Below are positions 1 through 64,000 of a stretch of DNA of 64,000 nucleotides, in pieces. The notes beneath the pieces are model-generated. The model had not been told where the DNA came from and searched no databases. It was given only the letters and a program-made list of their open reading frames with translations. The position numbers and the translations under genes were made by a program. Source of the stretch: Enteractinococcus fodinae (GTDB lineage: Bacteria > Actinomycetota > Actinomycetes > Actinomycetales > Micrococcaceae); NCBI RefSeq assembly GCF_031458395.1, contig NZ_JAVDYJ010000001.1, forward strand, positions 2,604,001 to 2,668,000. The letters run 5' to 3'. How positions within the stretch are numbered: position 1 is the stretch's first letter; each line of letters begins with the position of its first letter.

Positions 1-150
1 CGAGAATACTTAGCGGTACAGACAAGGTCGGAGTTTTCCTTTCGTGGGCACACACCCATGCGCCGTATGAGGTACTCCTCGCAGCCTAGCTGGCCTCGCC
101 ACTGGCTCGCATCGAGGGTGACCTTCCCCGTCATACGTTGCCGCTCTCGG

Positions 151-561
151 CTAAGCAAGGATTAATCCGACGCCGCACGTGGCCAGTCCAGCGACCAAAA
201 AGACCACTCCCACCCAGAGCAGAACAATCCAGCGGCTCGGTGAGGTTCGACCAGCGCCCATGGCCGAGAAGAAGAACCCTGCCGGCATCAGAATGGCGGC
301 GATGAGCACTCCGGTGCGGCTCAGCCACAACCACCCGTCGGTCAGCGAGGTGGTCTCTGTTAAGAGGAGACATACTAATCCGAGGGTAATCAGCACACCG
401 GCGTGTGCGTGTCCGGCGCGATAGAACGCCTTTTGAAAATCCGTGGCGGCGACACTGCCACGCAAGATTTGCAGCAATAGCCATCCGCCACTGGCGACCG
501 TGATCGCGGCGAGGAGCACGATCCCAGCGGTGGTCTGTGCTGCAGGCGAGATCTCAAACAT
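151..561 (-). CDS. small integral membrane protein (about 4 TM)
   Basis: A 136-residue hydrophobic protein of unknown function. Four hydrophobic segments are visible, starting with the stretch after MFEISPAAQTT and ending at a glycine-rich C-terminus. An upstream in-frame ATG at 594 would add 11 residues. I prefer the ATG at 561 because a GAGGGGG ribosome site precedes it and the longer form would run up to the palindrome between this gene and the divergent TetR gene. Divergent pairing with TetR suggests it is the regulator's target. Bases 1-150, downstream of it, show no convincing gene. Confidence 0.65.
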   Translation of the reverse strand: MFEISPAAQTTAGIVLLAAITVASGGWLLLQILRGSVAATDFQKAFYRAGHAHAGVLITLGLVCLLLTETTSLTDGWLWLSRTGVLIAAILMPAGFFFSAMGAGRTSPSRWIVLLWVGVVFLVAGLATCGVGLILA

Positions 562-599
562 GGGGACCCCCTCGGGGTGAAGCGTTCGATACACGAATT

Positions 600-612
600 A
601 TAACGCTGTTAT
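600..612. promoter_or_regulatory. putative TetR operator
   Basis: Perfect inverted repeat ATAAC-GCT-GTTAT in the short gap between the divergent membrane protein (start 561) and TetR gene (start 644). Position and symmetry fit an autoregulatory TetR-type operator. The arms are only 5 bp, so this is inference. Confidence 0.4.
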
Positions 613-643
613 GAAACCTGCGGCAGTACTATAGACTCGAAAA

Positions 644-1219
644 ATGGCTCGCCCAAAAACCCACGACGACACGGTACGCCGTCGCCTGTTAGAAGCGGCT
701 TCTGAAATTATTGCCCAACAGGGCGTTGACGCGTTATCCATGCGGAAAGCCGCCACAACAGCAAACACCACGACCACGGCCATCTATTCACTCTTTGGCG
801 GTCGTGAAGCGCTCATCGACGCCGTCGTCACAGAGGGTTTTCAACGCTTCGCCGCGCACCTTCGTGCCGTGCCCCACACCGACGACCCCGACGCCGATCT
901 GCTCGCGTTAGGCCGCTCCTACCGAATCAACGCATTAGAGAACCCGCATTTTTATCGCGTGATGTTCAACAACACCCTCGGGTCCTCCACGCCCGAACGC
1001 AGCGCAGCAACCTTCGACATGCTCGTCGATGCTGTTGCACGCGCCGCCCAATGCAGCCCACCCCAAGCGCAGAGCAGGGCTTATCGTTTATGGGCCTATA
1101 TTCACGGTCTGGTGACCCTGGAACTCAGTGGTTTCACGACACCACCGAACGATAGCGACAATCGGGAACAAGCCTTCGTTGCAGCCTTACGCGCCTCGAC
1201 ATCATTATTCAGACACTGA
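644..1219 (+). CDS. TetR/AcrR family transcriptional regulator (WHG-type C-terminal domain)
   Basis: 191 residues. The N-terminal TetR helix-turn-helix is clear (residues about 8-55, with the AIYSLFGGREAL recognition-helix region). The C-terminal half resembles the TetR_C_33/WHG ligand-binding domain (YRVMFNN and a WAYIHGLVTLEL helix). Such proteins are usually repressors that release DNA on binding a small molecule. The gene is divergent from the membrane protein at 151-561 with a palindrome between them, and is followed 6 nt later by a cyclase-family gene on the same strand. The ligand is unknown. Confidence 0.85.
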   Translation: MARPKTHDDTVRRRLLEAASEIIAQQGVDALSMRKAATTANTTTTAIYSLFGGREALIDAVVTEGFQRFAAHLRAVPHTDDPDADLLALGRSYRINALENPHFYRVMFNNTLGSSTPERSAATFDMLVDAVARAAQCSPPQAQSRAYRLWAYIHGLVTLELSGFTTPPNDSDNREQAFVAALRASTSLFRH

Positions 1220-1225
1220 TAGGCG

Positions 1226-1924
1226 TTGCAACTGTCCCACATCGACATATTGACGCATCAAACTTACGAGAGGTTGAGCTTGCCACTAGTAGACCTGAGC
1301 CACCCGATGACCCCTGGCATGCCCGTGTATCCCGGTGACCCCACCGTTGCTTTCGCCCCGGCAGCCACGCTTGCCGATGACGGCGCTAATGTGTCAGCCC
1401 TGCGATTTGGTTCTCACACCGGCACTCACCTGGATGCTCCCTCGCATATGATCGCCGGAGGGCGCACGGTCGACCAGTTGAATCTGGCTGCATTGCAGGG
1501 CACGGCCTATGTGTTGCATACGCGATCAAACGAAACAGCAGCGCTCCGCGATCAACCCCTCGGGCTCTCCGATCTGGCGCCGATACCAGCGCAGCTTCCT
1601 AACATTGTCTGTATCGCCACCGGGTGGGACCGATACTTTCATGAGCCCGTCTATGAGCACCACCCGTACCTCGAACTTGAACTGGTCGAAGCGCTGTGGG
1701 ACAAGGGCGCGCGGGTCTTAGGAGTGGATATGTTCAGCCCGGACCCGACGCACAGCACTTTGAGCGCACCGGTGCATGAATTCTGGTTAGGGCAGGACGG
1801 GATCATCGTGGAAAATCTCACCGGCCTTCAGCAGCTGCCAGAACGCGTGGAGATGACCATTCTTCCGCTGCCGCTGGCGGGACTCGATGGCTCACCGGTT
1901 CGGGCAATTGCGAGCTACCCCTAG
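1226..1924 (+). CDS. cyclase family protein (kynurenine formamidase-like)
   Basis: 232 residues with the metal-binding signature of the PF04199 cyclase/formamidase family, HTGTHLDAPSH (H64, H68, D70, H74), and an N-terminal DLSHPMTPGMPVYPGDP stretch typical of it. These are metal-dependent hydrolases of amides or lactones. Arylformamidase is the best-known member, but many act on other substrates, so I do not assign kynurenine metabolism. The TTG at 1226 follows TetR by 6 nt. A second TTG about 48 nt downstream, after GAGAGG, is an alternative start. Co-transcription with TetR is likely. Confidence 0.8.
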   Translation: MQLSHIDILTHQTYERLSLPLVDLSHPMTPGMPVYPGDPTVAFAPAATLADDGANVSALRFGSHTGTHLDAPSHMIAGGRTVDQLNLAALQGTAYVLHTRSNETAALRDQPLGLSDLAPIPAQLPNIVCIATGWDRYFHEPVYEHHPYLELELVEALWDKGARVLGVDMFSPDPTHSTLSAPVHEFWLGQDGIIVENLTGLQQLPERVEMTILPLPLAGLDGSPVRAIASYP

Positions 1925-1957
1925 CAGCCTCGTTCCGGGCGGCGATAAAATCGGCAC

Positions 1958-2293
1958 ATGGCTAACATTGCAAAAGAATTAGCGGACAGTTTTACCAACA
2001 CCGGGGTGAAACTTGCCTACGGTGAACCCATTGAAATCGCCGGCACCACCATCGTGCCGGTTGCGGCTGCAAGCTATGGCTTTGGCGCTGGTGAAGGCGT
2101 TGCCGAAGGTGAGCACAACGAAGGATCCGGCGGTGGCGGAGGGGGCATGTCTGTTCCGGTCGGAGCGTACATCACCCGCAATGGGAAGACCCGGTTCGAG
2201 CCAAATCCGGTCGCCTTGATAGCCGTTTCGATTCCCTTTATTGGCGTTGCCGGATGGGCTGCGGGAAGAATTATTAAGGCGGCGAAACGCTAA
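1958..2293 (+). CDS. GerW/YtfJ family protein
   Basis: 111 residues matching the GerW (YtfJ, PF09579) pattern: an N-terminal amphipathic segment, a conserved AYGEPIEIAGTTIVPVA core, a glycine-rich low-complexity loop (GEGVAEG...GSGGGGGG), a second strand region (FEPNPVALIAVS), then a hydrophobic C-terminal segment. In Bacillus the family is linked to spore germination. In non-sporulating actinobacteria it is common and uncharacterised. The gene stands alone between the cyclase gene and a convergent small membrane protein. Confidence 0.75.
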   Translation: MANIAKELADSFTNTGVKLAYGEPIEIAGTTIVPVAAASYGFGAGEGVAEGEHNEGSGGGGGGMSVPVGAYITRNGKTRFEPNPVALIAVSIPFIGVAGWAAGRIIKAAKR

Positions 2294-2318
2294 TCGCTGG
2301 TCCGTGTCACACTGAGGT

Positions 2319-2618
2319 CTATGGCCACAGAAATACGGCAAATAGAAACAGGCCGTAACTCAGGGCGGCCGCCACGGCGAAGATTTGGGACGGTGTAGAC
2401 CACTGCCCGCGGATGGCTGCGATCAGCAAAGCAACCGTCAGCAGCGCCCAGACCAACGTGTGGCCAAAGCCAATAACGACACTGCGCAGACCCGTAGCTT
2501 CCGGAACATCCACGCCGTCACCGACGGTCGCAAAAATGACAGTAACTGTCAGGGCGCCTGCCGCGGCGATCCCATACCAGCGTCGAATTCGGGATCCTGT
2601 TGGTGTCGAAGCCGTCAT
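2319..2618 (-). CDS. small hypothetical membrane protein
   Basis: 99 residues with a basic N-terminus (GSRIRRWYG) followed by three hydrophobic segments (about residues 15-32, 45-68, 78-97) and ending FAVFLWP. No family recognised. It lies convergent to the GerW-like gene. From about 2640 to 3190 there is no gene other than the tRNA and its terminator. Confidence 0.55.
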   Translation of the reverse strand: MTASTPTGSRIRRWYGIAAAGALTVTVIFATVGDGVDVPEATGLRSVVIGFGHTLVWALLTVALLIAAIRGQWSTPSQIFAVAAALSYGLFLFAVFLWP

Positions 2619-2804
2619 GGCGCATCCTTCAACTCATCGCACGCATACACCGAGTAAGGCCATACCTTATATATGGGTGCAATCCCTCATGAGTGCCATA
2701 AACATACGTCGGTTGGCGGCGCATTTCAAGGGCTTTGCACGTGACCGTTGGGCGACCCCACTGACAGGTCGCTGAACAAAAGAGCTGGTAGTCAGAAACG
2801 ACAA

Positions 2805-2831
2805 AAGCTCCGAAGAAAAACTTCGGAGCTT
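2805..2831 (-). terminator. intrinsic terminator of tRNA-Leu
   Basis: An 11-bp perfect hairpin (AAGCTCCGAAG, 5-nt loop, CTTCGGAGCTT) followed on the minus strand by TTTTG. It lies 40 nt beyond the 3' end of the tRNA on the same strand. Confidence 0.75.
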
Positions 2832-2870
2832 CCACCATCCCCGTCACCGATAGTGTCTTGAGGAAATTTG

Positions 2871-2954
<84 letters not shown>

Positions 2955-3191
2955 GAATGACCTATGCTCACCAGCATCTGCTAGAAGCACGATCTATAGT
3001 ATAAACACAACAGCGGCTTGAATGCTAATCAAGGGAATCCAAGGGCTGCCGATCCGGTTCTGACATCGCGCTTCGTGTATTGCCGGGCCCGATGTGCAAA
3101 AATGTAACTGCATGTGACAATTTCCCGGGACAGAACTACTCTGGGATATTTACCAGTGAGCCGTTCTGGCCACGCTGAAAGGAGTGCCGGA

Positions 3192-3986
3192 GTGGGCATG
3201 TTGGATGGTTTAGAGAACCTTCTCGAACGCACCGTGCGCAAAATCTTTTCGGCCGGTGGCTCCAAAAAGATTAAGCCCGTAGAAGTGACCAATGCGATGC
3301 GCCTGGAAATGGACCATCGCGCCGCCACGATCTCCGAGCAACGCACGCTGGTCCCCAACGTGTACACGATCGCCTTTTCGGAACAGGACTTCCCACAAGT
3401 TCAGCAGTGGGGTCGAGCGTTGGCTGAAGAATTATGCGACGAAGCAATCCGCCACGCCTCGGTGCAGGGCTATTCCCTGTCGGGTCCGGTGCGCGTCACG
3501 TTCGTCGCCGACGACCAGCTCGAGCGCGGCGACATGGAGATTACTTCAACCATTGAGACCGCCGATGATGTCGATCCCGGTCAACCCATCTCGTACTCAC
3601 CGGACAAAGAAGTCAGTTCCCCCGCGGTGACTCCGCCGGCTGAAATGACGGACCCCAATGTACAAGTCGATCGCACCACCTGGCGTCCAGTATTAGAGAT
3701 CGAAGGCACGCGTTACGCGATCAATTCCTCCTCAGCGGTCATCGGCCGCTCAGCGGATGTCGATATCACGGTGGCAGATCCCGGGATGTCTCGCCGACAC
3801 CTGGAAATCCAGATCGCAGGAGACCGCGTCTCCGCTTTAGATCTCGGCTCCACCAACGGGTTTTATCTCAACGGGCAAAAGGCAGGCAACTCGGTAGATT
3901 TGCACCACGGTGATATTATTACCGCCGGTCGAACAACCATCGTGTTCCGCCTCGCCCCAGACACTTCAACCCAGGCACGGAGGTAG
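3192..3986 (+). CDS. fhaA: FhaA-like FHA domain protein with DUF3662
   Basis: 264 residues. The N-terminal DUF3662 domain (about 1-115, starting GMLDGLENLLERTV) is followed by an acidic/proline linker and a C-terminal FHA domain (about 177-245, with VIGRSADVDI, SRRHLEI and GSTNGFYLNG). FHA domains bind phosphothreonine. In mycobacteria FhaA binds phosphorylated MviN and is a substrate of the PASTA kinases. I chose the GTG at 3192 because AAAGGAG precedes it by 7 nt. The longer form from 3114 has no such site and adds non-homologous residues. First gene of the overlapping operon that runs to pknB. Confidence 0.92.
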   Translation: MGMLDGLENLLERTVRKIFSAGGSKKIKPVEVTNAMRLEMDHRAATISEQRTLVPNVYTIAFSEQDFPQVQQWGRALAEELCDEAIRHASVQGYSLSGPVRVTFVADDQLERGDMEITSTIETADDVDPGQPISYSPDKEVSSPAVTPPAEMTDPNVQVDRTTWRPVLEIEGTRYAINSSSAVIGRSADVDITVADPGMSRRHLEIQIAGDRVSALDLGSTNGFYLNGQKAGNSVDLHHGDIITAGRTTIVFRLAPDTSTQARR

Positions 3987-3989
3987 CCC

Positions 3990-4481
3990 GTGAGCGAATT
4001 GGCGATAACTGCGCTGCGGTTTGGGCTGCTCGCCCTACTGTGGATCTTTGTGTTCTCCGTAATTACCTCACAGGGCCGGTCGCTGCAGATTGCCCGGCCT
4101 GCGCGCTTGACCAAGCGCAAAAAGAAACCAGAGAAATCCGAACAGCCCTCCAACGTTTCCACCGATACGCCACCACCGCCCACTCGCGCGTTAGCCAGCA
4201 AGCTCGTCGTCACGGAAGGGCCCCTGGCAGGCCGGACGATTCCGCTCAACGGTCAACCCTTGTTGATCGGGCGCGCCCAGGATGCCGGACTCGTGCTGGA
4301 AGATGACTACGCCTCGGGCCGCCACGCGCGACTGTTCCCGCAGGGCAGTCGGTGGTTCCTAGAAGACCTGGGCTCAACCAATGGGACCTTCGTTCACGGT
4401 AACCAATTGACCCGGACGATGGCCCTTGAACCCAATGTGCCGGTGCGCATTGGTAAGACTGTCATGGAGCTCAGGGCATAA
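3990..4481 (+). CDS. fhaB: FhaB/FipA-like membrane-anchored FHA protein
   Basis: 163 residues. One N-terminal transmembrane helix (about 5-27) is followed by a basic stretch (KRKKKPEKSE), a Thr/Pro-rich linker (TDTPPPPTR) and a C-terminal FHA domain (about 70-160, with LIGRAQDAGLVLEDD, ASGRHARLF and GSTNGTFVHG). It fits FipA/FhaB, which in mycobacteria links FtsZ and FtsQ after phosphorylation by PknA. It starts at GTG 3 nt after fhaA and is followed 2 nt later by pstP, so translation is probably coupled. Confidence 0.9.
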   Translation: MSELAITALRFGLLALLWIFVFSVITSQGRSLQIARPARLTKRKKKPEKSEQPSNVSTDTPPPPTRALASKLVVTEGPLAGRTIPLNGQPLLIGRAQDAGLVLEDDYASGRHARLFPQGSRWFLEDLGSTNGTFVHGNQLTRTMALEPNVPVRIGKTVMELRA

Positions 4482-4483
4482 CT

Positions 4484-5935
4484 ATGGCTCTAGAGCTGAA
4501 CTTCGCCGCGCGCTCTGACGTGGGACGAGTGCGCTCAAAAAACGATGACTCGGCCTACGTCGGTCGGTACTTAGCCGTGGTGGCTGACGGGATGGGCGGC
4601 CACGTCGGTGGTGACGTGGCGTCAGCCTCGGTCGTGCTCGACCTGGCTCCCTTAGACCGCAACGATCTGTCGGATCCGCAAACCGTCTTAGCCGATGAAA
4701 TCCAATCGGCGAACCTGATTCTCAACGACCTGGTGCATGACAACCCCAAACTCGCCGGGATGGGCACCACCTGTACCGCCGTCCTGGTCGACAACAATCT
4801 GTTGCACATGGCCCACATCGGTGACTCGCGGGCCTATCGCGTCAAAAACGATGTCTTCGAACAACTTTCGGCCGATCACACCTTCGTGCAGCGGCTCATC
4901 GATGAAGGGCGTATCAAACCAGAAGACGCCGAATCTCACCCGCACAAGAACGTGTTGATGCGGGTGCTGGGTGATGTTGATGCTTCCCCGGAACTCGATG
5001 TTGCCACCTTCGAAACCCAACCCGGTGAACGCTGGTTGCTGTGTTCCGATGGCCTCAACGCGGTGGTGGATGATGCCACGATCGAAACCCTGCTTCGGGC
5101 GGATAAGCCCCTGGATGACATCTGCCGGGACCTGGTGGATGAGACCCTGAACCGCGGCGCCCCCGACAATGTGACGATCGTGGTTTTTGAAACTGCGGAA
5201 GCCCAAGTCACCGTCGAAGACCCGCCGCGCGCAGAAGAGCTCGCCGAATCGGCTCGTGAAGTCAGTCAAGCAAGCGACGGTGAATCCGTATCAGCCGCCC
5301 TGCTGCGCGCTGACCTCGGTTCACGACCCCACCTATTGGTGGGTGCGGCCGAGTTGGCCACCGACACCGACCAAATCCCGATTGTCACCCGCTCTTCATC
5401 GCAAAAGCGCGCCGCCGCACTCCTGCACGGCGCCTCAGATGCGGCAGCACCCGAACCCGCCGGCGCCTCCGAGCTCGACGAAGACGCCGTACCCACCGGT
5501 CGACGCACATGGCCGCTGCTGACCATGGTCGGGGTCTTTTTGATCTTATTTGCCACGTCCCTTGCCGTCGGATTTCTCTGGATTCGCGGTCAATACTATG
5601 TCGGCTCGGTTGACGACCGGGTGGCCATCTATCAGGGTGTGCCACAATCGCTCGGACCGCTCGAGCTGTCCTCGGTCGAAGAGGCCACGGAAATTCCGCT
5701 ATCCCGGTTGCCCGGATACAGCCGGCAACGTGTCGAAGCCGGGCTGCCCGCCCAGGATCTCAACCATGCCCGCGAGATCCTGATGGATCTCGAAACCGCC
5801 CTGATCCCTGAAGCCCCGCCGGTCTCCCCCACCGATCAGCCTGATGACTCCAATATTCCACTGGCATCCAACGGCGTCACCACATCGGCTTCCATTGCTG
5901 GTGCAGCCGCAGGTGCCACAGGAGGCAACCCGTAA
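4484..5935 (+). CDS. pstP: PP2C-type Ser/Thr protein phosphatase PstP
   Basis: 483 residues. The N-terminal PP2C catalytic domain (about 1-235) shows the metal-binding motifs DGMGGHVGGD, HIGDSRAYR, LCSDGLN and GAPDNVT. A low-complexity linker follows, then one membrane helix (about 344-366) and an extracytoplasmic tail of about 115 residues. PstP dephosphorylates the PknA/PknB kinases and their targets. It starts 2 nt after fhaB and its stop overlaps the rodA start (TAATG). Confidence 0.94.
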   Translation: MALELNFAARSDVGRVRSKNDDSAYVGRYLAVVADGMGGHVGGDVASASVVLDLAPLDRNDLSDPQTVLADEIQSANLILNDLVHDNPKLAGMGTTCTAVLVDNNLLHMAHIGDSRAYRVKNDVFEQLSADHTFVQRLIDEGRIKPEDAESHPHKNVLMRVLGDVDASPELDVATFETQPGERWLLCSDGLNAVVDDATIETLLRADKPLDDICRDLVDETLNRGAPDNVTIVVFETAEAQVTVEDPPRAEELAESAREVSQASDGESVSAALLRADLGSRPHLLVGAAELATDTDQIPIVTRSSSQKRAAALLHGASDAAAPEPAGASELDEDAVPTGRRTWPLLTMVGVFLILFATSLAVGFLWIRGQYYVGSVDDRVAIYQGVPQSLGPLELSSVEEATEIPLSRLPGYSRQRVEAGLPAQDLNHAREILMDLETALIPEAPPVSPTDQPDDSNIPLASNGVTTSASIAGAAAGATGGNP

Positions 5936-7359
5936 TGGCCCACACTCTTGACGCCGTCGAAACCGAAGACCAGCCGGTCAAAAAGCCACTGCGTATCACT
6001 GAACTGATACTGCTGGTCATGGCTGTGGCCATCGGTTCAGGTGCTTACATGCTGTCCGGGTTAGGGATGGATCAGCCCCTGGAGACCCACTACTGGATCC
6101 AACTGGGGGTCATGGCCGCCCTGGCGATCGCCTTCCATCTCGTATTGCGCCTGCGAGCCCCCTGGTCAGATCAGTACATCATGCCGTTAGCCCTGTCGCT
6201 CAACGGGTTGGGGCTGGCGATGATTCACCGGCTTGACCTGGTCCCCCCGGGTGGGAGTGCGGCCAATAATCAGTTGTTGTGGACGGCCTTGTCGATCATC
6301 ATTTCGATGGCGCTGGTCTGGTTCATCATCGACTACCGGCACATGCGCCGCTTCACCTACGTGTGGCTCTTGGCCTCGGCGATCTTACTGGTCCTGCCGT
6401 TTTTGCCGTTCATCGGCATGGAGATCTATGGTGCCCGCATTTGGGTGAACCTAGGGATTGGGTCGTTCCAGCCCGGTGAAGTCGCCAAACTGACCCTGGC
6501 CATCTTCTTTGCCTCCTACCTGAGCGCCAACCGCGATCTGATCCTGTTAGCGGGTCGGAAGCTCGGCCCGCTAAGCTTCCCACGGCTGCAAGATCTTGGC
6601 CCGCTGGTCGTGGCCTGGCTGGTGTCCATGGGCGTGTTGATTTTCCAACGTGACCTCGGCTCAGCAGTGTTGTTCTTCGGACTCTTCATGGCCATGATTT
6701 ACCTGGCCACCGCACGTTTATCCTGGATCATCCTGGGACTCCTCGCGGTCGGAGCCGGCGGTATTATCGCCTTCAACCTATTCCCACACGTCCAAGCACG
6801 CATTGACGGGTGGCTCAACGCGTTCGATATGGACATGATCTACGCCGAGCACGGCTCCCACCAAGTCGTCCAAGGCCTGTTCGGGCTGGCTTCGGGCGGA
6901 TTATTTGGCTCTGGGCTTGGCGAAGGCCGCCCGGATCTCGTGTTCGCGGCCAACTCCGACATGATCATCGCGTCCTTTGGTGAAGAGCTCGGCCTGGTCG
7001 GATTGACCGCCATTTTGTTGATCTTCTTCGTCCTGATTACTCGCATTATGCGTATCGGCCTGTCAGCCCGCGACGCCTTCGGCAAACTGCTCGCCGCCGG
7101 GCTGGGCTGCGCCATGGCGATCCAAATTTTCGTGGTTGTCGGCGGGGTATTGCGCGTCATTCCACTGACCGGACTCACCACCCCGTTCATGGCCGCGGGT
7201 GGCTCGTCACTGTTAGCCAACTGGATGATTATCGGGCTAGTGTTATTAATTTCGCACACCGCCAACCGCCCAATGCAGGCCGGCCCCATGGTCAACGCCT
7301 CGGGCTTTGGGGCGGGCACATCAGTACCGGGACAACCAGTAGAGGCGGGTGAACGCTAG
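5935..7359 (+). CDS. rodA: RodA/FtsW-family peptidoglycan glycosyltransferase
   Basis: 474 residues with 10 or more membrane helices and the SEDS-family signatures QPGEVAKL, FQRDLGSA and a late conserved loop (AANSDMIIASFGEELG and VIPLTGLTTPFMAAGGSS). SEDS proteins polymerise lipid II glycan strands and work with a cognate class B PBP, here the next gene. The start overlaps the pstP stop by one base and the stop overlaps the pbpA start (TAGTG), so a 1:1 output of transferase and transpeptidase is plausible. Confidence 0.93.
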   Translation: MAHTLDAVETEDQPVKKPLRITELILLVMAVAIGSGAYMLSGLGMDQPLETHYWIQLGVMAALAIAFHLVLRLRAPWSDQYIMPLALSLNGLGLAMIHRLDLVPPGGSAANNQLLWTALSIIISMALVWFIIDYRHMRRFTYVWLLASAILLVLPFLPFIGMEIYGARIWVNLGIGSFQPGEVAKLTLAIFFASYLSANRDLILLAGRKLGPLSFPRLQDLGPLVVAWLVSMGVLIFQRDLGSAVLFFGLFMAMIYLATARLSWIILGLLAVGAGGIIAFNLFPHVQARIDGWLNAFDMDMIYAEHGSHQVVQGLFGLASGGLFGSGLGEGRPDLVFAANSDMIIASFGEELGLVGLTAILLIFFVLITRIMRIGLSARDAFGKLLAAGLGCAMAIQIFVVVGGVLRVIPLTGLTTPFMAAGGSSLLANWMIIGLVLLISHTANRPMQAGPMVNASGFGAGTSVPGQPVEAGER

Positions 7360-8807
7360 TGAATGAATCCATCCGATACGCCTGGTTTGGTATCGTCGCC
7401 GCGTTCCTCGTACTCGTCGGGGCCGCCAGCTACGTCCAAGTCATTGGCGCCGACGACTTACGCACCCACGAAGCCAACTCGCGGGAACTCTACAAGCAAT
7501 TCGGTGGCCCACGCGGACCAATCTTGGTCGATGGGGACCCGATCGCTGAGTCCGTGCCAAGCGAATCCACGAGCTTTGACTACCAGCGGGTGTATCACGA
7601 TCCCAACCTGTATTCGGGGCTGACCGGGTTCTACTCCCTGGCCTACGGCCAAACCGGGTTGGAACAACGCCTCAATGACTGGTTGTCCGGCTCCGCAGAC
7701 GACCTCTTTATCGAACGCCTACGCCAAACTTTCACCGGTGCCGAAAACCCCGGCGCATCCGTTGAACTGACCATCGACCCGCAACTTCAAGAAGTCGCAT
7801 ACAACGCGCTCCCCGAAGGCATTGAGGGGTCGGTGGTTGTCTCCGAGCCCGATACCGGACGGATCCTGGCGATGGTCGCGCGCCCAAGCTACGACACCAA
7901 CCTGCTGGCCGTGCACTCGACCACGCAGGCCTCAGAAAACATGGACGAGATCGTCGAGTCCGGGGTGTCGCCATATCAGAACCGGCCGACCTACGATATC
8001 GCCCAACCCGGTTCGACCTTCAAACTGATTGACGCCATCGCGATGCTCGAGTCCGGCGAGTACTCCCCCGGTGGTTCCATCCCGGTGCCCAACGAACTGC
8101 CCCTGCCGCAAACCAATAACACCATCTCAAACTTCCGGGGCGGGATCTGTGATCGGCGCGATTCGGCCGACTTCACGTGGATTTTCGCCCAGTCCTGTAA
8201 CACCCCGTTCTCGCAAGCCGCGATGGACCTGGGCCAAGACGCCATCCTTGATGTCGCCGAACGCTTCGGCTTCAACGACGACTCGATCAACATTCCGCTG
8301 TCGGTCACCGCGTCGCACTTCCCTACCGAAGACATCCACGATGCAACCCTGGCGCAGTCGGTGCTGGGTCAGGTCGACGTTCGTGCCACCGCGTTGCAAA
8401 TGAATATGGTCGCCGCCGGGATCGCCAACGATGGGACCGTCATGCACCCGCAACTGGTCGACACCGTGCGCGGACCGGATCTTAACGTGCTAGAAGAAAC
8501 CCAGCCCGAAGTGTATTCAGAAGCGATCACTCCGGATGTCGCCGAGGATATGACAACGATGATGCTGGAAGTGGTCCAATCGGGTACCGCCATGCCGGCG
8601 CGTTCCTCGATCCCGATCGCCGCGAAAACCGGTACCGCCGATATCGGCGAGACCGGCAAGGTGAACTCGTGGATCACCGGGTTCGCACCCGCAGATGACC
8701 CCCAGGTGGCCGTCACCCTGGTATATCAAAACACGGATTACTCGGTGGGCAGCCAGCTCACCGCGACGAACCTTAAGACAATCGTGGAGGCGGTGGTCGA
8801 ACAGTGA
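7359..8807 (+). CDS. pbpA: class B penicillin-binding protein PbpA
   Basis: 482 residues. One N-terminal membrane anchor (about 7-28), a short PBP dimerisation domain, then the transpeptidase domain with all three active-site motifs: SxxK as STFK (S219, K222), SxN as SCN, and KTG (K423). It crosslinks peptidoglycan at the septum or wall and is the natural partner of RodA. GTG start overlapping the rodA stop; its own stop overlaps the pknA start (GTGA), continuing the coupled operon. Confidence 0.94.
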
Positions 8808-10582
8808 GACCAATATCGGGAATGACGCTAGGCGGCCGATACGAACTGACCGATCGGATCGCCATCGGTGGCATGGGCGAGGTCTGGAAGGCACGCGACA
8901 CCGTGCTCGGCCGGATCATCGCCATCAAAATTTTGAAGGAAGAATACACCGGGGACCCCAATTTCCTGCGCCGTTTCCGTGCCGAAGCCCAACACACCGC
9001 CCTGCTCAACCACCCCGGCGTGGCCAACGTCTTTGACTACGGCGAAGAAGAAGGCTCCGGCTATTTGGTTATGGAGCTGGTCCCCGGGGATCCGCTCAGC
9101 GCTATTCTCGACCGCGAAAAAGTCCTCTCACCCGACCGCACCCTGTCGATCATCGCCCAAACCGCCCGCGCGCTGTCCGCCGCCCACGCCCAAGGGCTGG
9201 TCCACCGCGATGTGAAACCCGGCAACCTGTTGATCGACGCGAAAAACCGCGTCAAAGTCACCGACTTCGGTATCGCCCGCCTCGCCGACCAAGTCCCACT
9301 CACCGCCACCGGCCAGGTCATGGGGACCGCCCAGTACCTGGCACCAGAACAAGCCACCGGCCAACAAGCCACCGGGTCCTCCGATATCTACTCCTTGGGC
9401 ATCATCGGTTACGAAAGCTTAGCCGGCCACCGGCCCTTTACCGGCGAGTCTCAGATCGCGATTGCCCTGGCCCAAGTCAACGATGACCCACCGGAACTGC
9501 CGGAATCGATTCCCGAACCGGTGCGCGCGCTGATCATGTCGATGCTGTCCAAAGAAGCCGAGGACCGGCCGGCCGACGCAGATAAACTCGCCACCGCAGC
9601 CGAAGCGTTGCGCCGTCAAGACACCCAAGCCGCGATCAACGCGGTGCCCGGCATGGTCCCGTTCATCACCTCCGGCGGCTTTGATTCTGATGCCACCCAG
9701 GTCATCAATACGCAAGAATTCCAAAGCGCGGCTGACCCCGACGCGACCCAGGTCATGTCTGATATGCCGACCGAGGTCTCGGATTCCACCGCAGCGCTTC
9801 CGGTCACACCGACCGATCTGACTGCGCAGTCCAGTGAACTCAGCGCCAGCGCACTGCCTGATGAAGAAGCCGGTGCCTACGACGAGAACGAAGCAACCGG
9901 CTCTCATGCCGAGGATGGCGAGAAGAAACGCAGCCCGTGGTTCTGGCCGATTATCGGTGTGCTCATCCTGGCGTTGCTGACCGGAATCGGCTTTTGGGCC
10001 GCCTCGTTGGGCTCTGATGAAGAACCCGAGCCTGAACCCACCGAGACCGTCGCGACTGTGGAGCTCGACGCCGACGACTACCTCGGTCGTGACATTGACG
10101 AGGTCGAAGAAGAACTCGAAGAACTCGGTTTCACCGTCGACCGGGTCGAGCGCCAGGACACTGAACCGGCAGGCACCGTGTTGGCGCTGAGCCCGACCGG
10201 TGAGGTCGAAGAAGGCTCGGAGATCCGGGTGAGTTTCTCTGATGGCACCGGGGAAGACCCCGCTCCTGAACCAGAACCTGAGCCAGAACCAGCGCCGACC
10301 ACGCAAGCTCCGGCTCCCCAGCCAACCACTCAGGCGCCCGCGCCGGCACCTGAACCAGCGCCCACCACGCAACAACAAGCACCGCCGACGACCCAACAAC
10401 CAGCTCCGACCCAGACGACCCAAGAGCCAGCACCTCAGCAGCCCGAGCCAGATCCTGACCCCGACCCTGATCCAGATGCTGACCCTGATCCCGAACCGGA
10501 TCCTGGGACAAATAATGCAGACGAGGTCACTACGCAGTCTGTGCCTGCAGAATCGCCAGACAACGATCCCACCGAAGACTAA
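8804..10582 (+). CDS. pknA: PknA-like Ser/Thr protein kinase with one PASTA domain and Pro/Glu-rich tail
   Basis: 592 residues. The kinase domain (about 10-275) has the glycine loop [10 protein letters not shown], the catalytic lysine in AIKILKEE, the HRDVKPGN loop (near 134-141) and DFG. A linker with several DATQV/Thr motifs, possible phosphorylation sites, follows. Then a membrane helix (about 381-403), one PASTA-like domain (about 418-479) and a tail of about 100 residues rich in Pro, Glu, Asp and Thr-Gln. It overlaps pbpA by 4 nt. The mycobacterial PknA lacks PASTA domains, so this architecture is a lineage variant. Confidence 0.92.
10255..10510 (+). repeat. low-complexity Pro/Glu/Asp/Thr-Gln coding repeat in pknA
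   Basis: A stretch of imperfect short repeats encoding PEPEPEP, PAPTTQ, PQPTTQ and DPDPDPD units. It forms the extracytoplasmic end of PknA, after its PASTA domain. Such tails can thread through peptidoglycan. The DNA is prone to length change by slippage. Confidence 0.8.
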
Positions 10583-10667
10583 AAGAAATCTAATGAAACA
10601 TGTACTGTTCTATCCTCGGACCCTCGCGGCACATGAAAATGCTGCATAGCGTCCGCTAAGGAAAACC

Positions 10668-12647
10668 GTGTCACAACAACGAGTTATCAATGAGCGTTAT
10701 GAAGTCGGCGAGCTAATTGGCCGCGGCGGGATGGCGGACGTCTACCTTGGACGTGACGTCCGACTAGGTCGTGCCGTCGCCATCAAGATGATGCGCCCCG
10801 ACCTGGCCCGCGACCCACAGTTCCAAACGCGTTTCCAACGTGAAGCCCATGCCTCGGCTGCGCTCAATCATCCCAATATCGTGGCAGTCTTCGACACGGG
10901 TGAGGAAGAAATCCCACCCAACGGCGAACACGCCGGGCTGGCACTGCCCTACATGGTCATGGAATACGTGAACGGCGACACCCTGCGCGCACTGTTGCGT
11001 AAGGACGATGTCAGCATCGACCAGGCCGTCGAGTGGACCGAAGGGGTCCTCGGGGCAGTCGCGTACTCGCACGAAAACGACATTGTGCACCGCGATATCA
11101 AGCCCGGCAACGTCATGGTTGATGAAGCCGGCACCGTCAAGGTCATGGACTTCGGCATCGCCCGGGCGCTATCGGATTCATCGGCGACGATGACCCAGAC
11201 CCAGGCCGTGGTTGGCACCGCACAGTATCTATCCCCTGAACAAGCCCGCGGCGAGACCGTTGATTTCCGGTCAGACCTTTACTCGGTTGGGTGTTTGCTC
11301 TTTGAACTGCTGACCGGTCGCCCACCGTTTGTTGGTGACTCGCCGGTCGCCGTTGCCTACCAGCACGTCCGTGAGGAACCGCCCGCGGCGACCTCACTGA
11401 ACCCAGACATCACACCGGCACTGGATTCGGTGCTGAAAAAATCTTTAGCCAAGGACAAGAACGACCGCTTCCAAACAGGCAAAGAATTCCTGACCGCGCT
11501 TCGGTCCGCGCACTACGATGGTGTGCCAGTATCCGAAGATGCGTCCACGACGGTTATTCCACCGGCCGTGATCCCCGCCGATGCGGAACCGACCCAGGCG
11601 ATGGGGTCAATTTCGGCCCAAGACGACTCGATCTTTGAACCCCGTGAAGAGCTACCCGAGTCCTACGAGCGGACCGGCCAGTTCGAAGCAGCCGAAGCCA
11701 AACCACCCAAGAAACGCCGCCGCGGATGGTTAATTGCCCTGCTGCTGATCCTACTTTTGGGTGGTGGCGCGTTTGCCGGGTGGTGGTTCTGGAATGAGGC
11801 CGAACAGCGCCGCATCGAGGAAAACCAAGTTGATGTGCCAGACGTGTCCGGCATGCCCGAAACTGAAGCCCAGAACGCGCTGACAACCGCAGGGTTACGG
11901 CCGATCTTAGAGTACGAACACAGCGATGACATCGAACGAGATCACGCGATCGGTACCGAGCCAGACTCCGGTACGACCATGGAACGTTACGACGAGATAA
12001 CCCTGAACATCTCGCTGGGACCTGATCAAGTTGAGATCCCCGAGTCCCTGCAAGGCGCCTCCGAAGCGACGGTACGCGATACCCTCGAAGACCTCGGACT
12101 GACCGTTTCTGACGTGTCATACATGAACTCTGCGACGATTCCACGCGACCGCCTGGTTGATACCAACCCTGCCCTTGGCTCGACAGTTCCCCACGGTTCC
12201 ACGGTGGCTCTGAAGATGTCCTCGGGCGAAGTTGAAGTACCTGACCTGCGCGGGCTGACCGAAAATCAGGCACAAGAAGCCCTCAGCGGCCTTGGCCTCA
12301 ATCTCAGCGTGAACGTGATGGAAGCCGACGAGGAAGAGGGCAGGGTCTTCGCTCAAAACCCTGACCCAGGAAGCTCGATCGCCCAGGGCAACACAATCGA
12401 GGTCAACATTGCTCAGACACCCGTAGAGGAAGAAGAGCCGGAAGAAACTGACTCCCCATCCCCGGATGAGGAAAACAGTGACGAAGAAGCCGATGAGGAA
12501 GCAACCGAAGATTCCCCATCACCTGATGAAGACAACACGGATGATGAGGATAATGAAGCTGGTGGACCTCCGCATGGCGGGATTCACGAAGAGGGCCACG
12601 AGCAAGTCCGTGACTGGAACCGTGGACGCGGTCGAGGTAACGACTAA
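10668..12647 (+). CDS. pknB: PknB Ser/Thr protein kinase with three PASTA domains
   Basis: 659 residues. The kinase domain (about 8-275) has IGRGGMADVYLG, AIKMMRPD, HRDIKPGN (near 140) and DFGIARA, with the activation-loop threonines in SATMTQTQAVVGT. One membrane helix (about 352-375) is followed by three extracytoplasmic PASTA domains (about 388-452, 454-520, 522-585). The tail is highly acidic (repeated SPSPDEEN/EEADEE) and then turns Gly/Arg-rich. PASTA domains sense muropeptides or lipid II. GTG start 85 nt after pknA, so it may have its own promoter or be the last gene of the operon. Confidence 0.94.
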   Translation: MSQQRVINERYEVGELIGRGGMADVYLGRDVRLGRAVAIKMMRPDLARDPQFQTRFQREAHASAALNHPNIVAVFDTGEEEIPPNGEHAGLALPYMVMEYVNGDTLRALLRKDDVSIDQAVEWTEGVLGAVAYSHENDIVHRDIKPGNVMVDEAGTVKVMDFGIARALSDSSATMTQTQAVVGTAQYLSPEQARGETVDFRSDLYSVGCLLFELLTGRPPFVGDSPVAVAYQHVREEPPAATSLNPDITPALDSVLKKSLAKDKNDRFQTGKEFLTALRSAHYDGVPVSEDASTTVIPPAVIPADAEPTQAMGSISAQDDSIFEPREELPESYERTGQFEAAEAKPPKKRRRGWLIALLLILLLGGGAFAGWWFWNEAEQRRIEENQVDVPDVSGMPETEAQNALTTAGLRPILEYEHSDDIERDHAIGTEPDSGTTMERYDEITLNISLGPDQVEIPESLQGASEATVRDTLEDLGLTVSDVSYMNSATIPRDRLVDTNPALGSTVPHGSTVALKMSSGEVEVPDLRGLTENQAQEALSGLGLNLSVNVMEADEEEGRVFAQNPDPGSSIAQGNTIEVNIAQTPVEEEEPEETDSPSPDEENSDEEADEEATEDSPSPDEDNTDDEDNEAGGPPHGGIHEEGHEQVRDWNRGRGRGND

Positions 12648-12675
12648 CTCCACCTGCCCTGCCGCATCTTAACGA

Positions 12676-12711
12676 AAAGTGCCCGCCTCTTCACTGAGTG
12701 GCGGGCACTTT
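12676..12711. terminator. bidirectional intrinsic terminator
   Basis: A 12-bp perfect stem (AAAGTGCCCGCC / GGCGGGCACTTT) with a 12-nt loop, between the convergent pknB and LLM oxidoreductase genes. The A/T flanks could serve both strands. Confidence 0.75.
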
Positions 12712-12728
12712 GTTCGTTGTGAGGCCTG

Positions 12729-13823
12729 CTATTCGGCCAGCATCTCACGAACCATGGGGATGACCCTGGAACCATACAGCTCAATGGAATCCATCATGTA
12801 CTCGTGTGGTAACCGGCCGTTGCCGTATTTCATCCCAAACCGGGTCGCGCCCAGGGTCTGGACCGTGTTGGCGATCTTGCGGGCCACCGTCTCAGGGGAA
12901 CCTAGGTGCAGCGCACCCTGGCGCACTTCTTGGGCGAACTGGTCGGGTGTCGGCGAGGGCCAACCGCGTTCCGCGCCCAGCACCGACATGGAGTTGTGCC
13001 AATACGGATAGTAGCGTTCCATAGCCAGTTCGTCGGTTTCCGCGACGAAACCATGCGAGTGCACCGCCACACGCCGGGGATCGAAGCCGTTTTGTTCAAT
13101 GTGCTCGTGGAAAAGCTTGACCAGCGGAGCGAACCGCTGTGGAGCGCCACCGATGATTGCTAGTTCGAGTCCCATGCCGTACTTTGCGGCACGGACGACA
13201 GACTGTGGTGAACCACCGACCGCGACCCAGGTGGGTAGACCGTGCTCGTGTGCTGTCGTGGGGAAAATCGAGTAATTGTCCAGCGGTGCCCGGGTGGTGC
13301 CCGACCAGCTGACGGGTTCCTCGCGTCGAATGAGATCAAAGAGCTCGAGTTTTTCTTCGAATAAGACTTCGTAGTCTTTCAGGTCATAGCCAAACAGTGG
13401 GAAGGATTCGATGAAGCTGCCTCGGCCCAGCGACACTTCCGCGCGACCAGACGTGATGCCATCAAGCGTTGCAAAGCGTTGGAAGACTCGCACCGGATCA
13501 TCGGAGGACAACACGGTCACCGCCGAGATTAATTTGATGCGTTCGGTTTGGGCACCGATTCCGGTGAGGACCACATCGGGAGCCGACACCGAATAGTCAG
13601 GGCGGTGGTGTTCACCGACGCCAATGACATCGACGCCGACCTGGTCGGCGAGTACGCCTTCAGCCACCACATTTCGCAGAACTTCGGGATGGCTCAGCAC
13701 GCGGGTGCCTTCAACGTCTTGGGTGATATCGCCGAAGGTGTGCAGCCCGAATTCAACGGCCCCATCGGGCAGGGATTCAGCGAGGTGATGAGATGGATTT
13801 GGAGTTGGTACAGAAGTAGTCAT
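12729..13823 (-). CDS. LLM-class flavin-dependent oxidoreductase
   Basis: 364 residues of the bacterial luciferase-like monooxygenase fold. Visible features are an early EFGLHTFGD strand, GVGEHHRPDYSVSAPDVVL, RAEVSLGRGSF and the typical WVAVGGSPQSVVRAAKYGMGL repeat. It fits the Atu2307/SP_0267-type LLM subgroup. These enzymes use reduced flavin (FMNH2 or F420H2) to oxidise small organic substrates; the substrate is unknown. Monocistronic, convergent with pknB across a terminator. Confidence 0.85.
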   Translation of the reverse strand: MTTSVPTPNPSHHLAESLPDGAVEFGLHTFGDITQDVEGTRVLSHPEVLRNVVAEGVLADQVGVDVIGVGEHHRPDYSVSAPDVVLTGIGAQTERIKLISAVTVLSSDDPVRVFQRFATLDGITSGRAEVSLGRGSFIESFPLFGYDLKDYEVLFEEKLELFDLIRREEPVSWSGTTRAPLDNYSIFPTTAHEHGLPTWVAVGGSPQSVVRAAKYGMGLELAIIGGAPQRFAPLVKLFHEHIEQNGFDPRRVAVHSHGFVAETDELAMERYYPYWHNSMSVLGAERGWPSPTPDQFAQEVRQGALHLGSPETVARKIANTVQTLGATRFGMKYGNGRLPHEYMMDSIELYGSRVIPMVREMLAE

Positions 13824-13877
13824 AACAACATCAACCGTTCGACTCGCGGAAACATTCCTTCAAATCTGAACTACCGG

Positions 13878-14054
13878 TTATTCGCTGGGTGAGGCGCCGG
13901 TATCCAGCGTGGCGTCGGAGAAAAACCCGAACTCGGCGATCCACGGGTAGACGAATTCCATAAGCACCACGATGACACCAGCCAACAGGCCCAGTACCAG
14001 AAGCCATCGGAACCAGGTTGGGCCGGGTAAGACATAAAATAACCAGGCGTACAC
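13878..14054 (-). CDS. small membrane protein linked to class E sortase
   Basis: 58 residues read directly from the sequence: VYAWLFYVLPGPTWFRWLLV, then one hydrophobic helix (about 16-36), YPWIAEFGFFSD and a short acidic end. The GTG start at 14054 lies one base after the sortase stop, with GAGGGGG upstream inside the sortase gene, so translation is coupled. A small protein with this LPGPxWxR pattern next to a sortase and crgA is, from memory, common in actinobacteria. Its function is unknown. Confidence 0.75.
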   Translation of the reverse strand: MYAWLFYVLPGPTWFRWLLVLGLLAGVIVVLMEFVYPWIAEFGFFSDATLDTGASPSE

Positions 14055-14055
14055 G

Positions 14056-14826
14056 CTATGCCCCCTCAGTCATGCTGTGGACGGAGTCGGCGATTTCGGC
14101 CGGTGGCCCCTCATGAAGCGGGACAAAATCGACTTGCTCAGCGTGGGTGATCATACGCTCCAACACCGTATACGGCGGATGGCAGGTGGTGAGCGTAAGC
14201 CACTGGCCGTCGGCCGGACCGCCGGGATTCATTGGGTTGGGATCGAGCACTTCGACCGCGGTGGGTTCAACGATGTGCACCTGCCGCGTCTCATAGACCC
14301 ACCACCCGTTGGCAGTTTGCAGGTACATTCGGTCGCCTTCTTGCAAGGTGTCCATATCCCACAGCACCGCCCCATAGGTCTGGCGGTGCCCGGCGAGCCC
14401 GAGGTTGCCGTCTTCACCCGGTCCGGGAGCATTATCGTAGCGACCTAAGACGGCAGAGTCGATCTCGGGACCAGTGCCGTCGAGGACGGGCACCGAGTAG
14501 TCGGCACCAAAGCGTGGAATATATAGCAGTCCCCACGCTTCCCCGGGTGTGCCCGGTACAGCCGGGTCCGCCCCGGAGCCGTCGAATCCACTATAGTGCT
14601 CGTCAAATGACTCGATGATGACCTGGCGGTGGGCTTGAGCCTCACGATTGGCACCCAGATTAGTCCAGTACAACTCCCACACCACAAATAGCAGGACGAA
14701 CAGACCTGCGGTGATCAGCACTTCGCCCAGGACACCAAGAAAAGTGGGACGCGGAGGACGTTTGCGCCGGTTGTCTCGCTGGCGCTGCTGCCGACGAGAC
14801 AGCGGCTGATAACCGACTTCTGACAC
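14056..14826 (-). CDS. class E sortase
   Basis: 256 residues from a GTG at 14826, chosen because GGAGG lies 9 nt upstream; a GTG at 14862 would add 12 residues. A basic Arg-rich N-terminus precedes one membrane helix (about 32-54). The sortase beta-barrel follows with the catalytic His in LAGHRQTYG (H147), Cys in TLTTCHP (C215) and Arg in VLER (R224). Class E sortases attach LAxTG-type proteins or pilin bases to the wall of high-GC Gram-positives. No sorting-signal protein lies beside it. It is divergent from crgA. Confidence 0.88.
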   Translation of the reverse strand: MSEVGYQPLSRRQQRQRDNRRKRPPRPTFLGVLGEVLITAGLFVLLFVVWELYWTNLGANREAQAHRQVIIESFDEHYSGFDGSGADPAVPGTPGEAWGLLYIPRFGADYSVPVLDGTGPEIDSAVLGRYDNAPGPGEDGNLGLAGHRQTYGAVLWDMDTLQEGDRMYLQTANGWWVYETRQVHIVEPTAVEVLDPNPMNPGGPADGQWLTLTTCHPPYTVLERMITHAEQVDFVPLHEGPPAEIADSVHSMTEGA

Positions 14827-14922
14827 TCGGCGGTTCCTCCAACTCAAGATACGCTGCGGCACCTTACGGGTGCACGTAGAATACTGACAGTAGTATACGC
14901 CCCTTGTCGAACAGGATATCCA

Positions 14923-15189
14923 TTGGCATCATCGAAGAAGCGCCCGTCTCGTACGCAACAGTCTGATCTTGACGCCGAGCTGATGGCCGCAGACGATCAG
15001 CCGCAACCCTTGCCGACATGGTACAAAGCCGTGATGTTCGGCCTGCTGATCGTAGGACTGGTCTGGATCATGGTGTTCTATCTGGCGCCGGGCGGCCAGT
15101 GGCCTATCCCAGGTATTGGTGGCTGGAACATCATCGTTGGGTTCGGTTTAGCCATGATCGGGTTCATCATGATGACCCGCTGGCGCTAG
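14923..15189 (+). CDS. crgA: cell division protein CrgA
   Basis: 88 residues with a basic N-terminus (SSKKRPSRTQQ), a soluble acidic segment and two membrane helices (about 35-54 and 67-84), ending in MMTRWR. This matches CrgA, which binds FtsZ, FtsQ and PbpB/FtsI and coordinates septum formation in actinobacteria. The start is TTG at 14923. Its neighbourhood (PknB operon, sortase, rhomboid, cyclophilin) matches the conserved gene order near dnaA/gyrA in mycobacteria, although dnaA is not in this window. Confidence 0.92.
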   Translation: MASSKKRPSRTQQSDLDAELMAADDQPQPLPTWYKAVMFGLLIVGLVWIMVFYLAPGGQWPIPGIGGWNIIVGFGLAMIGFIMMTRWR

Positions 15190-15190
15190 G

Positions 15191-15346
15191 TTTCCCACAA
15201 GCCGTCCCCAAGTTACACACATGTAATTCTCCACATTGTGAATAAACCTGTGGATAACTTTGGGGATAGATGCTGGCGCGCTAAGTTATCCACAGAATTT
15301 GTGGATACAATGTGGAGAAGCGGTGGACAACTGTGGGAAATCCACA
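15191..15346. promoter_or_regulatory. cluster of DnaA boxes between crgA and rhomboid
   Basis: At least two perfect TTATCCACA boxes, 15249-15257 (minus) and 15286-15294 (plus). One-mismatch boxes lie at 15227-15235 (TTCTCCACA), 15300-15308 (GTATCCACA on minus), 15311-15319 (TTCTCCACA on minus) and 15322-15330 (TTGTCCACC on minus). Weaker forms occur at 15191-15199, 15332-15340 and 15338-15346. Nine sites in about 155 bp is far above chance. No dnaA, dnaN or recognisable AT-rich unwinding element is present, so I call it a DnaA-binding cluster, not an origin. Confidence 0.7.
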
Positions 15347-15350
15347 GAGT

Positions 15351-16325
15351 CTACCGGCCCAGCACAGCCTGGCTATCGATGAGCAGCCCACCGAGGAATG
15401 TGAGCGCGATCAGTAGGATCGCGACGAGCCCCAGTCCCAGCCAGGTGCGCCGGTTGGCACGCTTGCGGGTTTCGGGAGTAGAACCGGCCGAGGCAAGCTT
15501 TTTATCGGCTAGCACCACAGGCGTGGATGCGGCCAGGCCAGTCAGGAATCCGCCGAGATGGCCCTGCCAGGATATGCCAGCGCCGATGAAAGAAAACGCG
15601 AAGTTGATAACAATCAGCACGGTGATACCGCGAGTGTCAGCACCCAGTCGGCGACCGATCATCCACAGTGCTGCAAACAGGCCGTAGACCGCGCCCGAGG
15701 CACCGACGACCGCGGAGTTGGGGGCAGCGAGGAACAGGACTGCCACCGCTCCCCCGAAGGCTGACAGCACGTACAGGGCAACGAATTTTGCTGCACCTAA
15801 GAATTGTTCAATTTGCCGACCAATGAGCCATAGCACGGCCATGTTCAGCAGCAGATGCAACGGGGTGGCCATCGAGTGCACTAATGCCGAGGTCAGCATC
15901 CGCCAGGGCTGAAACAGCGATTGGCCGGTCAGTTGCGAGAGCTCGAGGGCGACCCACGAGGTGTGGAGCGGTGAATAGAGAAATAAGTTATAGACATCGG
16001 GAAAACCTGGGATGAGTTGCCCTGCCCACTGCAGCGCATACACCAGGGCGGTAATCCCGATAATGATGTAGGTGGCCAGCGGAACGGCTTGGCCGTGTCG
16101 ATTCGTAAAACGCGGGGCGCGCTGTTCACGTGGTAAAGAGCGCTGGTGTTCTTTGACGCAGTCAACGCATAAGACGCCTACCTGGGAGGGGCGTTGACAG
16201 TCGGTGCAGACCGGACGGTTGCACCGTTGGCACCGAACATATGTCACCCGGTCCGGGTGCCTGGGACACACCGGCTGTTCTGCCGAGGGGTCGTGATAGG
16301 CACCAAACGAGGGACCGGATGACAT
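15351..16325 (-). CDS. rhomboid-family intramembrane serine protease with N-terminal zinc-ribbon
   Basis: 324 residues. The N-terminal B-box-like zinc module has spaced cysteines (CPRHPD, CQRCNRPVCTDC, CVDC, residues 20-56). Six or seven membrane helices follow, with the rhomboid catalytic serine in GASG (S210), the partner histidine in QGHLGG (H256), and the HLLLN segment (N161) that forms the oxyanion site. It cleaves membrane proteins within or near the bilayer; substrates are unknown. The zinc-ribbon fusion is a known actinobacterial form. The stop lies 5 bp from the DnaA-box cluster. Confidence 0.9.
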   Translation of the reverse strand: MSSGPSFGAYHDPSAEQPVCPRHPDRVTYVRCQRCNRPVCTDCQRPSQVGVLCVDCVKEHQRSLPREQRAPRFTNRHGQAVPLATYIIIGITALVYALQWAGQLIPGFPDVYNLFLYSPLHTSWVALELSQLTGQSLFQPWRMLTSALVHSMATPLHLLLNMAVLWLIGRQIEQFLGAAKFVALYVLSAFGGAVAVLFLAAPNSAVVGASGAVYGLFAALWMIGRRLGADTRGITVLIVINFAFSFIGAGISWQGHLGGFLTGLAASTPVVLADKKLASAGSTPETRKRANRRTWLGLGLVAILLIALTFLGGLLIDSQAVLGR

Positions 16326-16338
16326 ATGGGGGCTTTCT

Positions 16339-16869
16339 TTAGAGTTCGGTGATTTCGATCGTTTCGATGACTACGTCGTTGACTGGACGGTCCTGTGGAC
16401 CGGTTGGGACGGAGTTGAGTTCATCGACGACCTTCTGGGAATCTTCGTCAGTGACTTCACCGAAGATGGTGTGACGGTTCTGCAAGTGCGGAGTCGGAAC
16501 CGAAGTGATGAAGAACTGGGAGCCGTTGGTGCCTGGACCGGCGTTGGCCATAGCCAGTTTGTAGGGCTCGTTGAAGTCGAGTTCTGGATGGAATTCATCT
16601 TCGAACTGGTACCCGGGGCCGCCGATACCGCGTCCGAGTGGGTCGCCACCTTGGATCATGAAGTCGGCGATGATGCGGTGGAAGATGGTGCCGTCGTAGA
16701 GGGCAACACCGTTCTTCTTCTCGCCGCTGGCCGGATCGGTCCACTCTTTCTGACCGGTCGCGAGACCGACGAAGTTATCCACGGTCTTGGGCGCATGGTT
16801 GCGGAACAGATCCACAGTGATGTCGCCGCGGTTGGTTTTGATGACAGCTTTATGTGTAGCAATACTCAT
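16339..16869 (-). CDS. ppiA: cyclophilin-type peptidyl-prolyl cis-trans isomerase
   Basis: 176 residues covering a single cyclophilin domain: VDLFRNHAPKTVDNF, the catalytic FHRIIADFMIQGGDP block, AMANAGPGTNGSQFFIT and the HTIFGEVT strand. It isomerises Xaa-Pro bonds in the cytoplasm, as no signal peptide is present. ATG at 16869 gives a start (MSIATHKAV) typical of actinobacterial homologues. ATG at 16878 is also possible, and a longer form from 16983 is unlikely. It lies just upstream of rhomboid on the same strand. Confidence 0.92.
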   Translation of the reverse strand: MSIATHKAVIKTNRGDITVDLFRNHAPKTVDNFVGLATGQKEWTDPASGEKKNGVALYDGTIFHRIIADFMIQGGDPLGRGIGGPGYQFEDEFHPELDFNEPYKLAMANAGPGTNGSQFFITSVPTPHLQNRHTIFGEVTDEDSQKVVDELNSVPTGPQDRPVNDVVIETIEITEL

Positions 16870-17039
16870 GATCGCCATTCTCGCATTATCTGGGGGCAAG
16901 GCACACTCTTGCGTCAGTCCAAGTACCAGATCATTCGCCCATGGCCTAAAGAAATGCGCGATATCGCTGGCAGATCGTGGCAAGGAAGCACGTGACAGCG
17001 TAACCTAGGGGTAGTCAATCCCCTATTCTGGAGGTAAAT

Positions 17040-17588
17040 ATGTTCGGACGCTCAAAGTCCAAAGCACCATCGCTGGGAGACTCTGTCTCTGAAGCCGCAT
17101 ATCAGGTTCGGGATTGGGCCGAACATGTGTGGCAGGACTCCGCACATCGCGCCGCGCCGGTTGTCGATGCCGCTTCGAAGAAACTCTCTGAAGCCGCACA
17201 TAAGGTCGGCGATGCTGCATCGAACTTCCAACATAAAGTCCAAGATGACTACATTCCAACTGCCGCTGGTCAGCTAGCCCCGGTTGCCGCCGGCGGTGCC
17301 AAAGCTATTAAAGCCACCGAGCTGCCACACTTCGTCAACGACACCATCACTCGGGTCACTGGCGATAAGAAGGCGGGCCGGAAATTACAGAAAGCCGCTG
17401 AACAGTGGGCCAAACAGACTGAAAAACAGCTGAAAAAACAGGCGAAGAAAAACAAGAAATCTCGCCGCGGCCTGCTCGTCGTTGGCATTACCGTCGCGAC
17501 TGCAGGTGCCGCATACGCTGTATGGCGTTTATCGCAGCCGGTTGAGGATCCGTGGACAAACCCCACACCGCAGCCGCTGAGCAACTAA
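17040..17588 (+). CDS. actinobacterial hypothetical protein, amphipathic helices plus C-terminal TM
   Basis: 182 residues. The first 135 are Ala/Lys/Gln-rich and predicted helical (repeated AASKKLSEAAHKVGDAASNFQHKVQDD pattern, like apolipoprotein or LEA-type helices). Then come a strongly basic segment (KQLKKQAKKNKKSRR) and one membrane helix (about 144-162) ending in a short Pro-rich tail. A good GGAGG site precedes the ATG. I recognise the general layout from actinobacterial genomes near ppiA but no defined function. A strong bidirectional terminator follows. Confidence 0.7.
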   Translation: MFGRSKSKAPSLGDSVSEAAYQVRDWAEHVWQDSAHRAAPVVDAASKKLSEAAHKVGDAASNFQHKVQDDYIPTAAGQLAPVAAGGAKAIKATELPHFVNDTITRVTGDKKAGRKLQKAAEQWAKQTEKQLKKQAKKNKKSRRGLLVVGITVATAGAAYAVWRLSQPVEDPWTNPTPQPLSN

Positions 17589-17600
17589 GCGAACACACAC

Positions 17601-17647
17601 AAAAAATCCTGGCTGGTGCTTCGAGGAGCACCAACCAGGATTTTTTT
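17601..17647. terminator. bidirectional rho-independent terminator
   Basis: A-tract, then a long stem (ATCCTGG-c-TGGTGCT pairing with AGCACCA-a-CCAGGAT, 6-nt loop), then seven T residues. It lies between convergent genes ending at 17588 and 17660 and should work in both directions. Confidence 0.9.
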
Positions 17648-17659
17648 ATGTCAGATTGC

Positions 17660-17857
17660 CTATTTTTCGTCGTCTTCTTCGACAACCGCGGCACCACCGG
17701 TGCGCACCCACTCATCGACCTCTGACGCTTTGAATTTCCACAAACGGCCAATCTTATGTGCCGGCATGGAGCGATCATTGATCCAGCCATAAATGGTGTG
17801 CTTGGTAACACCAAGGTGTTCGGCAATGTCGTCGGCGGACATCCAGGGTTCGATCAT
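17660..17857 (-). CDS. small helix-turn-helix (excisionase-like) DNA-binding protein
   Basis: 65 residues from ATG 17857, preceded by AAGGAG. A longer form from 17881 is less likely. It is a single MerR/excisionase-type HTH (HTH_17): WMSADDIAEHLGVTKHTIYGWI, then the wing HKIGRLWKFKASEVDEWV, then a short acidic tail. Despite the family name such genes are common chromosomal regulators in actinobacteria. No integrase or att-like repeat is nearby, so I do not read it as a mobile-element remnant. Confidence 0.8.
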   Translation of the reverse strand: MIEPWMSADDIAEHLGVTKHTIYGWINDRSMPAHKIGRLWKFKASEVDEWVRTGGAAVVEEDDEK

Positions 17858-17881
17858 GATGGCTCCTTGCATATTGACCAA

Positions 17882-18287
17882 CTACTTTAACCAAATTCTA
17901 ACCTACCAAACCTTACCAGCCTAGACTTTTCCACATACGCGAACACGTTACACCGTGTTATCTAGGCAACTGGCATAGTTGAAAGGACAAACAACAACCG
18001 CAAAGCAACCAGACCGCTATGGGTTCGACCGCTTTTTCGGCGCAAAGACCTTATCTGGCCGCCCGGCATCTACCAGTTTAAGATCGTCTCAGTTTGGGTT
18101 TAAACTAACTCGACAGCGTTACAGCCGTTCAACAACCACTACGACTCAACTAAGTAACGCATCGGCCTTACAATACTGGTCGAAGCTTGAAAGCTCCTGC
18201 ATACCAGGTCTAAAAACGCTGCACTGACGGAGAGGTGCGTGGCGTTTCCAAAGAATGGGTGTCGGTGAGGTCATCTAAGCTGAAAGG
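17882..18287. other. intergenic region, no supported gene
   Basis: About 400 bp between the HTH gene (minus) and patatin (plus), lower in GC than its neighbours. A TTG-start frame at 17979-18227 (82 codons, Ser/Thr/Arg-rich) has no recognisable motif or typical codon pattern, and I do not call it. The region presumably holds the two divergent promoters. Confidence 0.5.
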
Positions 18288-19175
18288 ATGGAGCACACCA
18301 ATCTGCTAGACGAAACCGCACTGATTTTTGAAGGCGGCGGTATGCGCGCCTCCTATACCTCCGGCATGGTGGTAGCCCTGTTGGAGCAAGACATCCACGC
18401 CCCATTTGTAGCCGGTATCTCGGCGGGGGCGTCAAATACCGCAAACTATTTATCCTGTGATGGTCCGCGAGCGCGCCGGTCGTTTACCGATTTTGCTGCT
18501 GACCCAAATTTCGGTGACTGGCGAACTTTTCTACGCGGCAAAGGTTTATTCCATGCGGAGTACATTTATGAGCATGCCGGCATGCCTGGGATGCCGTTGG
18601 AGTACAACTGGGAGGCCTTCCAGCGTCACCGAGCGGACTTTCGGATTGGTGGCTTTGACATAAAATCTGGCGACACCGTGTGGTGGGGACGAAAAGACAC
18701 GCCCAAGATGGAAGATCTGATGCGCAGAGTGCGCGCATCCTCAACGATGCCGATTGTGATGCCTCCGGTGCCCATTGACGGCCGGACCTACGTTGATGGC
18801 GCATTGGGTACCGATGGTGGAGTGCCGCTGTCGATTGCCGAAGAACTTGGATATGAACGATTTCTCGTCGTGCTGACTCGCGAGCGGGAATATCGCAAAG
18901 CTCCCGAAAAGTTTCCGAAATTCTACTTGACGTATTTCCGCAGGTATCCAGCGGTGGCCGATGCGCTGCTCACTCGGTGGTGGCGCTATAACCAGACCCG
19001 CGAAAAACTCTTTGAGCTACACCGAGCGGGCAAAGCGTATCTCTTTATCCCCGAGGTGATGCCCGTGGCCAATGGGGAGCGCAACGTCAAAAAGCTTCAC
19101 TCAGCCCACGAACTTGGGCTCGACCAGGCGCGCCGCGAGATGCCGGCGATCAAGGAGTTCTTGGGGCTGGACTAA
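18288..19175 (+). CDS. patatin-like phospholipase family protein
   Basis: 295 residues. The patatin fold is marked by the oxyanion loop FEGGGMRASYTSG (residues 14-26), the nucleophile elbow GISAGAS (S45) and the catalytic aspartate in YVDGALGTDGG (D170). It forms a Ser-Asp dyad lipid acyl hydrolase like the E. coli YjjU group. No signal peptide or membrane helix, so it is probably cytoplasmic, acting on membrane lipids. Single gene, convergent with the FUSC-family gene. Confidence 0.88.
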   Translation: MEHTNLLDETALIFEGGGMRASYTSGMVVALLEQDIHAPFVAGISAGASNTANYLSCDGPRARRSFTDFAADPNFGDWRTFLRGKGLFHAEYIYEHAGMPGMPLEYNWEAFQRHRADFRIGGFDIKSGDTVWWGRKDTPKMEDLMRRVRASSTMPIVMPPVPIDGRTYVDGALGTDGGVPLSIAEELGYERFLVVLTREREYRKAPEKFPKFYLTYFRRYPAVADALLTRWWRYNQTREKLFELHRAGKAYLFIPEVMPVANGERNVKKLHSAHELGLDQARREMPAIKEFLGLD

Positions 19176-19194
19176 ACGCTGGGCGGAGACCAGG

Positions 19195-20352
19195 TTAGTT
19201 GTCTTGGCCCTCTGGTGTTTCACGCGTTTCACGGGTCGTGGTGCCATCGTCGAACAGGCGACCTAAATGGTCCAGTGTGGACAGCATCGAACCGTACAAC
19301 GGCCAGTGAATCTGGGGTAGATCAGCTTCCGAAGACATTTCTGAGACCAGTTCATTGAGGCGTCGACGCTGAGCCGTCACGTTGCCGTCGGGGTCTGCGA
19401 TAGCTTCCCCAAGATGGTGAGCGACCTCGACCCAGCCTTCACGGAAGCGTTTGTCCCAATCGCCGACCGCCCAGGTGGCTTCCCGGATGGTGCGGGTCAT
19501 GTTCCGTAAGTGCGAGATGGCTTCATCAATACGATTGAGGACCTCTTCGTAATCGATGTCGTTGTCTTCGTCGCGGATCTTACGCTGGAGCAGTCGTCGT
19601 GGGTTCTCGCGGCGGCTTTCCCGAGCGAGCCGAACCATTTGCCAGGCGGAATTGAGTTCGTCGTTCATCGAGTGGGTTTCTTCGATCCACTCGTCGGCCT
19701 GATCGATGTCCCACTTGTCGGCGAACTCATCGGCCATATCGACGAGGACCGCACCCATTCGACGGTTCAAACTGTCCACATACCGGCCGGCCTGTTTATC
19801 CCGGAGCGGTGGCAGCACCAACATGTTGACCAACACGCCGATGCCGACTCCAACGAATAATTCCAAAACCCGGTCGCCGAACATGGGCTCATCGGCGGTG
19901 AAAATAAAGATCGCGGTCGTGGCGATGGCTACGCCTTCGTGGCGGATCCAGGAAAGTCTGGCGCCCATGAGGCCCACGAACATCGCTAAAGCGAACGTCC
20001 AGATGTTCACTTCCCAGAAGTGCATGATGAGAGAGGCCATCCCCATTCCGACCAGGGTGGCCACAATGGTTTGAGCCCCGCGCGACAGGGACCGATGCAC
20101 TGTGGCATGGACGGTGAGCAGCGCCGTCCACGGTGCCAAAAACGCGACTTCCGAATCGAGCACACCGATCGAAATCGCCCAGGCGGCAGTCGCGGCGATG
20201 ACGGCTTTAATCGCCAACAGGAAGTCCGAGGTGGTGCCGGGTTCCTTGAGTCGCCTGATAATGCGAGTGCCCAGGGACTCGGGGCGGTCCTCGAGTTCAT
20301 CGGTGGTGGCGCGATCGACCGAAGAATCGGAGTGTTGTTCTTTTGAAGTCAT
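19195..20352 (-). CDS. FUSC/aromatic acid exporter-like membrane protein
   Basis: 385 residues from ATG 20352, preceded by GAGAGGGG; a longer frame to 20400 lacks this. A short acidic N-terminus is followed by about six membrane helices (about 35-185, with ATAAWAISIG and LAPWTALLTVHATVHRSL, the hallmark of FUSC_2/ArAE proteins). A long cytoplasmic helical domain (about 190-370) follows with conserved charged segments. The family is linked to efflux of aromatic acids, but substrate data are sparse. Probably monocistronic. Confidence 0.8.
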   Translation of the reverse strand: MTSKEQHSDSSVDRATTDELEDRPESLGTRIIRRLKEPGTTSDFLLAIKAVIAATAAWAISIGVLDSEVAFLAPWTALLTVHATVHRSLSRGAQTIVATLVGMGMASLIMHFWEVNIWTFALAMFVGLMGARLSWIRHEGVAIATTAIFIFTADEPMFGDRVLELFVGVGIGVLVNMLVLPPLRDKQAGRYVDSLNRRMGAVLVDMADEFADKWDIDQADEWIEETHSMNDELNSAWQMVRLARESRRENPRRLLQRKIRDEDNDIDYEEVLNRIDEAISHLRNMTRTIREATWAVGDWDKRFREGWVEVAHHLGEAIADPDGNVTAQRRRLNELVSEMSSEADLPQIHWPLYGSMLSTLDHLGRLFDDGTTTRETRETPEGQDN

Positions 20353-20412
20353 GCACAAGCCCCTCTCTGTCCACCGTCTTGCGCCATGCATTACTAGCAC
20401 GGCTCACTGACG

Positions 20413-20437
20413 AAACCACCTTATATGAAGGTGGTTT
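20413..20437 (-). terminator. intrinsic terminator after TauE/SafE gene
   Basis: A 10-bp perfect stem AAACCACCTT / AAGGTGGTTT with a 5-nt loop, 12 nt past the stop of the minus-strand gene at 20449-21186. The T run is short (TTT). Confidence 0.6.
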
Positions 20438-20448
20438 GTGTGCCGAGG

Positions 20449-21186
20449 TTAGAGCAGCTGATTTATCCCGGTGACCACCGACAGCACCGCGCCGGTCATG
20501 GCCAAGATCACGACCACGCCAAAGACCACCCGATCATTGACCTTGCCCAGGGCGCGTTGACCGGTCCACATGCCAATGGCAATACCGATCGCGGCCAACA
20601 ACCACATCCACCAGGTCAACTCGGGCAGCGTTGAGCCCATGAACCAGTGACGTCCGGCAAGCGTGGCCGAGGCGATCATCACCCACATCGGTTGCAGACT
20701 GGCAGCAAACGAGGCCACCGGCCAGCGCGAAACCACACCGAAGATCGTCACGGCCGGGCCGCCGATACCGGCCAGCACGCTTCCGGCTCCAGCGCCCACG
20801 CCCGTGAGGATCTGCGCGGGTCGATGGGTCACCGGTTCCGCCGTGCCGCGCATCAGCAGTGCGACACTGAGCCCAATGATGACTAAAACGCCGACCAGCA
20901 AGTAGATGAGCGCCCCATCGATGCGTGCCCCGAGCCAGGCGGCCGGCACGATCGACACCATCGCGGGAATGCCGATCCATCCCACACGGGACCAATTGAT
21001 GTCGCGCCACATTCCCGGCAGCATAAACAGGGAGGCCAAGACCGCCAGGATGGAGGTCAACATGATTCCCTGGTGAGTACCCAAGGCGACGACGGCAAAC
21101 GGTGCGGTCAGCATCGCGAAGCCTAGTCCGGTGATCCGTTGCAGGGCGGTCGCGATGAAACTGAGCAGCAGAATGCCAATGAGCAC
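20449..21186 (-). CDS. TauE/SafE family (sulfite exporter-like) membrane permease
   Basis: 245 residues with eight membrane helices arranged as two halves. The motif GLGFAMLTAPFAVVALG in the first half is echoed by GVGAGAGSVLAGIGGPAVTIFG in the second, as in TauE/SafE permeases. The family moves sulfite or sulfonates and other small anions, or in some cases exports metabolites. Direction and substrate cannot be told here. Single gene with its own terminator. Confidence 0.85.
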   Translation of the reverse strand: MLIGILLLSFIATALQRITGLGFAMLTAPFAVVALGTHQGIMLTSILAVLASLFMLPGMWRDINWSRVGWIGIPAMVSIVPAAWLGARIDGALIYLLVGVLVIIGLSVALLMRGTAEPVTHRPAQILTGVGAGAGSVLAGIGGPAVTIFGVVSRWPVASFAASLQPMWVMIASATLAGRHWFMGSTLPELTWWMWLLAAIGIAIGMWTGQRALGKVNDRVVFGVVVILAMTGAVLSVVTGINQLL

Positions 21187-21273
21187 GGTGAAGAAGCTTC
21201 CTAGTCAAACGATATTGCTGACCAGACTATGCCATGCCAACCGTGCGCTCGCCCACATAACGAGGTACAGACA

Positions 21274-21865
21274 TCACCACAGATCTCCTGCATAGGGCCG
21301 TGCCCACAGCACCAGCGTGACCGTCACCGTCTTGAACCAGGCTTGGTGCATGGCCTCGACCTCATCACTTTCGGAAGCGCCTTCTTCGAGGAAGTTCCGA
21401 ATGGTTAAGGTGACCGGCACAATCAGGGCCAGCATGTCGCTCATCGGCACGTGCCGTGCTGGAGAAGCCACTCCGTCGGTCTGGTTCTTTTTGGTTGGGT
21501 GATGGCGCAGCCCGATCTCTTCTTGGTACGCCAACCACTGGTCATCGAATGCTCGGGTGCACACATCGATCACCCAGTGTTCAAACCGACCGCGCACCCG
21601 TTCTAAGTACTGGCCATCCGGCTCTCCATCTGGTCTGCGGAAAATTGTGACCAGATGCGGGGTTGAACCGATGAAGTCGTACCAGACATCCAGAATGTCA
21701 GCCACCCGCGGGGTGAGGATTTCACCGGCACGCCGCAGGGCCGTGGCGTCATCGGTCGTCCACATCACATCGGTGAGTAATTCGTCGAGTCGTTGGCGTC
21801 CAACTGGTGACGGGTAGGTTCGGGTCGTCGTAGGTGTAACCGTCAGGGTTTATTTCAATTGCCAT
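21274..21865 (-). pseudogene. protoglobin-domain protein, apparent +1 frameshift near the N-terminus
   Basis: The continuous frame (164 codons, GTG at 21768) carries a protoglobin (PF11563) core: ALRRAGEILTPRVADILDVWY, the proximal-His region IGLRHHPTKKNQTDGV, then MHQAWFKTVTV. The family's N-terminus (GYTYDDPNLP) is found upstream in another frame, starting at ATG 21865 behind a perfect AAGGAGG. The two frames join if one C is removed from CCC in CTACCCG (about 21812-21820): ...DDPNL-PSPVGRQRLDELL. The full span is 592 nt, one base over a multiple of three. A sequencing error, a real null allele or a shortened product are all possible. Confidence 0.75.
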
Positions 21866-21880
21866 CTCAACCTCCTTGCG

Positions 21881-21904
21881 TGTGAGTGCGGTATATCACA
21901 CTCA
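21881..21904. promoter_or_regulatory. putative operator upstream of protoglobin gene
   Basis: Two overlapping inverted repeats, TGTGA...TCACA and TGAGTG...CACTCA, each with a 10-nt spacer, 16 nt upstream of the likely protoglobin ATG. The spacing fits a dimeric regulator. The cognate protein is not known; the adjacent MarR gene has a different candidate site. Confidence 0.35.
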
Positions 21905-21966
21905 TCTACCACGCTAACAAGGGAGCTCGAGAAGCAAAACCAGCTTGAGCGGCTTACGAGTCTGAG

Positions 21967-22542
21967 CTATAGGGCTGAGGGGCCAGCGGTGGCGACGAAA
22001 CTGTCGAAGAATTTGATGACGGCCGCGCGCTCTTCGGAGGTCAGCTCGGCCACTGCCTGGAACCGCTGAGCGTGGTTGTGTCCGACTGAACGTCGTGCTG
22101 TTGCTTGTGTTTCGGCAGTGACTTCCAGGGCGGTGCTGCGACGATCCTGCGGGTGAGGCGTGCGTCGAATGTGATTGGCCTCCACGAGTCGGTCGATCAT
22201 CCGTGACACCGAGGCCGTAGTGATACCCAGATGTTTGGCAACATCGCTGGGGGTCGCGAGCGCACCGTGGCGTTGACACGCGATGATGTAGCGGACGGCG
22301 CGCATATCATTTTCACCAAGCTGCATGTATTTACGGGAAGAGTCATTGAGACGGCGCTCGACGCGACGCCACCGTCGCATCGCTTCCATGACCGCAACAA
22401 TTTCATCGACTTCTTCTTCCGTATAGTCCTGCAACGAAATGAGCTCTTGGCCAGGATCCATGACGCGTGGGTCGACCATCGACATATCGCGGGAGGTGCG
22501 CCGAGTAGACGTTTGAGGTGATTTCCTAGTATTGTTAGCCAA
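21967..22542 (-). CDS. MarR family transcriptional regulator, candidate carotenoid regulator (CrtR-like)
   Basis: 191 residues if started at TTG 22542; ATG 22485 would give 172. The winged-helix core is clear: DMRAVRYIIACQR, TPSDVAKHLGITTASVSRMIDRLVEANHIRR, then the wing DRRSTALEVTAE. A 16-bp sequence overlapping its 5' end recurs exactly in the crtE promoter region 9.7 kb away. I therefore infer that it controls both itself and carotenogenesis. In Corynebacterium a MarR protein, CrtR, does this for crtE. It is divergent from hemH, which may share the operator. Position of the motif argues for the ATG 22485 start. Confidence 0.85.
   Translation of the reverse strand: MANNTRKSPQTSTRRTSRDMSMVDPRVMDPGQELISLQDYTEEEVDEIVAVMEAMRRWRRVERRLNDSSRKYMQLGENDMRAVRYIIACQRHGALATPSDVAKHLGITTASVSRMIDRLVEANHIRRTPHPQDRRSTALEVTAETQATARRSVGHNHAQRFQAVAELTSEERAAVIKFFDSFVATAGPSAL
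22526..22541 (-). promoter_or_regulatory. shared 16-bp motif at MarR gene start
   Basis: TGGCTAACAATACTAG read on the minus strand, identical to 32256-32271 on the plus strand. Just upstream on the same strand are related partial copies: GGCTAATAGTTACC (about 22543-22556) and AACAATATAG (about 22565-22574). This suggests a multi-site operator between the MarR gene and hemH. Confidence 0.6.
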
Positions 22543-22677
22543 GGTAACTATTAGCCGTTCTAACTATATTGTTGGGTCGCTTGATGCAGCTCGGGATTTC
22601 GATTGCCTGGCATTCATAATACCGTGTGTCGCGGTGGCCCGTCTGTGCCCATCTCCGCCAGATTGCTAGAGGAAAAC

Positions 22678-23901
22678 ATGCCTGACCAGAACCCTACTGC
22701 CCAAAATGGTGCACCAGACCAAGCTGAGACCTCGACCTCGGTTCCGTTTGCCACTGAAGCCTCCGCTGACGGCCAGCCTCATGTCACCACACCGCAACGT
22801 TATGATGCCCTGTTGTTAGCTGGGTTCGGTGGACCGGAAGGCCAAGAGGATGTCTTACCCTTCCTACGGAATGTCACCGCTGGTCGTGGGATTCCGGATG
22901 AACGTCTAGAAGAGGTGGCCACCCACTACCGGCATTTCGGTGGCGTGAGTCCAATCAACGCCCAGACCCAGCAACTACGCGAAGCCATTGAAAAAGAACT
23001 GCAAGATCGCGGCATGGATCTGCCGGTGTACTGGGGCAATCGCAACTGGACACCGTATTTGGAAGACACGGTACAAGAAGCTGCCGCGGCCGGTCACACC
23101 CGCCTACTCGCTCTTGCCACCAGTGCCTACAGTTCGTATTCGAGTTGCCGCCAGTATCGCGAGGATTTCGCTCGGGCACTCTTGAACACCGGCCTAGCCG
23201 GCACCGTGATGATTGATAAAGTCCGCCAATACTTCGACCATCCGGGGTTCGTCACGCCATTCATCGAAGGGGTCGACAAGGCGTTGCGCCAGTTCGAGGC
23301 CGAACAACTGGCACCCGAAGAAATCCGCGTACTGTTTGCAACCCACTCATTGCCTAGCGCAGATGGTGAGCGCTCGGGCCCACCAGAACTGGCCTTGGGC
23401 GAGGGCGGAGCTTATGCGGCCCAACACAAAGCAGTCGGTGAAGTCATTATGGAACAATTGCGTTTCGAACTGCCGTCTCGGGCTGGAACCCAGTGGGAGC
23501 TGGTCTATCAGTCACGTTCTGGACCAGCATCGCAGCCGTGGTTGGAACCCGACGTGTGTGATCGCATCGCGGAACTCCCCGAAGAAGGTATTAAAGCCGT
23601 GGTGATCGTGCCGCTGGGTTTCCTCAGTGATCATATGGAAGTGCTCTGGGACCTCGACGAAGAAGCCATCGAAGCAGCAGAAGAGGCCGGCTTGCGCGCG
23701 GTGCGGACCGCAACCCCCGGGGTACATCCAGAATTCGTCAAAGGCCTGGTCGATTTGGTGCAAGAGCGCATGGATGCCGTACCGGTCACCGATCGTGAGC
23801 ACCTGACCACCCTTGGACCTTGGTATGACGTCTGCCGGCCGGGCTGCTGCGAGAATGCGCGTCGTGGGTTCAGCCCTGCGGCGGCCGGACTGGTGCCGTA
23901 A
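22678..23901 (+). CDS. hemH: ferrochelatase (coproporphyrin III ferrochelatase type)
   Basis: 407 residues from ATG 22678 after GAGGAAA; the TTG 75 nt upstream is less likely. It shows the chelatase fold: LLAGFGGPEGQEDVLPFLRNV, YRHFGGVSPINAQTQ, VYWGNRNWTP, ATSAYSSYSSCRQY, the metal-site histidine in ATHSLP, and GFLSDHMEVLWDLDEEA. In actinobacteria this enzyme puts iron into coproporphyrin III before HemQ completes heme. A non-homologous 45-residue acidic N-terminal extension precedes the domain. It sits 2 nt before a pyrimidine-dimer glycosylase-like gene and is divergent from MarR. Confidence 0.92.
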   Translation: MPDQNPTAQNGAPDQAETSTSVPFATEASADGQPHVTTPQRYDALLLAGFGGPEGQEDVLPFLRNVTAGRGIPDERLEEVATHYRHFGGVSPINAQTQQLREAIEKELQDRGMDLPVYWGNRNWTPYLEDTVQEAAAAGHTRLLALATSAYSSYSSCRQYREDFARALLNTGLAGTVMIDKVRQYFDHPGFVTPFIEGVDKALRQFEAEQLAPEEIRVLFATHSLPSADGERSGPPELALGEGGAYAAQHKAVGEVIMEQLRFELPSRAGTQWELVYQSRSGPASQPWLEPDVCDRIAELPEEGIKAVVIVPLGFLSDHMEVLWDLDEEAIEAAEEAGLRAVRTATPGVHPEFVKGLVDLVQERMDAVPVTDREHLTTLGPWYDVCRPGCCENARRGFSPAAAGLVP

Positions 23902-23903
23902 GG

Positions 23904-24368
23904 ATGCGGTTGTGGTCGTTGCATCCGTCAACGTTGGATCGGCAGGGTCTGGTGGCATGTTGGCGTGAGGCCCTGCTGGCCCAAGCCGTCCTGTTAGGAC
24001 GGACCCGCGGCTACACCGCCCATCCGCAATTAGACCGGTTCAAAACCCACGCCCACCCCGAGGCGGCGATTGGCACCTATTTGGCCGGAATCCAGGAAGA
24101 AGCCACATCGCGCGGCTATCGCTTCGACGCCACGCGGATTGTTCACGCACCAGATTCTGACCGCGCGGCAGGTGGGCTTGAGCCGATTCCGGTGACGTTC
24201 GGGCAGCTGGGTTTTGAGCTGTCGCATTTACGAGCCAAGCTGTTTCAGCGCTCGCCGGAGTTTTTGGCCGAGCATGCGGCCGTGTTGGATGCCACCGATG
24301 AGTTCATTCCGGTGCATCCGCTGTTTTGTGCGGTGCCTGGCACCATCGAAGCCTGGGAACGCACCTAG
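23904..24368 (+). CDS. pyrimidine dimer DNA glycosylase/endonuclease V-like protein
   Basis: 154 residues beginning MRLWSLHPSTLDRQGLVACW, the N-terminal signature of the PF03013 Pyr_excise family, with HPQLDRFKTHAHPEAAIGTYL and FIPVHPLF later. The founding member, T4 endonuclease V, excises UV-induced pyrimidine dimers. For the bacterial MRLW/HP-start subgroup the activity is inferred. It begins 2 nt after the hemH stop, so the two are co-transcribed, and it overlaps the convergent P450 gene by 4 nt. A UV-repair gene beside photoprotective carotenoid genes is suggestive only. Confidence 0.75.
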   Translation: MRLWSLHPSTLDRQGLVACWREALLAQAVLLGRTRGYTAHPQLDRFKTHAHPEAAIGTYLAGIQEEATSRGYRFDATRIVHAPDSDRAAGGLEPIPVTFGQLGFELSHLRAKLFQRSPEFLAEHAAVLDATDEFIPVHPLFCAVPGTIEAWERT

Positions 24369-25588
24369 CGCACATCCAGAGTCAGACCGCGCACCTTATA
24401 GCCTTCAATCAGGTCGTCCCAGCTGATGGTCGGTTCGGTGCGCTTGGCGACTTCCAGGGACAACAACCGGTGTAGCAGTGCGTCGGTTTCTCGTAATGCC
24501 AGGGGCTGGCCGGGGCACCCGTGGGCGCCGAATCCGAAACTGAGCCCGACGTCCTGGACCCCTTTTGCGCGATCTCGACCCGGTCGCAGCTGTAATGGAT
24601 CGTCGGCGAATGCATCGGGATCGGCATTGGTCTGGCGAATGTCCAGATCCACGAGTTCTCCGGGCGACAATTCGTAGCTCTCGTCATCGTCGGTGACGGT
24701 GATGTTGTCGGTGACGCGACGGTACAGGTGGCCCACGGGTGGTTCCAGCCGGATAATTTCGGCCAGGATGCCAAGCCGTTCGTCTTCCTCGGCGGCCACG
24801 TAGCGTTGCCGCAGTTCGTCGTTGTCCAGTAGGTGCCAGCAGGCCATGGTGATGAATTCGCGGGTGGTGACCATACCGGCGGTGCCGTAGGTGACGCACT
24901 CGACCAGGATGTCTGCCAGGTTGGAGTCCTGCTCGATCAGATGACTGATGACGTCCTGACGAGGGTTTTTGGTCCTCGAACGCACCGCGGGCAGCACATC
25001 GAACACAAACAGCCCGACCAGTGGACCCAGTCCGTTGGCGGCGGCTGCCATCCACTGACGGTTGGTGCGACCCAGGCGTGGTTTGCTGCGGTCCAACGGG
25101 GGTTGGCGGAAGAATTTTTCTAACCGGCGAGCCAACGCTGGCACTTTGGCGTGGGTCAATCCCACGATTGAGGCGGTGACTTCCACCGTGTAGTACAGCG
25201 CCACTTTGTCGATAGTAATGGTCCCGGTGCGTTTTGCCTCGTCGAGGATTTTGTCGACCACGGTCTCCATGAGGGTCCCGTAGCGGGTGGCCACGATCCT
25301 GGGCGCGAAGAACCGGGCGACTTTGCGCCGTTGTTCGTCGTGTTGGGGGCCGTCGGAGATTAGAATCGGGTGGCTGCGGAAGGCGTCGCGGGGAATGTAT
25401 TCGGCCGTAAACCCGGCTTGGATCGTCTCGTGACGGGCCAGTAACACGTCCTTGGCGGCGGCCAGCGAGCCGATACGCCAGATTGATTCCCGTTTGGTCA
25501 CCCGCCCCGTGGGGGTGTCCCCGGGTTTGAGCGCCTTGCGCTGACTGGTCGCGCTATGGAATGGGCAGCCCTGGTGCTGTTGGGTCAT
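24365..25588 (-). CDS. cytochrome P450, likely carotenoid ring hydroxylase
   Basis: 407 residues. The heme loop FGFGAHGCPG (Cys358) and the ExxR pair (EIIRLEPP, then YRRV) are present. The I-helix reads TYGTAGMVTTREF, with the acid of the usual acid-Thr pair replaced, as in some specialised P450s. It is the last gene of the carotenoid operon, 6 nt after crtU. In Brevibacterium a P450 beside crtU is linked to making 3,3'-dihydroxyisorenieratene from isorenieratene. By position I infer the same here. Another small-molecule oxidation is possible. AAGGAG lies 11 nt before the ATG. Confidence 0.85.
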   Translation of the reverse strand: MTQQHQGCPFHSATSQRKALKPGDTPTGRVTKRESIWRIGSLAAAKDVLLARHETIQAGFTAEYIPRDAFRSHPILISDGPQHDEQRRKVARFFAPRIVATRYGTLMETVVDKILDEAKRTGTITIDKVALYYTVEVTASIVGLTHAKVPALARRLEKFFRQPPLDRSKPRLGRTNRQWMAAAANGLGPLVGLFVFDVLPAVRSRTKNPRQDVISHLIEQDSNLADILVECVTYGTAGMVTTREFITMACWHLLDNDELRQRYVAAEEDERLGILAEIIRLEPPVGHLYRRVTDNITVTDDDESYELSPGELVDLDIRQTNADPDAFADDPLQLRPGRDRAKGVQDVGLSFGFGAHGCPGQPLALRETDALLHRLLSLEVAKRTEPTISWDDLIEGYKVRGLTLDVR

Positions 25589-25594
25589 CGATGA

Positions 25595-27169
25595 TTATGC
25601 TCCTTCGGGCAGCGCGAATCGACGGATGAAACGACCGGTGGCACTGCGGCGCAACAGTCCGGTGCGCGGTGGCGAATCCAAGTCATGGCCGGTCACGTTC
25701 CAGTCGGCCAGCAGCGCGTTGGCGGCTTGGAAGCCGGTGGTTGCCGCGCGTTCCATGAGCGCGACCGGGAGGTCACAGCGGATCCAATCACCGGCTAACA
25801 CGAGGTTCGGAATGTCGGTGATGACTTCGGGGTGGTCGTGCCACGGTGAGATGTCGGCCAGCCCGCAGTCGTCGTCGAGCAGGTACTCTTCGGCCACGAT
25901 CGTCATCGTCCGGGTTTCAGGGAAGACGAAGTACATATCCCCCAGCAGCGCGTCGCGGATGGTTTTGCCTTGTGCTGAGTTCGGGTCCGCCGGACCGTCG
26001 ACCGCATACGCGTGGAGTTCGACCACCGATCCCCCGTGGGTGCGGGTCCACTGTGCGGCGGTGGCTTCGAAGCGTTCAAGCACCGAAATATTGTCTAACA
26101 CAGTGTAGCCGCTGGTGCCTAAGAAAGCCGGACGATCTGGGTTGACGGTATCGGAGAGCCACAGGCGCAGGATGGCAAAGGGCGGCGCATTGCGACGGCG
26201 TGACGCCCGGTCTTGAAGGGTCGTCACCGGTTCACTGTCGGGTTCGAGACCCGCGATGAGTTTGCGACTGTTGCGCGGGTCCGCCGCTAACACGACCGCG
26301 TCGAATGCGGCGATCCCCTGCGGGCTGGTGACCTGCCATCCGTCGTCGTGTTGGCTGAGGGTATCTACGGGAGACTCGAGGTTGATGGTGGTACCCATCG
26401 CGCGCAGGTAGTCACCCAGGGGGTCCCACAGGCTGGTGTTGAAGTCGTCGACGGGCACATCAAACAGCAGCCCTTCGGCAGAGCCGGTGAAGTAGGTGTG
26501 GAACATCGTCACGAGCTCGCGGGCCGCAAAGTCATCGGGGTGAGCAAAAAATGAGCGTGCGAAGACCTCAAGTGCCAGGTGGCGGGCGCCGTCGGGGAAT
26601 TGCAGCCGGTCGAGGAAGTCCGCGGCGGACTCCCCATCGTAGCGGTGCAGTGTCTCAGGGAATTCTAGGTCGATGAGTTCAAAGGCGCTGGGCAGGTCGA
26701 CGTGGGCCAAGCCGGTCAGCGGGAAGGTGGGGCTCTGGAGTACAAAAGCCGCCAGGTTGAATGGCGGGGTGCGCGGGATGGATTCGAAAGAGTCGGTCAG
26801 TCCGGCTGCGGTTTGTAGCGGGTAGTCGGCTATCGGCGTCAACTGGTCCATCGCCGGGTCGGTGCGGCGCAGCAGGGCTCGCAGGTTGTAGTACTGGCGG
26901 AAGAACGCGTGGAATCCGCGGCTCATATTCCGGTCATCGCCCACCGGCCAGGACCGGACCCGCCCGCCCAGCTGCGGTGCTGCTTCGAAGATGGTGACGT
27001 CCGCGCCGCGTTCGGTCAGGCCTGTGGCCGCGGCGAGTCCGGCAATGCCCCCGCCAATGACGGCCACGGTGCGAGGGTCCTGCACGGTGTCGTGGCCACG
27101 GTGGGCCAGAATGCGTTCAGCGTGCGGATCGCTCGGGGCGTTAGGGACAGCATGCGGTGAACGAATCAT
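25595..27169 (-). CDS. crtU: carotene desaturase/methyltransferase CrtU (isorenieratene synthase type)
   Basis: 524 residues of the FAD-dependent carotenoid desaturase superfamily. The N-terminal dinucleotide fold is VAVIGGGIAGLAAATGL...VTIFEAAPQLGGRVRSW, preceded by a 30-residue extension. The C-terminal FAD site is NLVLAGDWIRCDLPVALMERAATTGFQAAN. Unlike CrtI it lacks the YFAGATTVPG ending and resembles CrtU, which aromatises beta-ionone rings with methyl migration to give isorenieratene. Context supports this: lycopene cyclase subunits upstream and a P450 downstream. The start overlaps the methyltransferase gene (ATGA), and AAGGAG is 7 nt upstream. Confidence 0.82.
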   Translation of the reverse strand: MIRSPHAVPNAPSDPHAERILAHRGHDTVQDPRTVAVIGGGIAGLAAATGLTERGADVTIFEAAPQLGGRVRSWPVGDDRNMSRGFHAFFRQYYNLRALLRRTDPAMDQLTPIADYPLQTAAGLTDSFESIPRTPPFNLAAFVLQSPTFPLTGLAHVDLPSAFELIDLEFPETLHRYDGESAADFLDRLQFPDGARHLALEVFARSFFAHPDDFAARELVTMFHTYFTGSAEGLLFDVPVDDFNTSLWDPLGDYLRAMGTTINLESPVDTLSQHDDGWQVTSPQGIAAFDAVVLAADPRNSRKLIAGLEPDSEPVTTLQDRASRRRNAPPFAILRLWLSDTVNPDRPAFLGTSGYTVLDNISVLERFEATAAQWTRTHGGSVVELHAYAVDGPADPNSAQGKTIRDALLGDMYFVFPETRTMTIVAEEYLLDDDCGLADISPWHDHPEVITDIPNLVLAGDWIRCDLPVALMERAATTGFQAANALLADWNVTGHDLDSPPRTGLLRRSATGRFIRRFALPEGA

Positions 27170-27888
27170 TCACGGGCTCCTTGATTACGAGCGGTATAGG
27201 TGTAGAGAACTTTGCGATGCCAACCCTTGGCGGTCGTGACCGCGGCGTCGCGGAAGCCGGCTTGGGTGAGCCGCTTGAGCACATTGGCGGTTGAGTCGTT
27301 ATCCATCACCGAGCGCCACAGGTAGGTAAAGAGCGAGGTCTTCGCGCCGGTCAGTGCCGCCAGCGGGATGACGATCAGGAAACACACCAGCGTCCATTTC
27401 GCCCGCGCCACATTCGAGTCGGCCACCGAGTAATCATGCAGGACCAGCGGCGAATCCGGTCCCATAAACTCCCGAATCTTTGCCAGGACCTCAGTGCGGT
27501 CTTCTGCCGGGAGGTTGCGTAACAGATAGGCGGCAAATACGCCGTCGGGCGTTTGTGTTAATTCTGGAGCGGGATTGGTCACCAGGTTCTCGACACGATC
27601 CAACACGAATTCCGTGCCCGCGGGCCAGTCTTTGGCGCGTGCGGCTGCCAGCATCCCGGCCGAGGCGTCCACGCCGATGACTTTGGCGTGCGGCATCGTC
27701 TTCAGCAGGGCTTTGGTGCTCAGTCCGGTGCCGCAGCCCAGGTCCCAGATCACCGGGCGGCTGGTGGCGTCGAGCATGGCGGCCAGCTGGCGAGCGGCCC
27801 GGCGTAGTTCGCGCTGATACCCCGGGTTCAGTCGGGTCAGCAGGTCATACCGGCGTGCTGAGGAGGTGAAGGCGTCACTGAGCAGCAT
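27166..27888 (-). CDS. class I SAM-dependent methyltransferase in carotenoid operon (CrtT-like)
   Basis: 240 residues from ATG 27888 (AGGAGG 9 nt upstream). A UbiE-type Rossmann methyltransferase: motif I WDLGCGTGLSTKAL, then VIGVDASAGMLAAAR, APELTQTPDGVFAAYLLRNLP. In Streptomyces carotenoid clusters a methyltransferase (crtT) of unclear role sits next to crtU and crtY, and this gene holds the equivalent position. It overlaps crtYd by 14 nt and crtU by 4 nt, so it is part of the operon. Its acceptor is unknown; O-methylation of a hydroxylated aromatic ring is one possibility. Confidence 0.78.
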   Translation of the reverse strand: MLLSDAFTSSARRYDLLTRLNPGYQRELRRAARQLAAMLDATSRPVIWDLGCGTGLSTKALLKTMPHAKVIGVDASAGMLAAARAKDWPAGTEFVLDRVENLVTNPAPELTQTPDGVFAAYLLRNLPAEDRTEVLAKIREFMGPDSPLVLHDYSVADSNVARAKWTLVCFLIVIPLAALTGAKTSLFTYLWRSVMDNDSTANVLKRLTQAGFRDAAVTTAKGWHRKVLYTYTARNQGARE

Positions 27889-28222
27889 GCGCGGGCGCCT
27901 CCTGAGCGAGTCGGGCACGCCGATTCTTCAGCGCCTGCCAGACCATAATCACGGTGGTCAGCATCGCAAACCCGAACCCGAAGTCTTCGATCGGGATGTC
28001 CCAGGGGAACCGGATGCCTGAATTCATGTCCGGGTTGTAGATGACAATGGGGTTCGACAGTTTCGTCAGGTACCCGTCAACCGGGATTTGGAAGCCCAGG
28101 CAGATGCCCAGGGCAATCCAGTAGGCGGGTTTGCGGAAGATCCCGCTGCGGACGATAAACAGTTCAACCAACACCACGACGATCATGCCGATGATGGTCA
28201 GGATGGTGTATTCAGGCAGCAT
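27875..28222 (-). CDS. crtYd: lycopene beta-cyclase subunit CrtYd
   Basis: 115 residues from ATG 28222 (GGGAG upstream), overlapping crtYc by 11 nt. Three membrane helices with the lycopene cyclase domain pattern: MLPEYTILTIIGMIVVVLVE, then a conserved NPDMNSGIRFPWDIPIEDFGF block whose IPIEDFGF element mirrors the PLEELVFF of the partner subunit. Heterodimeric cyclases of this type close the beta-rings of lycopene in Brevibacterium, Mycobacterium and relatives. In C50 producers the homologues (YeYf) make other rings, but no crtEb prenyltransferase gene is present here. Confidence 0.88.
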   Translation of the reverse strand: MLPEYTILTIIGMIVVVLVELFIVRSGIFRKPAYWIALGICLGFQIPVDGYLTKLSNPIVIYNPDMNSGIRFPWDIPIEDFGFGFAMLTTVIMVWQALKNRRARLAQEAPAHAAQ

Positions 28223-28565
28223 CGGTGGCGCTCCCTTCCCGGTTTTTCCGTTTGGCAAAGAACCGCAGCACGGTGGACACGCCCTCGTAGCTGAGCAGCG
28301 CGCACAGCGAGATGACGACGAAGAACACGAGTTCTTCTAACGGCATCGGGCCGATGTGGATGCCGGTGATGAATTCGGGGTTGTAGGTCCAGTGGTTACG
28401 CACGATGCCCAACAGATCCCACAGCCCAAACACGACCACGACCACACCGACCGATGGGAGCATGAGCAGGGGTCGTCGGTACACTCTGGCGCGCAGGAAA
28501 AATTCTAACGGGAGGGTGATGGCCACGCAGGCGGCCATCAGTATCAGGTACTCGTATTGAGCCAA
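28212..28565 (-). CDS. crtYc: lycopene beta-cyclase subunit CrtYc
   Basis: 117 residues, three membrane helices, with the family motif GIHIGPMPLEELVFFVVISLC near the C-terminus and DLLGIVRNHWTYNPEFITG before it. This is the upstream partner of the heterodimeric cyclase. The charged PLEE motif is needed for activity in characterised members (established knowledge). It starts 12 nt after crtI and overlaps crtYd, so the two subunits should be made in similar amounts. Confidence 0.88.
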   Translation of the reverse strand: MAQYEYLILMAACVAITLPLEFFLRARVYRRPLLMLPSVGVVVVVFGLWDLLGIVRNHWTYNPEFITGIHIGPMPLEELVFFVVISLCALLSYEGVSTVLRFFAKRKNREGSATDAA

Positions 28566-28577
28566 GATCTTCCTTCC

Positions 28578-30212
28578 TTATCGGTTGTGAGCGATGCGGG
28601 CAGCTGTGGGCTGCAGGGGCGTGGGTATGGGGCCGGTGGTCGTATCGTTGCGCAGGCGTTTGATGACGTTTTCGGCCGAGATCAGACACATCGGGAGTCC
28701 CACACCGGGCACGGTGGTCGCTCCGGCGAAGTACAGTCCGTCAACGTGCTTGGAGGTATTGGCGCCGCGGAAAAACGCTGACTGCGCCAGGGTGTGGGCC
28801 AGGCCCAGCGCGTTGCCTTGCCAGGCGTTGAAGCGGTCTTGGAAATCCCCGGGACCAACGGTGTGGCGGGCCACGATGCGATCGGCCAGGTTCGGCACTC
28901 CGATGCGTTGACCAACCAGTTCGATGGCTTGATCAACGATGGCTGTGGTTTCGGCGTCTTCGGGGTGGTTGAGGTCGCCGACGATCCCATCGTCCATCGC
29001 CGGCACCGGGATTAACAGGAACACGTTTTCGTGACCCTGCGGGGCCACACTGGGATCAGTGGCCGAAGGTCGGGAGACGTACAGCGAGCGCGAAAACGTG
29101 CTGCGATCCGTGCTGGCCTTGGTGCGATCGTTGGGGAACACGGCGGTAAAATCTGGGTCCCAGTCTTGGCTGAAGAACAGCGAGTGGTGTGCCAGTTCTG
29201 GCAGTTCGCCTTCGATTCCCAGATAGGCCAGCACGCTGGACAGCCCCGGATTGCGGCGCTTCCAGTATTTGGGTCGCGCAGCGCGCTGGTCATCGACCAG
29301 TTGTGCTTCGGTGTGCTGCCGGTCGGCACAGGATACGACGATATCGGCCGTCTGCTGGTGTGTTCCGGTGGCATCCCGGTAGGTCACCGATGACACGTGA
29401 CGCCTCGGGTGCCCGTTGGCCTGGGCGTGGATGCGTTCCACGGTGGCCCCGGTGACAATCTGCGCCCCAGCATCGACCGCTAACCGGTGCAGCGAGTCGA
29501 CAAACGTACCGAACCCACCCATCGGGTAGGCCACCCCCTCGATCAGGGTCGTGTAGTTCATGATCCCGTAAAACGCGGGCGTGATCTTCGGTGCCGACGA
29601 CAGAAACACCGCGGCATAGGTCAGCAACTGCCGCAGCTGCACGTGGTCGAAATGGGCTGCGACGTCGGATTCGATGGATTGGGTGAGTTTGCGTGCTAGC
29701 CGGCCTAACCGTCGCAGAATCTGTGCGGTGGTCAGGCCGCGCAATTCGGTGAAGTTCGTGTAGAGGAACTGTTCAATGGCTAACCGGTAGTCGGTTTCCA
29801 TCCCGGCAAGATACTGCTGAACTTTCTGCCCGGCTCCGGGTTCGAGGCGCTCAAATAACTCCAGAAGGTTTTGAGTACCGGTGGTCACGTCCAGGGGCGG
29901 GTGGTCTTCGGTGAACATGCGGAAGGCCGGTTCGTTGAGATGTACCAGCTCCAGTTCCTCCTCGACCGTGGTGCCCATCAGCTTGTAGAAGTGTTCGAAG
30001 GCGCCGGGCATCAGCCACCAGGAGGGCCCCATGTCCCAGCGGAATCCGGCGTCTTCAATGACTCCGGCGCGTCCCCCGACCTGGTGCTGTTTTTCAAAGA
30101 CGGTGACGTCGTAGCCGTCTCGGGCTAGTAAGCCCGCGGTTGCGAGTCCAGCGACGCCCGCTCCGATGACGATGGCGGTGGGTTTCGCTGGCGTGGTGTG
30201 GGTTTGGGGCAT
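28578..30212 (-). CDS. crtI: phytoene desaturase CrtI
   Basis: 544 residues. The N-terminal FAD site VIGAGVAGLATAGLLARDGYDVTVFEKQHQVGGRAG is followed by WDMGPSWWLMPGAFEHFY. The C-terminal CrtI signature is YFAGATTVPGVGLPMCLISAENVIKRL. It converts phytoene to lycopene by stepwise dehydrogenation at the membrane. It starts 3 nt after the crtB stop. Length and motifs are complete, so the enzyme should be active. Confidence 0.94.
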   Translation of the reverse strand: MPQTHTTPAKPTAIVIGAGVAGLATAGLLARDGYDVTVFEKQHQVGGRAGVIEDAGFRWDMGPSWWLMPGAFEHFYKLMGTTVEEELELVHLNEPAFRMFTEDHPPLDVTTGTQNLLELFERLEPGAGQKVQQYLAGMETDYRLAIEQFLYTNFTELRGLTTAQILRRLGRLARKLTQSIESDVAAHFDHVQLRQLLTYAAVFLSSAPKITPAFYGIMNYTTLIEGVAYPMGGFGTFVDSLHRLAVDAGAQIVTGATVERIHAQANGHPRRHVSSVTYRDATGTHQQTADIVVSCADRQHTEAQLVDDQRAARPKYWKRRNPGLSSVLAYLGIEGELPELAHHSLFFSQDWDPDFTAVFPNDRTKASTDRSTFSRSLYVSRPSATDPSVAPQGHENVFLLIPVPAMDDGIVGDLNHPEDAETTAIVDQAIELVGQRIGVPNLADRIVARHTVGPGDFQDRFNAWQGNALGLAHTLAQSAFFRGANTSKHVDGLYFAGATTVPGVGLPMCLISAENVIKRLRNDTTTGPIPTPLQPTAARIAHNR

Positions 30213-30215
30213 GAA

Positions 30216-31094
30216 TTAGGTCTTCTTCAGCAGGTGTGTGGATACGGTTTGTGCGGCGATGGTCAATTTCCGAGTGTTGTTCACGCGCACGCGGCGTGAC
30301 AACAGTTCATCGGCCGGGCGGGCATCGAGTTCATCGGTCAGAGCACTGAAGAGCCGGTGGGCCATATCCACTCCGATGCGGGCGCGCGGATCGAGCCGCT
30401 TGATACCCGGTTTGGCTGCGTCCAGGTCAGCACGAATATCGGCGACCAATTGGCGTTTTTTGGTCTCTTCGAAGGCTGCCGGGTCGACGTCGGGAAAATA
30501 CGAGCGTCCCAGTGCGGCGTAGTCGGTTGCTAAGTCGCGCAGGAAGTTCACCTTTTGAAACGCCGCCCCGAGCCGTCGGGCAGAAGTCACGAGCATCGCG
30601 TCATCGCTGGTATTGGTGCCGGGCATGTTCCGAAACACTGCCAAACACATCAGTCCCACGACTTCTGCTGAACCGTAAATGTAGTCGTCCAGGGTTTCGT
30701 CGGTGTGTTCGTAGCGGTGCAAATCCGCGCGCATCGACCGGAAAAAGGGTCGCGTCAGCTCAGGACCAATGTCGTGTGTGCGGGCCGTGGTGACAAATGC
30801 GTGGACCACGAGGTTGGTGCTGTAACCGGTCTTTAAAGCAGCTTCGGTCTGGTCTTCTAACCGGTCGAGTTCGATCGCGATCGTCTCGGTGTCCAGGCCT
30901 GCTTCGTGGGCGACGCCGTCGACGATTTCATCGGCTAAGCGCACCAGCGCGTAGATATTGCCGATGTCGCGCCGAGCTGCTTTGCCCAGAAATCGACTCG
31001 CGAGCCCAAATGAGGTGGAGTATTCGGTGATGACTTTGCCGGAGCTGGAGATCGCGGCGGAGGTGTACCGGTGCAGCGCGGTGGGGTGTTTCAT
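30216..31094 (-). CDS. crtB: phytoene synthase CrtB
   Basis: 292 residues of the squalene/phytoene synthase family. The first aspartate motif is in YALVRLADEIVDG and the second in NFLRDLATDYAALGRSYFP, where Mg-diphosphate binding occurs. It condenses two GGPP to 15-cis-phytoene. The ATG directly abuts the crtE stop (TAAATG), so translation is coupled. Confidence 0.94.
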   Translation of the reverse strand: MKHPTALHRYTSAAISSSGKVITEYSTSFGLASRFLGKAARRDIGNIYALVRLADEIVDGVAHEAGLDTETIAIELDRLEDQTEAALKTGYSTNLVVHAFVTTARTHDIGPELTRPFFRSMRADLHRYEHTDETLDDYIYGSAEVVGLMCLAVFRNMPGTNTSDDAMLVTSARRLGAAFQKVNFLRDLATDYAALGRSYFPDVDPAAFEETKKRQLVADIRADLDAAKPGIKRLDPRARIGVDMAHRLFSALTDELDARPADELLSRRVRVNNTRKLTIAAQTVSTHLLKKT

Positions 31095-32162
31095 TTAGGT
31101 GTTCCTCTGCAGCAGGTCGTCGATGAGCTGGTCAAACGTCGTGCGGACCGCTTTACTCAGGGGTAACTGGGCAAGTTCAGCGCGCGCTTGCTGGCAACAC
31201 TCATCGGCCAGCGCTCGCGCTTTGGCTTCGATGTCATGAGCGATGAGCAGGGCACGCATCGCATCGTTGCTGACCTCCCCGTGACGCCAGGCTTCCACGG
31301 TGCCGGCTGCGGACTCAATGCTTTCGACCAGTGCGATCAGCACGGTGATTTTGCCCTCGCGCAAATCCGAGTCGTTGGGTTTGCCGGTGGTTTCAGCATC
31401 CCCAAACGTCCCCAGCACATCGTCAATAATTTGATAACAGCTACCAAGAAGGTTCGCGAACGTTGACAGGCGCGTTACAATCTCGTCGGTCGCGCCGGCC
31501 AGCAGCGCGCCGGTTATCAGCGGTGCTTCGAAAGAATAGGCCGCAGTTTTGAGGCGATGCATCTGCAGTACATCGTCGAGATCAGGAGATTCAATGTGCG
31601 CCGAGAACATGACGTCGTCGAGCTCTCCCGCAGCTGACTGTTGGATCGCGCTGTGAAAGACATCGATCATGCGCTGGCCACATGCTAGATCTTGGCAAGC
31701 GGCGTGGAGCAGCTGGAGCGCTTGAGAAATCAAGGCGTCCCCGGCCAGCAGGGCCGCCGAATGCCCCAGATGCTCGGCGGTGGCCTGTGACTTACCTTGG
31801 GCTAGTGCTGCATCGCGATAGTGGGCTGACAGGGTGGGTTGGCCGCGTCGAATGAAATCTTGGTCAATGATGTCGTCGTGGATGACCAGCGCGGTGTGCA
31901 ACAATTCAAACGCACATCCGATATCCAAAAGCCGCGTGTCCTGGTCAGTGGCGACGACCTGGTAGCCAAGGTTGACCAGCAACGGGCGAGTTCGCTTCCC
32001 CCCGGAAGTAGCTTTGATGATTTGTTGCCACAGGGCGGCCATTTGCGGCGTGGGAGCGGTGCGGGTCTGTTCGCACAAGATAGCCTCGAGACGGCGATCA
32101 AATTCCCGCTGCAACTGCTGACCGGGCTTGGTCTGGGGGATGAGCTGAACCTGGATACTCAT
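31095..32162 (-). CDS. crtE: geranylgeranyl diphosphate synthase CrtE
   Basis: 355 residues of the trans-prenyltransferase family. The first aspartate-rich motif is in VIHDDIIDQD and the second in YQIIDDVLGTFGD, with GGKRTRP near the N-terminus for IPP binding. It supplies GGPP to CrtB. First gene of the operon, with an excellent CAGGAGGAG site before ATG 32162. Its upstream region holds the 16-bp motif shared with the MarR gene, 94-109 nt before the start codon. Confidence 0.93.
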   Translation of the reverse strand: MSIQVQLIPQTKPGQQLQREFDRRLEAILCEQTRTAPTPQMAALWQQIIKATSGGKRTRPLLVNLGYQVVATDQDTRLLDIGCAFELLHTALVIHDDIIDQDFIRRGQPTLSAHYRDAALAQGKSQATAEHLGHSAALLAGDALISQALQLLHAACQDLACGQRMIDVFHSAIQQSAAGELDDVMFSAHIESPDLDDVLQMHRLKTAAYSFEAPLITGALLAGATDEIVTRLSTFANLLGSCYQIIDDVLGTFGDAETTGKPNDSDLREGKITVLIALVESIESAAGTVEAWRHGEVSNDAMRALLIAHDIEAKARALADECCQQARAELAQLPLSKAVRTTFDQLIDDLLQRNT

Positions 32163-32255
32163 TGCTCCTCCTGATCAAATAGTAGTGTCGGCAGCGAACG
32201 GAACTTTGGCCTGTTTCGTCGAACTCCGCACTCAAGGTGAGCGAAATTACTAGCC

Positions 32256-32271
32256 TGGCTAACAATACTAG
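32256..32271 (+). promoter_or_regulatory. shared 16-bp motif in crtE promoter region (candidate MarR operator)
   Basis: TGGCTAACAATACTAG, identical in reverse complement to 22526-22541 at the MarR gene. It overlaps a perfect palindrome TAGCC-T-GGCTA (32251-32261) and lies between crtE (minus) and the TspO-related gene (plus), so it could control both. Confidence 0.6.
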
Positions 32272-32313
32272 CAGTTGCTATCAGAAAAGCATCGCATAAG
32301 GAGGAAAGAACCG

Positions 32314-33123
32314 GTGGAACAGCGAGTGAATTCTTGGTTCATGCCGATCGTGACGGTAGTGGCTGTAGTGGCCGCTATTGTGCTGGCGTTTATCGGCAGT
32401 GGCGCCATGGGCGGTACCGAAGTCAGTGAAGCCGCAGGTGGGGCCCTATCTGCCGATGCCACACCGTTTGCGCCCGACGGCCCGGCGTTTAGTATCTGGA
32501 GCGTGATCTATGCGGGCCTGGTGCTCTATACGATCTACCAGCTGCTGCCCAAACAGCGTGCCTCGGCGCGACACGCACGGCTACGTCCCTGGGCCGCGCT
32601 GTCAGCGCTTCTGAACGCCGCCTGGCTCGGTGTGGTGCAGCTCGACAGCATTTGGGGCAGTGTGATCGTCATCGTGATACTGCTGCTGGTGTTGATTCGA
32701 ATCTTGTTCATTTTGCGCAGCGGCAAGCCGTCGACCAACACCGACCGGATCATTACCGATGGCACCTTTGGCCTGTACTTGGGATGGGTCACGGTGGCGA
32801 CCACGGCCAATACCGCCGCGTTGATTGCCCAGGTCACGGGATTAGATACGTTCACCGGATGGGAGTGGGCCGCCGTGGCCGTGATTGCGGTGGTGGCTGC
32901 CATTGGCATCAGTTTGGAGATCTTCAACCAGGGCCGGATCGCACCCGCATTGGCGATCAGCTGGGGTCTTGCCTGGATTGCGGTGGCTCGAACTAGCGGC
33001 GAATATGAGTCACTCATCCTCGTCTGGGCCGCCGGCATTGCCGCAGCACTCGTGCTAGCTACGGCGATTTGGGTGCGCATTATGGTCGAACGGAGAACCG
33101 CGAAAACCACCTGGAGACCATGA
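32314..33123 (+). CDS. TspO/MBR-related multi-helix membrane protein
   Basis: 269 residues from GTG 32314 (GGAGGAAAG upstream), with eight or so hydrophobic segments. The segment TPFAPDGPAFSIWSVIYAGLVLYTIYQLLP resembles the TspO/MBR (tryptophan-rich sensory protein) core. WAALSALLNAAWLGVVQLD also fits, but the protein is longer than the usual 160 residues. TspO proteins bind porphyrins and are linked to light and oxidative responses and to carotenoid control in Rhodobacter. It is divergent from crtE, sharing the region with the MarR-type motif. Confidence 0.65.
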   Translation: MEQRVNSWFMPIVTVVAVVAAIVLAFIGSGAMGGTEVSEAAGGALSADATPFAPDGPAFSIWSVIYAGLVLYTIYQLLPKQRASARHARLRPWAALSALLNAAWLGVVQLDSIWGSVIVIVILLLVLIRILFILRSGKPSTNTDRIITDGTFGLYLGWVTVATTANTAALIAQVTGLDTFTGWEWAAVAVIAVVAAIGISLEIFNQGRIAPALAISWGLAWIAVARTSGEYESLILVWAAGIAAALVLATAIWVRIMVERRTAKTTWRP

Positions 33124-33170
33124 CATTCGTCATGGCTAAGTCGTGATTCGCGGCAGTACCGCAAACTGGC

Positions 33171-34121
33171 ATGGCGCGGGACACTGGAGGTATGGATACT
33201 TCAGCTACTGCCCCAGCCATTACGTTAGACGCGGTCACCAAACGCTTCGGCCAGGTTCTCGCGGTCGATGACGTCAGTTTGGCCGTCCACCCCGGCGAAG
33301 TGCTCGCGTTACTGGGTCCCAACGGAGCTGGCAAGACCACCCTGTTAGATATGGTGTTAGGTTTCACCGAGCCCACGCAAGGCAGTACCCGCACATTTGG
33401 TAACTCTGCTAAAACTGCAGCCAGCAACGGCATGGTCGGCGCAGTGCTCCAGGATGGTGGCCTCCTTGATGACCTGACGGTCGGAGAAACCATTCGGATG
33501 ATCGCTGCCTGCCATCGCTGGCACTTGCCGATTGACGAGGTGATACTCCGCGCAGGGGTCATGAGTTTCACGACTCGGAAGGTCAAAAAGTGTTCGGGAG
33601 GGCAGCGGCAACGCCTGCGTTTTGCGCTCGCGTTACTGACTGATCCGCAACTGCTCATCTTAGATGAGCCAACCGCGGGCCTTGATGCGACGGCTCGAAA
33701 CGATTTCTGGGCCACGATGCACGCCGAAGCCAGGCGGGGTCGTACCATCGTCTTTGCCACCCACTATCTGCGCGAAGCCGACGACTACGCAGACCGAGTG
33801 GTGTTGATGGCTCAAGGACGCGTGATTGCCGACGGCAGTGTGGCTGACATGACCGCGGATATGCCGCGCCAACTGTCAGCGCAGTGGGTCTCGGATATCG
33901 ACCCGTATGTTTGGGCTGACACCGTCGGACCCGCAACCCAAGGGCTGCACTACGACGCCACGACGCAACGCATCCATCTCACCACCGCGGAGACCGATTG
34001 GGTTGCTGCCAAGTTGTTATCGGCTGGGCTAATCCGCCATCTGACGATCACCCAACCGGGGATCGAAGAAGCGTTCTTCGACCTGACCCAAGATCACCAT
34101 GCCCAGGAGACTGCGTCATGA
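33171..34121 (+). CDS. ABC transporter ATP-binding protein
   Basis: 316 residues. Walker A GPNGAGKTT, signature CSGGQRQR (a C in place of the usual L), Walker B LLILDEP and the switch histidine in FATHYLREADD. A C-terminal extension of about 90 residues is typical of drug- or bacteriocin-export ABC-2 systems. ATG 33171 has no clear ribosome site. ATG 33192 has GGAGG only one base upstream, so the start is uncertain. It overlaps the permease by 4 nt. Confidence 0.88.
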   Translation: MARDTGGMDTSATAPAITLDAVTKRFGQVLAVDDVSLAVHPGEVLALLGPNGAGKTTLLDMVLGFTEPTQGSTRTFGNSAKTAASNGMVGAVLQDGGLLDDLTVGETIRMIAACHRWHLPIDEVILRAGVMSFTTRKVKKCSGGQRQRLRFALALLTDPQLLILDEPTAGLDATARNDFWATMHAEARRGRTIVFATHYLREADDYADRVVLMAQGRVIADGSVADMTADMPRQLSAQWVSDIDPYVWADTVGPATQGLHYDATTQRIHLTTAETDWVAAKLLSAGLIRHLTITQPGIEEAFFDLTQDHHAQETAS

Positions 34122-34924
34122 CCACTTCACTCCAACGCCCCCAAAAATCCCAAGTAGAGATTCTGCTGCGGTTTGTCGGCTGGGAATTCTGGCGCAATTT
34201 CCGCATGCTAGATGCCACCTTCTTCGTCATCATCCTGCCGGCAGCGATGTATTTGATGTTCGGCGTCGCCATGGACCAAGGCGAGATGCCCGCCGGCTAC
34301 GGCAACGTTTCGGCTTATGTCATGACCTCGATGGCCGTCTACGGGGCGGTCATCTCCACCACGGCGATGGCCGGTTCGGCCGCGGTCGAGCGGACGACGG
34401 GTTGGGGCCGTCAGTTGAACATGACCGGTCTGACCGAAGCCAACTACATCCTGGGCAAAATGCTCATGGCGCTGTTGATGGCCATCAGCCCGATTGTCAT
34501 TGTCTACATCGCCGGCGCCGTCACGGGGGCGGAATTCGACTCGATCTGGCACTGGTTTGCATCGGCGGCACTGTGTCTGGTGGTTGCCATCCCGTTCTCA
34601 CTCTATGGCCTGGCGTTTGCCCTGCTGTTCCGCTCAGAAACTGCCGTCAGTGCAGCCTCCGGGTTCCTGGTGCTGTTTGCATTTTTTGGCAACCTGTTCA
34701 TCCCGCTGGGCGGCGCGCTGCTCGATATCGCCAAATTCACCCCGCTGTACGGTCCAGCCATGTTGGCCCGCTGGCCCCAAACCGAGGGGATGCTGATCCC
34801 GATGCAAGCCGGGGCCGAAGTAGAATTTGAATCCATGTGGCTACTGTTGACCAATATCGGCGGCTGGACGGTCATCTTCGGGATCATGTGCCTGATGGCC
34901 GTGCGCCGCAGAACGGCCCGCTAA
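34118..34924 (+). CDS. ABC-2 type transporter permease
   Basis: 268 residues from ATG 34118, inside the end of the ATPase gene (ATGA). Six membrane helices with the ABC-2 pattern: a cytoplasmic N-terminus (VEILLRFVGWEFWRNFRML), AVERTTGWGRQLNMTGL between helices 2 and 3, and a final helix followed by RRRTAR. Substrate unknown. The following two-component system suggests an antibiotic-stress or lipid-stress efflux module like Bacillus LiaRS or DesKR-linked transporters. Confidence 0.85.
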   Translation: MTTSLQRPQKSQVEILLRFVGWEFWRNFRMLDATFFVIILPAAMYLMFGVAMDQGEMPAGYGNVSAYVMTSMAVYGAVISTTAMAGSAAVERTTGWGRQLNMTGLTEANYILGKMLMALLMAISPIVIVYIAGAVTGAEFDSIWHWFASAALCLVVAIPFSLYGLAFALLFRSETAVSAASGFLVLFAFFGNLFIPLGGALLDIAKFTPLYGPAMLARWPQTEGMLIPMQAGAEVEFESMWLLLTNIGGWTVIFGIMCLMAVRRRTAR

Positions 34925-34928
34925 CCGT

Positions 34929-36068
34929 ATGAGCATCATCTCTAAAATCACCACGACCGGCCAGACCAGCTACCTACCCGATCCACCGACGACCACGGCT
35001 GAACGTCGGGCCATCATCTTCACCGCAGGCATCTGGTTGGTGTTCTTGGGGTGGACGATCATCGGTTTCCTCGAATCCACCGCCCCGGTGCCCGCCCAAA
35101 TCACGGGATGGGCGGCACTGGTCGCGTTCCCCGTCGTCTATCTCTTCGGGTTTCTGCGCCCCGAGCCGCTGGCCCGGGCTTCCCGCCACGTCAACACCCT
35201 GCTGTACACCCTGGCCCTGATTGCGCTGGGTCTTGTCATGGCCCAAGTCACGCCCACGGCAATCATCAACATCGTGCCGTATTTGATGGCCCAGTGGATC
35301 TTCAACCACCGGCTGGCAACCGGCATCATCGCCGTGGTCATATTATTCTTGGCCGCGGTGGCCGTGGTGGTACTGGGCAATCTTGATGACTACGCTAATT
35401 GGTTCCTCGCCTCGGTCGGGTCCCCTGCGATCATCATGGTGTTCATCCGCATCAGCATCGAGATGGGTGCCACCCAGCAAGAGCGCTCCGAGCAATTGGC
35501 GTTGGCTGCCCAGCGCGAAGAGCTGGCCTCCACCGTTCACGACGTGCTGGGGCATTCGCTGACCACCATCACCGTCAAAGTTCAACTGGCCCAACGCTTA
35601 CTCAACACGAACTTGGATGCCGCAAAAACCGAACTCGCGGACATCGAGGCGTTGGCCCGGCGCTCATTATCCGAGGTCCGCGCCACCGTCACCGACCTCC
35701 AACACCCAGACCTGACGGAACAGCTTGACAAGGCCCACCACGGACTGACCGCAGCCGGAGTGACTTTTCAGCGCCCCGAAACCCTACCTCGCCTGACGCT
35801 GGTGCAACAGCAAGTCTTTGCATGGGTCATCCGCGAAGCCGTGACCAATGTGTTGCGACACGCCAACGCTACAACGTGCACCATCAGCATGACACACCAG
35901 GAGGCCGGTGTGGTCCTGCGAATCGATGACGACGGGGACGGCGTCCATGACACGAACCCGGTGAACCATCACGGTTTGGCCGGGCTGCAACGCAGAGTCA
36001 CGGCGGCCGGCGGTAGTCTGGAATTATTCCATCTCAATCCTGGAACTCGTGTGGAGGTGCGCCTGTGA
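34929..36068 (+). CDS. sensor histidine kinase (HisKA_3/NarL-type partner)
   Basis: 379 residues. Five or six membrane helices (about 30-175) without a large extracytoplasmic loop, so it probably senses a membrane state or the transporter. Then the dimerisation/phosphoacceptor segment REELASTVHDVLGHSLTTITVK with the phosphorylated histidine, and a compact HATPase domain (REAVTNVLRHANAT, IDDDGDG, HHGLAGLQRRV). Starts 4 nt after the permease and overlaps the regulator by 4 nt. Confidence 0.9.
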   Translation: MSIISKITTTGQTSYLPDPPTTTAERRAIIFTAGIWLVFLGWTIIGFLESTAPVPAQITGWAALVAFPVVYLFGFLRPEPLARASRHVNTLLYTLALIALGLVMAQVTPTAIINIVPYLMAQWIFNHRLATGIIAVVILFLAAVAVVVLGNLDDYANWFLASVGSPAIIMVFIRISIEMGATQQERSEQLALAAQREELASTVHDVLGHSLTTITVKVQLAQRLLNTNLDAAKTELADIEALARRSLSEVRATVTDLQHPDLTEQLDKAHHGLTAAGVTFQRPETLPRLTLVQQQVFAWVIREAVTNVLRHANATTCTISMTHQEAGVVLRIDDDGDGVHDTNPVNHHGLAGLQRRVTAAGGSLELFHLNPGTRVEVRL

Positions 36069-36676
36069 CCATCCGGTTACTGCTAGCCGATGATCAACAT
36101 CTGATCCGTGCCGGCCTGGCCGCCCTGTTGAATCTGGAGGCTGACCTCGACGTCGTTCACCAACTGCCCGACGGCCGGGAGATTGTCGAACACATCCGAC
36201 AACACCAAGTTGATGTGGCCGTATTGGATATCGAAATGCCCGAGGTTGACGGCATCACCGCCACTGCAGACATCACCGCGGCCTTCGGTGACGAGGTCGC
36301 CGTCTTGATCGTCACCACGTTTGGCAGGGCAGGGTACTTGCAGCGCGCGATGACGGCAGGAGCGCGCGGGTTCATGGTCAAAGATGCCCCCGCGGAACAA
36401 CTTGCCGAAGCGGTGCGCACCGTACATGCCGGTGGCCGCGCGGTCGATCCGGCGTTGGCCGCCGAAGCCTTGAGCGCCGGGACCAATCCGTTGACGGACC
36501 GCGAGCGCGATGTGCTCAAGGCTGCGCTGACTGGCTCGTCAGTCAAACATATTGCAGCCCAGGTGCACTTATCACAGGGCACGGTGCGCAATCACCTGTC
36601 GTCGGCGATCGGGAAGACGCAGACCGCAAACCGGACCGAAGCCGCCCGGGTGGCACAGCAAAACGGCTGGCTCTAG
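36065..36676 (+). CDS. LuxR/NarL-family response regulator
   Basis: 203 residues. The receiver domain has acidic residues in LLADDQ, phosphoacceptor D55 (VAVLDIEMP), the Thr of VTTFGR and the Lys in VKDAP. The C-terminal LuxR HTH reads PLTDRERDVLKAALTG, KHIAAQVHLSQGTVRNHLSSAI. Partner of the kinase whose gene it overlaps. The obvious target is the upstream ABC operon. Its last four bases overlap the convergent small gene at 36673. Confidence 0.93.
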   Translation: MTIRLLLADDQHLIRAGLAALLNLEADLDVVHQLPDGREIVEHIRQHQVDVAVLDIEMPEVDGITATADITAAFGDEVAVLIVTTFGRAGYLQRAMTAGARGFMVKDAPAEQLAEAVRTVHAGGRAVDPALAAEALSAGTNPLTDRERDVLKAALTGSSVKHIAAQVHLSQGTVRNHLSSAIGKTQTANRTEAARVAQQNGWL

Positions 36677-36897
36677 AGCAGGCGATAGTTGCCCGCTTTG
36701 GCAACGGCAGCTTCGAGTGCGGTTCGGTCGATGGGCTCATCGTCCTTGTGCTTGAGGATCATGCAGGTGTCTTTGCCAGCTTCGACTTCGAAAGCCACTC
36801 CACCCACCCGAGGGACATCGTATACCTGCCCTTTGATGGACCGAGTGGCCGCGTTGCTTAGCGCGCCTTCCAAGAAATAAATGGTGCTGGTAATCAT
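36673..36897 (-). CDS. small HMA-like protein lacking the CxxC metal site
   Basis: 74 residues. The ferredoxin-like pattern of HMA/CopZ domains is visible (TSTIYFLEGALSNAATRSIKG, VGGVAFEVEAG, then DRTALEAAVAKAGNYRLL). The metal-binding CxxC of the first loop is replaced by LSNAATRS, and the single cysteine is at a different place (DTCMIL). GGGAGG precedes the ATG. It sits 12 nt downstream of the cytochrome b/molybdopterin fusion, so a role with that enzyme is possible. Function unknown. Confidence 0.65.
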   Translation of the reverse strand: MITSTIYFLEGALSNAATRSIKGQVYDVPRVGGVAFEVEAGKDTCMILKHKDDEPIDRTALEAAVAKAGNYRLL

Positions 36898-36909
36898 AAG
36901 ACCTCCCGG

Positions 36910-38433
36910 TTAGATCCGCCCGTTGAAAGCCTGCATCGCGGAGTCTTCACGCGTGCCGCCCCTACCGTCACCGATATCGGCGTAATCGGTGACCCATTCA
37001 ATTTTGCGCACCCATTTGACCATCTTGTACCCGTGGCTGGACTCCACGCGCAACCGGAGCGGTGCCCCCAGATGCTCATCCAGCGGGCGATCATTGCGTT
37101 CATAGGCCAAGATCGTGTCATCCTCGTTGACGTCGCGCAGTGGGATGACCGAATAGAACGGTTCTCGCGGACGGTTGTCGTACATGACCTGGGCGAGGCC
37201 GTGGGATTCAATGAGCACATACTTGGCCTGCTCGGGCCGTGGGCCCAATAAGTCGAGCACGTCGCGGAGCCGCACTCCCGCCCACTTTGACGTGGCGGTC
37301 CAGCCCTGCATACACGATTGAATGCCGATGTATTCCTGTTTCGGCATGGCTTGCAGGTCTGCCAGGCTCAACTGGATGGTTTCACCGCTTAATTCGCCGC
37401 CAACTTCAAGCCGCCAGTCCGCCCAGTCCTCGTCCCGATGGGCGAGCCATTCGGGGGATTCATCCTCGGTCGGTGGTAGCCCGTTGGTCCAATGGAACTC
37501 CGAAATGTCTTTTTCGGTGAAGACTTTCTGTTTCGACATCCGCGAGCGCATCCAATTCAGAAACAGTTGACGGCCCGGTTCGGTCGCAGCGACCAGGAAG
37601 CGTTGTGCTCGCGGTCTGTTGGCCAAACTGAGGTAGCTCAGGCCAATCAGAAATGCGATGACGACGACGATGCCGAGCAGGGCGACCGTGAACGCCTGCG
37701 CATAGTATTCCGGCTGATTGGCTTCAATCCCCAGCATCATGTGTGGCAAGTTGTATTCGGGGTGAACCAGAAACACCAGGCCGACGTGCATGATGAGGAA
37801 AATAATGAACGCTGTGTGGCAGATGAAATGCAGTGAGCGGGCCACTTGGACGCCACCAAAAATTTTCAGGTACCACGGAAACCGCGACCGGATGGCGGGC
37901 GACATTGCCAGCCCGGTGAGGATCATCAGCGGTGCCAGCACAAAGACGACGCCTGTGTAGGTGAGCATTTGCAGGGCGTCATAGGGTTGGAAGTGCTCGA
38001 TTGAGGGCACACCGAAACCCGCGTAAATCGTCAGCGACTCCCAGGCTTCTGGAAACACGTCCCAGGACGTGGGAATGATGCGCGTCCACAGTCCGGTGGC
38101 AAACAACATGATCACATAGAACAGGCCGTTGAGCACCCAGAGCATGACGCCCAGGCCGTGCCAGTGGCGTCCAAGGCCAATGTTTTCCCGGCCCGGTAAC
38201 GACAGCAAGGGCGACATCGAGCGCTCGTCCATCAGCGAGGTGTAGACGCCCTCTTCGGTAGGTAGCTTCCGCTTGGTGAAACGTAACCATTCGGTCCCGG
38301 GTTTGGAATCATTGCGCCACCACAGTCTGGGCAGCGAGGCGAGGATTTCCCATCCGCTGCGGATCAAGATGCCCAGGAGGACGAAATTGAACAGGTGGGA
38401 GGCGCGTAGCCAAAAGGGAAAATCTGCCTCCAT
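36910..38433 (-). CDS. cytochrome b / molybdopterin-dependent oxidoreductase fusion
   Basis: 507 residues from ATG 38433 (GGAGGAG 8 nt upstream); GTG 38454 is the longer alternative. The N-terminal half has about five membrane helices with histidines suited to b-heme (RASHLFNFVLLG, GRHWHGLGVMLW, LHFICHTAFIIFLIMHVGLVF), like cytochrome b561/formate dehydrogenase gamma subunits. The C-terminal part is an Oxidored_molyb (sulfite oxidase-like) domain, with the Mo-ligand cysteine in GIQSCMQGWTA (C374) and SSHGYKMVKWVRKIEW. The single chain suggests direct electron flow between the Mo site and the quinone pool. Substrate unknown. Confidence 0.85.
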   Translation of the reverse strand: MEADFPFWLRASHLFNFVLLGILIRSGWEILASLPRLWWRNDSKPGTEWLRFTKRKLPTEEGVYTSLMDERSMSPLLSLPGRENIGLGRHWHGLGVMLWVLNGLFYVIMLFATGLWTRIIPTSWDVFPEAWESLTIYAGFGVPSIEHFQPYDALQMLTYTGVVFVLAPLMILTGLAMSPAIRSRFPWYLKIFGGVQVARSLHFICHTAFIIFLIMHVGLVFLVHPEYNLPHMMLGIEANQPEYYAQAFTVALLGIVVVIAFLIGLSYLSLANRPRAQRFLVAATEPGRQLFLNWMRSRMSKQKVFTEKDISEFHWTNGLPPTEDESPEWLAHRDEDWADWRLEVGGELSGETIQLSLADLQAMPKQEYIGIQSCMQGWTATSKWAGVRLRDVLDLLGPRPEQAKYVLIESHGLAQVMYDNRPREPFYSVIPLRDVNEDDTILAYERNDRPLDEHLGAPLRLRVESSHGYKMVKWVRKIEWVTDYADIGDGRGGTREDSAMQAFNGRI

Positions 38434-38598
38434 GATGTACTCCTCCGGGCTCACCGTGGTCGGTCTTTGGTTGGTCTGGAAGGAACCCTTCCATGCAGCG
38501 TATCAACGGGGTTCAGGGGGCTCAATGGATCGTATGCACGAGCTTTGAGATTCGTTACACTCGAGGCATCGCTGTGTTTCTGTAAGAAGGGAATTCTC

Positions 38599-38922
38599 AT
38601 GACCGACGTATCGATGACCACCCTGCACCAGAAGTTAGATTTTTTGCTCGAGGATCACAATGTGACCGACTTCGACGCCTCGAATCTTGATCTTGAGTCG
38701 CACACTTCACTGCATGCTAAAGCCAATGCGCTGTGCAGCGCGCACGGCGGAGACCCGTCAACGATGCGGGATGAGACGATCGAACAGCTCCAGCCGAAAC
38801 TGGACTTTTTACTCAAGGGCCACGGGGTGGCGTTTGATGCGACCGACTTGGACCCGACGTCGGTGGACACTGTGGACGCGAAACTCGACGCTATTGTGGA
38901 CGCTCACCACGCCGGGCACTAA
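38599..38922 (+). CDS. small hypothetical protein with two tandem repeats
   Basis: 107 residues from ATG 38599 (AGAAGGG 8 nt upstream). The upstream in-frame extension to 38467 has no such site. Two copies of a 38-residue unit are visible, residues 12-49 and 67-104. Shared positions include KLDFLL..H.V..FDA..LD..S...+.AK..A....AH, joined by a polar linker. No family recognised. A soluble, acidic, helical product is likely. It overlaps the convergent methyltransferase by 4 nt. Confidence 0.7.
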   Translation: MTDVSMTTLHQKLDFLLEDHNVTDFDASNLDLESHTSLHAKANALCSAHGGDPSTMRDETIEQLQPKLDFLLKGHGVAFDATDLDPTSVDTVDAKLDAIVDAHHAGH

Positions 38923-39506
38923 CGCGCCTGCCGGGCGATCATGTGGGCGTGAATAGCGCTGGGCTCTCCGTGTTGGTCAATGACTTCAAAGCCTGCCTCG
39001 GTCAGCGCGTGGCGCATATCGGCCATGGGCCATCGGTAGGCCACTGCGACCGGGTGGTCAAACGCTTGTAGGTGTGGCCCGGAAAAGAACGACAACAACA
39101 TGGTGCCGTTGGGATCGAGGGCTTGCTGAAGCGTCGCAAGGGCTGTGGGTAATTCGTCGGGGCCCATGTGAATGACTGAATACCACGCCAGGATGCCGAC
39201 CCAGCGGCGCTCTGCCAGGACAAGATCCGAGATCGACCCGTGACAGAAACGCACCGCGGGGTGACTCTTCCGCGCGATACGGAGTAGCCGTTCGGCTGGC
39301 TCTAGCCCAGTGACGTCATGGCCACGCTGCACAAGGTGCCCGGTCCAGCGTCCCGTGCCCGAACCGACATCCAGGATGGGGCCGGCTACAGTGTTTGCCC
39401 AGGGTTCGATAATTGCTCGGTCTGGGTCATCAGGTGACACCGCGGTGCCGAGGAGGCGTTCGGCCGCAGTCGCTTCTGCGTCGTAGGCGTTCCCGATCTC
39501 ATCCAT
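38919..39506 (-). CDS. class I SAM-dependent methyltransferase
   Basis: 195 residues. Motif I ILDVGSGTGRWTGHLVQRGHDVTGLEPAERLL, then the acidic and aromatic positions of a small-molecule methyltransferase (LAWYSVIHMGPDELPTALATL). It is followed on the same strand by no further gene before the convergent repeat protein. It lies 26 nt downstream of the betaine-type methyltransferase. Substrate unknown. Confidence 0.82.
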   Translation of the reverse strand: MDEIGNAYDAEATAAERLLGTAVSPDDPDRAIIEPWANTVAGPILDVGSGTGRWTGHLVQRGHDVTGLEPAERLLRIARKSHPAVRFCHGSISDLVLAERRWVGILAWYSVIHMGPDELPTALATLQQALDPNGTMLLSFFSGPHLQAFDHPVAVAYRWPMADMRHALTEAGFEVIDQHGEPSAIHAHMIARQAR

Positions 39507-39531
39507 AGACGTGCCCCATCTGGCCGCGGTG

Positions 39532-40365
39532 TTATGCGGCGGGTTTGCGGAAGTGGAAAATACCCCAGCTCAACAGGCCGCGGTTCCCGGCGTCGACCCA
39601 GTGCTGCAGTCCGGTCATCATGGCGTCTAGGTACTGCTGGCTTGCGGTTTTCAATAGCTCATCAGCGTTGGCGCGGGTTTCTTCGAGTACCCGGCCGTAG
39701 TGGATGGGTAGCATGTCGCTGAGGTCATCAAACTCGACGAATTCTAGCCCGGCATCGGCGGCCAGCTGCTTATACTCACTCGGGGAAGCCAACGACGTCA
39801 AGTTCAGACGCTCCAGAACGCCCGACAGGTCGGCCGCGGACACCCCGTCGGCCGCCATGGGATCGGTGAAGAGGAATTCGCCGCCTGGTTTGAGTATCCG
39901 GGCGGCCTCTGCCATTGGTACGTCGCGGCGTGGTGCGTGCAAGAACGCGTCCTGGGACCACACCAGGTCTGCGACCGCATCCGATGCTGGCACATCGTTG
40001 TAACTGGCGTCCGCCACGACGATGCGATCGTGGACACCCGCCCGCTGGTTGAGGCTTTCGGCGCGACGGTTTTGCGCACTACTAAGGTTCACGGCCAACA
40101 CCTTGCTGTCGAGGTGTTGGGTAAGGAATCGGGCGGCCCCACAGTAGCCCGAACCTAAGTCAACGACGTAGCCGATGCCACCCTGCCGGATCTTTTCGGC
40201 CATGTGCTGCATGGTCCGGTGGCTCGCGTCAGCGATGGGTTCATCGTCTGCCGTGTAGATGCCAAGGTGAATATCGTTCCCACCCCAAATTTGGGAATAG
40301 AACGCACCGGCGTCCCGGCTGTCATACGCCGCCTGGGCTACACGTTCAGATGCTGTATTCGGCAA
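39532..40365 (-). CDS. methyltransferase resembling sarcosine/dimethylglycine N-methyltransferase
   Basis: 277 residues from TTG 40365, supported by GAGGAG 6 nt upstream. The longer frame to 40461 adds an unrelated N-terminus. The N-terminus (ASERVAQAAYDSRDAGAFYSQIWGGNDIHLGIY) resembles SDMT of halophiles, which turns sarcosine and dimethylglycine into glycine betaine. Motif I is VVDLGSGYCGAARFL, followed by LAVNLSSAQNRRAE. The usual partner, glycine/sarcosine methyltransferase, is not adjacent. Other SAM enzymes share this fold, so substrate assignment is tentative. Confidence 0.72.
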   Translation of the reverse strand: MPNTASERVAQAAYDSRDAGAFYSQIWGGNDIHLGIYTADDEPIADASHRTMQHMAEKIRQGGIGYVVDLGSGYCGAARFLTQHLDSKVLAVNLSSAQNRRAESLNQRAGVHDRIVVADASYNDVPASDAVADLVWSQDAFLHAPRRDVPMAEAARILKPGGEFLFTDPMAADGVSAADLSGVLERLNLTSLASPSEYKQLAADAGLEFVEFDDLSDMLPIHYGRVLEETRANADELLKTASQQYLDAMMTGLQHWVDAGNRGLLSWGIFHFRKPAA

Positions 40366-40478
40366 AAAAGGCTCCTCGAGTTCGTGACGGTCTGCGCTCC
40401 ACTCTAGGGAAGACGTTACCGAGATCTCATGCTCCCGGCCACAAACCGTCACGAACAGCACCGCGCAGAGGAATACGC

Positions 40479-41384
40479 TTAGGGTTCGATGATCACTTTG
40501 CCGGCCGCGTGCCCTTCTTCGACAACGGCGATGGCCTGCTGGACCTCATCGAGGCTGAACCGTTGCACCACGTTGGGGTCAACCAAGCCGTACTCGGCGA
40601 CGCCGGTGATCTTTTCGAGTCCCTCATTGGTACGTTCCACACCTGCGCCACCGAGTTCTTCAGCGGTGGCAGGGTCAGCGGTGGAGATAATGACGCTGGG
40701 GTCTTTGGCCACCGAGGCGATATCGCGGAGTGGCTGGCCGCCCACCAAATCAATGAGCAGGTCGGCACCGTCGGAGGCAACTCCGCGCACCCTGTCGGCC
40801 GCGCCGTCGCCCGACTCAACGAAGGTGGCACCGGTAGCTTCCACAAGCTCTTGTTTTGACGCGCTGGCCACCCCGATCACATTGAATTGGTGCACCTTGC
40901 CGATTTGGGCGGCCATCAGGCCCACTCCCCCACCGGCACCTAGAATGACCATGGTCTGGCCGATTTCCAGCTCGATCTGATGCGTGACGTCGTAGGCGGT
41001 GCCCCCGGCCACGGGCAGGGCCGCCGCGTTCGCAAAGCTGAGCTCTTCGGGTTTTGCCACGGTCTGCTTTCCATTGAGCACGGTGTGTTCTGCAAACGTC
41101 CCGTGGCCTTTGGCCGCCAGACCCAGGACCTCGTCGCCCACCGCAAAATCTTCGACATCGGAACCGACCGCGGTGACGATTCCGGAGGCTTCGCGGCCCA
41201 TCGGTGCGGGAAGTTTCCAGTGGTCACCCATCTGTCCGGCCCGAATCTTCCAATCTGCTGGATTCACACCGGCAGCTTTGACTTCAATGACCACCTGCGA
41301 GGCCTCCGGTACCGGCACCTCGCGGTCGATCAGCTGTTGGGTTTCGGGGCCACCGAATTCGGTGAAGACCAGCGTTTTTGACAT
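40479..41384 (-). CDS. zinc-independent MDR quinone oxidoreductase-like protein
   Basis: 301 residues of the medium-chain dehydrogenase/reductase superfamily. The N-terminal GroES-like domain has VEVKAAGVNPADWKIRAGQMG and AVGSDVEDFAVGDEVLG. The Rossmann domain has ILGAGGGVGLMAAQIGK. Zinc-binding cysteines are absent, which fits NADPH:quinone oxidoreductases. Located 29 nt downstream of a cupin gene on the same strand. Probably detoxifies quinones or enals. Confidence 0.85.
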   Translation of the reverse strand: MSKTLVFTEFGGPETQQLIDREVPVPEASQVVIEVKAAGVNPADWKIRAGQMGDHWKLPAPMGREASGIVTAVGSDVEDFAVGDEVLGLAAKGHGTFAEHTVLNGKQTVAKPEELSFANAAALPVAGGTAYDVTHQIELEIGQTMVILGAGGGVGLMAAQIGKVHQFNVIGVASASKQELVEATGATFVESGDGAADRVRGVASDGADLLIDLVGGQPLRDIASVAKDPSVIISTADPATAEELGGAGVERTNEGLEKITGVAEYGLVDPNVVQRFSLDEVQQAIAVVEEGHAAGKVIIEP

Positions 41385-41413
41385 GGTGTTTTTCTCCTTG
41401 GGTCGGCGTCAAC

Positions 41414-41839
41414 TTAGGCCTGTGGTGGTTTATCTTCGCCTGATGCTTCCGCGGCGTCGGCTTCTTCCTTAGTCGCATACTGGGCGTCCGCCGAATGCTC
41501 GGGTGGCGAATAGATCGTGTAGAGCACCAGCGGTTCGTCACCGGTGTTGCGGAAGTTATGTTGGGCGCCGGCGGGGACGGCGCACTGATCACCGGCCTCG
41601 ATCGGGTGGGTTTCGCCGTTGAGGTCGCCTTCACCCGTCCCCGAAATGAAGGTCAGAATCTGGTCGGTGTGCTCATGCACCTCGTCGCCAATTTCCCCGC
41701 CGACCGGGACGGTCATGATCACAATCTGGGCGTGTTCGCCGGTCCACAGTGTTCTGCGGAAATCGGGGCTTTCCTGGGCGATGTCGGCGATCGTGAAGTG
41801 TTTGATGTTGCCTTCAAGTTCGAAATGCTTTTCTGTCAT
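41414..41839 (-). CDS. cupin domain protein
   Basis: 141 residues with one cupin barrel. Motif 1 is GGEIGDEVHEHTDQILTFISGTGEGDL, which carries the His/Glu ligands, and motif 2 is DQCAVPAGAQHNFRNTG. The C-terminal tail is Ala/Glu-rich (EEADAAEASGEDKPP). Short cupins of this sort bind a metal and act as isomerases, dioxygenases or small-molecule sensors. In the same direction as the MDR gene and probably co-transcribed with it. Confidence 0.8.
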   Translation of the reverse strand: MTEKHFELEGNIKHFTIADIAQESPDFRRTLWTGEHAQIVIMTVPVGGEIGDEVHEHTDQILTFISGTGEGDLNGETHPIEAGDQCAVPAGAQHNFRNTGDEPLVLYTIYSPPEHSADAQYATKEEADAAEASGEDKPPQA

Positions 41840-41879
41840 GTGCTACTCCTTATTTGAGACCTTGTGGTGGTGTGGACGT

Positions 41880-43889
41880 TTAGGCGTCCACAGCCTGGGT
41901 GTCTTTGGTTTGGGTCGCCGGGCTGCGGGCCGCCTTGGACATGGCCGTGGAGTGTTGGTCGTTGCGCATCAGTCGCATGGCGTTCAAGATGACCACCAGG
42001 ACGGAGCCTTCGTGCACGAGCATGCCAACCGACATGGTGACGCCGCCGGCAAACACACCGATCAGCAGTGCCACCACGGTGGCCAACGCGATGAAGATGT
42101 TTTGGCGCATCACACTGATGGTGCGCTTGGCGAGGCTGACGGACTCGGGCAGCTTCATGAGGTTGTCGCCCATCAGCGCGATATCGGCCGTTTCAACGGC
42201 AACCGCAGAACCAGCCGCCCCCATCGCCACCCCGATATCCGCTGTGGCCAGTGCCGGGGCATCATTGACCCCGTCACCAACCATGGCCACCGTGTGTCCG
42301 TCACGCTGCATCGCTGCGACGGCATCGAGCTTGTCTTCGGGTAACAGCGACGCGTGAATTTCGTCGATGCCGGTGGCTTTGCCAATGGCTTCGGCCACCA
42401 GACGGGTATCACCGGTGAGCATGACGACCTTGTCGACCCCGGCAGCGTGCAGGCGTTCCACCATTTTCGGGGCGTCGGTCCGGATCTGGTCGGCCACGGC
42501 GATCACGCCGATCACGGCGTCATCGACCGCCACGATCATCGGGGTCTTACCCTGGGCAGCCAGATCGTTGGCGGCAGCATCCGCGCCCACCGAATCGGTG
42601 ACCCCGTACTGCTCTAACAGTGGCGCGTTACCGATTAGCACCCTGGTATCCTCGACCGCAGAGACGATGCCCTTGCCCGCCACCGGCGTGACATCCCCGG
42701 GTATGCCGACGGGCCCTACTCCTTCTTCGCGTGCTGAGTCCAAGATGGGACGTGCCAGCGGGTGTTCGGAACCGGCTTCTGCGGCTGCGGCCCACCGGAG
42801 CACATCGGTGCGTGACAGGGTCTGGTCTAAGACCACGATGTCGGTCAGTTTGGGACGTCCCTCGGTGAGGGTACCCGTTTTGTCCACGGCCACCGCAGAA
42901 ATTTTGGCGGAGGTTTCTAGGTATTCGCCACCTTTGATCAAGATGCCGTTGCGGGCCGCGCGTCCGATACCTGCCACAATGGCCACCGGAATCGAGATGA
43001 CCAGTGCACCGGGACAACCGATGACCAGCAGGGTCAGCGCCAGGACCACGTCCTGGGTGATCAGCCCGGTGAGCAGTGCCAGGATGAAGACCGCGGGGGT
43101 GTACCAGGTGGAAAACCGGTCAATAAATGCTTGGGTTCTAGCTTTGGCGTCTTGGGCTTCCTCAACGCGGTGGATGATGCGGGCCAGCGTGGTGTCAGCG
43201 CCGACGCCGGTTGCCAGGACTTGTAAGAAGCCGCTGCGTGAAATGGTTCCGGCGAACACCTGGTCGCTCTTGGATTTTTCGACCGGGATGGATTCACCGG
43301 TGATGGAGGCTTCATCCAGGGCTCCGGTACCGGCGACGACCTGACCGTCAACGGGTACTTTCGCCCCGTTTTTCACCAGGACGATTTCGCCCATCCGCAC
43401 CTGGTGGGCGGGGACCTCTTGTTGTTCCCCGTCGCGCATGACCACCGCAAAGTCGGGGGCCACGGCCACGAGCTCGGCCAACGCTGAGCGCGTTTTGTTC
43501 ATCGTGGCGGCTTCCAGCGCGTGTCCGATGGCGAACAGGAAGGTCACCGCGGCGGCTTCCCAGAAGTTCCCGATGATCGTCGCGCCGATGGCAGCAACGG
43601 AGACCAACAGATCGATGCTGATCATTTTGGTCATCAGCGCCCGGACCGCATTGAGCACAATCCCGTAGCCGGCCACCACCGCGGCGGCCAGCATTAGCAG
43701 GTTCGCGAGCGTAAAGACTTGCCCGGAACCGTGGGCGTGTTCACCGGCGTCGACCCACCACTGTGGGCCCACCACGGTGTTCCACGCGCCACCGCCCAGG
43801 TATTGCACCCCAAAGGATGCCAGGATCAGCAGACCGGAGATAACGGGTACGGCCCAGTTGCCGTACCACCATTTTCGAAACCAATTCAC
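41880..43889 (-). CDS. heavy-metal translocating P1B-type ATPase
   Basis: 669 residues. Eight membrane helices, the actuator TGES, the phosphorylation motif DKTGTLT (D336), the nucleotide-domain HP in GSEHPLARP and the hinge GDGVNDAPAL. The sixth-helix transport motif is CPG (C292-P293-G294), not the CPC of classical Cu or Zn pumps. No N-terminal metal domain is fused, but a separate HMA protein is encoded 28 nt upstream. Exports or imports a soft metal; which one is not evident. Co-transcribed with the chaperone. Confidence 0.9.
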   Translation of the reverse strand: MNWFRKWWYGNWAVPVISGLLILASFGVQYLGGGAWNTVVGPQWWVDAGEHAHGSGQVFTLANLLMLAAAVVAGYGIVLNAVRALMTKMISIDLLVSVAAIGATIIGNFWEAAAVTFLFAIGHALEAATMNKTRSALAELVAVAPDFAVVMRDGEQQEVPAHQVRMGEIVLVKNGAKVPVDGQVVAGTGALDEASITGESIPVEKSKSDQVFAGTISRSGFLQVLATGVGADTTLARIIHRVEEAQDAKARTQAFIDRFSTWYTPAVFILALLTGLITQDVVLALTLLVIGCPGALVISIPVAIVAGIGRAARNGILIKGGEYLETSAKISAVAVDKTGTLTEGRPKLTDIVVLDQTLSRTDVLRWAAAAEAGSEHPLARPILDSAREEGVGPVGIPGDVTPVAGKGIVSAVEDTRVLIGNAPLLEQYGVTDSVGADAAANDLAAQGKTPMIVAVDDAVIGVIAVADQIRTDAPKMVERLHAAGVDKVVMLTGDTRLVAEAIGKATGIDEIHASLLPEDKLDAVAAMQRDGHTVAMVGDGVNDAPALATADIGVAMGAAGSAVAVETADIALMGDNLMKLPESVSLAKRTISVMRQNIFIALATVVALLIGVFAGGVTMSVGMLVHEGSVLVVILNAMRLMRNDQHSTAMSKAARSPATQTKDTQAVDA

Positions 43890-43917
43890 AACGCAGCCCT
43901 CCTTGAGTCAAGCGGTT

Positions 43918-44151
43918 TTAGAACGCGGAGGGGGTGGCTTTGTAGCCGGCCTTGGCCACGGCGGCGACCAAGTCATCGACCGATACTTTGGATTCGTCGT
44001 GGTCGACTTCGATACGGGCCGTTGCGAAGTGCACTTTGACGTCTTCGACACCTTTGAGGCGTCCGACGCGTTTTTCAATTTTGTTCACGCACGACGGGCA
44101 GGAGAAGCCTTCGGCGCGAAGCAGGGTGTGGGTATTGGTGTTGGTGCTCAT
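43918..44151 (-). CDS. HMA-domain metallochaperone
   Basis: 77 residues from ATG 44151 with AGGAAAG upstream. A single HMA domain (betaalphabetabetaalphabeta) with the metal loop GFSCPSCVNKIEKRV (C18, C21), then VEDVKVHFATARIEVDHD and LVAAVAKAGYKA. It hands metal to the adjacent P1B ATPase in place of a fused N-terminal domain. First gene of the two-gene metal operon; two palindromes lie upstream. Confidence 0.88.
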   Translation of the reverse strand: MSTNTNTHTLLRAEGFSCPSCVNKIEKRVGRLKGVEDVKVHFATARIEVDHDESKVSVDDLVAAVAKAGYKATPSAF

Positions 44152-44187
44152 TATCTTTCCTAACACTTGTGAGTTATCGTTCAGTAC

Positions 44188-44203
44188 CCTGAAATCTTTC
44201 AGG
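44188..44203. promoter_or_regulatory. palindrome upstream of metal operon
   Basis: Perfect palindrome with arms CCTGAAA / TTTCAGG and a 2-nt centre, 37 nt before the chaperone start. A candidate operator for a metal-responsive regulator. No such regulator gene is adjacent. Confidence 0.4.
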
Positions 44204-44240
44204 TTCGCTTCTCACGGTATGCGATCTCCGTCTGACGTGC

Positions 44241-44256
44241 CTTGACGTACGTCAAG
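44241..44256. promoter_or_regulatory. second palindrome upstream of metal operon
   Basis: Perfect 16-bp palindrome CTTGACGTACGTCAAG, containing a TTGACG that could act as a -35 element on either strand. It lies 90 nt upstream of the chaperone start, in the gap before the convergent ABC terminator. Confidence 0.4.
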
Positions 44257-44358
44257 ACTGCTTTTGATCCACGCAGCGGAAGAAACACATACGAGGCAGT
44301 CTGGCACACCGCCAGCACTCTTTCACCATCCGGTAAACGGTGAATATGACAGCAAAAG

Positions 44359-44393
44359 GTGCCCACCACCGGAAGGTTTCCAGTGGTGGGCAC
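44359..44393 (-). terminator. intrinsic terminator of the ABC operon
   Basis: 11-bp perfect stem GTGCCCACCAC / GTGGTGGGCAC with a 13-nt loop, followed on the minus strand by CTTTTGC. It lies 24 nt past the permease stop. A 64-codon frame covering this hairpin is not a real gene. Confidence 0.7.
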
Positions 44394-44416
44394 GGCCGTG
44401 GGAAAGAAATACGGCC

Positions 44417-45181
44417 TTAGCTCACGGTTGCTTTACGAATCAGCACGTAGTTCAACAGGCCCAGCAGCACGGTGGCGAGCAGACCCCATCCCGCCAGTGT
44501 GAATGCGTTTTGCTCGACGAGCCACATGCCGACGTTGATCCACCAGTCGTTGATGGTGATCAGTGCGACGGCACCGAGGATGACGACGATGACGCCGATG
44601 ATGACCGTCCACAGAATTGGAATGGTGACTCTGCGGTACAGGATCGCCCAGAAGAATCCGAAGCACATAAAGAACAGTGCCAGCACGGCCCCGAAGCATC
44701 CGACGCCCAGGGCCCCGCCGAGATTTTCGAACGACGGTGACCCGAAGACATAGAGGTGTCTGCCAAACCCATCGGTGACCCGTTCGATCCAATAGGCCAG
44801 CATGGCTGCTGCCCCGTACCCGGCGGACACCACTAAGAAGGTCAGGTAGGTGCCGATCAGGTACACCCGGCGGCTGTAGCTGAGCGCCACTGAAAACGGG
44901 AATGTATGGGATGCGGTGTAGGCGGCCATGAACGCCAGGTACCAGATGGTAGCTTGCGCCGCCCCGGTGGTGTGAATCGGCTCCTCTGCGGGAATCCGGT
45001 CGGGCGATTGTGAGTCGACCAGGAATCCGATGCCCAGCCCAAACGCCCAGGCGAGGACGAAGATGACCATCGGCAGCCAAATGAACGAGTAGGGCACCGC
45101 GAATTGCAGACGAAACGCTGAGGGAACCCGCGCAAAGCTTGAGCGTTTCGTATTGGGGTTTTGTAGTGTTGTCGAGGTCAT
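44417..45181 (-). CDS. ABC-2-like permease subunit of YtrA-type system
   Basis: 254 residues with about six membrane helices (PYSFIWLPMVIFVLAWAFGL, ATIWYLAFMAAYTASHTFPF, LIGTYLTFLVVSAGYGAAA and others), no extracellular domain. Overlaps the ATPase gene by 4 nt (ATGA). The GntR-ATPase-permease order matches Bacillus Ytr-like operons that respond to cell-wall antibiotics. Substrate unknown. Confidence 0.82.
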   Translation of the reverse strand: MTSTTLQNPNTKRSSFARVPSAFRLQFAVPYSFIWLPMVIFVLAWAFGLGIGFLVDSQSPDRIPAEEPIHTTGAAQATIWYLAFMAAYTASHTFPFSVALSYSRRVYLIGTYLTFLVVSAGYGAAAMLAYWIERVTDGFGRHLYVFGSPSFENLGGALGVGCFGAVLALFFMCFGFFWAILYRRVTIPILWTVIIGVIVVILGAVALITINDWWINVGMWLVEQNAFTLAGWGLLATVLLGLLNYVLIRKATVS

Positions 45182-46104
45182 GAGATACCCTCCGATTCGG
45201 TCTGCCCCAGGACGTTGTTGCGCGTCATGTGCACGATGAGTTGTTGTAGAGAAACGGGGATGACGTCGAGGTCGAGGTCTGCGACCAGTCGGCGCTCCTC
45301 GGTCGATAGCCTGCCCAGCACCGTGATGCGAACGATACGCCCCAGTTCTTCGCGGTCGAGCACTTCGCGGTCACCGACGACTTGGTCGACGGCATCGGCC
45401 CGACCCACCAGTGTGACGGCTCGACCGTGCAAAGCTTCAGCGGATTCATCGACCAAAATCTTGCCCTGGTCGATCACCACGACGTGTTCCAGCAAGTGAG
45501 CAATCTCGTCGATGAGATGAGACGACAGCACAATGGTGCGGGGGTTTTCCGAATAGTCCTGCAGCAGACGATCGTAGAAGAGCTGTCGGGCCACCGCATC
45601 CAGGCCCATATACGGTTCATCGAACACCGTTAGGGGCGCTCGCGATGCCAACCCGATGATCACCCCGACGGCCGATTTCTGACCCCGAGACATTTTTTTG
45701 ATCGCGGTCTTCTCGGGCAGCCGGAAGTCTTTAATCAACCGTTGAGCGAAGTCTTCGTCCCAGTTTTCGAAGGCATCTCGAGCAGCCGCGAAAGCGTGTT
45801 TGGCCATCGCATCCTCGGGGTACCGTTGGTCTTCGCGGACGAAGCAGATATCGGGCAGCACCTGCTCGTTTTCGTGTGGCACTTGCCCGAAGACATAGAC
45901 CTCGCCGTCAGATGGCCAGTCCTGTGCGGTCATGACCGACATCAGCGTAGTCTTGCCGGCACCGTTGCGGCCCAGCAGACCGTGAATCTGATCTTTGGCA
46001 AAATTGAGTGTGACATTATCGAGGGCAAGGGTGTCCTTGAAACGGCGAGTCACACCTTGGGCTTCGATTGCCCAGACCCTCGTATCGGTATCCGAGGTTG
46101 TCAT
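45178..46104 (-). CDS. ABC transporter ATP-binding protein
   Basis: 308 residues. Walker A LLGRNGAGKTT, signature MSRGQKSAVGVI (R in place of the usual G), Walker B LTVFDEPYMGLD and switch SSHLIDEIAHLLEHV. The C-terminal 80 residues form an accessory domain seen in YtrB-like ATPases. Second gene of the GntR-ABC operon. Confidence 0.88.
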   Translation of the reverse strand: MTTSDTDTRVWAIEAQGVTRRFKDTLALDNVTLNFAKDQIHGLLGRNGAGKTTLMSVMTAQDWPSDGEVYVFGQVPHENEQVLPDICFVREDQRYPEDAMAKHAFAAARDAFENWDEDFAQRLIKDFRLPEKTAIKKMSRGQKSAVGVIIGLASRAPLTVFDEPYMGLDAVARQLFYDRLLQDYSENPRTIVLSSHLIDEIAHLLEHVVVIDQGKILVDESAEALHGRAVTLVGRADAVDQVVGDREVLDREELGRIVRITVLGRLSTEERRLVADLDLDVIPVSLQQLIVHMTRNNVLGQTESEGIS

Positions 46105-46118
46105 AGTGTTCTCCTTGA

Positions 46119-46475
46119 TTAGGAAGCGTCGCGGTCGCGAATCATCGCCAAGACCGCCTTCGTATCGAGTCCGATGGCCCTTGCCTCGTCGAGCAGAGGG
46201 TCTACGTAGTGTTGGGCGAATTGCTCAACACGTTCATTGCGCACCATCTGTTGAGCACCCGGGGCCACGAATGTGCCTAACCCACGTCGCTTGAGCAAGA
46301 TCCCTCGATCCACGAGCAGATTCAGACCCTTGCCGGCGGTTGCCGGATTGACGCGGTGAAATGCCGCGAGTTCGTTCGTCGATGGCGCCTGTTCGTCTTC
46401 GGCCAGCGATCCGTCCAGTATCGAGGCCTCTATCGCCTCAGCGATCTGAATAAACAGCGGGCGTCCATCGTCCAT
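46119..46475 (-). CDS. GntR family regulator, YtrA subfamily
   Basis: 118 residues. It has a GntR winged helix (PLFIQIAEAIEASILDGSLAEDEQAPSTNELAAFHRVNPATAGKGLNLLVDRGILLKRRGLGTFV) plus the short C-terminal helical dimerisation segment typical of YtrA members. It should repress its own operon. A perfect palindrome at 46530-46551, 55 nt upstream of the ATG, is the obvious operator. Confidence 0.9.
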   Translation of the reverse strand: MDDGRPLFIQIAEAIEASILDGSLAEDEQAPSTNELAAFHRVNPATAGKGLNLLVDRGILLKRRGLGTFVAPGAQQMVRNERVEQFAQHYVDPLLDEARAIGLDTKAVLAMIRDRDAS

Positions 46476-46529
46476 CAGAACTCACCTTCCGCAATTGTCA
46501 GATAGCTTCGCGGGTTCACTGCCCCGCTG

Positions 46530-46551
46530 GTTCATTAGTCTACTAATGAAC
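46530..46551. promoter_or_regulatory. perfect palindrome, likely GntR/YtrA operator
   Basis: 10-bp arms GTTCATTAGT and ACTAATGAAC separated by CT, a perfect 22-bp palindrome. It lies in the divergent region between the GntR-ABC operon and the YceI gene. Confidence 0.65.
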
Positions 46552-46677
46552 TCATGAGGATGCAAGACTTTTCTTTTTGTCTAGTCAACTCGATGGCGCA
46601 CCTAGACATTGCTGCACTAGGATGTTGTCAGCATCACGATCCGGTGGGTGCCATCCGCACGGCAAAGGACTCCGAAC

Positions 46678-47226
46678 ATGCCCAATAATGAGGTACTGGC
46701 AGGCGAATGGGACATCGATCCCACCCACACCCGGATTGGGTTTTCAGCCCGCCACGCCATGGTCACCAAGGTGCGCGGCGCCTTCAACGACGTCGCCGGG
46801 CACGTGTTCGTCAATCCCGACGATGCTCGAGTGGAGGTGCGAGTCCAGCTGGCCAGCATTGATACCCGCAACCAGCAGCGCGACGAACACCTGCGCAGTG
46901 CGGACTTTTTCGATACCGAGAACCACCCGGAGATGGTCTTTACCGCTGACACCATCGACGAGATAGAAGAAAATAATTACGTGGTCGTCGGGGAGCTCAC
47001 GCTGCGCGGCATCACACGACCGCTCACCCTGCCGCTCGCCCTGACCGGATTAGAGCGCGACCCCTCGGGAGCGTTGCGGGCCGGACTCGAAGGCACCCGA
47101 CGGATCACTCGCAAAGAATGGGGCATCTCCTGGAACACGCCCCTGGACTCTGGTGGGGTGTTGGTCAGTGACAAAATTACGCTGGAATTCGAGCTGTCTC
47201 TGGTCAAGCGCGAGCAACACGTCTGA
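46678..47226 (+). CDS. YceI family lipid/isoprenoid-binding protein
   Basis: 182 residues from ATG 46678 (AAAGGA 8 nt upstream); GTG 46648 adds 10 residues. YceI beta-barrel features: GEWDIDPTHTRIGFSARHAMVTKVRGAF, SIDTRNQQRDEHLRSADFFD, GELTLRGITRPLTLPL, RRITRKEWGI. Members bind long-chain isoprenoids such as polyprenoids or ubiquinone-like molecules. No signal peptide, so it is cytoplasmic, as in many actinobacteria. Convergent with the CDF gene, 8 nt apart. Confidence 0.9.
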   Translation: MPNNEVLAGEWDIDPTHTRIGFSARHAMVTKVRGAFNDVAGHVFVNPDDARVEVRVQLASIDTRNQQRDEHLRSADFFDTENHPEMVFTADTIDEIEENNYVVVGELTLRGITRPLTLPLALTGLERDPSGALRAGLEGTRRITRKEWGISWNTPLDSGGVLVSDKITLEFELSLVKREQHV

Positions 47227-47234
47227 CCCTCGCC

Positions 47235-48176
47235 TCAGTTATGTCGCAGCACCGCGGGTTCTTGGGCTGCCACACTTGCGGTTTCGATCTGGAACGTTGA
47301 ATGATGCACGGCCACGTCAAAATGTTCGCTGACGCATCGCTGCACTTCTTGCAGCTGCTGAGCAGCATGCCCGTCCGCAAAGCACTCATCGTGCACCACG
47401 ATGTGCGCGGTGAGCACCGGCAGGCCGGTGGCCACAGTGGATGCGTGGAGATCATGCACGTCGATCACGTGGTCGAGTTCTAAAATATGGCGGCGCACTT
47501 CTTCTAAGTCCAACCCCTTGGGCGTGAACTCCATGAGCACACTTAGGGTTTCGCGCATCAACAGATAGGCGCGCGGCACAATCAGGGCCACGATGAGTAA
47601 GCTAGCGATTGCGTCAGCCTGCTGAAAGCCCGTCGTGGCAATCACGACCGCAGCGGCAATGACGCCCAGCGAGCCTAAGGCGTCATTGAGTACTTCGAGG
47701 AATGCCGCTCGCATATTGAAATTCGCACCACGGCTCGAGGCCAGCACCGTCAGCGCGATAATATTGGCCGTCAGGCCCAGCACCCCAAAGACCAACAGCT
47801 CAAACGGTGGCACTTCTGGCGGATGCACGAGCCGCCGGATCCCTTCAATGGCTGCATAGACCCCGACGACGAGCAGTACGGTGGCTTGCCCCAGTGCCGC
47901 AATGACTTCGACGCGTCGGAAGCCCCACGTGCGCTGTGCGGTGGCGGGCTTGAGGGCAAGCGTGGCGGCGATCAGGGCGACGAGCAGGCCGGCCGCGTCG
48001 GTGAGGGCGTGCACGGTATCGGTCAGCAGGGCCAAACTGCCCGTGACCACACTGCCGACGGCCTGCACGATGACAATGATCGCGGTGATACTGAAGGCGA
48101 TCCAGAGCTTCTTGCGAAAATCTGGGGCCTGCCCGGCCGTCGCTGCCGACGGTGCGTGATCATGGCCTACACCCAT
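47235..48176 (-). CDS. cation diffusion facilitator (CzcD/ZitB-like)
   Basis: 313 residues. Six membrane helices, with the helix-2 metal site in LLTDTVHALTDAAGLL (HxxxD) and a helix-5 counterpart (LNDALGSLGV, with ND/D). A cytoplasmic C-terminal domain follows (HILELDHVIDVHDLHAS, LTAHIVVHDECF). The N-terminus is His-bearing (MGVGHDHAPS). It expels Zn or a related divalent metal. It follows the ArsR gene by 3 nt and is thus controlled by it. Confidence 0.9.
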   Translation of the reverse strand: MGVGHDHAPSAATAGQAPDFRKKLWIAFSITAIIVIVQAVGSVVTGSLALLTDTVHALTDAAGLLVALIAATLALKPATAQRTWGFRRVEVIAALGQATVLLVVGVYAAIEGIRRLVHPPEVPPFELLVFGVLGLTANIIALTVLASSRGANFNMRAAFLEVLNDALGSLGVIAAAVVIATTGFQQADAIASLLIVALIVPRAYLLMRETLSVLMEFTPKGLDLEEVRRHILELDHVIDVHDLHASTVATGLPVLTAHIVVHDECFADGHAAQQLQEVQRCVSEHFDVAVHHSTFQIETASVAAQEPAVLRHN

Positions 48177-48179
48177 GGT

Positions 48180-48542
48180 TTAGGACACCTCCAACTCCGC
48201 CTCAGGTCCGTGCACATGTTGCGTGTGCGGACCGGCTGCATACACCATACGTTCCGCAGCGACGATCAAGGTTTGTAGGGCGTCAGGATCCGCGAGCGCA
48301 TACCAGGTGGAACGTCCCTGCGGGCGGGCCGTGATGAGCCCACATTCCACTAGAAATTTCAGGTGTTTACTGACCGTCGATTGGGCTAACCCCAGGTGAT
48401 CCACCAACTCACGAACGCGGTGCTCCCCCAACGTTAGATGCTGAAGAATGGCCAGGCGCGCGGGTTCGGCAAAGGCTTGAAACAGGTGCGCGTAGGCCTC
48501 GGTTAACTTCTTGTCATTACCCCACACATGATTCATCGCCAT
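48180..48542 (-). CDS. ArsR/SmtB family metal-responsive repressor
   Basis: 120 residues. The winged HTH is ARLAILQHLTLGEHRVRELVDHLGLAQSTVSKHLKFLVECGLITARPQGRSTWYAL. The C-terminal helix has His/Glu residues (GPHTQHVHGPEAELE) that could form the alpha5 metal site of CmtR/SmtB/CzrA-type sensors. No cysteine pair of the ArsR alpha3 type is seen. The ATG at 48542 lies exactly where transcription should start from a TATTAT -10 box, so the mRNA is probably leaderless. Represses itself and the CDF gene. Confidence 0.88.
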   Translation of the reverse strand: MAMNHVWGNDKKLTEAYAHLFQAFAEPARLAILQHLTLGEHRVRELVDHLGLAQSTVSKHLKFLVECGLITARPQGRSTWYALADPDALQTLIVAAERMVYAAGPHTQHVHGPEAELEVS

Positions 48543-48572
48543 AGGGCGATAATACCGTCCTATGGCGATGAA
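48532..48572. promoter_or_regulatory. large inverted repeat, ArsR operator/promoter
   Basis: 14-bp perfect arms (TTCATCGCCATAGG at 48532-48545, CCTATGGCGATGAA at 48559-48572) around a 13-nt spacer. The spacer holds the minus-strand -10 TATTAT (48549-48554). The left arm covers the start codon, so repressor binding would block both promoter and start. Confidence 0.7.
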
Positions 48573-48593
48573 GTGAAGCGGTCGGGCGAGTTT

Positions 48594-49742
48594 TTAGCTA
48601 CGGTCGATCAGCATGCGACCAACAATCAGACGCATGATTTCGTTGGAGCCTTCCAGGATTTGATGGACTCGCAAGTCGCGGACGAGCTTTTCGATCCCGT
48701 ACTCGTGTAGGTACCCGTAACCCCCATGCAGCTGCAAGGCTTTATTTGCCACCTCAAACCCGGTATCGGTGGCGACTCGTTTTGCCATCGCGCAGAGTTT
48801 GACGGTGTCAGGTGCATCGTCATCCAGTGCTCCGGCGGCGCGCAATAAGAAGGTGCGCGCGGCTTCGAGTTCGGTGTCCATGTCAGCCAGTTCGAATACC
48901 AAGGACTGTTGCTGGGTCAACGGCCCGCCAAATGCGGTGCGCTCTTTGAGGTATGCGACCGATTTCTCGAGAGCAGCTCGTCCCCCACCCAGCGAGCACG
49001 CACCGATATTGATGCGTCCACCATTGAGGCCCTTCATCGCGATGTGGAAACCATCGCCCTCCTCGCCCAAGCGGTTCGCGACCGGCACCCGAACGTCCTC
49101 GAAAATCACCTGTCGGGTCGGCTGGGTGTGCCAGCCCATCTTGGACTCATTTGGGCCGAAGGACAGTCCGGGTGAATCCGCCGGCACTACTACGGTAGAG
49201 ATTCCCTTGGATCCCGTATCGGCAGTTCGGCACATCACCACGTAGAAGTCAGTTGCCCCTGCCCCGGAGATGAATTGCTTGACGCCATTGAGTACATATT
49301 CATCGCCGTCGCGATCCGCTCGGGTGGTCAATGCGGCCGCATCAGAACCGGCACCCGGTTCGGTTAGACAATAGCTGCCCAAGCTCTTCATCGACGATAA
49401 GTCCGGCACCCACTTGGCGCGCTGTTCGTCATTGCCATACGTGTCGATCATCCACAACACCATGTTGTGAATGGAAATATAGGCCGCCAGAGCGGGATCA
49501 GCTTTCGATAATTCCTCGAAGATCAATACGGCATCCTGCCGCGTCAGCCCCGCGCCGCCGTACTCTTCAGAAATGTAAATGCCACCCAGTCCCATCTCAC
49601 CGGCTTCAGCTAAAACGTCGACGGGGAAGTGCTTGTCGGTGTCCCACTGCAAGGCATGCGGCGCCATCCGCTCCTGAGCAAAGTCACGTACTACCTCAAG
49701 TAGAGATTCTTGTTCTTCAGTCAACGCCACCATGGAAGTCAC
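48594..49742 (-). CDS. acyl-CoA dehydrogenase
   Basis: 382 residues of the ACAD family. FAD/substrate motifs: YCLTEPGAGSDAAALTTRA, YVLNGVKQFISGAGA, then the helix QLHGGYGYLHEYGIEKLVRDLRVHQILEGSNEIMR, which holds the catalytic Glu in the LEGS position as in short/medium-chain and isobutyryl-CoA enzymes. Introduces the alpha-beta double bond into an acyl-CoA. Upstream of ArsR on the same strand but separated by the strong operator, so functionally it belongs to the catabolic region to the right. Confidence 0.9.
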   Translation of the reverse strand: MTSMVALTEEQESLLEVVRDFAQERMAPHALQWDTDKHFPVDVLAEAGEMGLGGIYISEEYGGAGLTRQDAVLIFEELSKADPALAAYISIHNMVLWMIDTYGNDEQRAKWVPDLSSMKSLGSYCLTEPGAGSDAAALTTRADRDGDEYVLNGVKQFISGAGATDFYVVMCRTADTGSKGISTVVVPADSPGLSFGPNESKMGWHTQPTRQVIFEDVRVPVANRLGEEGDGFHIAMKGLNGGRINIGACSLGGGRAALEKSVAYLKERTAFGGPLTQQQSLVFELADMDTELEAARTFLLRAAGALDDDAPDTVKLCAMAKRVATDTGFEVANKALQLHGGYGYLHEYGIEKLVRDLRVHQILEGSNEIMRLIVGRMLIDRS

Positions 49743-49840
49743 CTTTCTTCAAAGCGTGGAAGTAAGTGTTAGCACTCACATATGTCACTACTGGTCAACT
49801 GTACAGTAATGGTTTGAAGATTCGTAGGGCGCAGGCTGAT

Positions 49841-50779
49841 TTACTCTGCCGCTGCGCGAGAAACCTTCGCGTTGGCAAGGAGTCGCTGCGGATTAAGCCA
49901 CAGCACGCTGCGCATCCAGTCTGCTCCAAGTCCCCAGTTGTGCAGCGCCTCGAGCTGGTGGCTATAGCTGTAGGGAATGGTCGGAAAGTCTGTCCCCAGC
50001 ACGATTTTGTCTCGCAGTTCCGCCGCGGTGTCGAGGTAGCCTTCGGGCATGGAACCGAAATTTTGACCAATGAAATCAGTACCGACCATGGTGGTGTCCA
50101 GGTACACGTTCGGGGCCTGACGGGCGAGCTGTGCGAATTCGTCGTATTCGGGCATACCCATGTGCGCGATCACCAAGACAAGGTCCGGGTGGCGCTCAAC
50201 GAGCTTGATGATCGGTTCGGGCCCCGTGTATTCCCCACCGTGCGGGCCTGACCCACAGTGGATCACGACTGGCGTACGAGCCTGGGCGATCAGTTGCCAG
50301 GATGTATCGAGAAGCGGGTCCAGCGGAGAGAACGCGCCGACCTGCACATGCACTTTGAAGATTTGAGCGCCGTCAGCAAGGACTTGCCCAACTTGTTCTT
50401 CGACACCTGTTTCCGGGTAAAAGGTTGCGGAATGAATCGCATCTTCATATTGGGCAGCGAAGTCGCGTGAATAGTCATTCAACACCTGCGCCATGCCTGG
50501 TCGATGCGCGTAATTCAACGTACTGAAGGCCCGAACGTTAAGTTTGCGAAGGATCTGAACTCGCTCGTCGTCGCTGTAACGATAGGCGATCGGCCAGGCC
50601 GGCGCGCCCATCTCGGGCAGGCGATCGAAAAAGCCCCAAACTTTCTGCTGGACCCGCTCAGGCATGAAGTGCACGTGCAAATCTATAATCCCCGGTAGGC
50701 CTAACGCTGCAATATAGGCTGGGATTTCTTCATCTGAGGTGGGCGGGGTGAGCTGGTTCATCAAGTCTCCTGGAGTCAA
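49841..50779 (-). CDS. amidohydrolase family protein (ACMSD-like metal hydrolase)
   Basis: 312 residues. TIM-barrel amidohydrolase features: IIDLHVHFMPE (HxH on strand 1), VVIHCGSGPHGGEYTGP, VLVIAHMGMPEY, VYLDTTMVG and the strand-8 aspartate in VLGTDFPTIPY. This fits amidohydrolase_2 proteins (decarboxylases and lactone hydrolases such as ACMSD). Substrate unknown. Divergent from the tautomerase. Confidence 0.82.
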   Translation of the reverse strand: MTPGDLMNQLTPPTSDEEIPAYIAALGLPGIIDLHVHFMPERVQQKVWGFFDRLPEMGAPAWPIAYRYSDDERVQILRKLNVRAFSTLNYAHRPGMAQVLNDYSRDFAAQYEDAIHSATFYPETGVEEQVGQVLADGAQIFKVHVQVGAFSPLDPLLDTSWQLIAQARTPVVIHCGSGPHGGEYTGPEPIIKLVERHPDLVLVIAHMGMPEYDEFAQLARQAPNVYLDTTMVGTDFIGQNFGSMPEGYLDTAAELRDKIVLGTDFPTIPYSYSHQLEALHNWGLGADWMRSVLWLNPQRLLANAKVSRAAAE

Positions 50780-50928
50780 GGTGTGAGATTACTGCAGCCC
50801 CCATTCTAGTGACCCAGTTCACTGCAACTAGGCGCCGGCACGGAGCTTGGTGGCTCTCCCCTTGAGGCGAGCAGATAACGTATCCTGTGACTGCTGTCCT
50901 TCTGATCGCTACACAAGGAGATTTTGTT

Positions 50929-51156
50929 ATGCCTCACATTGCCGTCAGCCTGTATCCGGGGCGCGATGACGCCACGAAACGCGACATTGCCGAAAAACTC
51001 CAGCAGTTCTACGTCGAGACCTTCGGAACTGACGAGGAGGCTGTTTCAGTATCCATCGTTGAAGTACCCGGCGAAGAGTTCACTCAGACCATTGAAGAAC
51101 GCTACCGCCCAGAAGACCTGTACATCGCCTCGCGCGCAGTCTCAAAACCTGAATAA
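50929..51156 (+). CDS. tautomerase family protein
   Basis: 75 residues from ATG 50929 (AAGGAG 8 nt upstream); the longer frame to 50887 would hide the functional N-terminus. The residue after Met is proline (MPHIAVSLYPGRDD), the catalytic Pro1 of the 4-oxalocrotonate tautomerase superfamily. YRPEDLYIASR fits the C-terminal strand. It tautomerises 2-hydroxydienoates or acts on small unsaturated acids. With the amidohydrolase it hints at ring-cleavage or dienoate chemistry, not proven. Confidence 0.8.
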   Translation: MPHIAVSLYPGRDDATKRDIAEKLQQFYVETFGTDEEAVSVSIVEVPGEEFTQTIEERYRPEDLYIASRAVSKPE

Positions 51157-51157
51157 G

Positions 51158-51292
51158 CTACGCGGCTTCCGGTACGCCAGAAACCCGTTTGGTCAGCGTC
51201 TCGGAGTCGTAGTGTCTCAACAGCCACACTGCTACCACCCATGGCAGCACCCCGTATGCCACTTGGATCATGAAGTTGCCCGAGGAAAGCAC
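51158..51292 (-). CDS. possible 44-aa single-helix membrane peptide
   Basis: GTG-start frame encoding LSSGNFMIQVAYGVLPWVV then AVWLLRHYDSETLTKR and a short tail. One plausible membrane helix, located just downstream of the thioesterase gene. No clear ribosome site and no family recognised. It could be a remnant of a larger membrane protein or a chance frame. Confidence 0.25.
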   Translation of the reverse strand: MLSSGNFMIQVAYGVLPWVVAVWLLRHYDSETLTKRVSGVPEAA

Positions 51293-51314
51293 GAGGTAGG
51301 ACGGGCCCGGTGGC

Positions 51315-51941
51315 TTACTGCTGCCCAGGCAGCATTTCAATGAACAACGCATCAGCTGTGGCACACAAGGTGTCACCATGCCATAGCTGCCCGGTCACAA
51401 ACCGCTTCCGACGCTCTACGGACTCAACTTTTGCGACCAGGTCCAACCGTTGATTTAGTGGGGTGATCGCTTTGTACTCTGTGGTCAAGTAAGCCGTGCG
51501 GCACACCCGCCCCTGCGTGCCCGCGGCCATCCGCCCCAGCAGTGCATCAAAAATTGTTGCGACGATCCCACCGTGCATGGCACCGTTCATGCCAATGTAA
51601 AATTCACCTGCGGTCGTGTGAGCGTGAATGCGATCGTCTTCCACTTCTTCAAAGATCAACTGCGGGGTAACCAGCTGCAACTTGCCATCACGACCCCCAC
51701 CTCGGCCGTACCAACGTTCGACCTCCGGTAGCGCCTGGGCTTCCAACATCGCCTGCATCTGTTGCAGCGAGGTTGTCATCTGCTCCAGCTGCTCTGGGCT
51801 GGGATTGGCCTGCACCACTGCGTTTTGAAATCCACGCACCGCGGCCAGCATCTCACGATATGCCCGCGTATGCTCCGTCTCCTCAAAATTCTGGCGATGT
51901 TTCGCCAGCGCAATTGCATCTACAAAATCCACAGAAGTCAT
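51315..51941 (-). CDS. PaaI-like hotdog thioesterase family protein
   Basis: 208 residues. The C-terminal 120 residues form a hotdog domain (GEFYIGMNGAMHGGIVATIFDALLGRMAAGTQGR, with the conserved HGG and D), as in PaaI/YigI acyl-CoA thioesterases. The N-terminal 90 residues are a helical extension. It hydrolyses acyl- or aryl-CoA. Divergent from the SDR gene at 52129; likely a CoA-rescue enzyme for the neighbouring CoA pathway. Confidence 0.82.
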   Translation of the reverse strand: MTSVDFVDAIALAKHRQNFEETEHTRAYREMLAAVRGFQNAVVQANPSPEQLEQMTTSLQQMQAMLEAQALPEVERWYGRGGGRDGKLQLVTPQLIFEEVEDDRIHAHTTAGEFYIGMNGAMHGGIVATIFDALLGRMAAGTQGRVCRTAYLTTEYKAITPLNQRLDLVAKVESVERRKRFVTGQLWHGDTLCATADALFIEMLPGQQ

Positions 51942-52128
51942 TCACCCACCATAACAACCAAACTTCAAATAGTGAGATATTTCACCCTCAAGCGCGGTGA
52001 TGTCTCCGGAGCGTGCTGCCGCGCATCGCCTGAAGCAGTCCAACAGGATCGCACCCCAGTCGTACCCAATACTCGGCCCTGATAATAGGCTTCTATCATC
52101 ACACCGCACACACTCAGGAGAGTTTTTC

Positions 52129-52956
52129 ATGGCCACATGGTTCATTACCGGATGCTCGACGGGCTTCGGCCGTGCCTTGGCACAACAGGTCCTGGCAGCT
52201 GGTCACACTGCTGTCATCACCGCCCGCAACGTGGAAGCCGTGACAGATCTTGCAGAAGAATATCCCGATACTGCTGTAGCGCTTGCGCTCGATGTCACTG
52301 ATGACCAGCAGATTGCCACGACCGTCGAAACCGCTCGGGAACGTCTTGGTGACATTGACGTGCTCGTGAATAATGCCGGCTACGGTTATCGGTCAGCCGT
52401 CGAAGAAGGTGAAGACGAGGTCATCCGGCCGATGTTTGAGACCAATTATTTTGGCGCCGTGAAGCTGATCAACGCCGTCTTACCATCGATGCGAGCCCGC
52501 AGAGCGGGGATGATCATTAATCTCTCTTCGATCGCCGGTCAGGTGAGCCCCGCTGGTATGGGTTATTATGCGGCGACTAAAGCGGCTTTGGAAGCTACTT
52601 CGGAAGCTCTGATGCGAGAGGTTCGTTCTTTGGGCATTCGCGTCTCGGTTGTCCAACCGGGTCCATTCCGCACGGATTTTGCAGGTCGCTCGTTGTACCA
52701 GTCTCAGGCGCCGATTGATGACTACGCTGAAACCGCTGGCAAGATCCGCGAAGAAAATAACAGCGTTGATGGCACCCAAGCCGGCGATCCGGTCAAAGCG
52801 GCTCAGGCGATTATGAACTTGGCTGAACTAGACAAACCCCCGCTGCGACTGCCGCTGGGGCAGCTAGCTACAGATTTAGCGCAAAAGGATTTGCAACGCC
52901 AGCTGGATTATTTAAGGAAATGGGAGCATCTAGGACGCGACACCGATTTTGATTAA
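52129..52956 (+). CDS. short-chain dehydrogenase/reductase
   Basis: 275 residues from ATG 52129 (AGGAGAG upstream); the extension to 51997 is not supported. Classical SDR motifs: TGCSTGFG cofactor loop, NNAGYGY, catalytic Ser in LSSIAG and YYAATKA (YxxxK). The pattern (oxidoreductase of the fabG-like 'SDR in actinobacteria' group) gives no substrate. Convergent with the CoA-transferase gene. Confidence 0.88.
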   Translation: MATWFITGCSTGFGRALAQQVLAAGHTAVITARNVEAVTDLAEEYPDTAVALALDVTDDQQIATTVETARERLGDIDVLVNNAGYGYRSAVEEGEDEVIRPMFETNYFGAVKLINAVLPSMRARRAGMIINLSSIAGQVSPAGMGYYAATKAALEATSEALMREVRSLGIRVSVVQPGPFRTDFAGRSLYQSQAPIDDYAETAGKIREENNSVDGTQAGDPVKAAQAIMNLAELDKPPLRLPLGQLATDLAQKDLQRQLDYLRKWEHLGRDTDFD

Positions 52957-52984
52957 TCGGCTGCTTGGATGCAGGCTCTACCAT

Positions 52985-53018
52985 GGCGTGCCTTCGGCCA
53001 ATGTGTTGAAGGCACGCC
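52985..53018. terminator. stem-loop between convergent genes
   Basis: 11-bp perfect stem GGCGTGCCTTC / GAAGGCACGCC with a 12-nt loop. There is no T tract on either side, so it may be an attenuated terminator or an RNA-stabilising hairpin. Confidence 0.5.
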
Positions 53019-53029
53019 TGGTCGAAGGC

Positions 53030-54199
53030 CTACTGTTCTTCGGCGAGCCACGCGCGGATTGCTTCTGAATCCTCGTTCATGGCTGGAGGAGCTTTGCGAT
53101 ACGAGGCCGGTGTCGCGCTGAAGGACAGCGAGTTCCGGACTGTCGGAAGGTCCCCTTCTTTACCGGTGGTCCATAACGGTTCCAGTCCGAGTTCCGAGGC
53201 CATCTCGTAGCCTTCCAGCACATTTTGTACTGGCGCCACCGGTAACCCGGCTGCGGACAGCTCGCGGTACCATTCCTGTTTGCCTTGGCGTGACAGTGCC
53301 CGTTCTATGCAAGGACGCAGTTCATTGCGGTTGACGTTGCGTTTTTCTGGCGTGTTGAAGCGCTCATCCTCGGCGAGCTCTTCGAGTCCCAGCACCGTAC
53401 ACAATCGACGGAACTGGCCGTTATTTGCGGCCACGACAATAAGGTCGCCATCAGCGGTGGGAAACTGGTTATACGGATAGATCGTCCCGTGTTCTTTCCC
53501 TAACCGAGTCGGCACCGTGTCCGTGGTCGTGGCGACCTGATACTGGTTGATCATGGTGAAGATAGCATTGGACAACAAGTTATTCTCCAGCAACTGGCCC
53601 TCCCCAGTGACCTCGCGGTGCCGCAACGCACTTGAAATGCCCACGGCGGTCATCATCCCGGCGGTCAGATCGAACAGCGAAACCCCTGATCGAACAGGTG
53701 GGCCATCGGGGTCCCCGTTCATGTCCATCAGCCCAGACATCCCCTGAACCAGGATGTCGTAGCCGGGTAGATCGCGGCCGCCCTCTTGCGTGCCGAACCC
53801 ACTGATATGGGTGTAAATAATGCTGGGGTTCAACTCGCGCACGGCCTCATAGCCGAGTCCAAATTTGTCGATCGAGCCGGGTTTGAAGTTGTGGATGAAC
53901 ACATCTGCTTTGGCCGCGATTTGTTTTGCGACCTCAAGATCCTCGGCGTCCTTGAAGTCTAAGGTAATCGCGTGCTTATTGCGGTTGACCGACTGATAGT
54001 AACTGGCCACGCCTTCATACGCTGGTGGCATCCAGCTTCTGGTGTCGTCACCCTGCGGACCCTCGACCTTGATCACGGTTGCCCCGAGGTCCGCCAGAAT
54101 CACCGTTGCATACGGACCGGCCAAGACCCGGGAAAAGTCTGCCACGACAACGCCCGCAAGCGGTCCAGTTGGATTCGTAGTTTCGTTTAAGCCCACCAC
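53030..54199 (-). CDS. CaiB/BaiF (class III) CoA-transferase
   Basis: 389 residues. PLAGVVVADFSRVLAGPYATVILADLGATVIKVE is the family N-terminus; the aspartate that forms the acyl-anhydride lies in LPGYDILVQGMSGLMDMNGDPDGPP. Interlocked dimers transfer CoA between carboxylates. GTG start at 54199 with AAGGAG 10 nt upstream. Next to an acyl-CoA ligase, giving two alternative ways of charging a substrate. Same strand as the beta-oxidation genes that follow. Confidence 0.9.
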   Translation of the reverse strand: MVGLNETTNPTGPLAGVVVADFSRVLAGPYATVILADLGATVIKVEGPQGDDTRSWMPPAYEGVASYYQSVNRNKHAITLDFKDAEDLEVAKQIAAKADVFIHNFKPGSIDKFGLGYEAVRELNPSIIYTHISGFGTQEGGRDLPGYDILVQGMSGLMDMNGDPDGPPVRSGVSLFDLTAGMMTAVGISSALRHREVTGEGQLLENNLLSNAIFTMINQYQVATTTDTVPTRLGKEHGTIYPYNQFPTADGDLIVVAANNGQFRRLCTVLGLEELAEDERFNTPEKRNVNRNELRPCIERALSRQGKQEWYRELSAAGLPVAPVQNVLEGYEMASELGLEPLWTTGKEGDLPTVRNSLSFSATPASYRKAPPAMNEDSEAIRAWLAEEQ

Positions 54200-54234
54200 G
54201 TCGATTTCACTCCTTATTCATGAATCCGCAGCTA

Positions 54235-55926
54235 CTAGCTGTTGATCGTTTCGCCTTGTTGTTCCAACAGGCTCCGTATTTCTCGTTTGAGAACCTTGCC
54301 AGCATCAGACGTTGGAAGTTTCTCGACGAAATGCAGCTCACGAATTTTCTGATACGGCAGCACTCTATCCGCAACGAATCTTAAAATGTCCTGTGCGGCA
54401 TCTTCGTAGCCTTCATTGGCGACCACAAAGGCCACGGGAACTTCACCCACATCGTCTACTTCGCGCCCGACGACACTGACTTCAGCGACCCCAGGATGTT
54501 CCGCAGCAACTTGTTCCAGCTCTTTCGGGTACACGTTGTAGCCCTTATAGGTGAGCATGTCCTTGGCCCGGTCGCGGATCCAAATGAAACCGGTCGAATC
54601 ACGCATCCCGATATCGCCGGTTTTGAGCCAACCATCGACGAACTGCTCAGCAGTTTGTTCAGGGGCGTTACTGTACCCGTCGGTGACTTGCGGGCCGCGG
54701 ATCCACAGCTCACCTTCTTCGTTGTCCCCGAGTACAGTTCTGCCATCGGTATCGCGAATCTCGATGGTGGTATCAGCAACAGGTAGCCCGACGCTGCCAA
54801 GCTTGGTGATGCTGTCATCGGTCAACGGCGAAGCGGTGGCCAAACACGAAGCTTCGGTTAATCCATAGCCCTCGATGATCTTGGCATTGGGCAGCACGGT
54901 CGCGACTTTCTTTGCTGCCGCGTCGGTCATCGGGGCCGCCCCTGACACAGCGACGCGGATGCTCGGGAGCACGGCACCGGTTTTTCTGCCGTGGTCTGCC
55001 AGCGCAAGATACATCGGTGGGTTGCCCGATACGTACTGCACATCCCACGCTTGCACGTCCCGGAAAAATGTTTCTGCGTTAAACCGGCGCTGTAAAACGA
55101 TGGTGATGCCAGCGATCAAAAAGGACGCGCAGTTGACGAGTCCCTGAGCGTGAAACAGCGGCGGAACCTGAACGGTGGCGGCCTCCCCCGGGATGATCGG
55201 GTTGATCTCACGAAGCGGTGTGGGCTCGAGGGCAAGAACGGTCTGTGGGTCAGGAACGATAAATGACGCGAATCGCCACGCGCACATCTGTGTCACGTTG
55301 GCTATCACGTTGCGATGCAGGACCCGCACCCCTTTGGGATCTCCCGTGGTTCCTCCGGTAAAGGCCAAGTGTGCCACATCATGGGTCGAGACCTCAGCTG
55401 GCACGAAATCCGGCTTGGGTTGTGCCAACAGTTCGGCAAGTTGAACCATCGGAGTCTTGCCGAATGACGGAAGCTGGGTCTCGTCATCTTCTTGTATCGC
55501 GATGATCCGTGCCAGTGGTAGCGTCTCGACCACTTCTGCCAGTGGTTCAGCGTGCGCCGCATGGGTAATGACAGCTTTCGCCTGGGTCTCGGTCAACTGC
55601 CGTGCTAGGGCCACCGGCGGCTGTAGCGGGTTGACCGGTGTAATAGCGGCACCAGTGAGGAGTGCCCCATAATAGGCCGTGAAGAAATGCAGGTTATTCG
55701 GCAAATGTAGCCCCACGGTATCGCCGGTGCCCACCCCGTGTGCTTGTAAGTCGGAAGCGACAGACTGCGCATTGACTAATAGCTGCCGGTAGCTCAGCGT
55801 TTCCTCGCCATCAACGACAGCAATTCGATCACCGTACCGATGAGCTGCTGAAATCAGCAGATCAGGTACGGTCGCCTCCACGTAATCCAATGTTCGTGGC
55901 ATACCCGGCGGGTAGTAGTACTGCAT
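54235..55926 (-). CDS. acyl-CoA synthetase (AMP-forming, 4CL-like)
   Basis: 563 residues from ATG 55926 (GAAGGG upstream); ATG 56001 would extend into the preceding gene. ANL superfamily motifs: P-loop-like AFTGGTTGDPKGV, EGYGLTEAS, the hinge KTGDIGM and the catalytic lysine near VLKREI in the C-terminal domain. It activates a carboxylic acid with ATP and CoA. No signal peptide. Operon member with the crotonase 37 nt upstream. Confidence 0.9.
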   Translation of the reverse strand: MQYYYPPGMPRTLDYVEATVPDLLISAAHRYGDRIAVVDGEETLSYRQLLVNAQSVASDLQAHGVGTGDTVGLHLPNNLHFFTAYYGALLTGAAITPVNPLQPPVALARQLTETQAKAVITHAAHAEPLAEVVETLPLARIIAIQEDDETQLPSFGKTPMVQLAELLAQPKPDFVPAEVSTHDVAHLAFTGGTTGDPKGVRVLHRNVIANVTQMCAWRFASFIVPDPQTVLALEPTPLREINPIIPGEAATVQVPPLFHAQGLVNCASFLIAGITIVLQRRFNAETFFRDVQAWDVQYVSGNPPMYLALADHGRKTGAVLPSIRVAVSGAAPMTDAAAKKVATVLPNAKIIEGYGLTEASCLATASPLTDDSITKLGSVGLPVADTTIEIRDTDGRTVLGDNEEGELWIRGPQVTDGYSNAPEQTAEQFVDGWLKTGDIGMRDSTGFIWIRDRAKDMLTYKGYNVYPKELEQVAAEHPGVAEVSVVGREVDDVGEVPVAFVVANEGYEDAAQDILRFVADRVLPYQKIRELHFVEKLPTSDAGKVLKREIRSLLEQQGETINS

Positions 55927-55963
55927 AGTCTGTCCCTTCTCGACTGTACTCATCGGTGCCGGC

Positions 55964-56746
55964 TTAGCGCCCGGCCCATTGGGGCGCGCGTTTTTCCGCA
56001 AATGCGGTAGCGCCTTCTTTCGCGTCTTCAGAAGCGAAGACCGGACCAGTGATTTCCGCCTGCTTGTCGAACTTCTCGTCCTCCGACCAGCCTGGAGATT
56101 CTGTGATGATTCGCTTGGAAGCTTTCACCGCAAGTGGTCCGTTGGCGGCAATGGCATTGGCCAGCTTAATCGCTTCCTCCAGGGCTTCACCTGCGGCGGT
56201 CAGCCGGTTCACGAAGCCGTGCCGGTAGCCAAATTCCGCCTCGTAGATGTCACCGGTCAGGGCCATCTCCATCGCGACAGCCCGGTGTGTGCGCTTCGGA
56301 AGCTCCAACAGTCCCCCTGCGGCAGCGGCAAGACCGCGCTTAACCTCAGGGATCCCGAATTTTGCTGCTTCAGAAGCGACCACTAAGTCACACGCCAGCA
56401 TGGTTTCGAATCCACCAGCTAGCGCGTAGCCTTCCACGGCAGCAATGACGGGCTTGGTCGGTGGGCGTTGGGTCAGTGCCAGGAAACCTCGTCCTGGAAT
56501 CGATGGGCGCTCACCACGTACGAAGGCTTTCAGGTCCATGCCGGAGCAGAAGGTTTGGCCAGCACCGGTGATGACCGCGACGAACAGCTCGTCGTTGGCT
56601 TCGAAATCGTCAATGATTTCTGCCATCTGTTCAGCCATGGCTGCCGTGGCAGCGTTTTTGGCTTCCGGTCGGTTCAAGGTGATGACCAGGACTGATCCCT
56701 GGACCTCGGTGAGTACTTCTCGGTCAGCTGCGCGGTTTTCCACCAT
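55964..56746 (-). CDS. enoyl-CoA hydratase/crotonase family protein
   Basis: 260 residues. Crotonase features: ITLNRPEAKNAATA, the oxyanion-hole segment GMDLKAFVRG, AVEGYALAGGFETMLACDLVVAS and GIPEVKRGLAAAAGG. Glutamates are present at both catalytic positions (GGFE and IPE), consistent with hydratase activity. Part of the CoA pathway. Confidence 0.88.
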   Translation of the reverse strand: MVENRAADREVLTEVQGSVLVITLNRPEAKNAATAAMAEQMAEIIDDFEANDELFVAVITGAGQTFCSGMDLKAFVRGERPSIPGRGFLALTQRPPTKPVIAAVEGYALAGGFETMLACDLVVASEAAKFGIPEVKRGLAAAAGGLLELPKRTHRAVAMEMALTGDIYEAEFGYRHGFVNRLTAAGEALEEAIKLANAIAANGPLAVKASKRIITESPGWSEDEKFDKQAEITGPVFASEDAKEGATAFAEKRAPQWAGR

Positions 56747-56793
56747 ATTTGCGGTTCCTATCTAATCGTCGAGACGTCTTGACTTCGCGAGCC

Positions 56794-57558
56794 TTAGCGA
56801 GGGGCCATGCGAATGGCGCCGTCCATGCGGATGGTCTCACCGTTAATCATGGCGTTTTCGATAATGGACAAGGCCAGGTGAGCGAACTCGTCTGGTCGAC
56901 CCAAGCGAGCCGGGTGGGGAACCATCTGTGCCAGGGACTCCCGGACTTCGTCCGAAGCATTCGCCAGCAATGGAGTGTCAACAGTGCCGGGAGCAATGGT
57001 GACCACACGGATCTTCTTCGATGCGAAGTCACGCGCTGCACATAGCGTTAGCGAGACAACCCCGCCCTTGGAAGCCGCGTAGGCGGCCTGACCGATTTGG
57101 CCTTCGTAGGCTGCAACCGAGGCGGTGAAGATGATGACGCCACGTTCACCGTCGAGCTCTTCGTTTTTCGCCATCCGGGCGCCTGCCTGGCTTGCAACGA
57201 CCATGGTTCCAACCAGGTTCACATCAATAATGCGTTTCAGGTGCTCAAGATCGCCCGGGGAGCCGTCTTTTTGCACCAGACGCATCGGCCCGCCGATACC
57301 TGCACAGTGGACGACTGCGCGTAAATCGCCCAATTCTGTTGCAGCGTCCATCGCCGCTGCAACCTGTTCTTCGTTCGTCACGTTTGTTTCAACGAACTGA
57401 ATCGCATCGCCGAGTTCGGCAGCAACCTCGTCCTTCGGGGGGTTCAAGTCTGCAACGACGACTTTTTTCGCGCCTTCGCTGACGAGCCGCTGGACGGTCG
57501 CCAGACCAATTCCGGACGCTCCACCGGTAACAAGGGCAACATGACCACGAATATCCAT
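56794..57558 (-). CDS. SDR 3-hydroxyacyl-CoA dehydrogenase (HSD10-like)
   Basis: 254 residues. TGGASGIG cofactor loop, DLNPP at the NAD-specific position, NVT, SVAAYEGQIGQAAYAASKGGVVSLT with the YxxxK pair, PGTVDTPLL. The overall pattern matches 3-hydroxyacyl-CoA dehydrogenases of type II (HSD17B10/2-methyl-3-hydroxybutyryl-CoA dehydrogenase). It oxidises the 3-hydroxy intermediate after the crotonase step. 47 nt separate it from the crotonase gene downstream on the same strand. Confidence 0.88.
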   Translation of the reverse strand: MDIRGHVALVTGGASGIGLATVQRLVSEGAKKVVVADLNPPKDEVAAELGDAIQFVETNVTNEEQVAAAMDAATELGDLRAVVHCAGIGGPMRLVQKDGSPGDLEHLKRIIDVNLVGTMVVASQAGARMAKNEELDGERGVIIFTASVAAYEGQIGQAAYAASKGGVVSLTLCAARDFASKKIRVVTIAPGTVDTPLLANASDEVRESLAQMVPHPARLGRPDEFAHLALSIIENAMINGETIRMDGAIRMAPR

Positions 57559-57668
57559 AAAATCTCTCCAGTTGTTCGTGAGGTTCTTGAAACCTCATAA
57601 GTAATTATTTGGTTGCTAAGTCCGCGCAGCGCGCGGGGCGTGAAGAAAGTCTCGAGTTGAGCAGCCCG

Positions 57669-58841
57669 TTATTTCCGGCTGGCTGACAGGCCCATGTCTT
57701 TGGCGATGATCGATTTCATGATCTCGGAGGTGCCCCCGTAAATTCGGGTGACGCGGGCATCGGTGTATAGACGCGCAATCGGGTATTCCAGGATGTAGCC
57801 ATACCCACCGTGTACCTGGAGGCATTTGTCGACGACCCGGGCCTGAACTTCGGTTGTGAACAGCTTCAGACGTGCCGCATCGGCCGGGCTCAATTCACCG
57901 GCATCGTGTGCTTCCAACGCATTGTCTAACAGCGCCTGAGCGGCCTGCACTTCGGTGGAGCATTCAGCGAGTACAAACTTGGTGTTCTGGAATTCTTTGA
58001 GCGAGGTACCAAAGACTTTGCGTTCTTCGGCGTATTCCACAGCGAAGTTGATGGCTGCTTGAGCACTGGCAACCGCATTGACGGCGATGGTCAGACGCTC
58101 TTGTGGAAGGTTGTGGCTCAGATACTCGAAGGCTTTGCCTTCCTCGCCGAGCAAGTCTTCGGCGGGCACTTTGACATCAGTAAAGGACAGCTCCGCCGTA
58201 TCCTGCGCCTTGATGCCGATTTTTTCGAGCTCACGGCCCTTTTCAAAGCCTTCACTCTCGACATCCACGACGAAGATAGACAGGCCGCCGCGACGGTTAT
58301 TTTCATCGAACGGCGAGGTGCGCGCTACCACGAGCACACGGTCGGCCAACACGCCACCGGTGATGAAGGTTTTGGCACCGTTGAGGATGTACTGCTCGCC
58401 ATCCCATTCGGCTCGAGTGCGAATACCGGTGAGGTCAGAGCCGGTGCCCGGTTCAGTCATGGCAATGGCGGTCATCATCGTGCCCGCGGCCATGCCTGGC
58501 AGCCAGCGCTGTTTCTGCTCTTCATTGGCGTAGCTCATGATGTAGGGCAGGACCAGGTCTTGGTGGACCCGGAGGGTGCCGAGCGAAGTTGCAGCGTATG
58601 CGGTTTCTTCGGTCAGGATCGCGTTGTATTTGAAGGTGTCCGTCTGGCCACCGCCACCGTATTCTTCTGGGATCTGCAGGCCGGTCAGACCCATTTCGCC
58701 CATCTTGGCGAGGAAGGATTTATCTATCTTGCCGTTTTCTTCGAAGCTGTCGAAGACCGGGACGAGTTCTTGTGCGACAAATTCACGCACCATTTCCCGG
58801 AACTCATCGTGATCCTCGTTGAAAATTGTTCTGCGCATCAT
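57669..58841 (-). CDS. acyl-CoA dehydrogenase (LCAD/IVD-like catalytic layout)
   Basis: 390 residues. TEPGTGSDLTGIRTRAEWDGEQYILNGAKTFITGG and CLQVHGGYGYILEYPIARLYTDARVTRIYGGTSEIMKSI. The position that carries the catalytic Glu in MCAD-type enzymes reads YGGT, so the base is expected in another helix, as in long-chain and isovaleryl-CoA dehydrogenases. First oxidative step for the acyl-CoA in this operon. Confidence 0.9.
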   Translation of the reverse strand: MMRRTIFNEDHDEFREMVREFVAQELVPVFDSFEENGKIDKSFLAKMGEMGLTGLQIPEEYGGGGQTDTFKYNAILTEETAYAATSLGTLRVHQDLVLPYIMSYANEEQKQRWLPGMAAGTMMTAIAMTEPGTGSDLTGIRTRAEWDGEQYILNGAKTFITGGVLADRVLVVARTSPFDENNRRGGLSIFVVDVESEGFEKGRELEKIGIKAQDTAELSFTDVKVPAEDLLGEEGKAFEYLSHNLPQERLTIAVNAVASAQAAINFAVEYAEERKVFGTSLKEFQNTKFVLAECSTEVQAAQALLDNALEAHDAGELSPADAARLKLFTTEVQARVVDKCLQVHGGYGYILEYPIARLYTDARVTRIYGGTSEIMKSIIAKDMGLSASRK

Positions 58842-58920
58842 TGCATGCTCCTTCTTCGGTGGGTAGACATTGCGATTCAGTAGGTGACAGGTGACCGTGG
58901 GGCTAGGGCGTTAGCACACC

Positions 58921-61014
58921 TTAGAACCTCGGCTCTTTCGTGCCTTTGGCATCATCCAACGGTCCTGTTGTGGCAGTTGGGGCTGCTGCAGCAACCACTT
59001 CAGGCAGTGGCTCTTGTTGTTTGTGCTGTTGGTCGCGGTCTTCGATCTGGTCGTCGGTGAGTTGCTCTTCAGCCGGCAGTTTGGCGATGCGTGCTCGTTC
59101 CCTGGCGGCGGACTCTTCTGGCCCGCCGGCATTCCAGAAGCGGATCACTACCATTGCCAGGACGGCGACGGCCAGACCCACCAGGCTGGTGTTGAGTTCG
59201 GGTGCGAACGCCAGCAGGCCGGCGACGAATAGCACGATTCGCATTGGGATGTTGATCCGACGGTTCACACCAATCGCCCACCCCTCGAATGCACACGCGA
59301 GGAAGAATACGCCAAGAATGGCGAAAACGGTAGTGTACGCAATCTCCAACAGTGTGGATTCTTGGGCAAGCAGCGCAGGGTTGAACACAAACGCAAACGG
59401 AACGATATATTTCACCATGCCCAGTCTCATGGCCACGAAGGCTGTGGCCATTGGCGGGGTTCGCGCGATGTTCGCGGCGGCGAAGGACGCCAGGGCGACC
59501 GGTGGGGTGATGTACGAAACGGTGGCCCAGTAGATAACGAACAGGTGCGCACCGATCGGGTTGATCCCCATGCCCGTCAGCGCTGGTGCCATAACAATCG
59601 CGAGGAACACGTAGACAGCAGACACTGTCATACCCATGCCAAGCACGAATGACACGATGGCACCGGTGATGAGGATCAGCCACAGGTTATCGCCGACGAG
59701 TTCGAGAATCTCACGTGCCATCGACAGTGACACACCGGTCATGGATAGGCCGCCCACGATCAGTCCCACCCCGGCGATAATGCCGATGATCTCGCTAATG
59801 GTGCGACCGGAGGCGTAGAGGAACTCATAAAAACTTTTCGGGGTCAGCCGGTTTGGGCCATAGAAGATCGAAATAACTAATAAGAAACCGACGATCCAGT
59901 ACGGTGCCTGTCGCTCGTTGCCGGTGACCATGAGCACGCCGATGAGTCCCACGAAGGCCAGCACGTAGGGCCAGCCTTGGATGATCACGTTGATAACATT
60001 CGGCATGCCTTTTCGTGATTCTCCGCCGAGTCCGGCTTTGGCTGCGTAGGCGTCAACTTGGAACAGGGTGCCCAAGTAATACAGCAGTGCGGGAATAGCT
60101 GCGGCAAGTGCGATCTCGGTATAAGGCACTCCGACGAAAGCGACCATGAGGAACGCTGCGGCACCCATGATGGGCGGAGTAATGGTTCCGCCGGTCGAGG
60201 CAGTCGATTCAACGCCGGCCGCATACCGGCCTGGGAAGCCAGATTTTTTCATTGCTGGGATGGTCATAGGACCGGTGGTCAATACATTTGAAACGGCAGA
60301 CCCGGACATCATGCCCATCAGACCTGACGAGACGACCGAGACTTTCGCCTGGCCTCCGCGGAAGCGCCCAAAGATGGCACGTGCCACGTTGAAGAAGAAC
60401 GAGGCTGCCCCAGTGTGTTGCAGCGCGACACCAAAGAGCAAGAAGCCGATCAGGATCGACCCGGCAGTCTGAAGCGGTAGCCCCATAATGCCCTCATTGC
60501 CCATCACGTGGATCCGAGCTGTGTCACTCAGACCGTATTGGATTCCCTGCAAGAACGGCACGGGGATTTCCATGGCCAAGACGGGGTAGACGGAAAAGAC
60601 GAAGGCGATAATCGTGACGATGAGGCCTGCGGTGCGGCGGAGCGCTTCCAGCGCGATGAGCCACATGGCAAATGAAAATACCAGCGCGATGAGCGGGTAA
60701 CTCAGGGATTTATCCCAGCCCATATTGATGATGTCTTCGCCGTTGAAGCCGAAGTAGGCACAGATGACGAACACTAATGCCGCGATGCCTACGTCGTACC
60801 ACGGGATACCGTCTGTTTGCATGCCTTTCTTAGCCGGAAAGATCAGAAATACCATCGGCAGGAAGCAGCCAAGCAGGAAGAACAGGTAGCTGTTGGGCAG
60901 AATGACGATCCCAAATGGGTTCCAGAAAAACGCTGCATTCAGAGCAAGTAAGATGCCCACCATTGTCAACACGACAATCACAGCTCTCCATAGCGGAGTA
61001 ACTCTAGTCTTCAT
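58921..61014 (-). CDS. TRAP transporter fused DctQM permease
   Basis: 697 residues from ATG 61014 (AGAAGGAAA upstream), longer alternative 61074. About 16-18 membrane helices: an N-terminal small-subunit (DctQ-like) part followed by the large DctM-like domain with GMMSGSAVSNVLTTGPMTIPAMKKSGFPGRYAAGVESTASTGGTITPPIMGAAAF and its repeat FVLGMGMTVSAVYVFLAIVMAPAL. A charged Glu/Gln-rich cytoplasmic tail of about 60 residues is present. Fused permeases pair with TAXI solute-binding proteins, here the next gene. Imports an organic acid with Na+ or H+. Confidence 0.92.
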   Translation of the reverse strand: MKTRVTPLWRAVIVVLTMVGILLALNAAFFWNPFGIVILPNSYLFFLLGCFLPMVFLIFPAKKGMQTDGIPWYDVGIAALVFVICAYFGFNGEDIINMGWDKSLSYPLIALVFSFAMWLIALEALRRTAGLIVTIIAFVFSVYPVLAMEIPVPFLQGIQYGLSDTARIHVMGNEGIMGLPLQTAGSILIGFLLFGVALQHTGAASFFFNVARAIFGRFRGGQAKVSVVSSGLMGMMSGSAVSNVLTTGPMTIPAMKKSGFPGRYAAGVESTASTGGTITPPIMGAAAFLMVAFVGVPYTEIALAAAIPALLYYLGTLFQVDAYAAKAGLGGESRKGMPNVINVIIQGWPYVLAFVGLIGVLMVTGNERQAPYWIVGFLLVISIFYGPNRLTPKSFYEFLYASGRTISEIIGIIAGVGLIVGGLSMTGVSLSMAREILELVGDNLWLILITGAIVSFVLGMGMTVSAVYVFLAIVMAPALTGMGINPIGAHLFVIYWATVSYITPPVALASFAAANIARTPPMATAFVAMRLGMVKYIVPFAFVFNPALLAQESTLLEIAYTTVFAILGVFFLACAFEGWAIGVNRRINIPMRIVLFVAGLLAFAPELNTSLVGLAVAVLAMVVIRFWNAGGPEESAARERARIAKLPAEEQLTDDQIEDRDQQHKQQEPLPEVVAAAAPTATTGPLDDAKGTKEPRF

Positions 61015-61096
61015 GATTTCCTTCTGAATTGTGACAGGACACAACTGATGCGACGCCTCTGACGGGAGGGTCAACCAAGCTTGTTATCCTGAAGTT

Positions 61097-62275
61097 CTAG
61101 TTGCCGACGGGGACGTGGGGTGCGTTTTCGTTCTTCCACTCTTCCCAAGTTTCCTCGAGCTCGTTTTCGGGCGTAGTCTCTAAGACTTCGGGCCACCCTT
61201 CTCGCAGTTTTTCGCCTCGTTCGATAAGGGTCTGGTTGCGTTCCTCGTGTTCTTCAGTCCACATGTCGTGTTCTTCGAGGTAGCGGATCAGCCCTTCGTG
61301 GTGAGGCAGCACCTGGGGCATCCAGTTGATGTCTTCGAACTTCCAGTCCTTGGTGGTTGCGGTGGCATTCTCATAGCGCGGGAAAGACTCGTGGAACGCT
61401 TTGACGAGTGCATATACCTCGTCTGCATCGAAATCTGCGTACGTCACGATTTGAATCGGGTAGGTCGGACCACGCTTCACATCTTCGTCTTCCATGCCGA
61501 TGGTCGACTCAAACTCATTAATGCTGACAGTCGGGGCCATTGCTTGTAGCCGGGCTTCGTCTTCCTCGTCGCCATCAAAGTCGATCCAGCGGAAGTCCTT
61601 TTGAGATGCGATCTCGACGATTGCTGGTGACTCGGCTCCGAAGAACACCATGTCGAGCCCGCCATTATCCATAAGCTCAGGCTGGTCTGCGTATTCCACT
61701 GGCACCTGTTGGACGTCGTCAGGTTCTAAGCCCGCATAGTCTAGGATGCCCAGGATCTTTTCTTGGGCAGAGGGGCTTGCGGTCATCCAGGGGACGCGCT
61801 TGCCTTCGAGGTCTTCCAAGGTCTCGATACCGGTGCTGGTCAGCGTGCCGACGGTCACCGTGGTGGGTGGTAGCCAGACGTTGCGAAGATCCTGTGGCCC
61901 CCACTCGGGTGCCACGAATTCGTATTTGCCTTCGAACGCGTAAAACGCCTCATCGGAGAGCCGAGCAAACTGCGCTTGTCCGGTGCGCAACGGGGTGACG
62001 CGCCCCATGGCTGTGCTTGAACCAACCATCCGAACTTGCATGTCATAGTCACTAATCAGGACCTCTGCCACCGCGGCCTGTTCGGCATAGTTCGAGGTTC
62101 CCACGGGATAGCTTGTCCAGACACTGGTAATCGGCAAGCCGTTCTCGTGCGTGCCAGCTGGAGTGCTTTCAACTGGGGTGCCTGTGCTCATCACCTGAGT
62201 GCAGCCGGTCAGCGCTAACGCAGCGACAGCCGACAAAGCCATGACTCTTGGCGTAGCGAGAGGCATTTTCATCAT
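61097..62275 (-). CDS. TAXI-family TRAP transporter solute-binding lipoprotein
   Basis: 392 residues from ATG 62275 (CAGGAG upstream). The signal peptide ends in the lipobox LTGC (Cys25), so it is a membrane-anchored lipoprotein. TAXI features include PITSVWTSYPVGTSNYAEQAAVAEVLISDYDMQVRMVGSSTAMGRVTPLRTGQAQFA and LEDLEGKRVPWMTASPSAQEKILGILDYAGL. It delivers substrate to the fused permease encoded 82 nt downstream. Confidence 0.92.
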   Translation of the reverse strand: MMKMPLATPRVMALSAVAALALTGCTQVMSTGTPVESTPAGTHENGLPITSVWTSYPVGTSNYAEQAAVAEVLISDYDMQVRMVGSSTAMGRVTPLRTGQAQFARLSDEAFYAFEGKYEFVAPEWGPQDLRNVWLPPTTVTVGTLTSTGIETLEDLEGKRVPWMTASPSAQEKILGILDYAGLEPDDVQQVPVEYADQPELMDNGGLDMVFFGAESPAIVEIASQKDFRWIDFDGDEEDEARLQAMAPTVSINEFESTIGMEDEDVKRGPTYPIQIVTYADFDADEVYALVKAFHESFPRYENATATTKDWKFEDINWMPQVLPHHEGLIRYLEEHDMWTEEHEERNQTLIERGEKLREGWPEVLETTPENELEETWEEWKNENAPHVPVGN

Positions 62276-63328
62276 TTTGCTCCTGAAGAGGGAAAGTTCG
62301 TAACGAAAGAGGTAGTAGCGTGCGACTGCTGGAGGAAACGTTTTGTCAGGGTCGGACTCGCATTGGTATTGACACACTCAAGCGCATGTGATCTAGGCGA
62401 CACCTGGCCAGCACCACGGGCAGTCGAATCACCGTGTGCGCTACCCTTGACGGCAGTCCGTAGAGGGCGGTGAGCTAACCGTTCGAAGCGACCCTTACCT
62501 AGTCTGGGGCCGGATATACCGGCGAGAGGATCGGCGGGATCAATGTGCTGCGAGCACTTCAAGACACCCTCCTCCTCACACGGCACTTGGACTCCGAAGA
62601 CAAATCTGAACGTGGCGAGCCAAGTCTCACGACCCTGTGACTCCATTCACTGACTGTACTAGCCTGCTGGATTTGAACAAAATGTTCAATGTGACGGGGC
62701 ATTCATTGCCAAAGAGTAAGAGTGGTAAGCGTGCCAGGCATAAATCTCATACCGAGTGACTTAGCCGAAGGGCCAGGGCTTACTCGGAGTGCGGCACCTT
62801 CTGCCAGCGACGCGGTGCTCAGTACTTCTCACCGGCCCGACGGTCAGCTGCATATGGCGGGCTGCAATGAGCGCAAGCTATCGTCGCTGCGGGAAAGACC
62901 GTGCCAGACGAGCAAGCGTTACTGACCCTCCAAGCAGGCTTATTGGCGGAGCCCCCACGGACAAACCGCTGAAATGGCACGTGGAAGAAGTCGCCGATAC
63001 CGCCACCGTTTCCGACCCCCGAGACCAGCATTGAGGATAAGTAGTTCTTGGGCTGATTCGCCCATGCTCCCCCAAGCCGGGCTCGCATCGGCATGACCCC
63101 AGGGATGCGGCACACTGTATTGATACCGCAACTGGAAAAACCTAAGGGGCAAAAGGCATTGGACGGCAATGGCATTTATCACACAGGATAGAAGGTACCC
63201 AACCTGACCACAGAAGCGTCGAGCTGCTCCCCTGCTACGAGCAGCTCGCTTTATGTCGCGGGCGCCGAACCACAGCAGCGCCACGATTTCACCTTGCGCT
63301 CGTGGTCCCGTGATCATTGAGGAGAAAC
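62276..63328. other. long divergent intergenic region
   Basis: About 1050 bp between the TAXI gene (minus) and the last acyl-CoA dehydrogenase (plus). No frame here has a convincing ribosome site, family motif or length. One perfect hairpin, CGAGCTGCTC / GAGCAGCTCG (63220-63248), is the only strong local structure. It probably holds two promoters with long leaders and may contain decayed coding sequence. Confidence 0.5.
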
Positions 63329-64000
63329 ATGGAAGCTGAAGAATTCACGCACGTTCTTGATACCGTTCGGTCTTTTGTTCGCAACGAAGTTGTGCCGGCC
63401 GAAGATGAAATCGAGAAGTCAGACCAGATCCCAGCGCACATCAAAGAAGCTGCAGCAGATATGGGTCTCTTCGGCTTCGCCATCCCGGAAGAATACGGTG
63501 GCCTCGGGGTCACGATGACCGAAGAAGCTCAACTGGTGATGGAACTGGGTTGGACGACACCGTCCTTCCGCTCGATGTTCGGAACCAATAACGGTATTGC
63601 CGGGCAGGTACTCGTGAATGCTGGAACCGAGGCGCAGAAGGAACGCTTCCTACCCGGTCTGGCTGCCGGAGAGCTCGTCGCGTCGTTCGCGCTGACCGAG
63701 TCCGAAGCCGGCTCGGATCCAAGCGGTCTGCGTACCAAAGCTGTGCGCGATGGCGATTGCTACATCTTGAACGGTCAGAAGCGCTTCATCACTAATGCTG
63801 ACCAATCAGACCTGCTCATGGTCTTTGCTCGCACCGGTGACACCGGCAGCCCAGCACAGGATATTTCTGTGTTCGTGGTCGATACGAAGTCGGAAGGCGT
63901 GACCGTCTCCGCTCGCGACGAGAAAATGGGACAGCGCGGTGCGAGCACCTCAGAAATTTACTTCGACGACGTTCGCGTGCCTGCTGACCGTCTCGTTGGC
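63329..64000 (+). CDS. acyl-CoA dehydrogenase, 3' end beyond window
   Basis: First 224 codons of an ACAD from ATG 63329 (GAGGAGAAA upstream): EEFTHVLDTVRSFVRNEVVPAEDEIE, FAIPEEYGGLGVTMTEEAQL, ASFALTESEAGSDPSGLRTKA, YILNGQKRFITNADQS, DDVRVPADRLVG. The reading frame is open to the last base. Third ACAD of the region and divergent from the TRAP transporter, so it probably heads another catabolic operon to the right. Confidence 0.9.
   Translation, partial: MEAEEFTHVLDTVRSFVRNEVVPAEDEIEKSDQIPAHIKEAAADMGLFGFAIPEEYGGLGVTMTEEAQLVMELGWTTPSFRSMFGTNNGIAGQVLVNAGTEAQKERFLPGLAAGELVASFALTESEAGSDPSGLRTKAVRDGDCYILNGQKRFITNADQSDLLMVFARTGDTGSPAQDISVFVVDTKSEGVTVSARDEKMGQRGASTSEIYFDDVRVPADRLVG

Follow-up and report, generated by a model that had tools for sequence, protein, structure and literature searches.

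In Corynebacterium glutamicum the MarR-type repressor CrtR represses crtE, as the earlier note on this DNA stated, and itself (PMC5401885). CrtR is a protein of ~195 aa with a late wHTH, its gene is linked to carotenoid genes and directly faces crtE, and its published site consists of an essential TTAA motif within a 15-19-bp stretch (PMC5401885, PMC6739363); PMC6739363 describes a 52-bp CrtR footprint in which inverted repeats were not found. Five orthologs, from C. callunae, A. jensenii, P. nicotinovorans, M. luteus and P. chlorophenolicus, each bind the DNA upstream of their own gene, an interaction inhibited by GGPP (PMC7432914). A photolyase gene lies near some crtR homologs (PMC5401885, Figure 1 legend), and in Mycobacterium kansasii, where the carotenoid genes are likewise under a MarR repressor CrtR, a photolyase-tspO-mmpL locus is also light-induced (PMC9861118).

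The window analysed here, a stretch of 64,000 nucleotides from Enteractinococcus fodinae, contains a carotenoid cluster with a crtR-like MarR gene at its far end. The relevant features are as follows.

21967..22542, minus strand: crtR-like MarR repressor gene (marR), 191 aa, TTG start (PF12802/PF01047)
22526-22541, minus strand: 16-mer copy 1, TGGCTAACAATACTAG, exact, at the marR start
22533..22550, minus strand: candidate operator O2, imperfect palindrome TAGTTACCTTGGCTAACA, overlapping the marR start codon
22549..22566, minus strand: candidate operator O1, imperfect palindrome TAGTTAGAACGGCTAATA, 16 bp upstream of O2
22678..23901, plus strand: hemH ferrochelatase, divergent from marR (PF00762)
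23904..24368, plus strand: pyrimidine-dimer DNA glycosylase, directly after hemH (PF03013)
24365..25588, minus strand: cytochrome P450 (PF00067)
25595..27169, minus strand: crtU-like FAD oxidoreductase (PF01593)
27166..27918, minus strand: UbiE-like methyltransferase (PF13649/PF01209)
27875..28258, minus strand: crtYd-like lycopene cyclase subunit (PF18916)
28212..28565, minus strand: crtYc-like lycopene cyclase subunit (PF18916)
28578..30212, minus strand: crtI, phytoene desaturase (TIGR02734, above its cut-off)
30216..31094, minus strand: crtB, phytoene synthase (PF00494)
31095..32162, minus strand: crtE, polyprenyl (GGPP) synthase (PF00348)
32247..32265, no strand assigned: candidate operator at the crtE/TspO-like divergent promoter, TTACTAGCCTGGCTAACAA, matching TWNYTAGNNNNNCTARNWA without mismatch
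32256-32271, plus strand: 16-mer copy 2, TGGCTAACAATACTAG, exact, in the crtE/TspO-like divergent region
32314..33123, plus strand: TspO-like membrane protein by predicted fold, divergent from crtE

The name crtU is one that we presume from the position of the gene. The window MarR is 55-73% identical to five relatives (that of Yaniella halotolerans has GTG where E. fodinae has its TTG start) and 38% identical to C. glutamicum CrtR over 159 residues, above the kinship threshold of at least 25% identity in the 2017 CrtR paper. Its PF12802 domain occupies residues 83-136 of 191, in keeping with the CrtR pattern of ~190-200 aa and a MarR winged-helix domain preceded by a long N-terminal part, and its gene lies in the same cluster as the crt genes, 9.7 kb from crtE, a separation that sets it apart from the facing crtR and crtE genes of C. 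glutamicum and resembles the situation in C. callunae, where CrtR also binds the promoter of a crtE gene that is not adjacent but lies a few genes off (PMC7432914). Related genes were sorted by hand on a tree into 42 window-type genes, 55 of the C. glutamicum/paralog clade (among them the long branch L219) and 22 outgroup genes, with L223-L225 outside both tree and counts; crtE or idi lies within 1.5 kb of 24 of the 42 window-type genes, which is the CrtR arrangement. E. fodinae also encodes an mmpL-linked paralog (G000:C1, about 1934781-1935377), as does P. nicotinovorans with two CrtR paralogs, one of them mmpL-linked (PMC7432914). At 53% identity to C. glutamicum CrtR, with which it shares a clade (support 100/100), the paralog is the closer of the two, so that the window MarR is a sister-group relative of CrtR rather than its nearest ortholog. 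We conclude that it is most probably a repressor of the CrtR type whose gene is separated here from crtE by 9.7 kb, in line with the kinship to CrtR proposed earlier.

The link between the two ends of the cluster was first proposed from an identical 16-bp motif, and both copies of TGGCTAACAATACTAG are indeed exact. Apart from them the 64-kb window contains no site with three or fewer mismatches, and shuffled windows gave a mean of 0.04 matches, with two matches in none of 100 shuffles. The suggested scan of the whole genome (2,932,870 bases) found no further exact copy; there is one copy with two mismatches, inside an 861-aa ORF, and there are nine with three (22 for a backwards control pattern). 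The accompanying statement that a chance 16-bp match is very unlikely was, however, too strong. Seven 16-mers are repeated in the window, in five pairs of places including the TGGCTAACAATACTAG pair, and ten Markov shuffles of the window gave 6, 4, 6, 4, 3, 2, 0, 9, 0 and 1. Exact 16-mer repeats are thus to be expected in a 64-kb window and exact identity alone proves little; what gives the match its weight is the location of both copies in control regions, together with the conservation of the palindrome around them. Their placement in control regions stands with a qualification, in that copy 1 reaches into the coding start, where it covers the marR TTG, all of codons 2-5 and some of codon 6. 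Only part of this copy belongs to the palindrome at 22533-22550, the 16-mer being one palindrome arm plus flank. Among five genomes of the genus compared, exact identity of the two copies is confined to E. fodinae: the marR-side sequence has 1, 2 and 1 mismatches in three congeners and more than four in G004, and all four congeners differ from the E. fodinae version on the crtE side. By eye, copy 2 contains AATACT, a possible -10-like hexamer for the TspO-like gene, with TATACT, TATGAT or TATATT as its counterparts in congeners.

The element itself is a palindrome, (C/T)TAG-N5-CTA(A/G), often with the inner form TAGCC-N-GGCTA. At marR it is present in tandem as O1 and O2, and a single copy at 32247-32265 supplies the predicted MarR operator in the divergent crtE/TspO-like promoter that had been anticipated there. 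Mismatch-free matches to TWNYTAGNNNNNCTARNWA occur at two places only in the genome, the crtE-side site and the promoter of the mmpL-linked paralog, which holds TTACTAGCTAAACTAGCAA. A looser pattern, YTAGCCNGGCTAR with two mismatches, gave at least 250 matches per strand and was dropped. The TTAA binding motif of C. glutamicum CrtR is absent from all three sites (O1, O2 and the crtE side), in contrast to its essential role there.

Both operator places are conserved in the five genus genomes that have the cluster, nine having been searched. At marR, 32 of 44 columns of O1 plus O2 are identical across the five, compared with 3 of 32 just upstream and 20 of 65 downstream; on the crtE side, G009 has two imperfect sites before crtE as read by eye. 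Outside the genus, with a consensus drawn with the window genus in view and gene rows that are related by descent and so not independent, 32 of the 37 window-type MarR genes have the palindrome in their upstream region and the other five have no significant one there, while the counts inside the genes (0/37) and with the mirrored consensus (0/37) were both zero. The same test with fewer shuffles and with the genus included gave 36/42 upstream, 2/42 inside genes and 0/42 for the mirrored consensus. At several loci across genera the palindromes are in tandem with 16-bp spacing. No significant palindrome was found for 35 of 55 genes of the C. glutamicum/paralog clade or for 14 of 22 outgroup genes (inside-gene control, 4/22). 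For C. glutamicum crtR (L215) the best-scoring upstream palindrome had 11 of 17, a value that 68 of 100 shuffles also attained and that is not significant, so the operator differs from the one studied in that species. In ten genomes the exact palindrome pattern occurs at 12 places, nine at crtR, crtE or paralog promoters and three inside other ORFs or at an ORF end, whereas a backwards control gave 24 places; the count is accordingly not enriched, only the placing. Searching 301 genomes from the family to which C. glutamicum belongs returned no match in genus g182, and that genus searched by itself gave matches in 33 of 242 genomes.

We favour, with a probability of roughly 80%, a reading in which the window MarR is a CrtR-type repressor acting through this palindrome both at its own gene and at the crtE/TspO-like promoter. 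As judged from the sites, a MarR dimer would bind (C/T)TAG-N5-CTA(A/G); the two sites 16 bp apart over the marR start would provide autoregulation, and the single site covering the divergent promoter would hold both the crt operon and the TspO-like gene silent. By analogy with the described systems, release might follow a rise in GGPP or in a light-derived signal.

The main competing account is that the mmpL-linked paralog, and not the window MarR, is the principal repressor at crtE, or that the sites are common to both proteins. The paralog's closer kinship to C. glutamicum CrtR speaks for it, as does its promoter being the only other exact genomic match to the generic palindrome, and the inner bases do not separate the two classes of site, those of the paralog in G001 and G002 reading CTAGCCAAGCTAG. 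In E. fodinae, however, the inner bases do differ, being CCTGG at crtE and CTAAA at the paralog. Moreover G001, G002 (88% complete) and G007 (71% complete) encode the paralog yet lack a close window-type marR as well as a close crtE, which indicates that the window marR and the crt cluster are present or absent as a pair; we consider this account unlikely, and expect the crtE site to be occupied by the window MarR. A promoter element for one sigma factor, rather than an operator, would fit the 16-mer being oriented alike towards marR and towards the TspO-like gene, and the TAnnnT-like hexamer that it holds in congeners. It is nonetheless very improbable, as the conservation across genera concerns a symmetric palindrome, at several loci in tandem at 16 bp, and not a -35/-10 pair, and a simple promoter scan of the marR and crtE regions found no sigma-70-type promoter in either, a result that also weighs against the favoured reading. 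Although the number of repeated pairs in the window lies within the shuffle range, a mere chance repeat is scarcely credible given the conservation of both sites within the genus and of the palindrome beyond it.

The product of the gene divergent from crtE is TspO-like in its predicted fold (pLDDT 80) without a match to a TspO family model: Pfam, searched to an E value of 1, gave no such match and just one chance hit, to Rifin, NCBIfam gave none at E up to 0.1, and a sequence match to a solved TSPO was not found. In a VIA structure comparison the top four matches are all TSPO (Z 11.8-13.0, residues 5-178), the best being Rhodobacter sphaeroides TSPO with Z 13.0 over 147 residues, although Z values near 13 can be common for helical bundles; Foldseek gives 4uc3 with probability 0.95 but E 2.0. 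The gene shares the crtE operator region, whereas tspO of M. kansasii is at a separate locus and its control by CrtR is stated as unknown (PMC9861118).

The suggestion that carotenoid, heme and TspO genes form one regulon finds partial support. O1 and O2 are located 111-145 bp upstream of the hemH start codon, farther out than a candidate hemH -10, so that direct repression of hemH is not evident in E. fodinae. In Nesterenkonia alkaliphila the two sites are about 44-78 bp from the start assigned to hemH. Comparative support comes from crt gene rows elsewhere: in four Nesterenkonia loci (L069-L072) the crt genes are followed by a co-oriented hemH, at a distance of 62 bp from crtEb in L070, and two genomes of another family have a single same-strand row of crtE, the TspO-like gene, crtB-crtI-Yc-Yd-MT-crtU-P450 and hemH. 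The pyrimidine-dimer glycosylase gene, too, recurs with hemH and the TspO-like gene beside crtR or in such rows. A literature search, with subscription journals mostly outside its scope, found no paper naming both hemH and crtI in connection with a carotenoid gene cluster, and the available portions of PMC5401885, PMC6739363 and PMC7432914 contain no mention found of hemH, TspO-like or pyrimidine-dimer glycosylase genes. Between the Nesterenkonia loci and the window, hemH and MarR are 51-84% identical and CrtI and CrtB 42-50%. A foreign origin of the crt cassette in the window genus, with a CrtR already present taking control of it, was considered, and no claim is made; the crtU regions compared, from 14 of the 43 genomes with a match, were not decisive.

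Carotenoids quench singlet oxygen, and ferrochelatase drains photosensitising porphyrin. It is possible, and we put it forward tentatively, that CrtR-type repressors of the Micrococcales run one light-protection regulon of carotenoids, ferrochelatase, the TspO-like membrane protein, perhaps porphyrin-binding, and a UV pyrimidine-dimer glycosylase through the TAGCC-N-GGCTA-type operator. The genes would then have been reshuffled, into one row, into divergent pairs or to positions 9.7 kb apart, while the operator stayed at the crtR and crtE promoters.

No description of a TAGCC-N-GGCTA-type operator was found in the available portions of the CrtR papers, and a clear palindrome conserved in many genera, sometimes in tandem, contrasts with the published TTAA site, for which one study with a 52-bp footprint found no inverted repeats. 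If the recurring hemH, TspO-like and dimer-glycosylase genes belong to the system, CrtR would be a photoprotection switch and not just a pigment switch, which bears on the question raised in M. kansasii of CrtR control over light-induced genes beyond pigment (PMC9861118). The gene neighbourhood hints at a possible joint control of pigment, heme and DNA-repair genes in the service of photoprotection.

The genes for a MarR regulator (marR), ferrochelatase-type hemH, a pyrimidine-dimer glycosylase, the carotenoid row and a membrane protein (32314..33123, plus strand) all lie between 20 kb and 34 kb of the window. hemH and the glycosylase gene are divergent from marR, the carotenoid row (P450-crtU-methyltransferase-Yd-Yc-crtI-crtB-crtE) is convergent with these two, and the membrane protein gene is divergent from crtE. 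The earlier note reported an identical 16-mer at the start of marR (22526-22541, minus) and between crtE and the membrane protein gene (32256-32271, plus); positions and strands are both right, and these are the sole exact copies in the 2,932,870-base genome, with one 2-mismatch copy elsewhere, within an ORF. The accompanying argument that such a match is very unlikely by chance fails, with 7 repeated 16-mers in the 64-kb window versus 0 to 9 in ten shuffles; exact repeats of this length are expected at 64 kb, and the case therefore depends on conservation. The 16-mer is one palindrome arm plus flank; relative to it, the site at marR has 1, 2 and 1 mismatches in three congeners and more than 4 in a further one (G004). 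The predicted sites and the second MarR gene of this genome are as follows.

22549-22566, minus: operator O1 (predicted), TAGTTAGAACGGCTAATA
22533-22550, minus: operator O2 (predicted), TAGTTACCTTGGCTAACA
32247-32265: crtE/TspO-like promoter site (predicted), TTACTAGCCTGGCTAACAA
L097:6782-7378 (G000:C1, window genome, about 1934781-1935377): the second MarR gene, a CrtR paralog transcribed divergently from an mmpL gene; it has a CTAG-N5-CTAG operator of its own (predicted)

The pattern TWRYTASNNNGGCTAANA is derived from the three window sites, and the informative part of its search is the absence of further matches: with at most one mismatch it finds the places of O1, O2 and the crtE site and no others genome-wide. 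The generic TWNYTAGNNNNNCTARNWA, from which O1 and O2 are each one base off, occurs without mismatch at exactly two positions in the genome, at the promoters of crtE and of the second MarR gene, the latter 0.7 Mb away and adjoining an mmpL gene. Its matches in ten genomes number 12, of which 9 fall at promoters of crtR, crtE or the paralog, and the backwards control has 24.

Nine genomes from the genus (G000-G008) were searched, and marR with the crt cluster is present in five: the window genome, Enteractinococcus coprophilus, E. helveticum, Yaniella halotolerans and a Micrococcaceae MAG. In G009, which belongs to a different genus, the marR-to-crtE order is retained, but the membrane protein gene is missing. 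Across the five carriers 32 of 44 columns are identical at O1 and O2, versus 3/32 upstream and 20/65 downstream, and the third position is identical in 3 of the 5 marR codons that the motif covers versus 2 of the 22 that follow. The corresponding block on the crtE side is conserved in the same comparison. The marR start codon (TTG in four genomes, GTG in one) is in the same place and the downstream frame is common to all, and the operator thus seems to extend over the translation start. Downstream of marR on the same strand are a protoglobin gene (21274-21768) and a TauE/SafE-type gene (20449-21186, minus), a pair that also follows marR in E. coprophilus and E. helveticum; in Y. halotolerans and the MAG it does not come directly after marR. 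The row after the membrane protein gene (33171-36676, plus), which by eye we take to consist of ABC transporter genes and a histidine kinase/response regulator pair, is also kept in E. coprophilus (L099).

For 119 MarR relatives grouped by tree, the palindrome was scored in the upstream 260 bp, a site being significant if equalled by at most 5% of 200 shuffles. Outside the genus there are 37 window-type genes, of which 32 have a significant upstream site (0/37 inside genes, 0/37 with the mirrored consensus); the five genus members give 5, 1 and 0. The significant upstream sites of both sets number 37, and 24 of these are 75-106 bp ahead of the matched start. With 60 shuffles the upstream, inside and mirrored counts are 36, 2 and 0 for all 42 window-type genes, 20, 1 and 0 for the C. 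glutamicum CrtR clade (n=55), and 8, 4 and 0 for more distant MarR genes (n=22). In the window genus the site is accompanied, at 16-bp spacing, by a second one that is mostly weaker; the same holds for Nesterenkonia muleiensis, N. ebinurensis, N. sp. PF2B19 and N. alkaliphila and, by eye, for the region upstream of crtE in G009. With the palindrome conserved in the genus and beyond, the motif and the proposed link of marR to crtE are sound.

Seven loci with distant MarR genes (L149, L151, L155, L156, L157, L160 and L161) have an upstream CTAG/CTAA-type palindrome (8/22 rows; inside-gene control 4/22), and the operator type may therefore predate CrtR. The studied C. glutamicum CrtR site (L215:1374-1401) does not fit the relatives' palindrome and a TAGC-type site is retained in other Corynebacterium genomes (L196, L198, L199, L200), so the operator may have changed within Corynebacterium.

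Window-type MarR genes have crtE within 1.5 kb in 20/42 cases, idi in 23/42 and either in 24/42; proximity of crtR to crtE/idi is the published CrtR arrangement (PMC5401885, PMC6739363). C. glutamicum CrtR (L215), located via published primers and a binding-site oligo, shares 38% identity with the window MarR and 53% with the mmpL-linked paralog, with which it forms one 55-row clade (support 100/100). Support of 99/88 joins the window MarR to G009 and to four Nesterenkonia rows; N. alkaliphila is placed elsewhere. According to PMC7432914, a crt-linked and an mmpL-linked paralog occur together in P. nicotinovorans, and in C. callunae CrtR binds to the promoter of a crtE gene a few genes off; the window marR is likewise not adjacent to crtE, and C. 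callunae thus provides a precedent for this distance. The window MarR is likely to act at a distance as a CrtR-type repressor of both crtE and the TspO-like gene.

The crtE-side site extends from about 85 bp upstream of crtE to about 49 bp upstream of the membrane protein GTG, and by eye its right arm enters a TAnnnT-like hexamer toward the latter gene in the four congeners (AATACT in the window). A dimer bound here would block both divergent promoters, the tandem sites at marR would provide autoregulation, and, by analogy with papers on other CrtR proteins, GGPP or light would release the repressor.

Sequence family searches found no TspO match to the membrane protein, yet its model (pLDDT 80) aligns best with R. 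sphaeroides TSPO, a porphyrin binder (residues 6-176, Z 13.0, 147 residues), and we therefore call it TspO-like, not TspO. The Foldseek TSPO match has a probability of 0.95 but an E of 2.0, and the model has further C-terminal helices beyond the aligned part. TspO-like genes lie within 1.5 kb of 2/42 window-type MarR genes, 0/55 in the C. glutamicum/paralog clade and 0/22 in the outgroup; in three Corynebacterium loci such a gene and a MarR gene of 32-34% identity are arranged divergently.

Porphyrins are photosensitisers. For the same three groups and distance, hemH is found in 9/42, 1/55 and 2/22, and the dimer glycosylase gene in 12/42, 0/55 and 0/22; in flanks up to 10 kb they occur in 12/32 and 9/32 named loci, respectively. 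In N. muleiensis crtEb is followed by hemH on the same strand (62 bp gap), and in N. alkaliphila crtR is faced directly by hemH, with an mmpL gene next, and the 14.5-kb stretch covered there showed no crt gene. Two genomes of another family (L268, L270) have a same-strand row crtE-TspO-like-crtB-crtI-Yc-Yd-MT-crtU-P450-hemH, which faces a distant MarR gene of 31% identity. A Corynebacterium CrtR-like gene on a long tree branch has hemH immediately downstream on the same strand (L219:1504-2945), and in other families (L081, L092, L137, L138, L139, L142) the glycosylase gene adjoins crtR, in some without crtE within 1.5 kb. M. kansasii has a light-induced photolyase-tspO-mmpL locus, whose control by CrtR is left open in PMC9861118.

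In the window the operators lie 111-145 bp before the hemH start codon, upstream of a candidate -10 read from the sequence, and direct repression of hemH is therefore unproven. We met no description of a photoprotection regulon including hemH in the accessible portions of the open-access literature searched. The earlier note's single regulon of carotenoid, heme and TspO-type genes gains comparative support from hemH and TspO-like genes near crtR or crt genes, though not for direct control of hemH here; one photoprotection regulon that includes hemH is a good hypothesis with comparative support.
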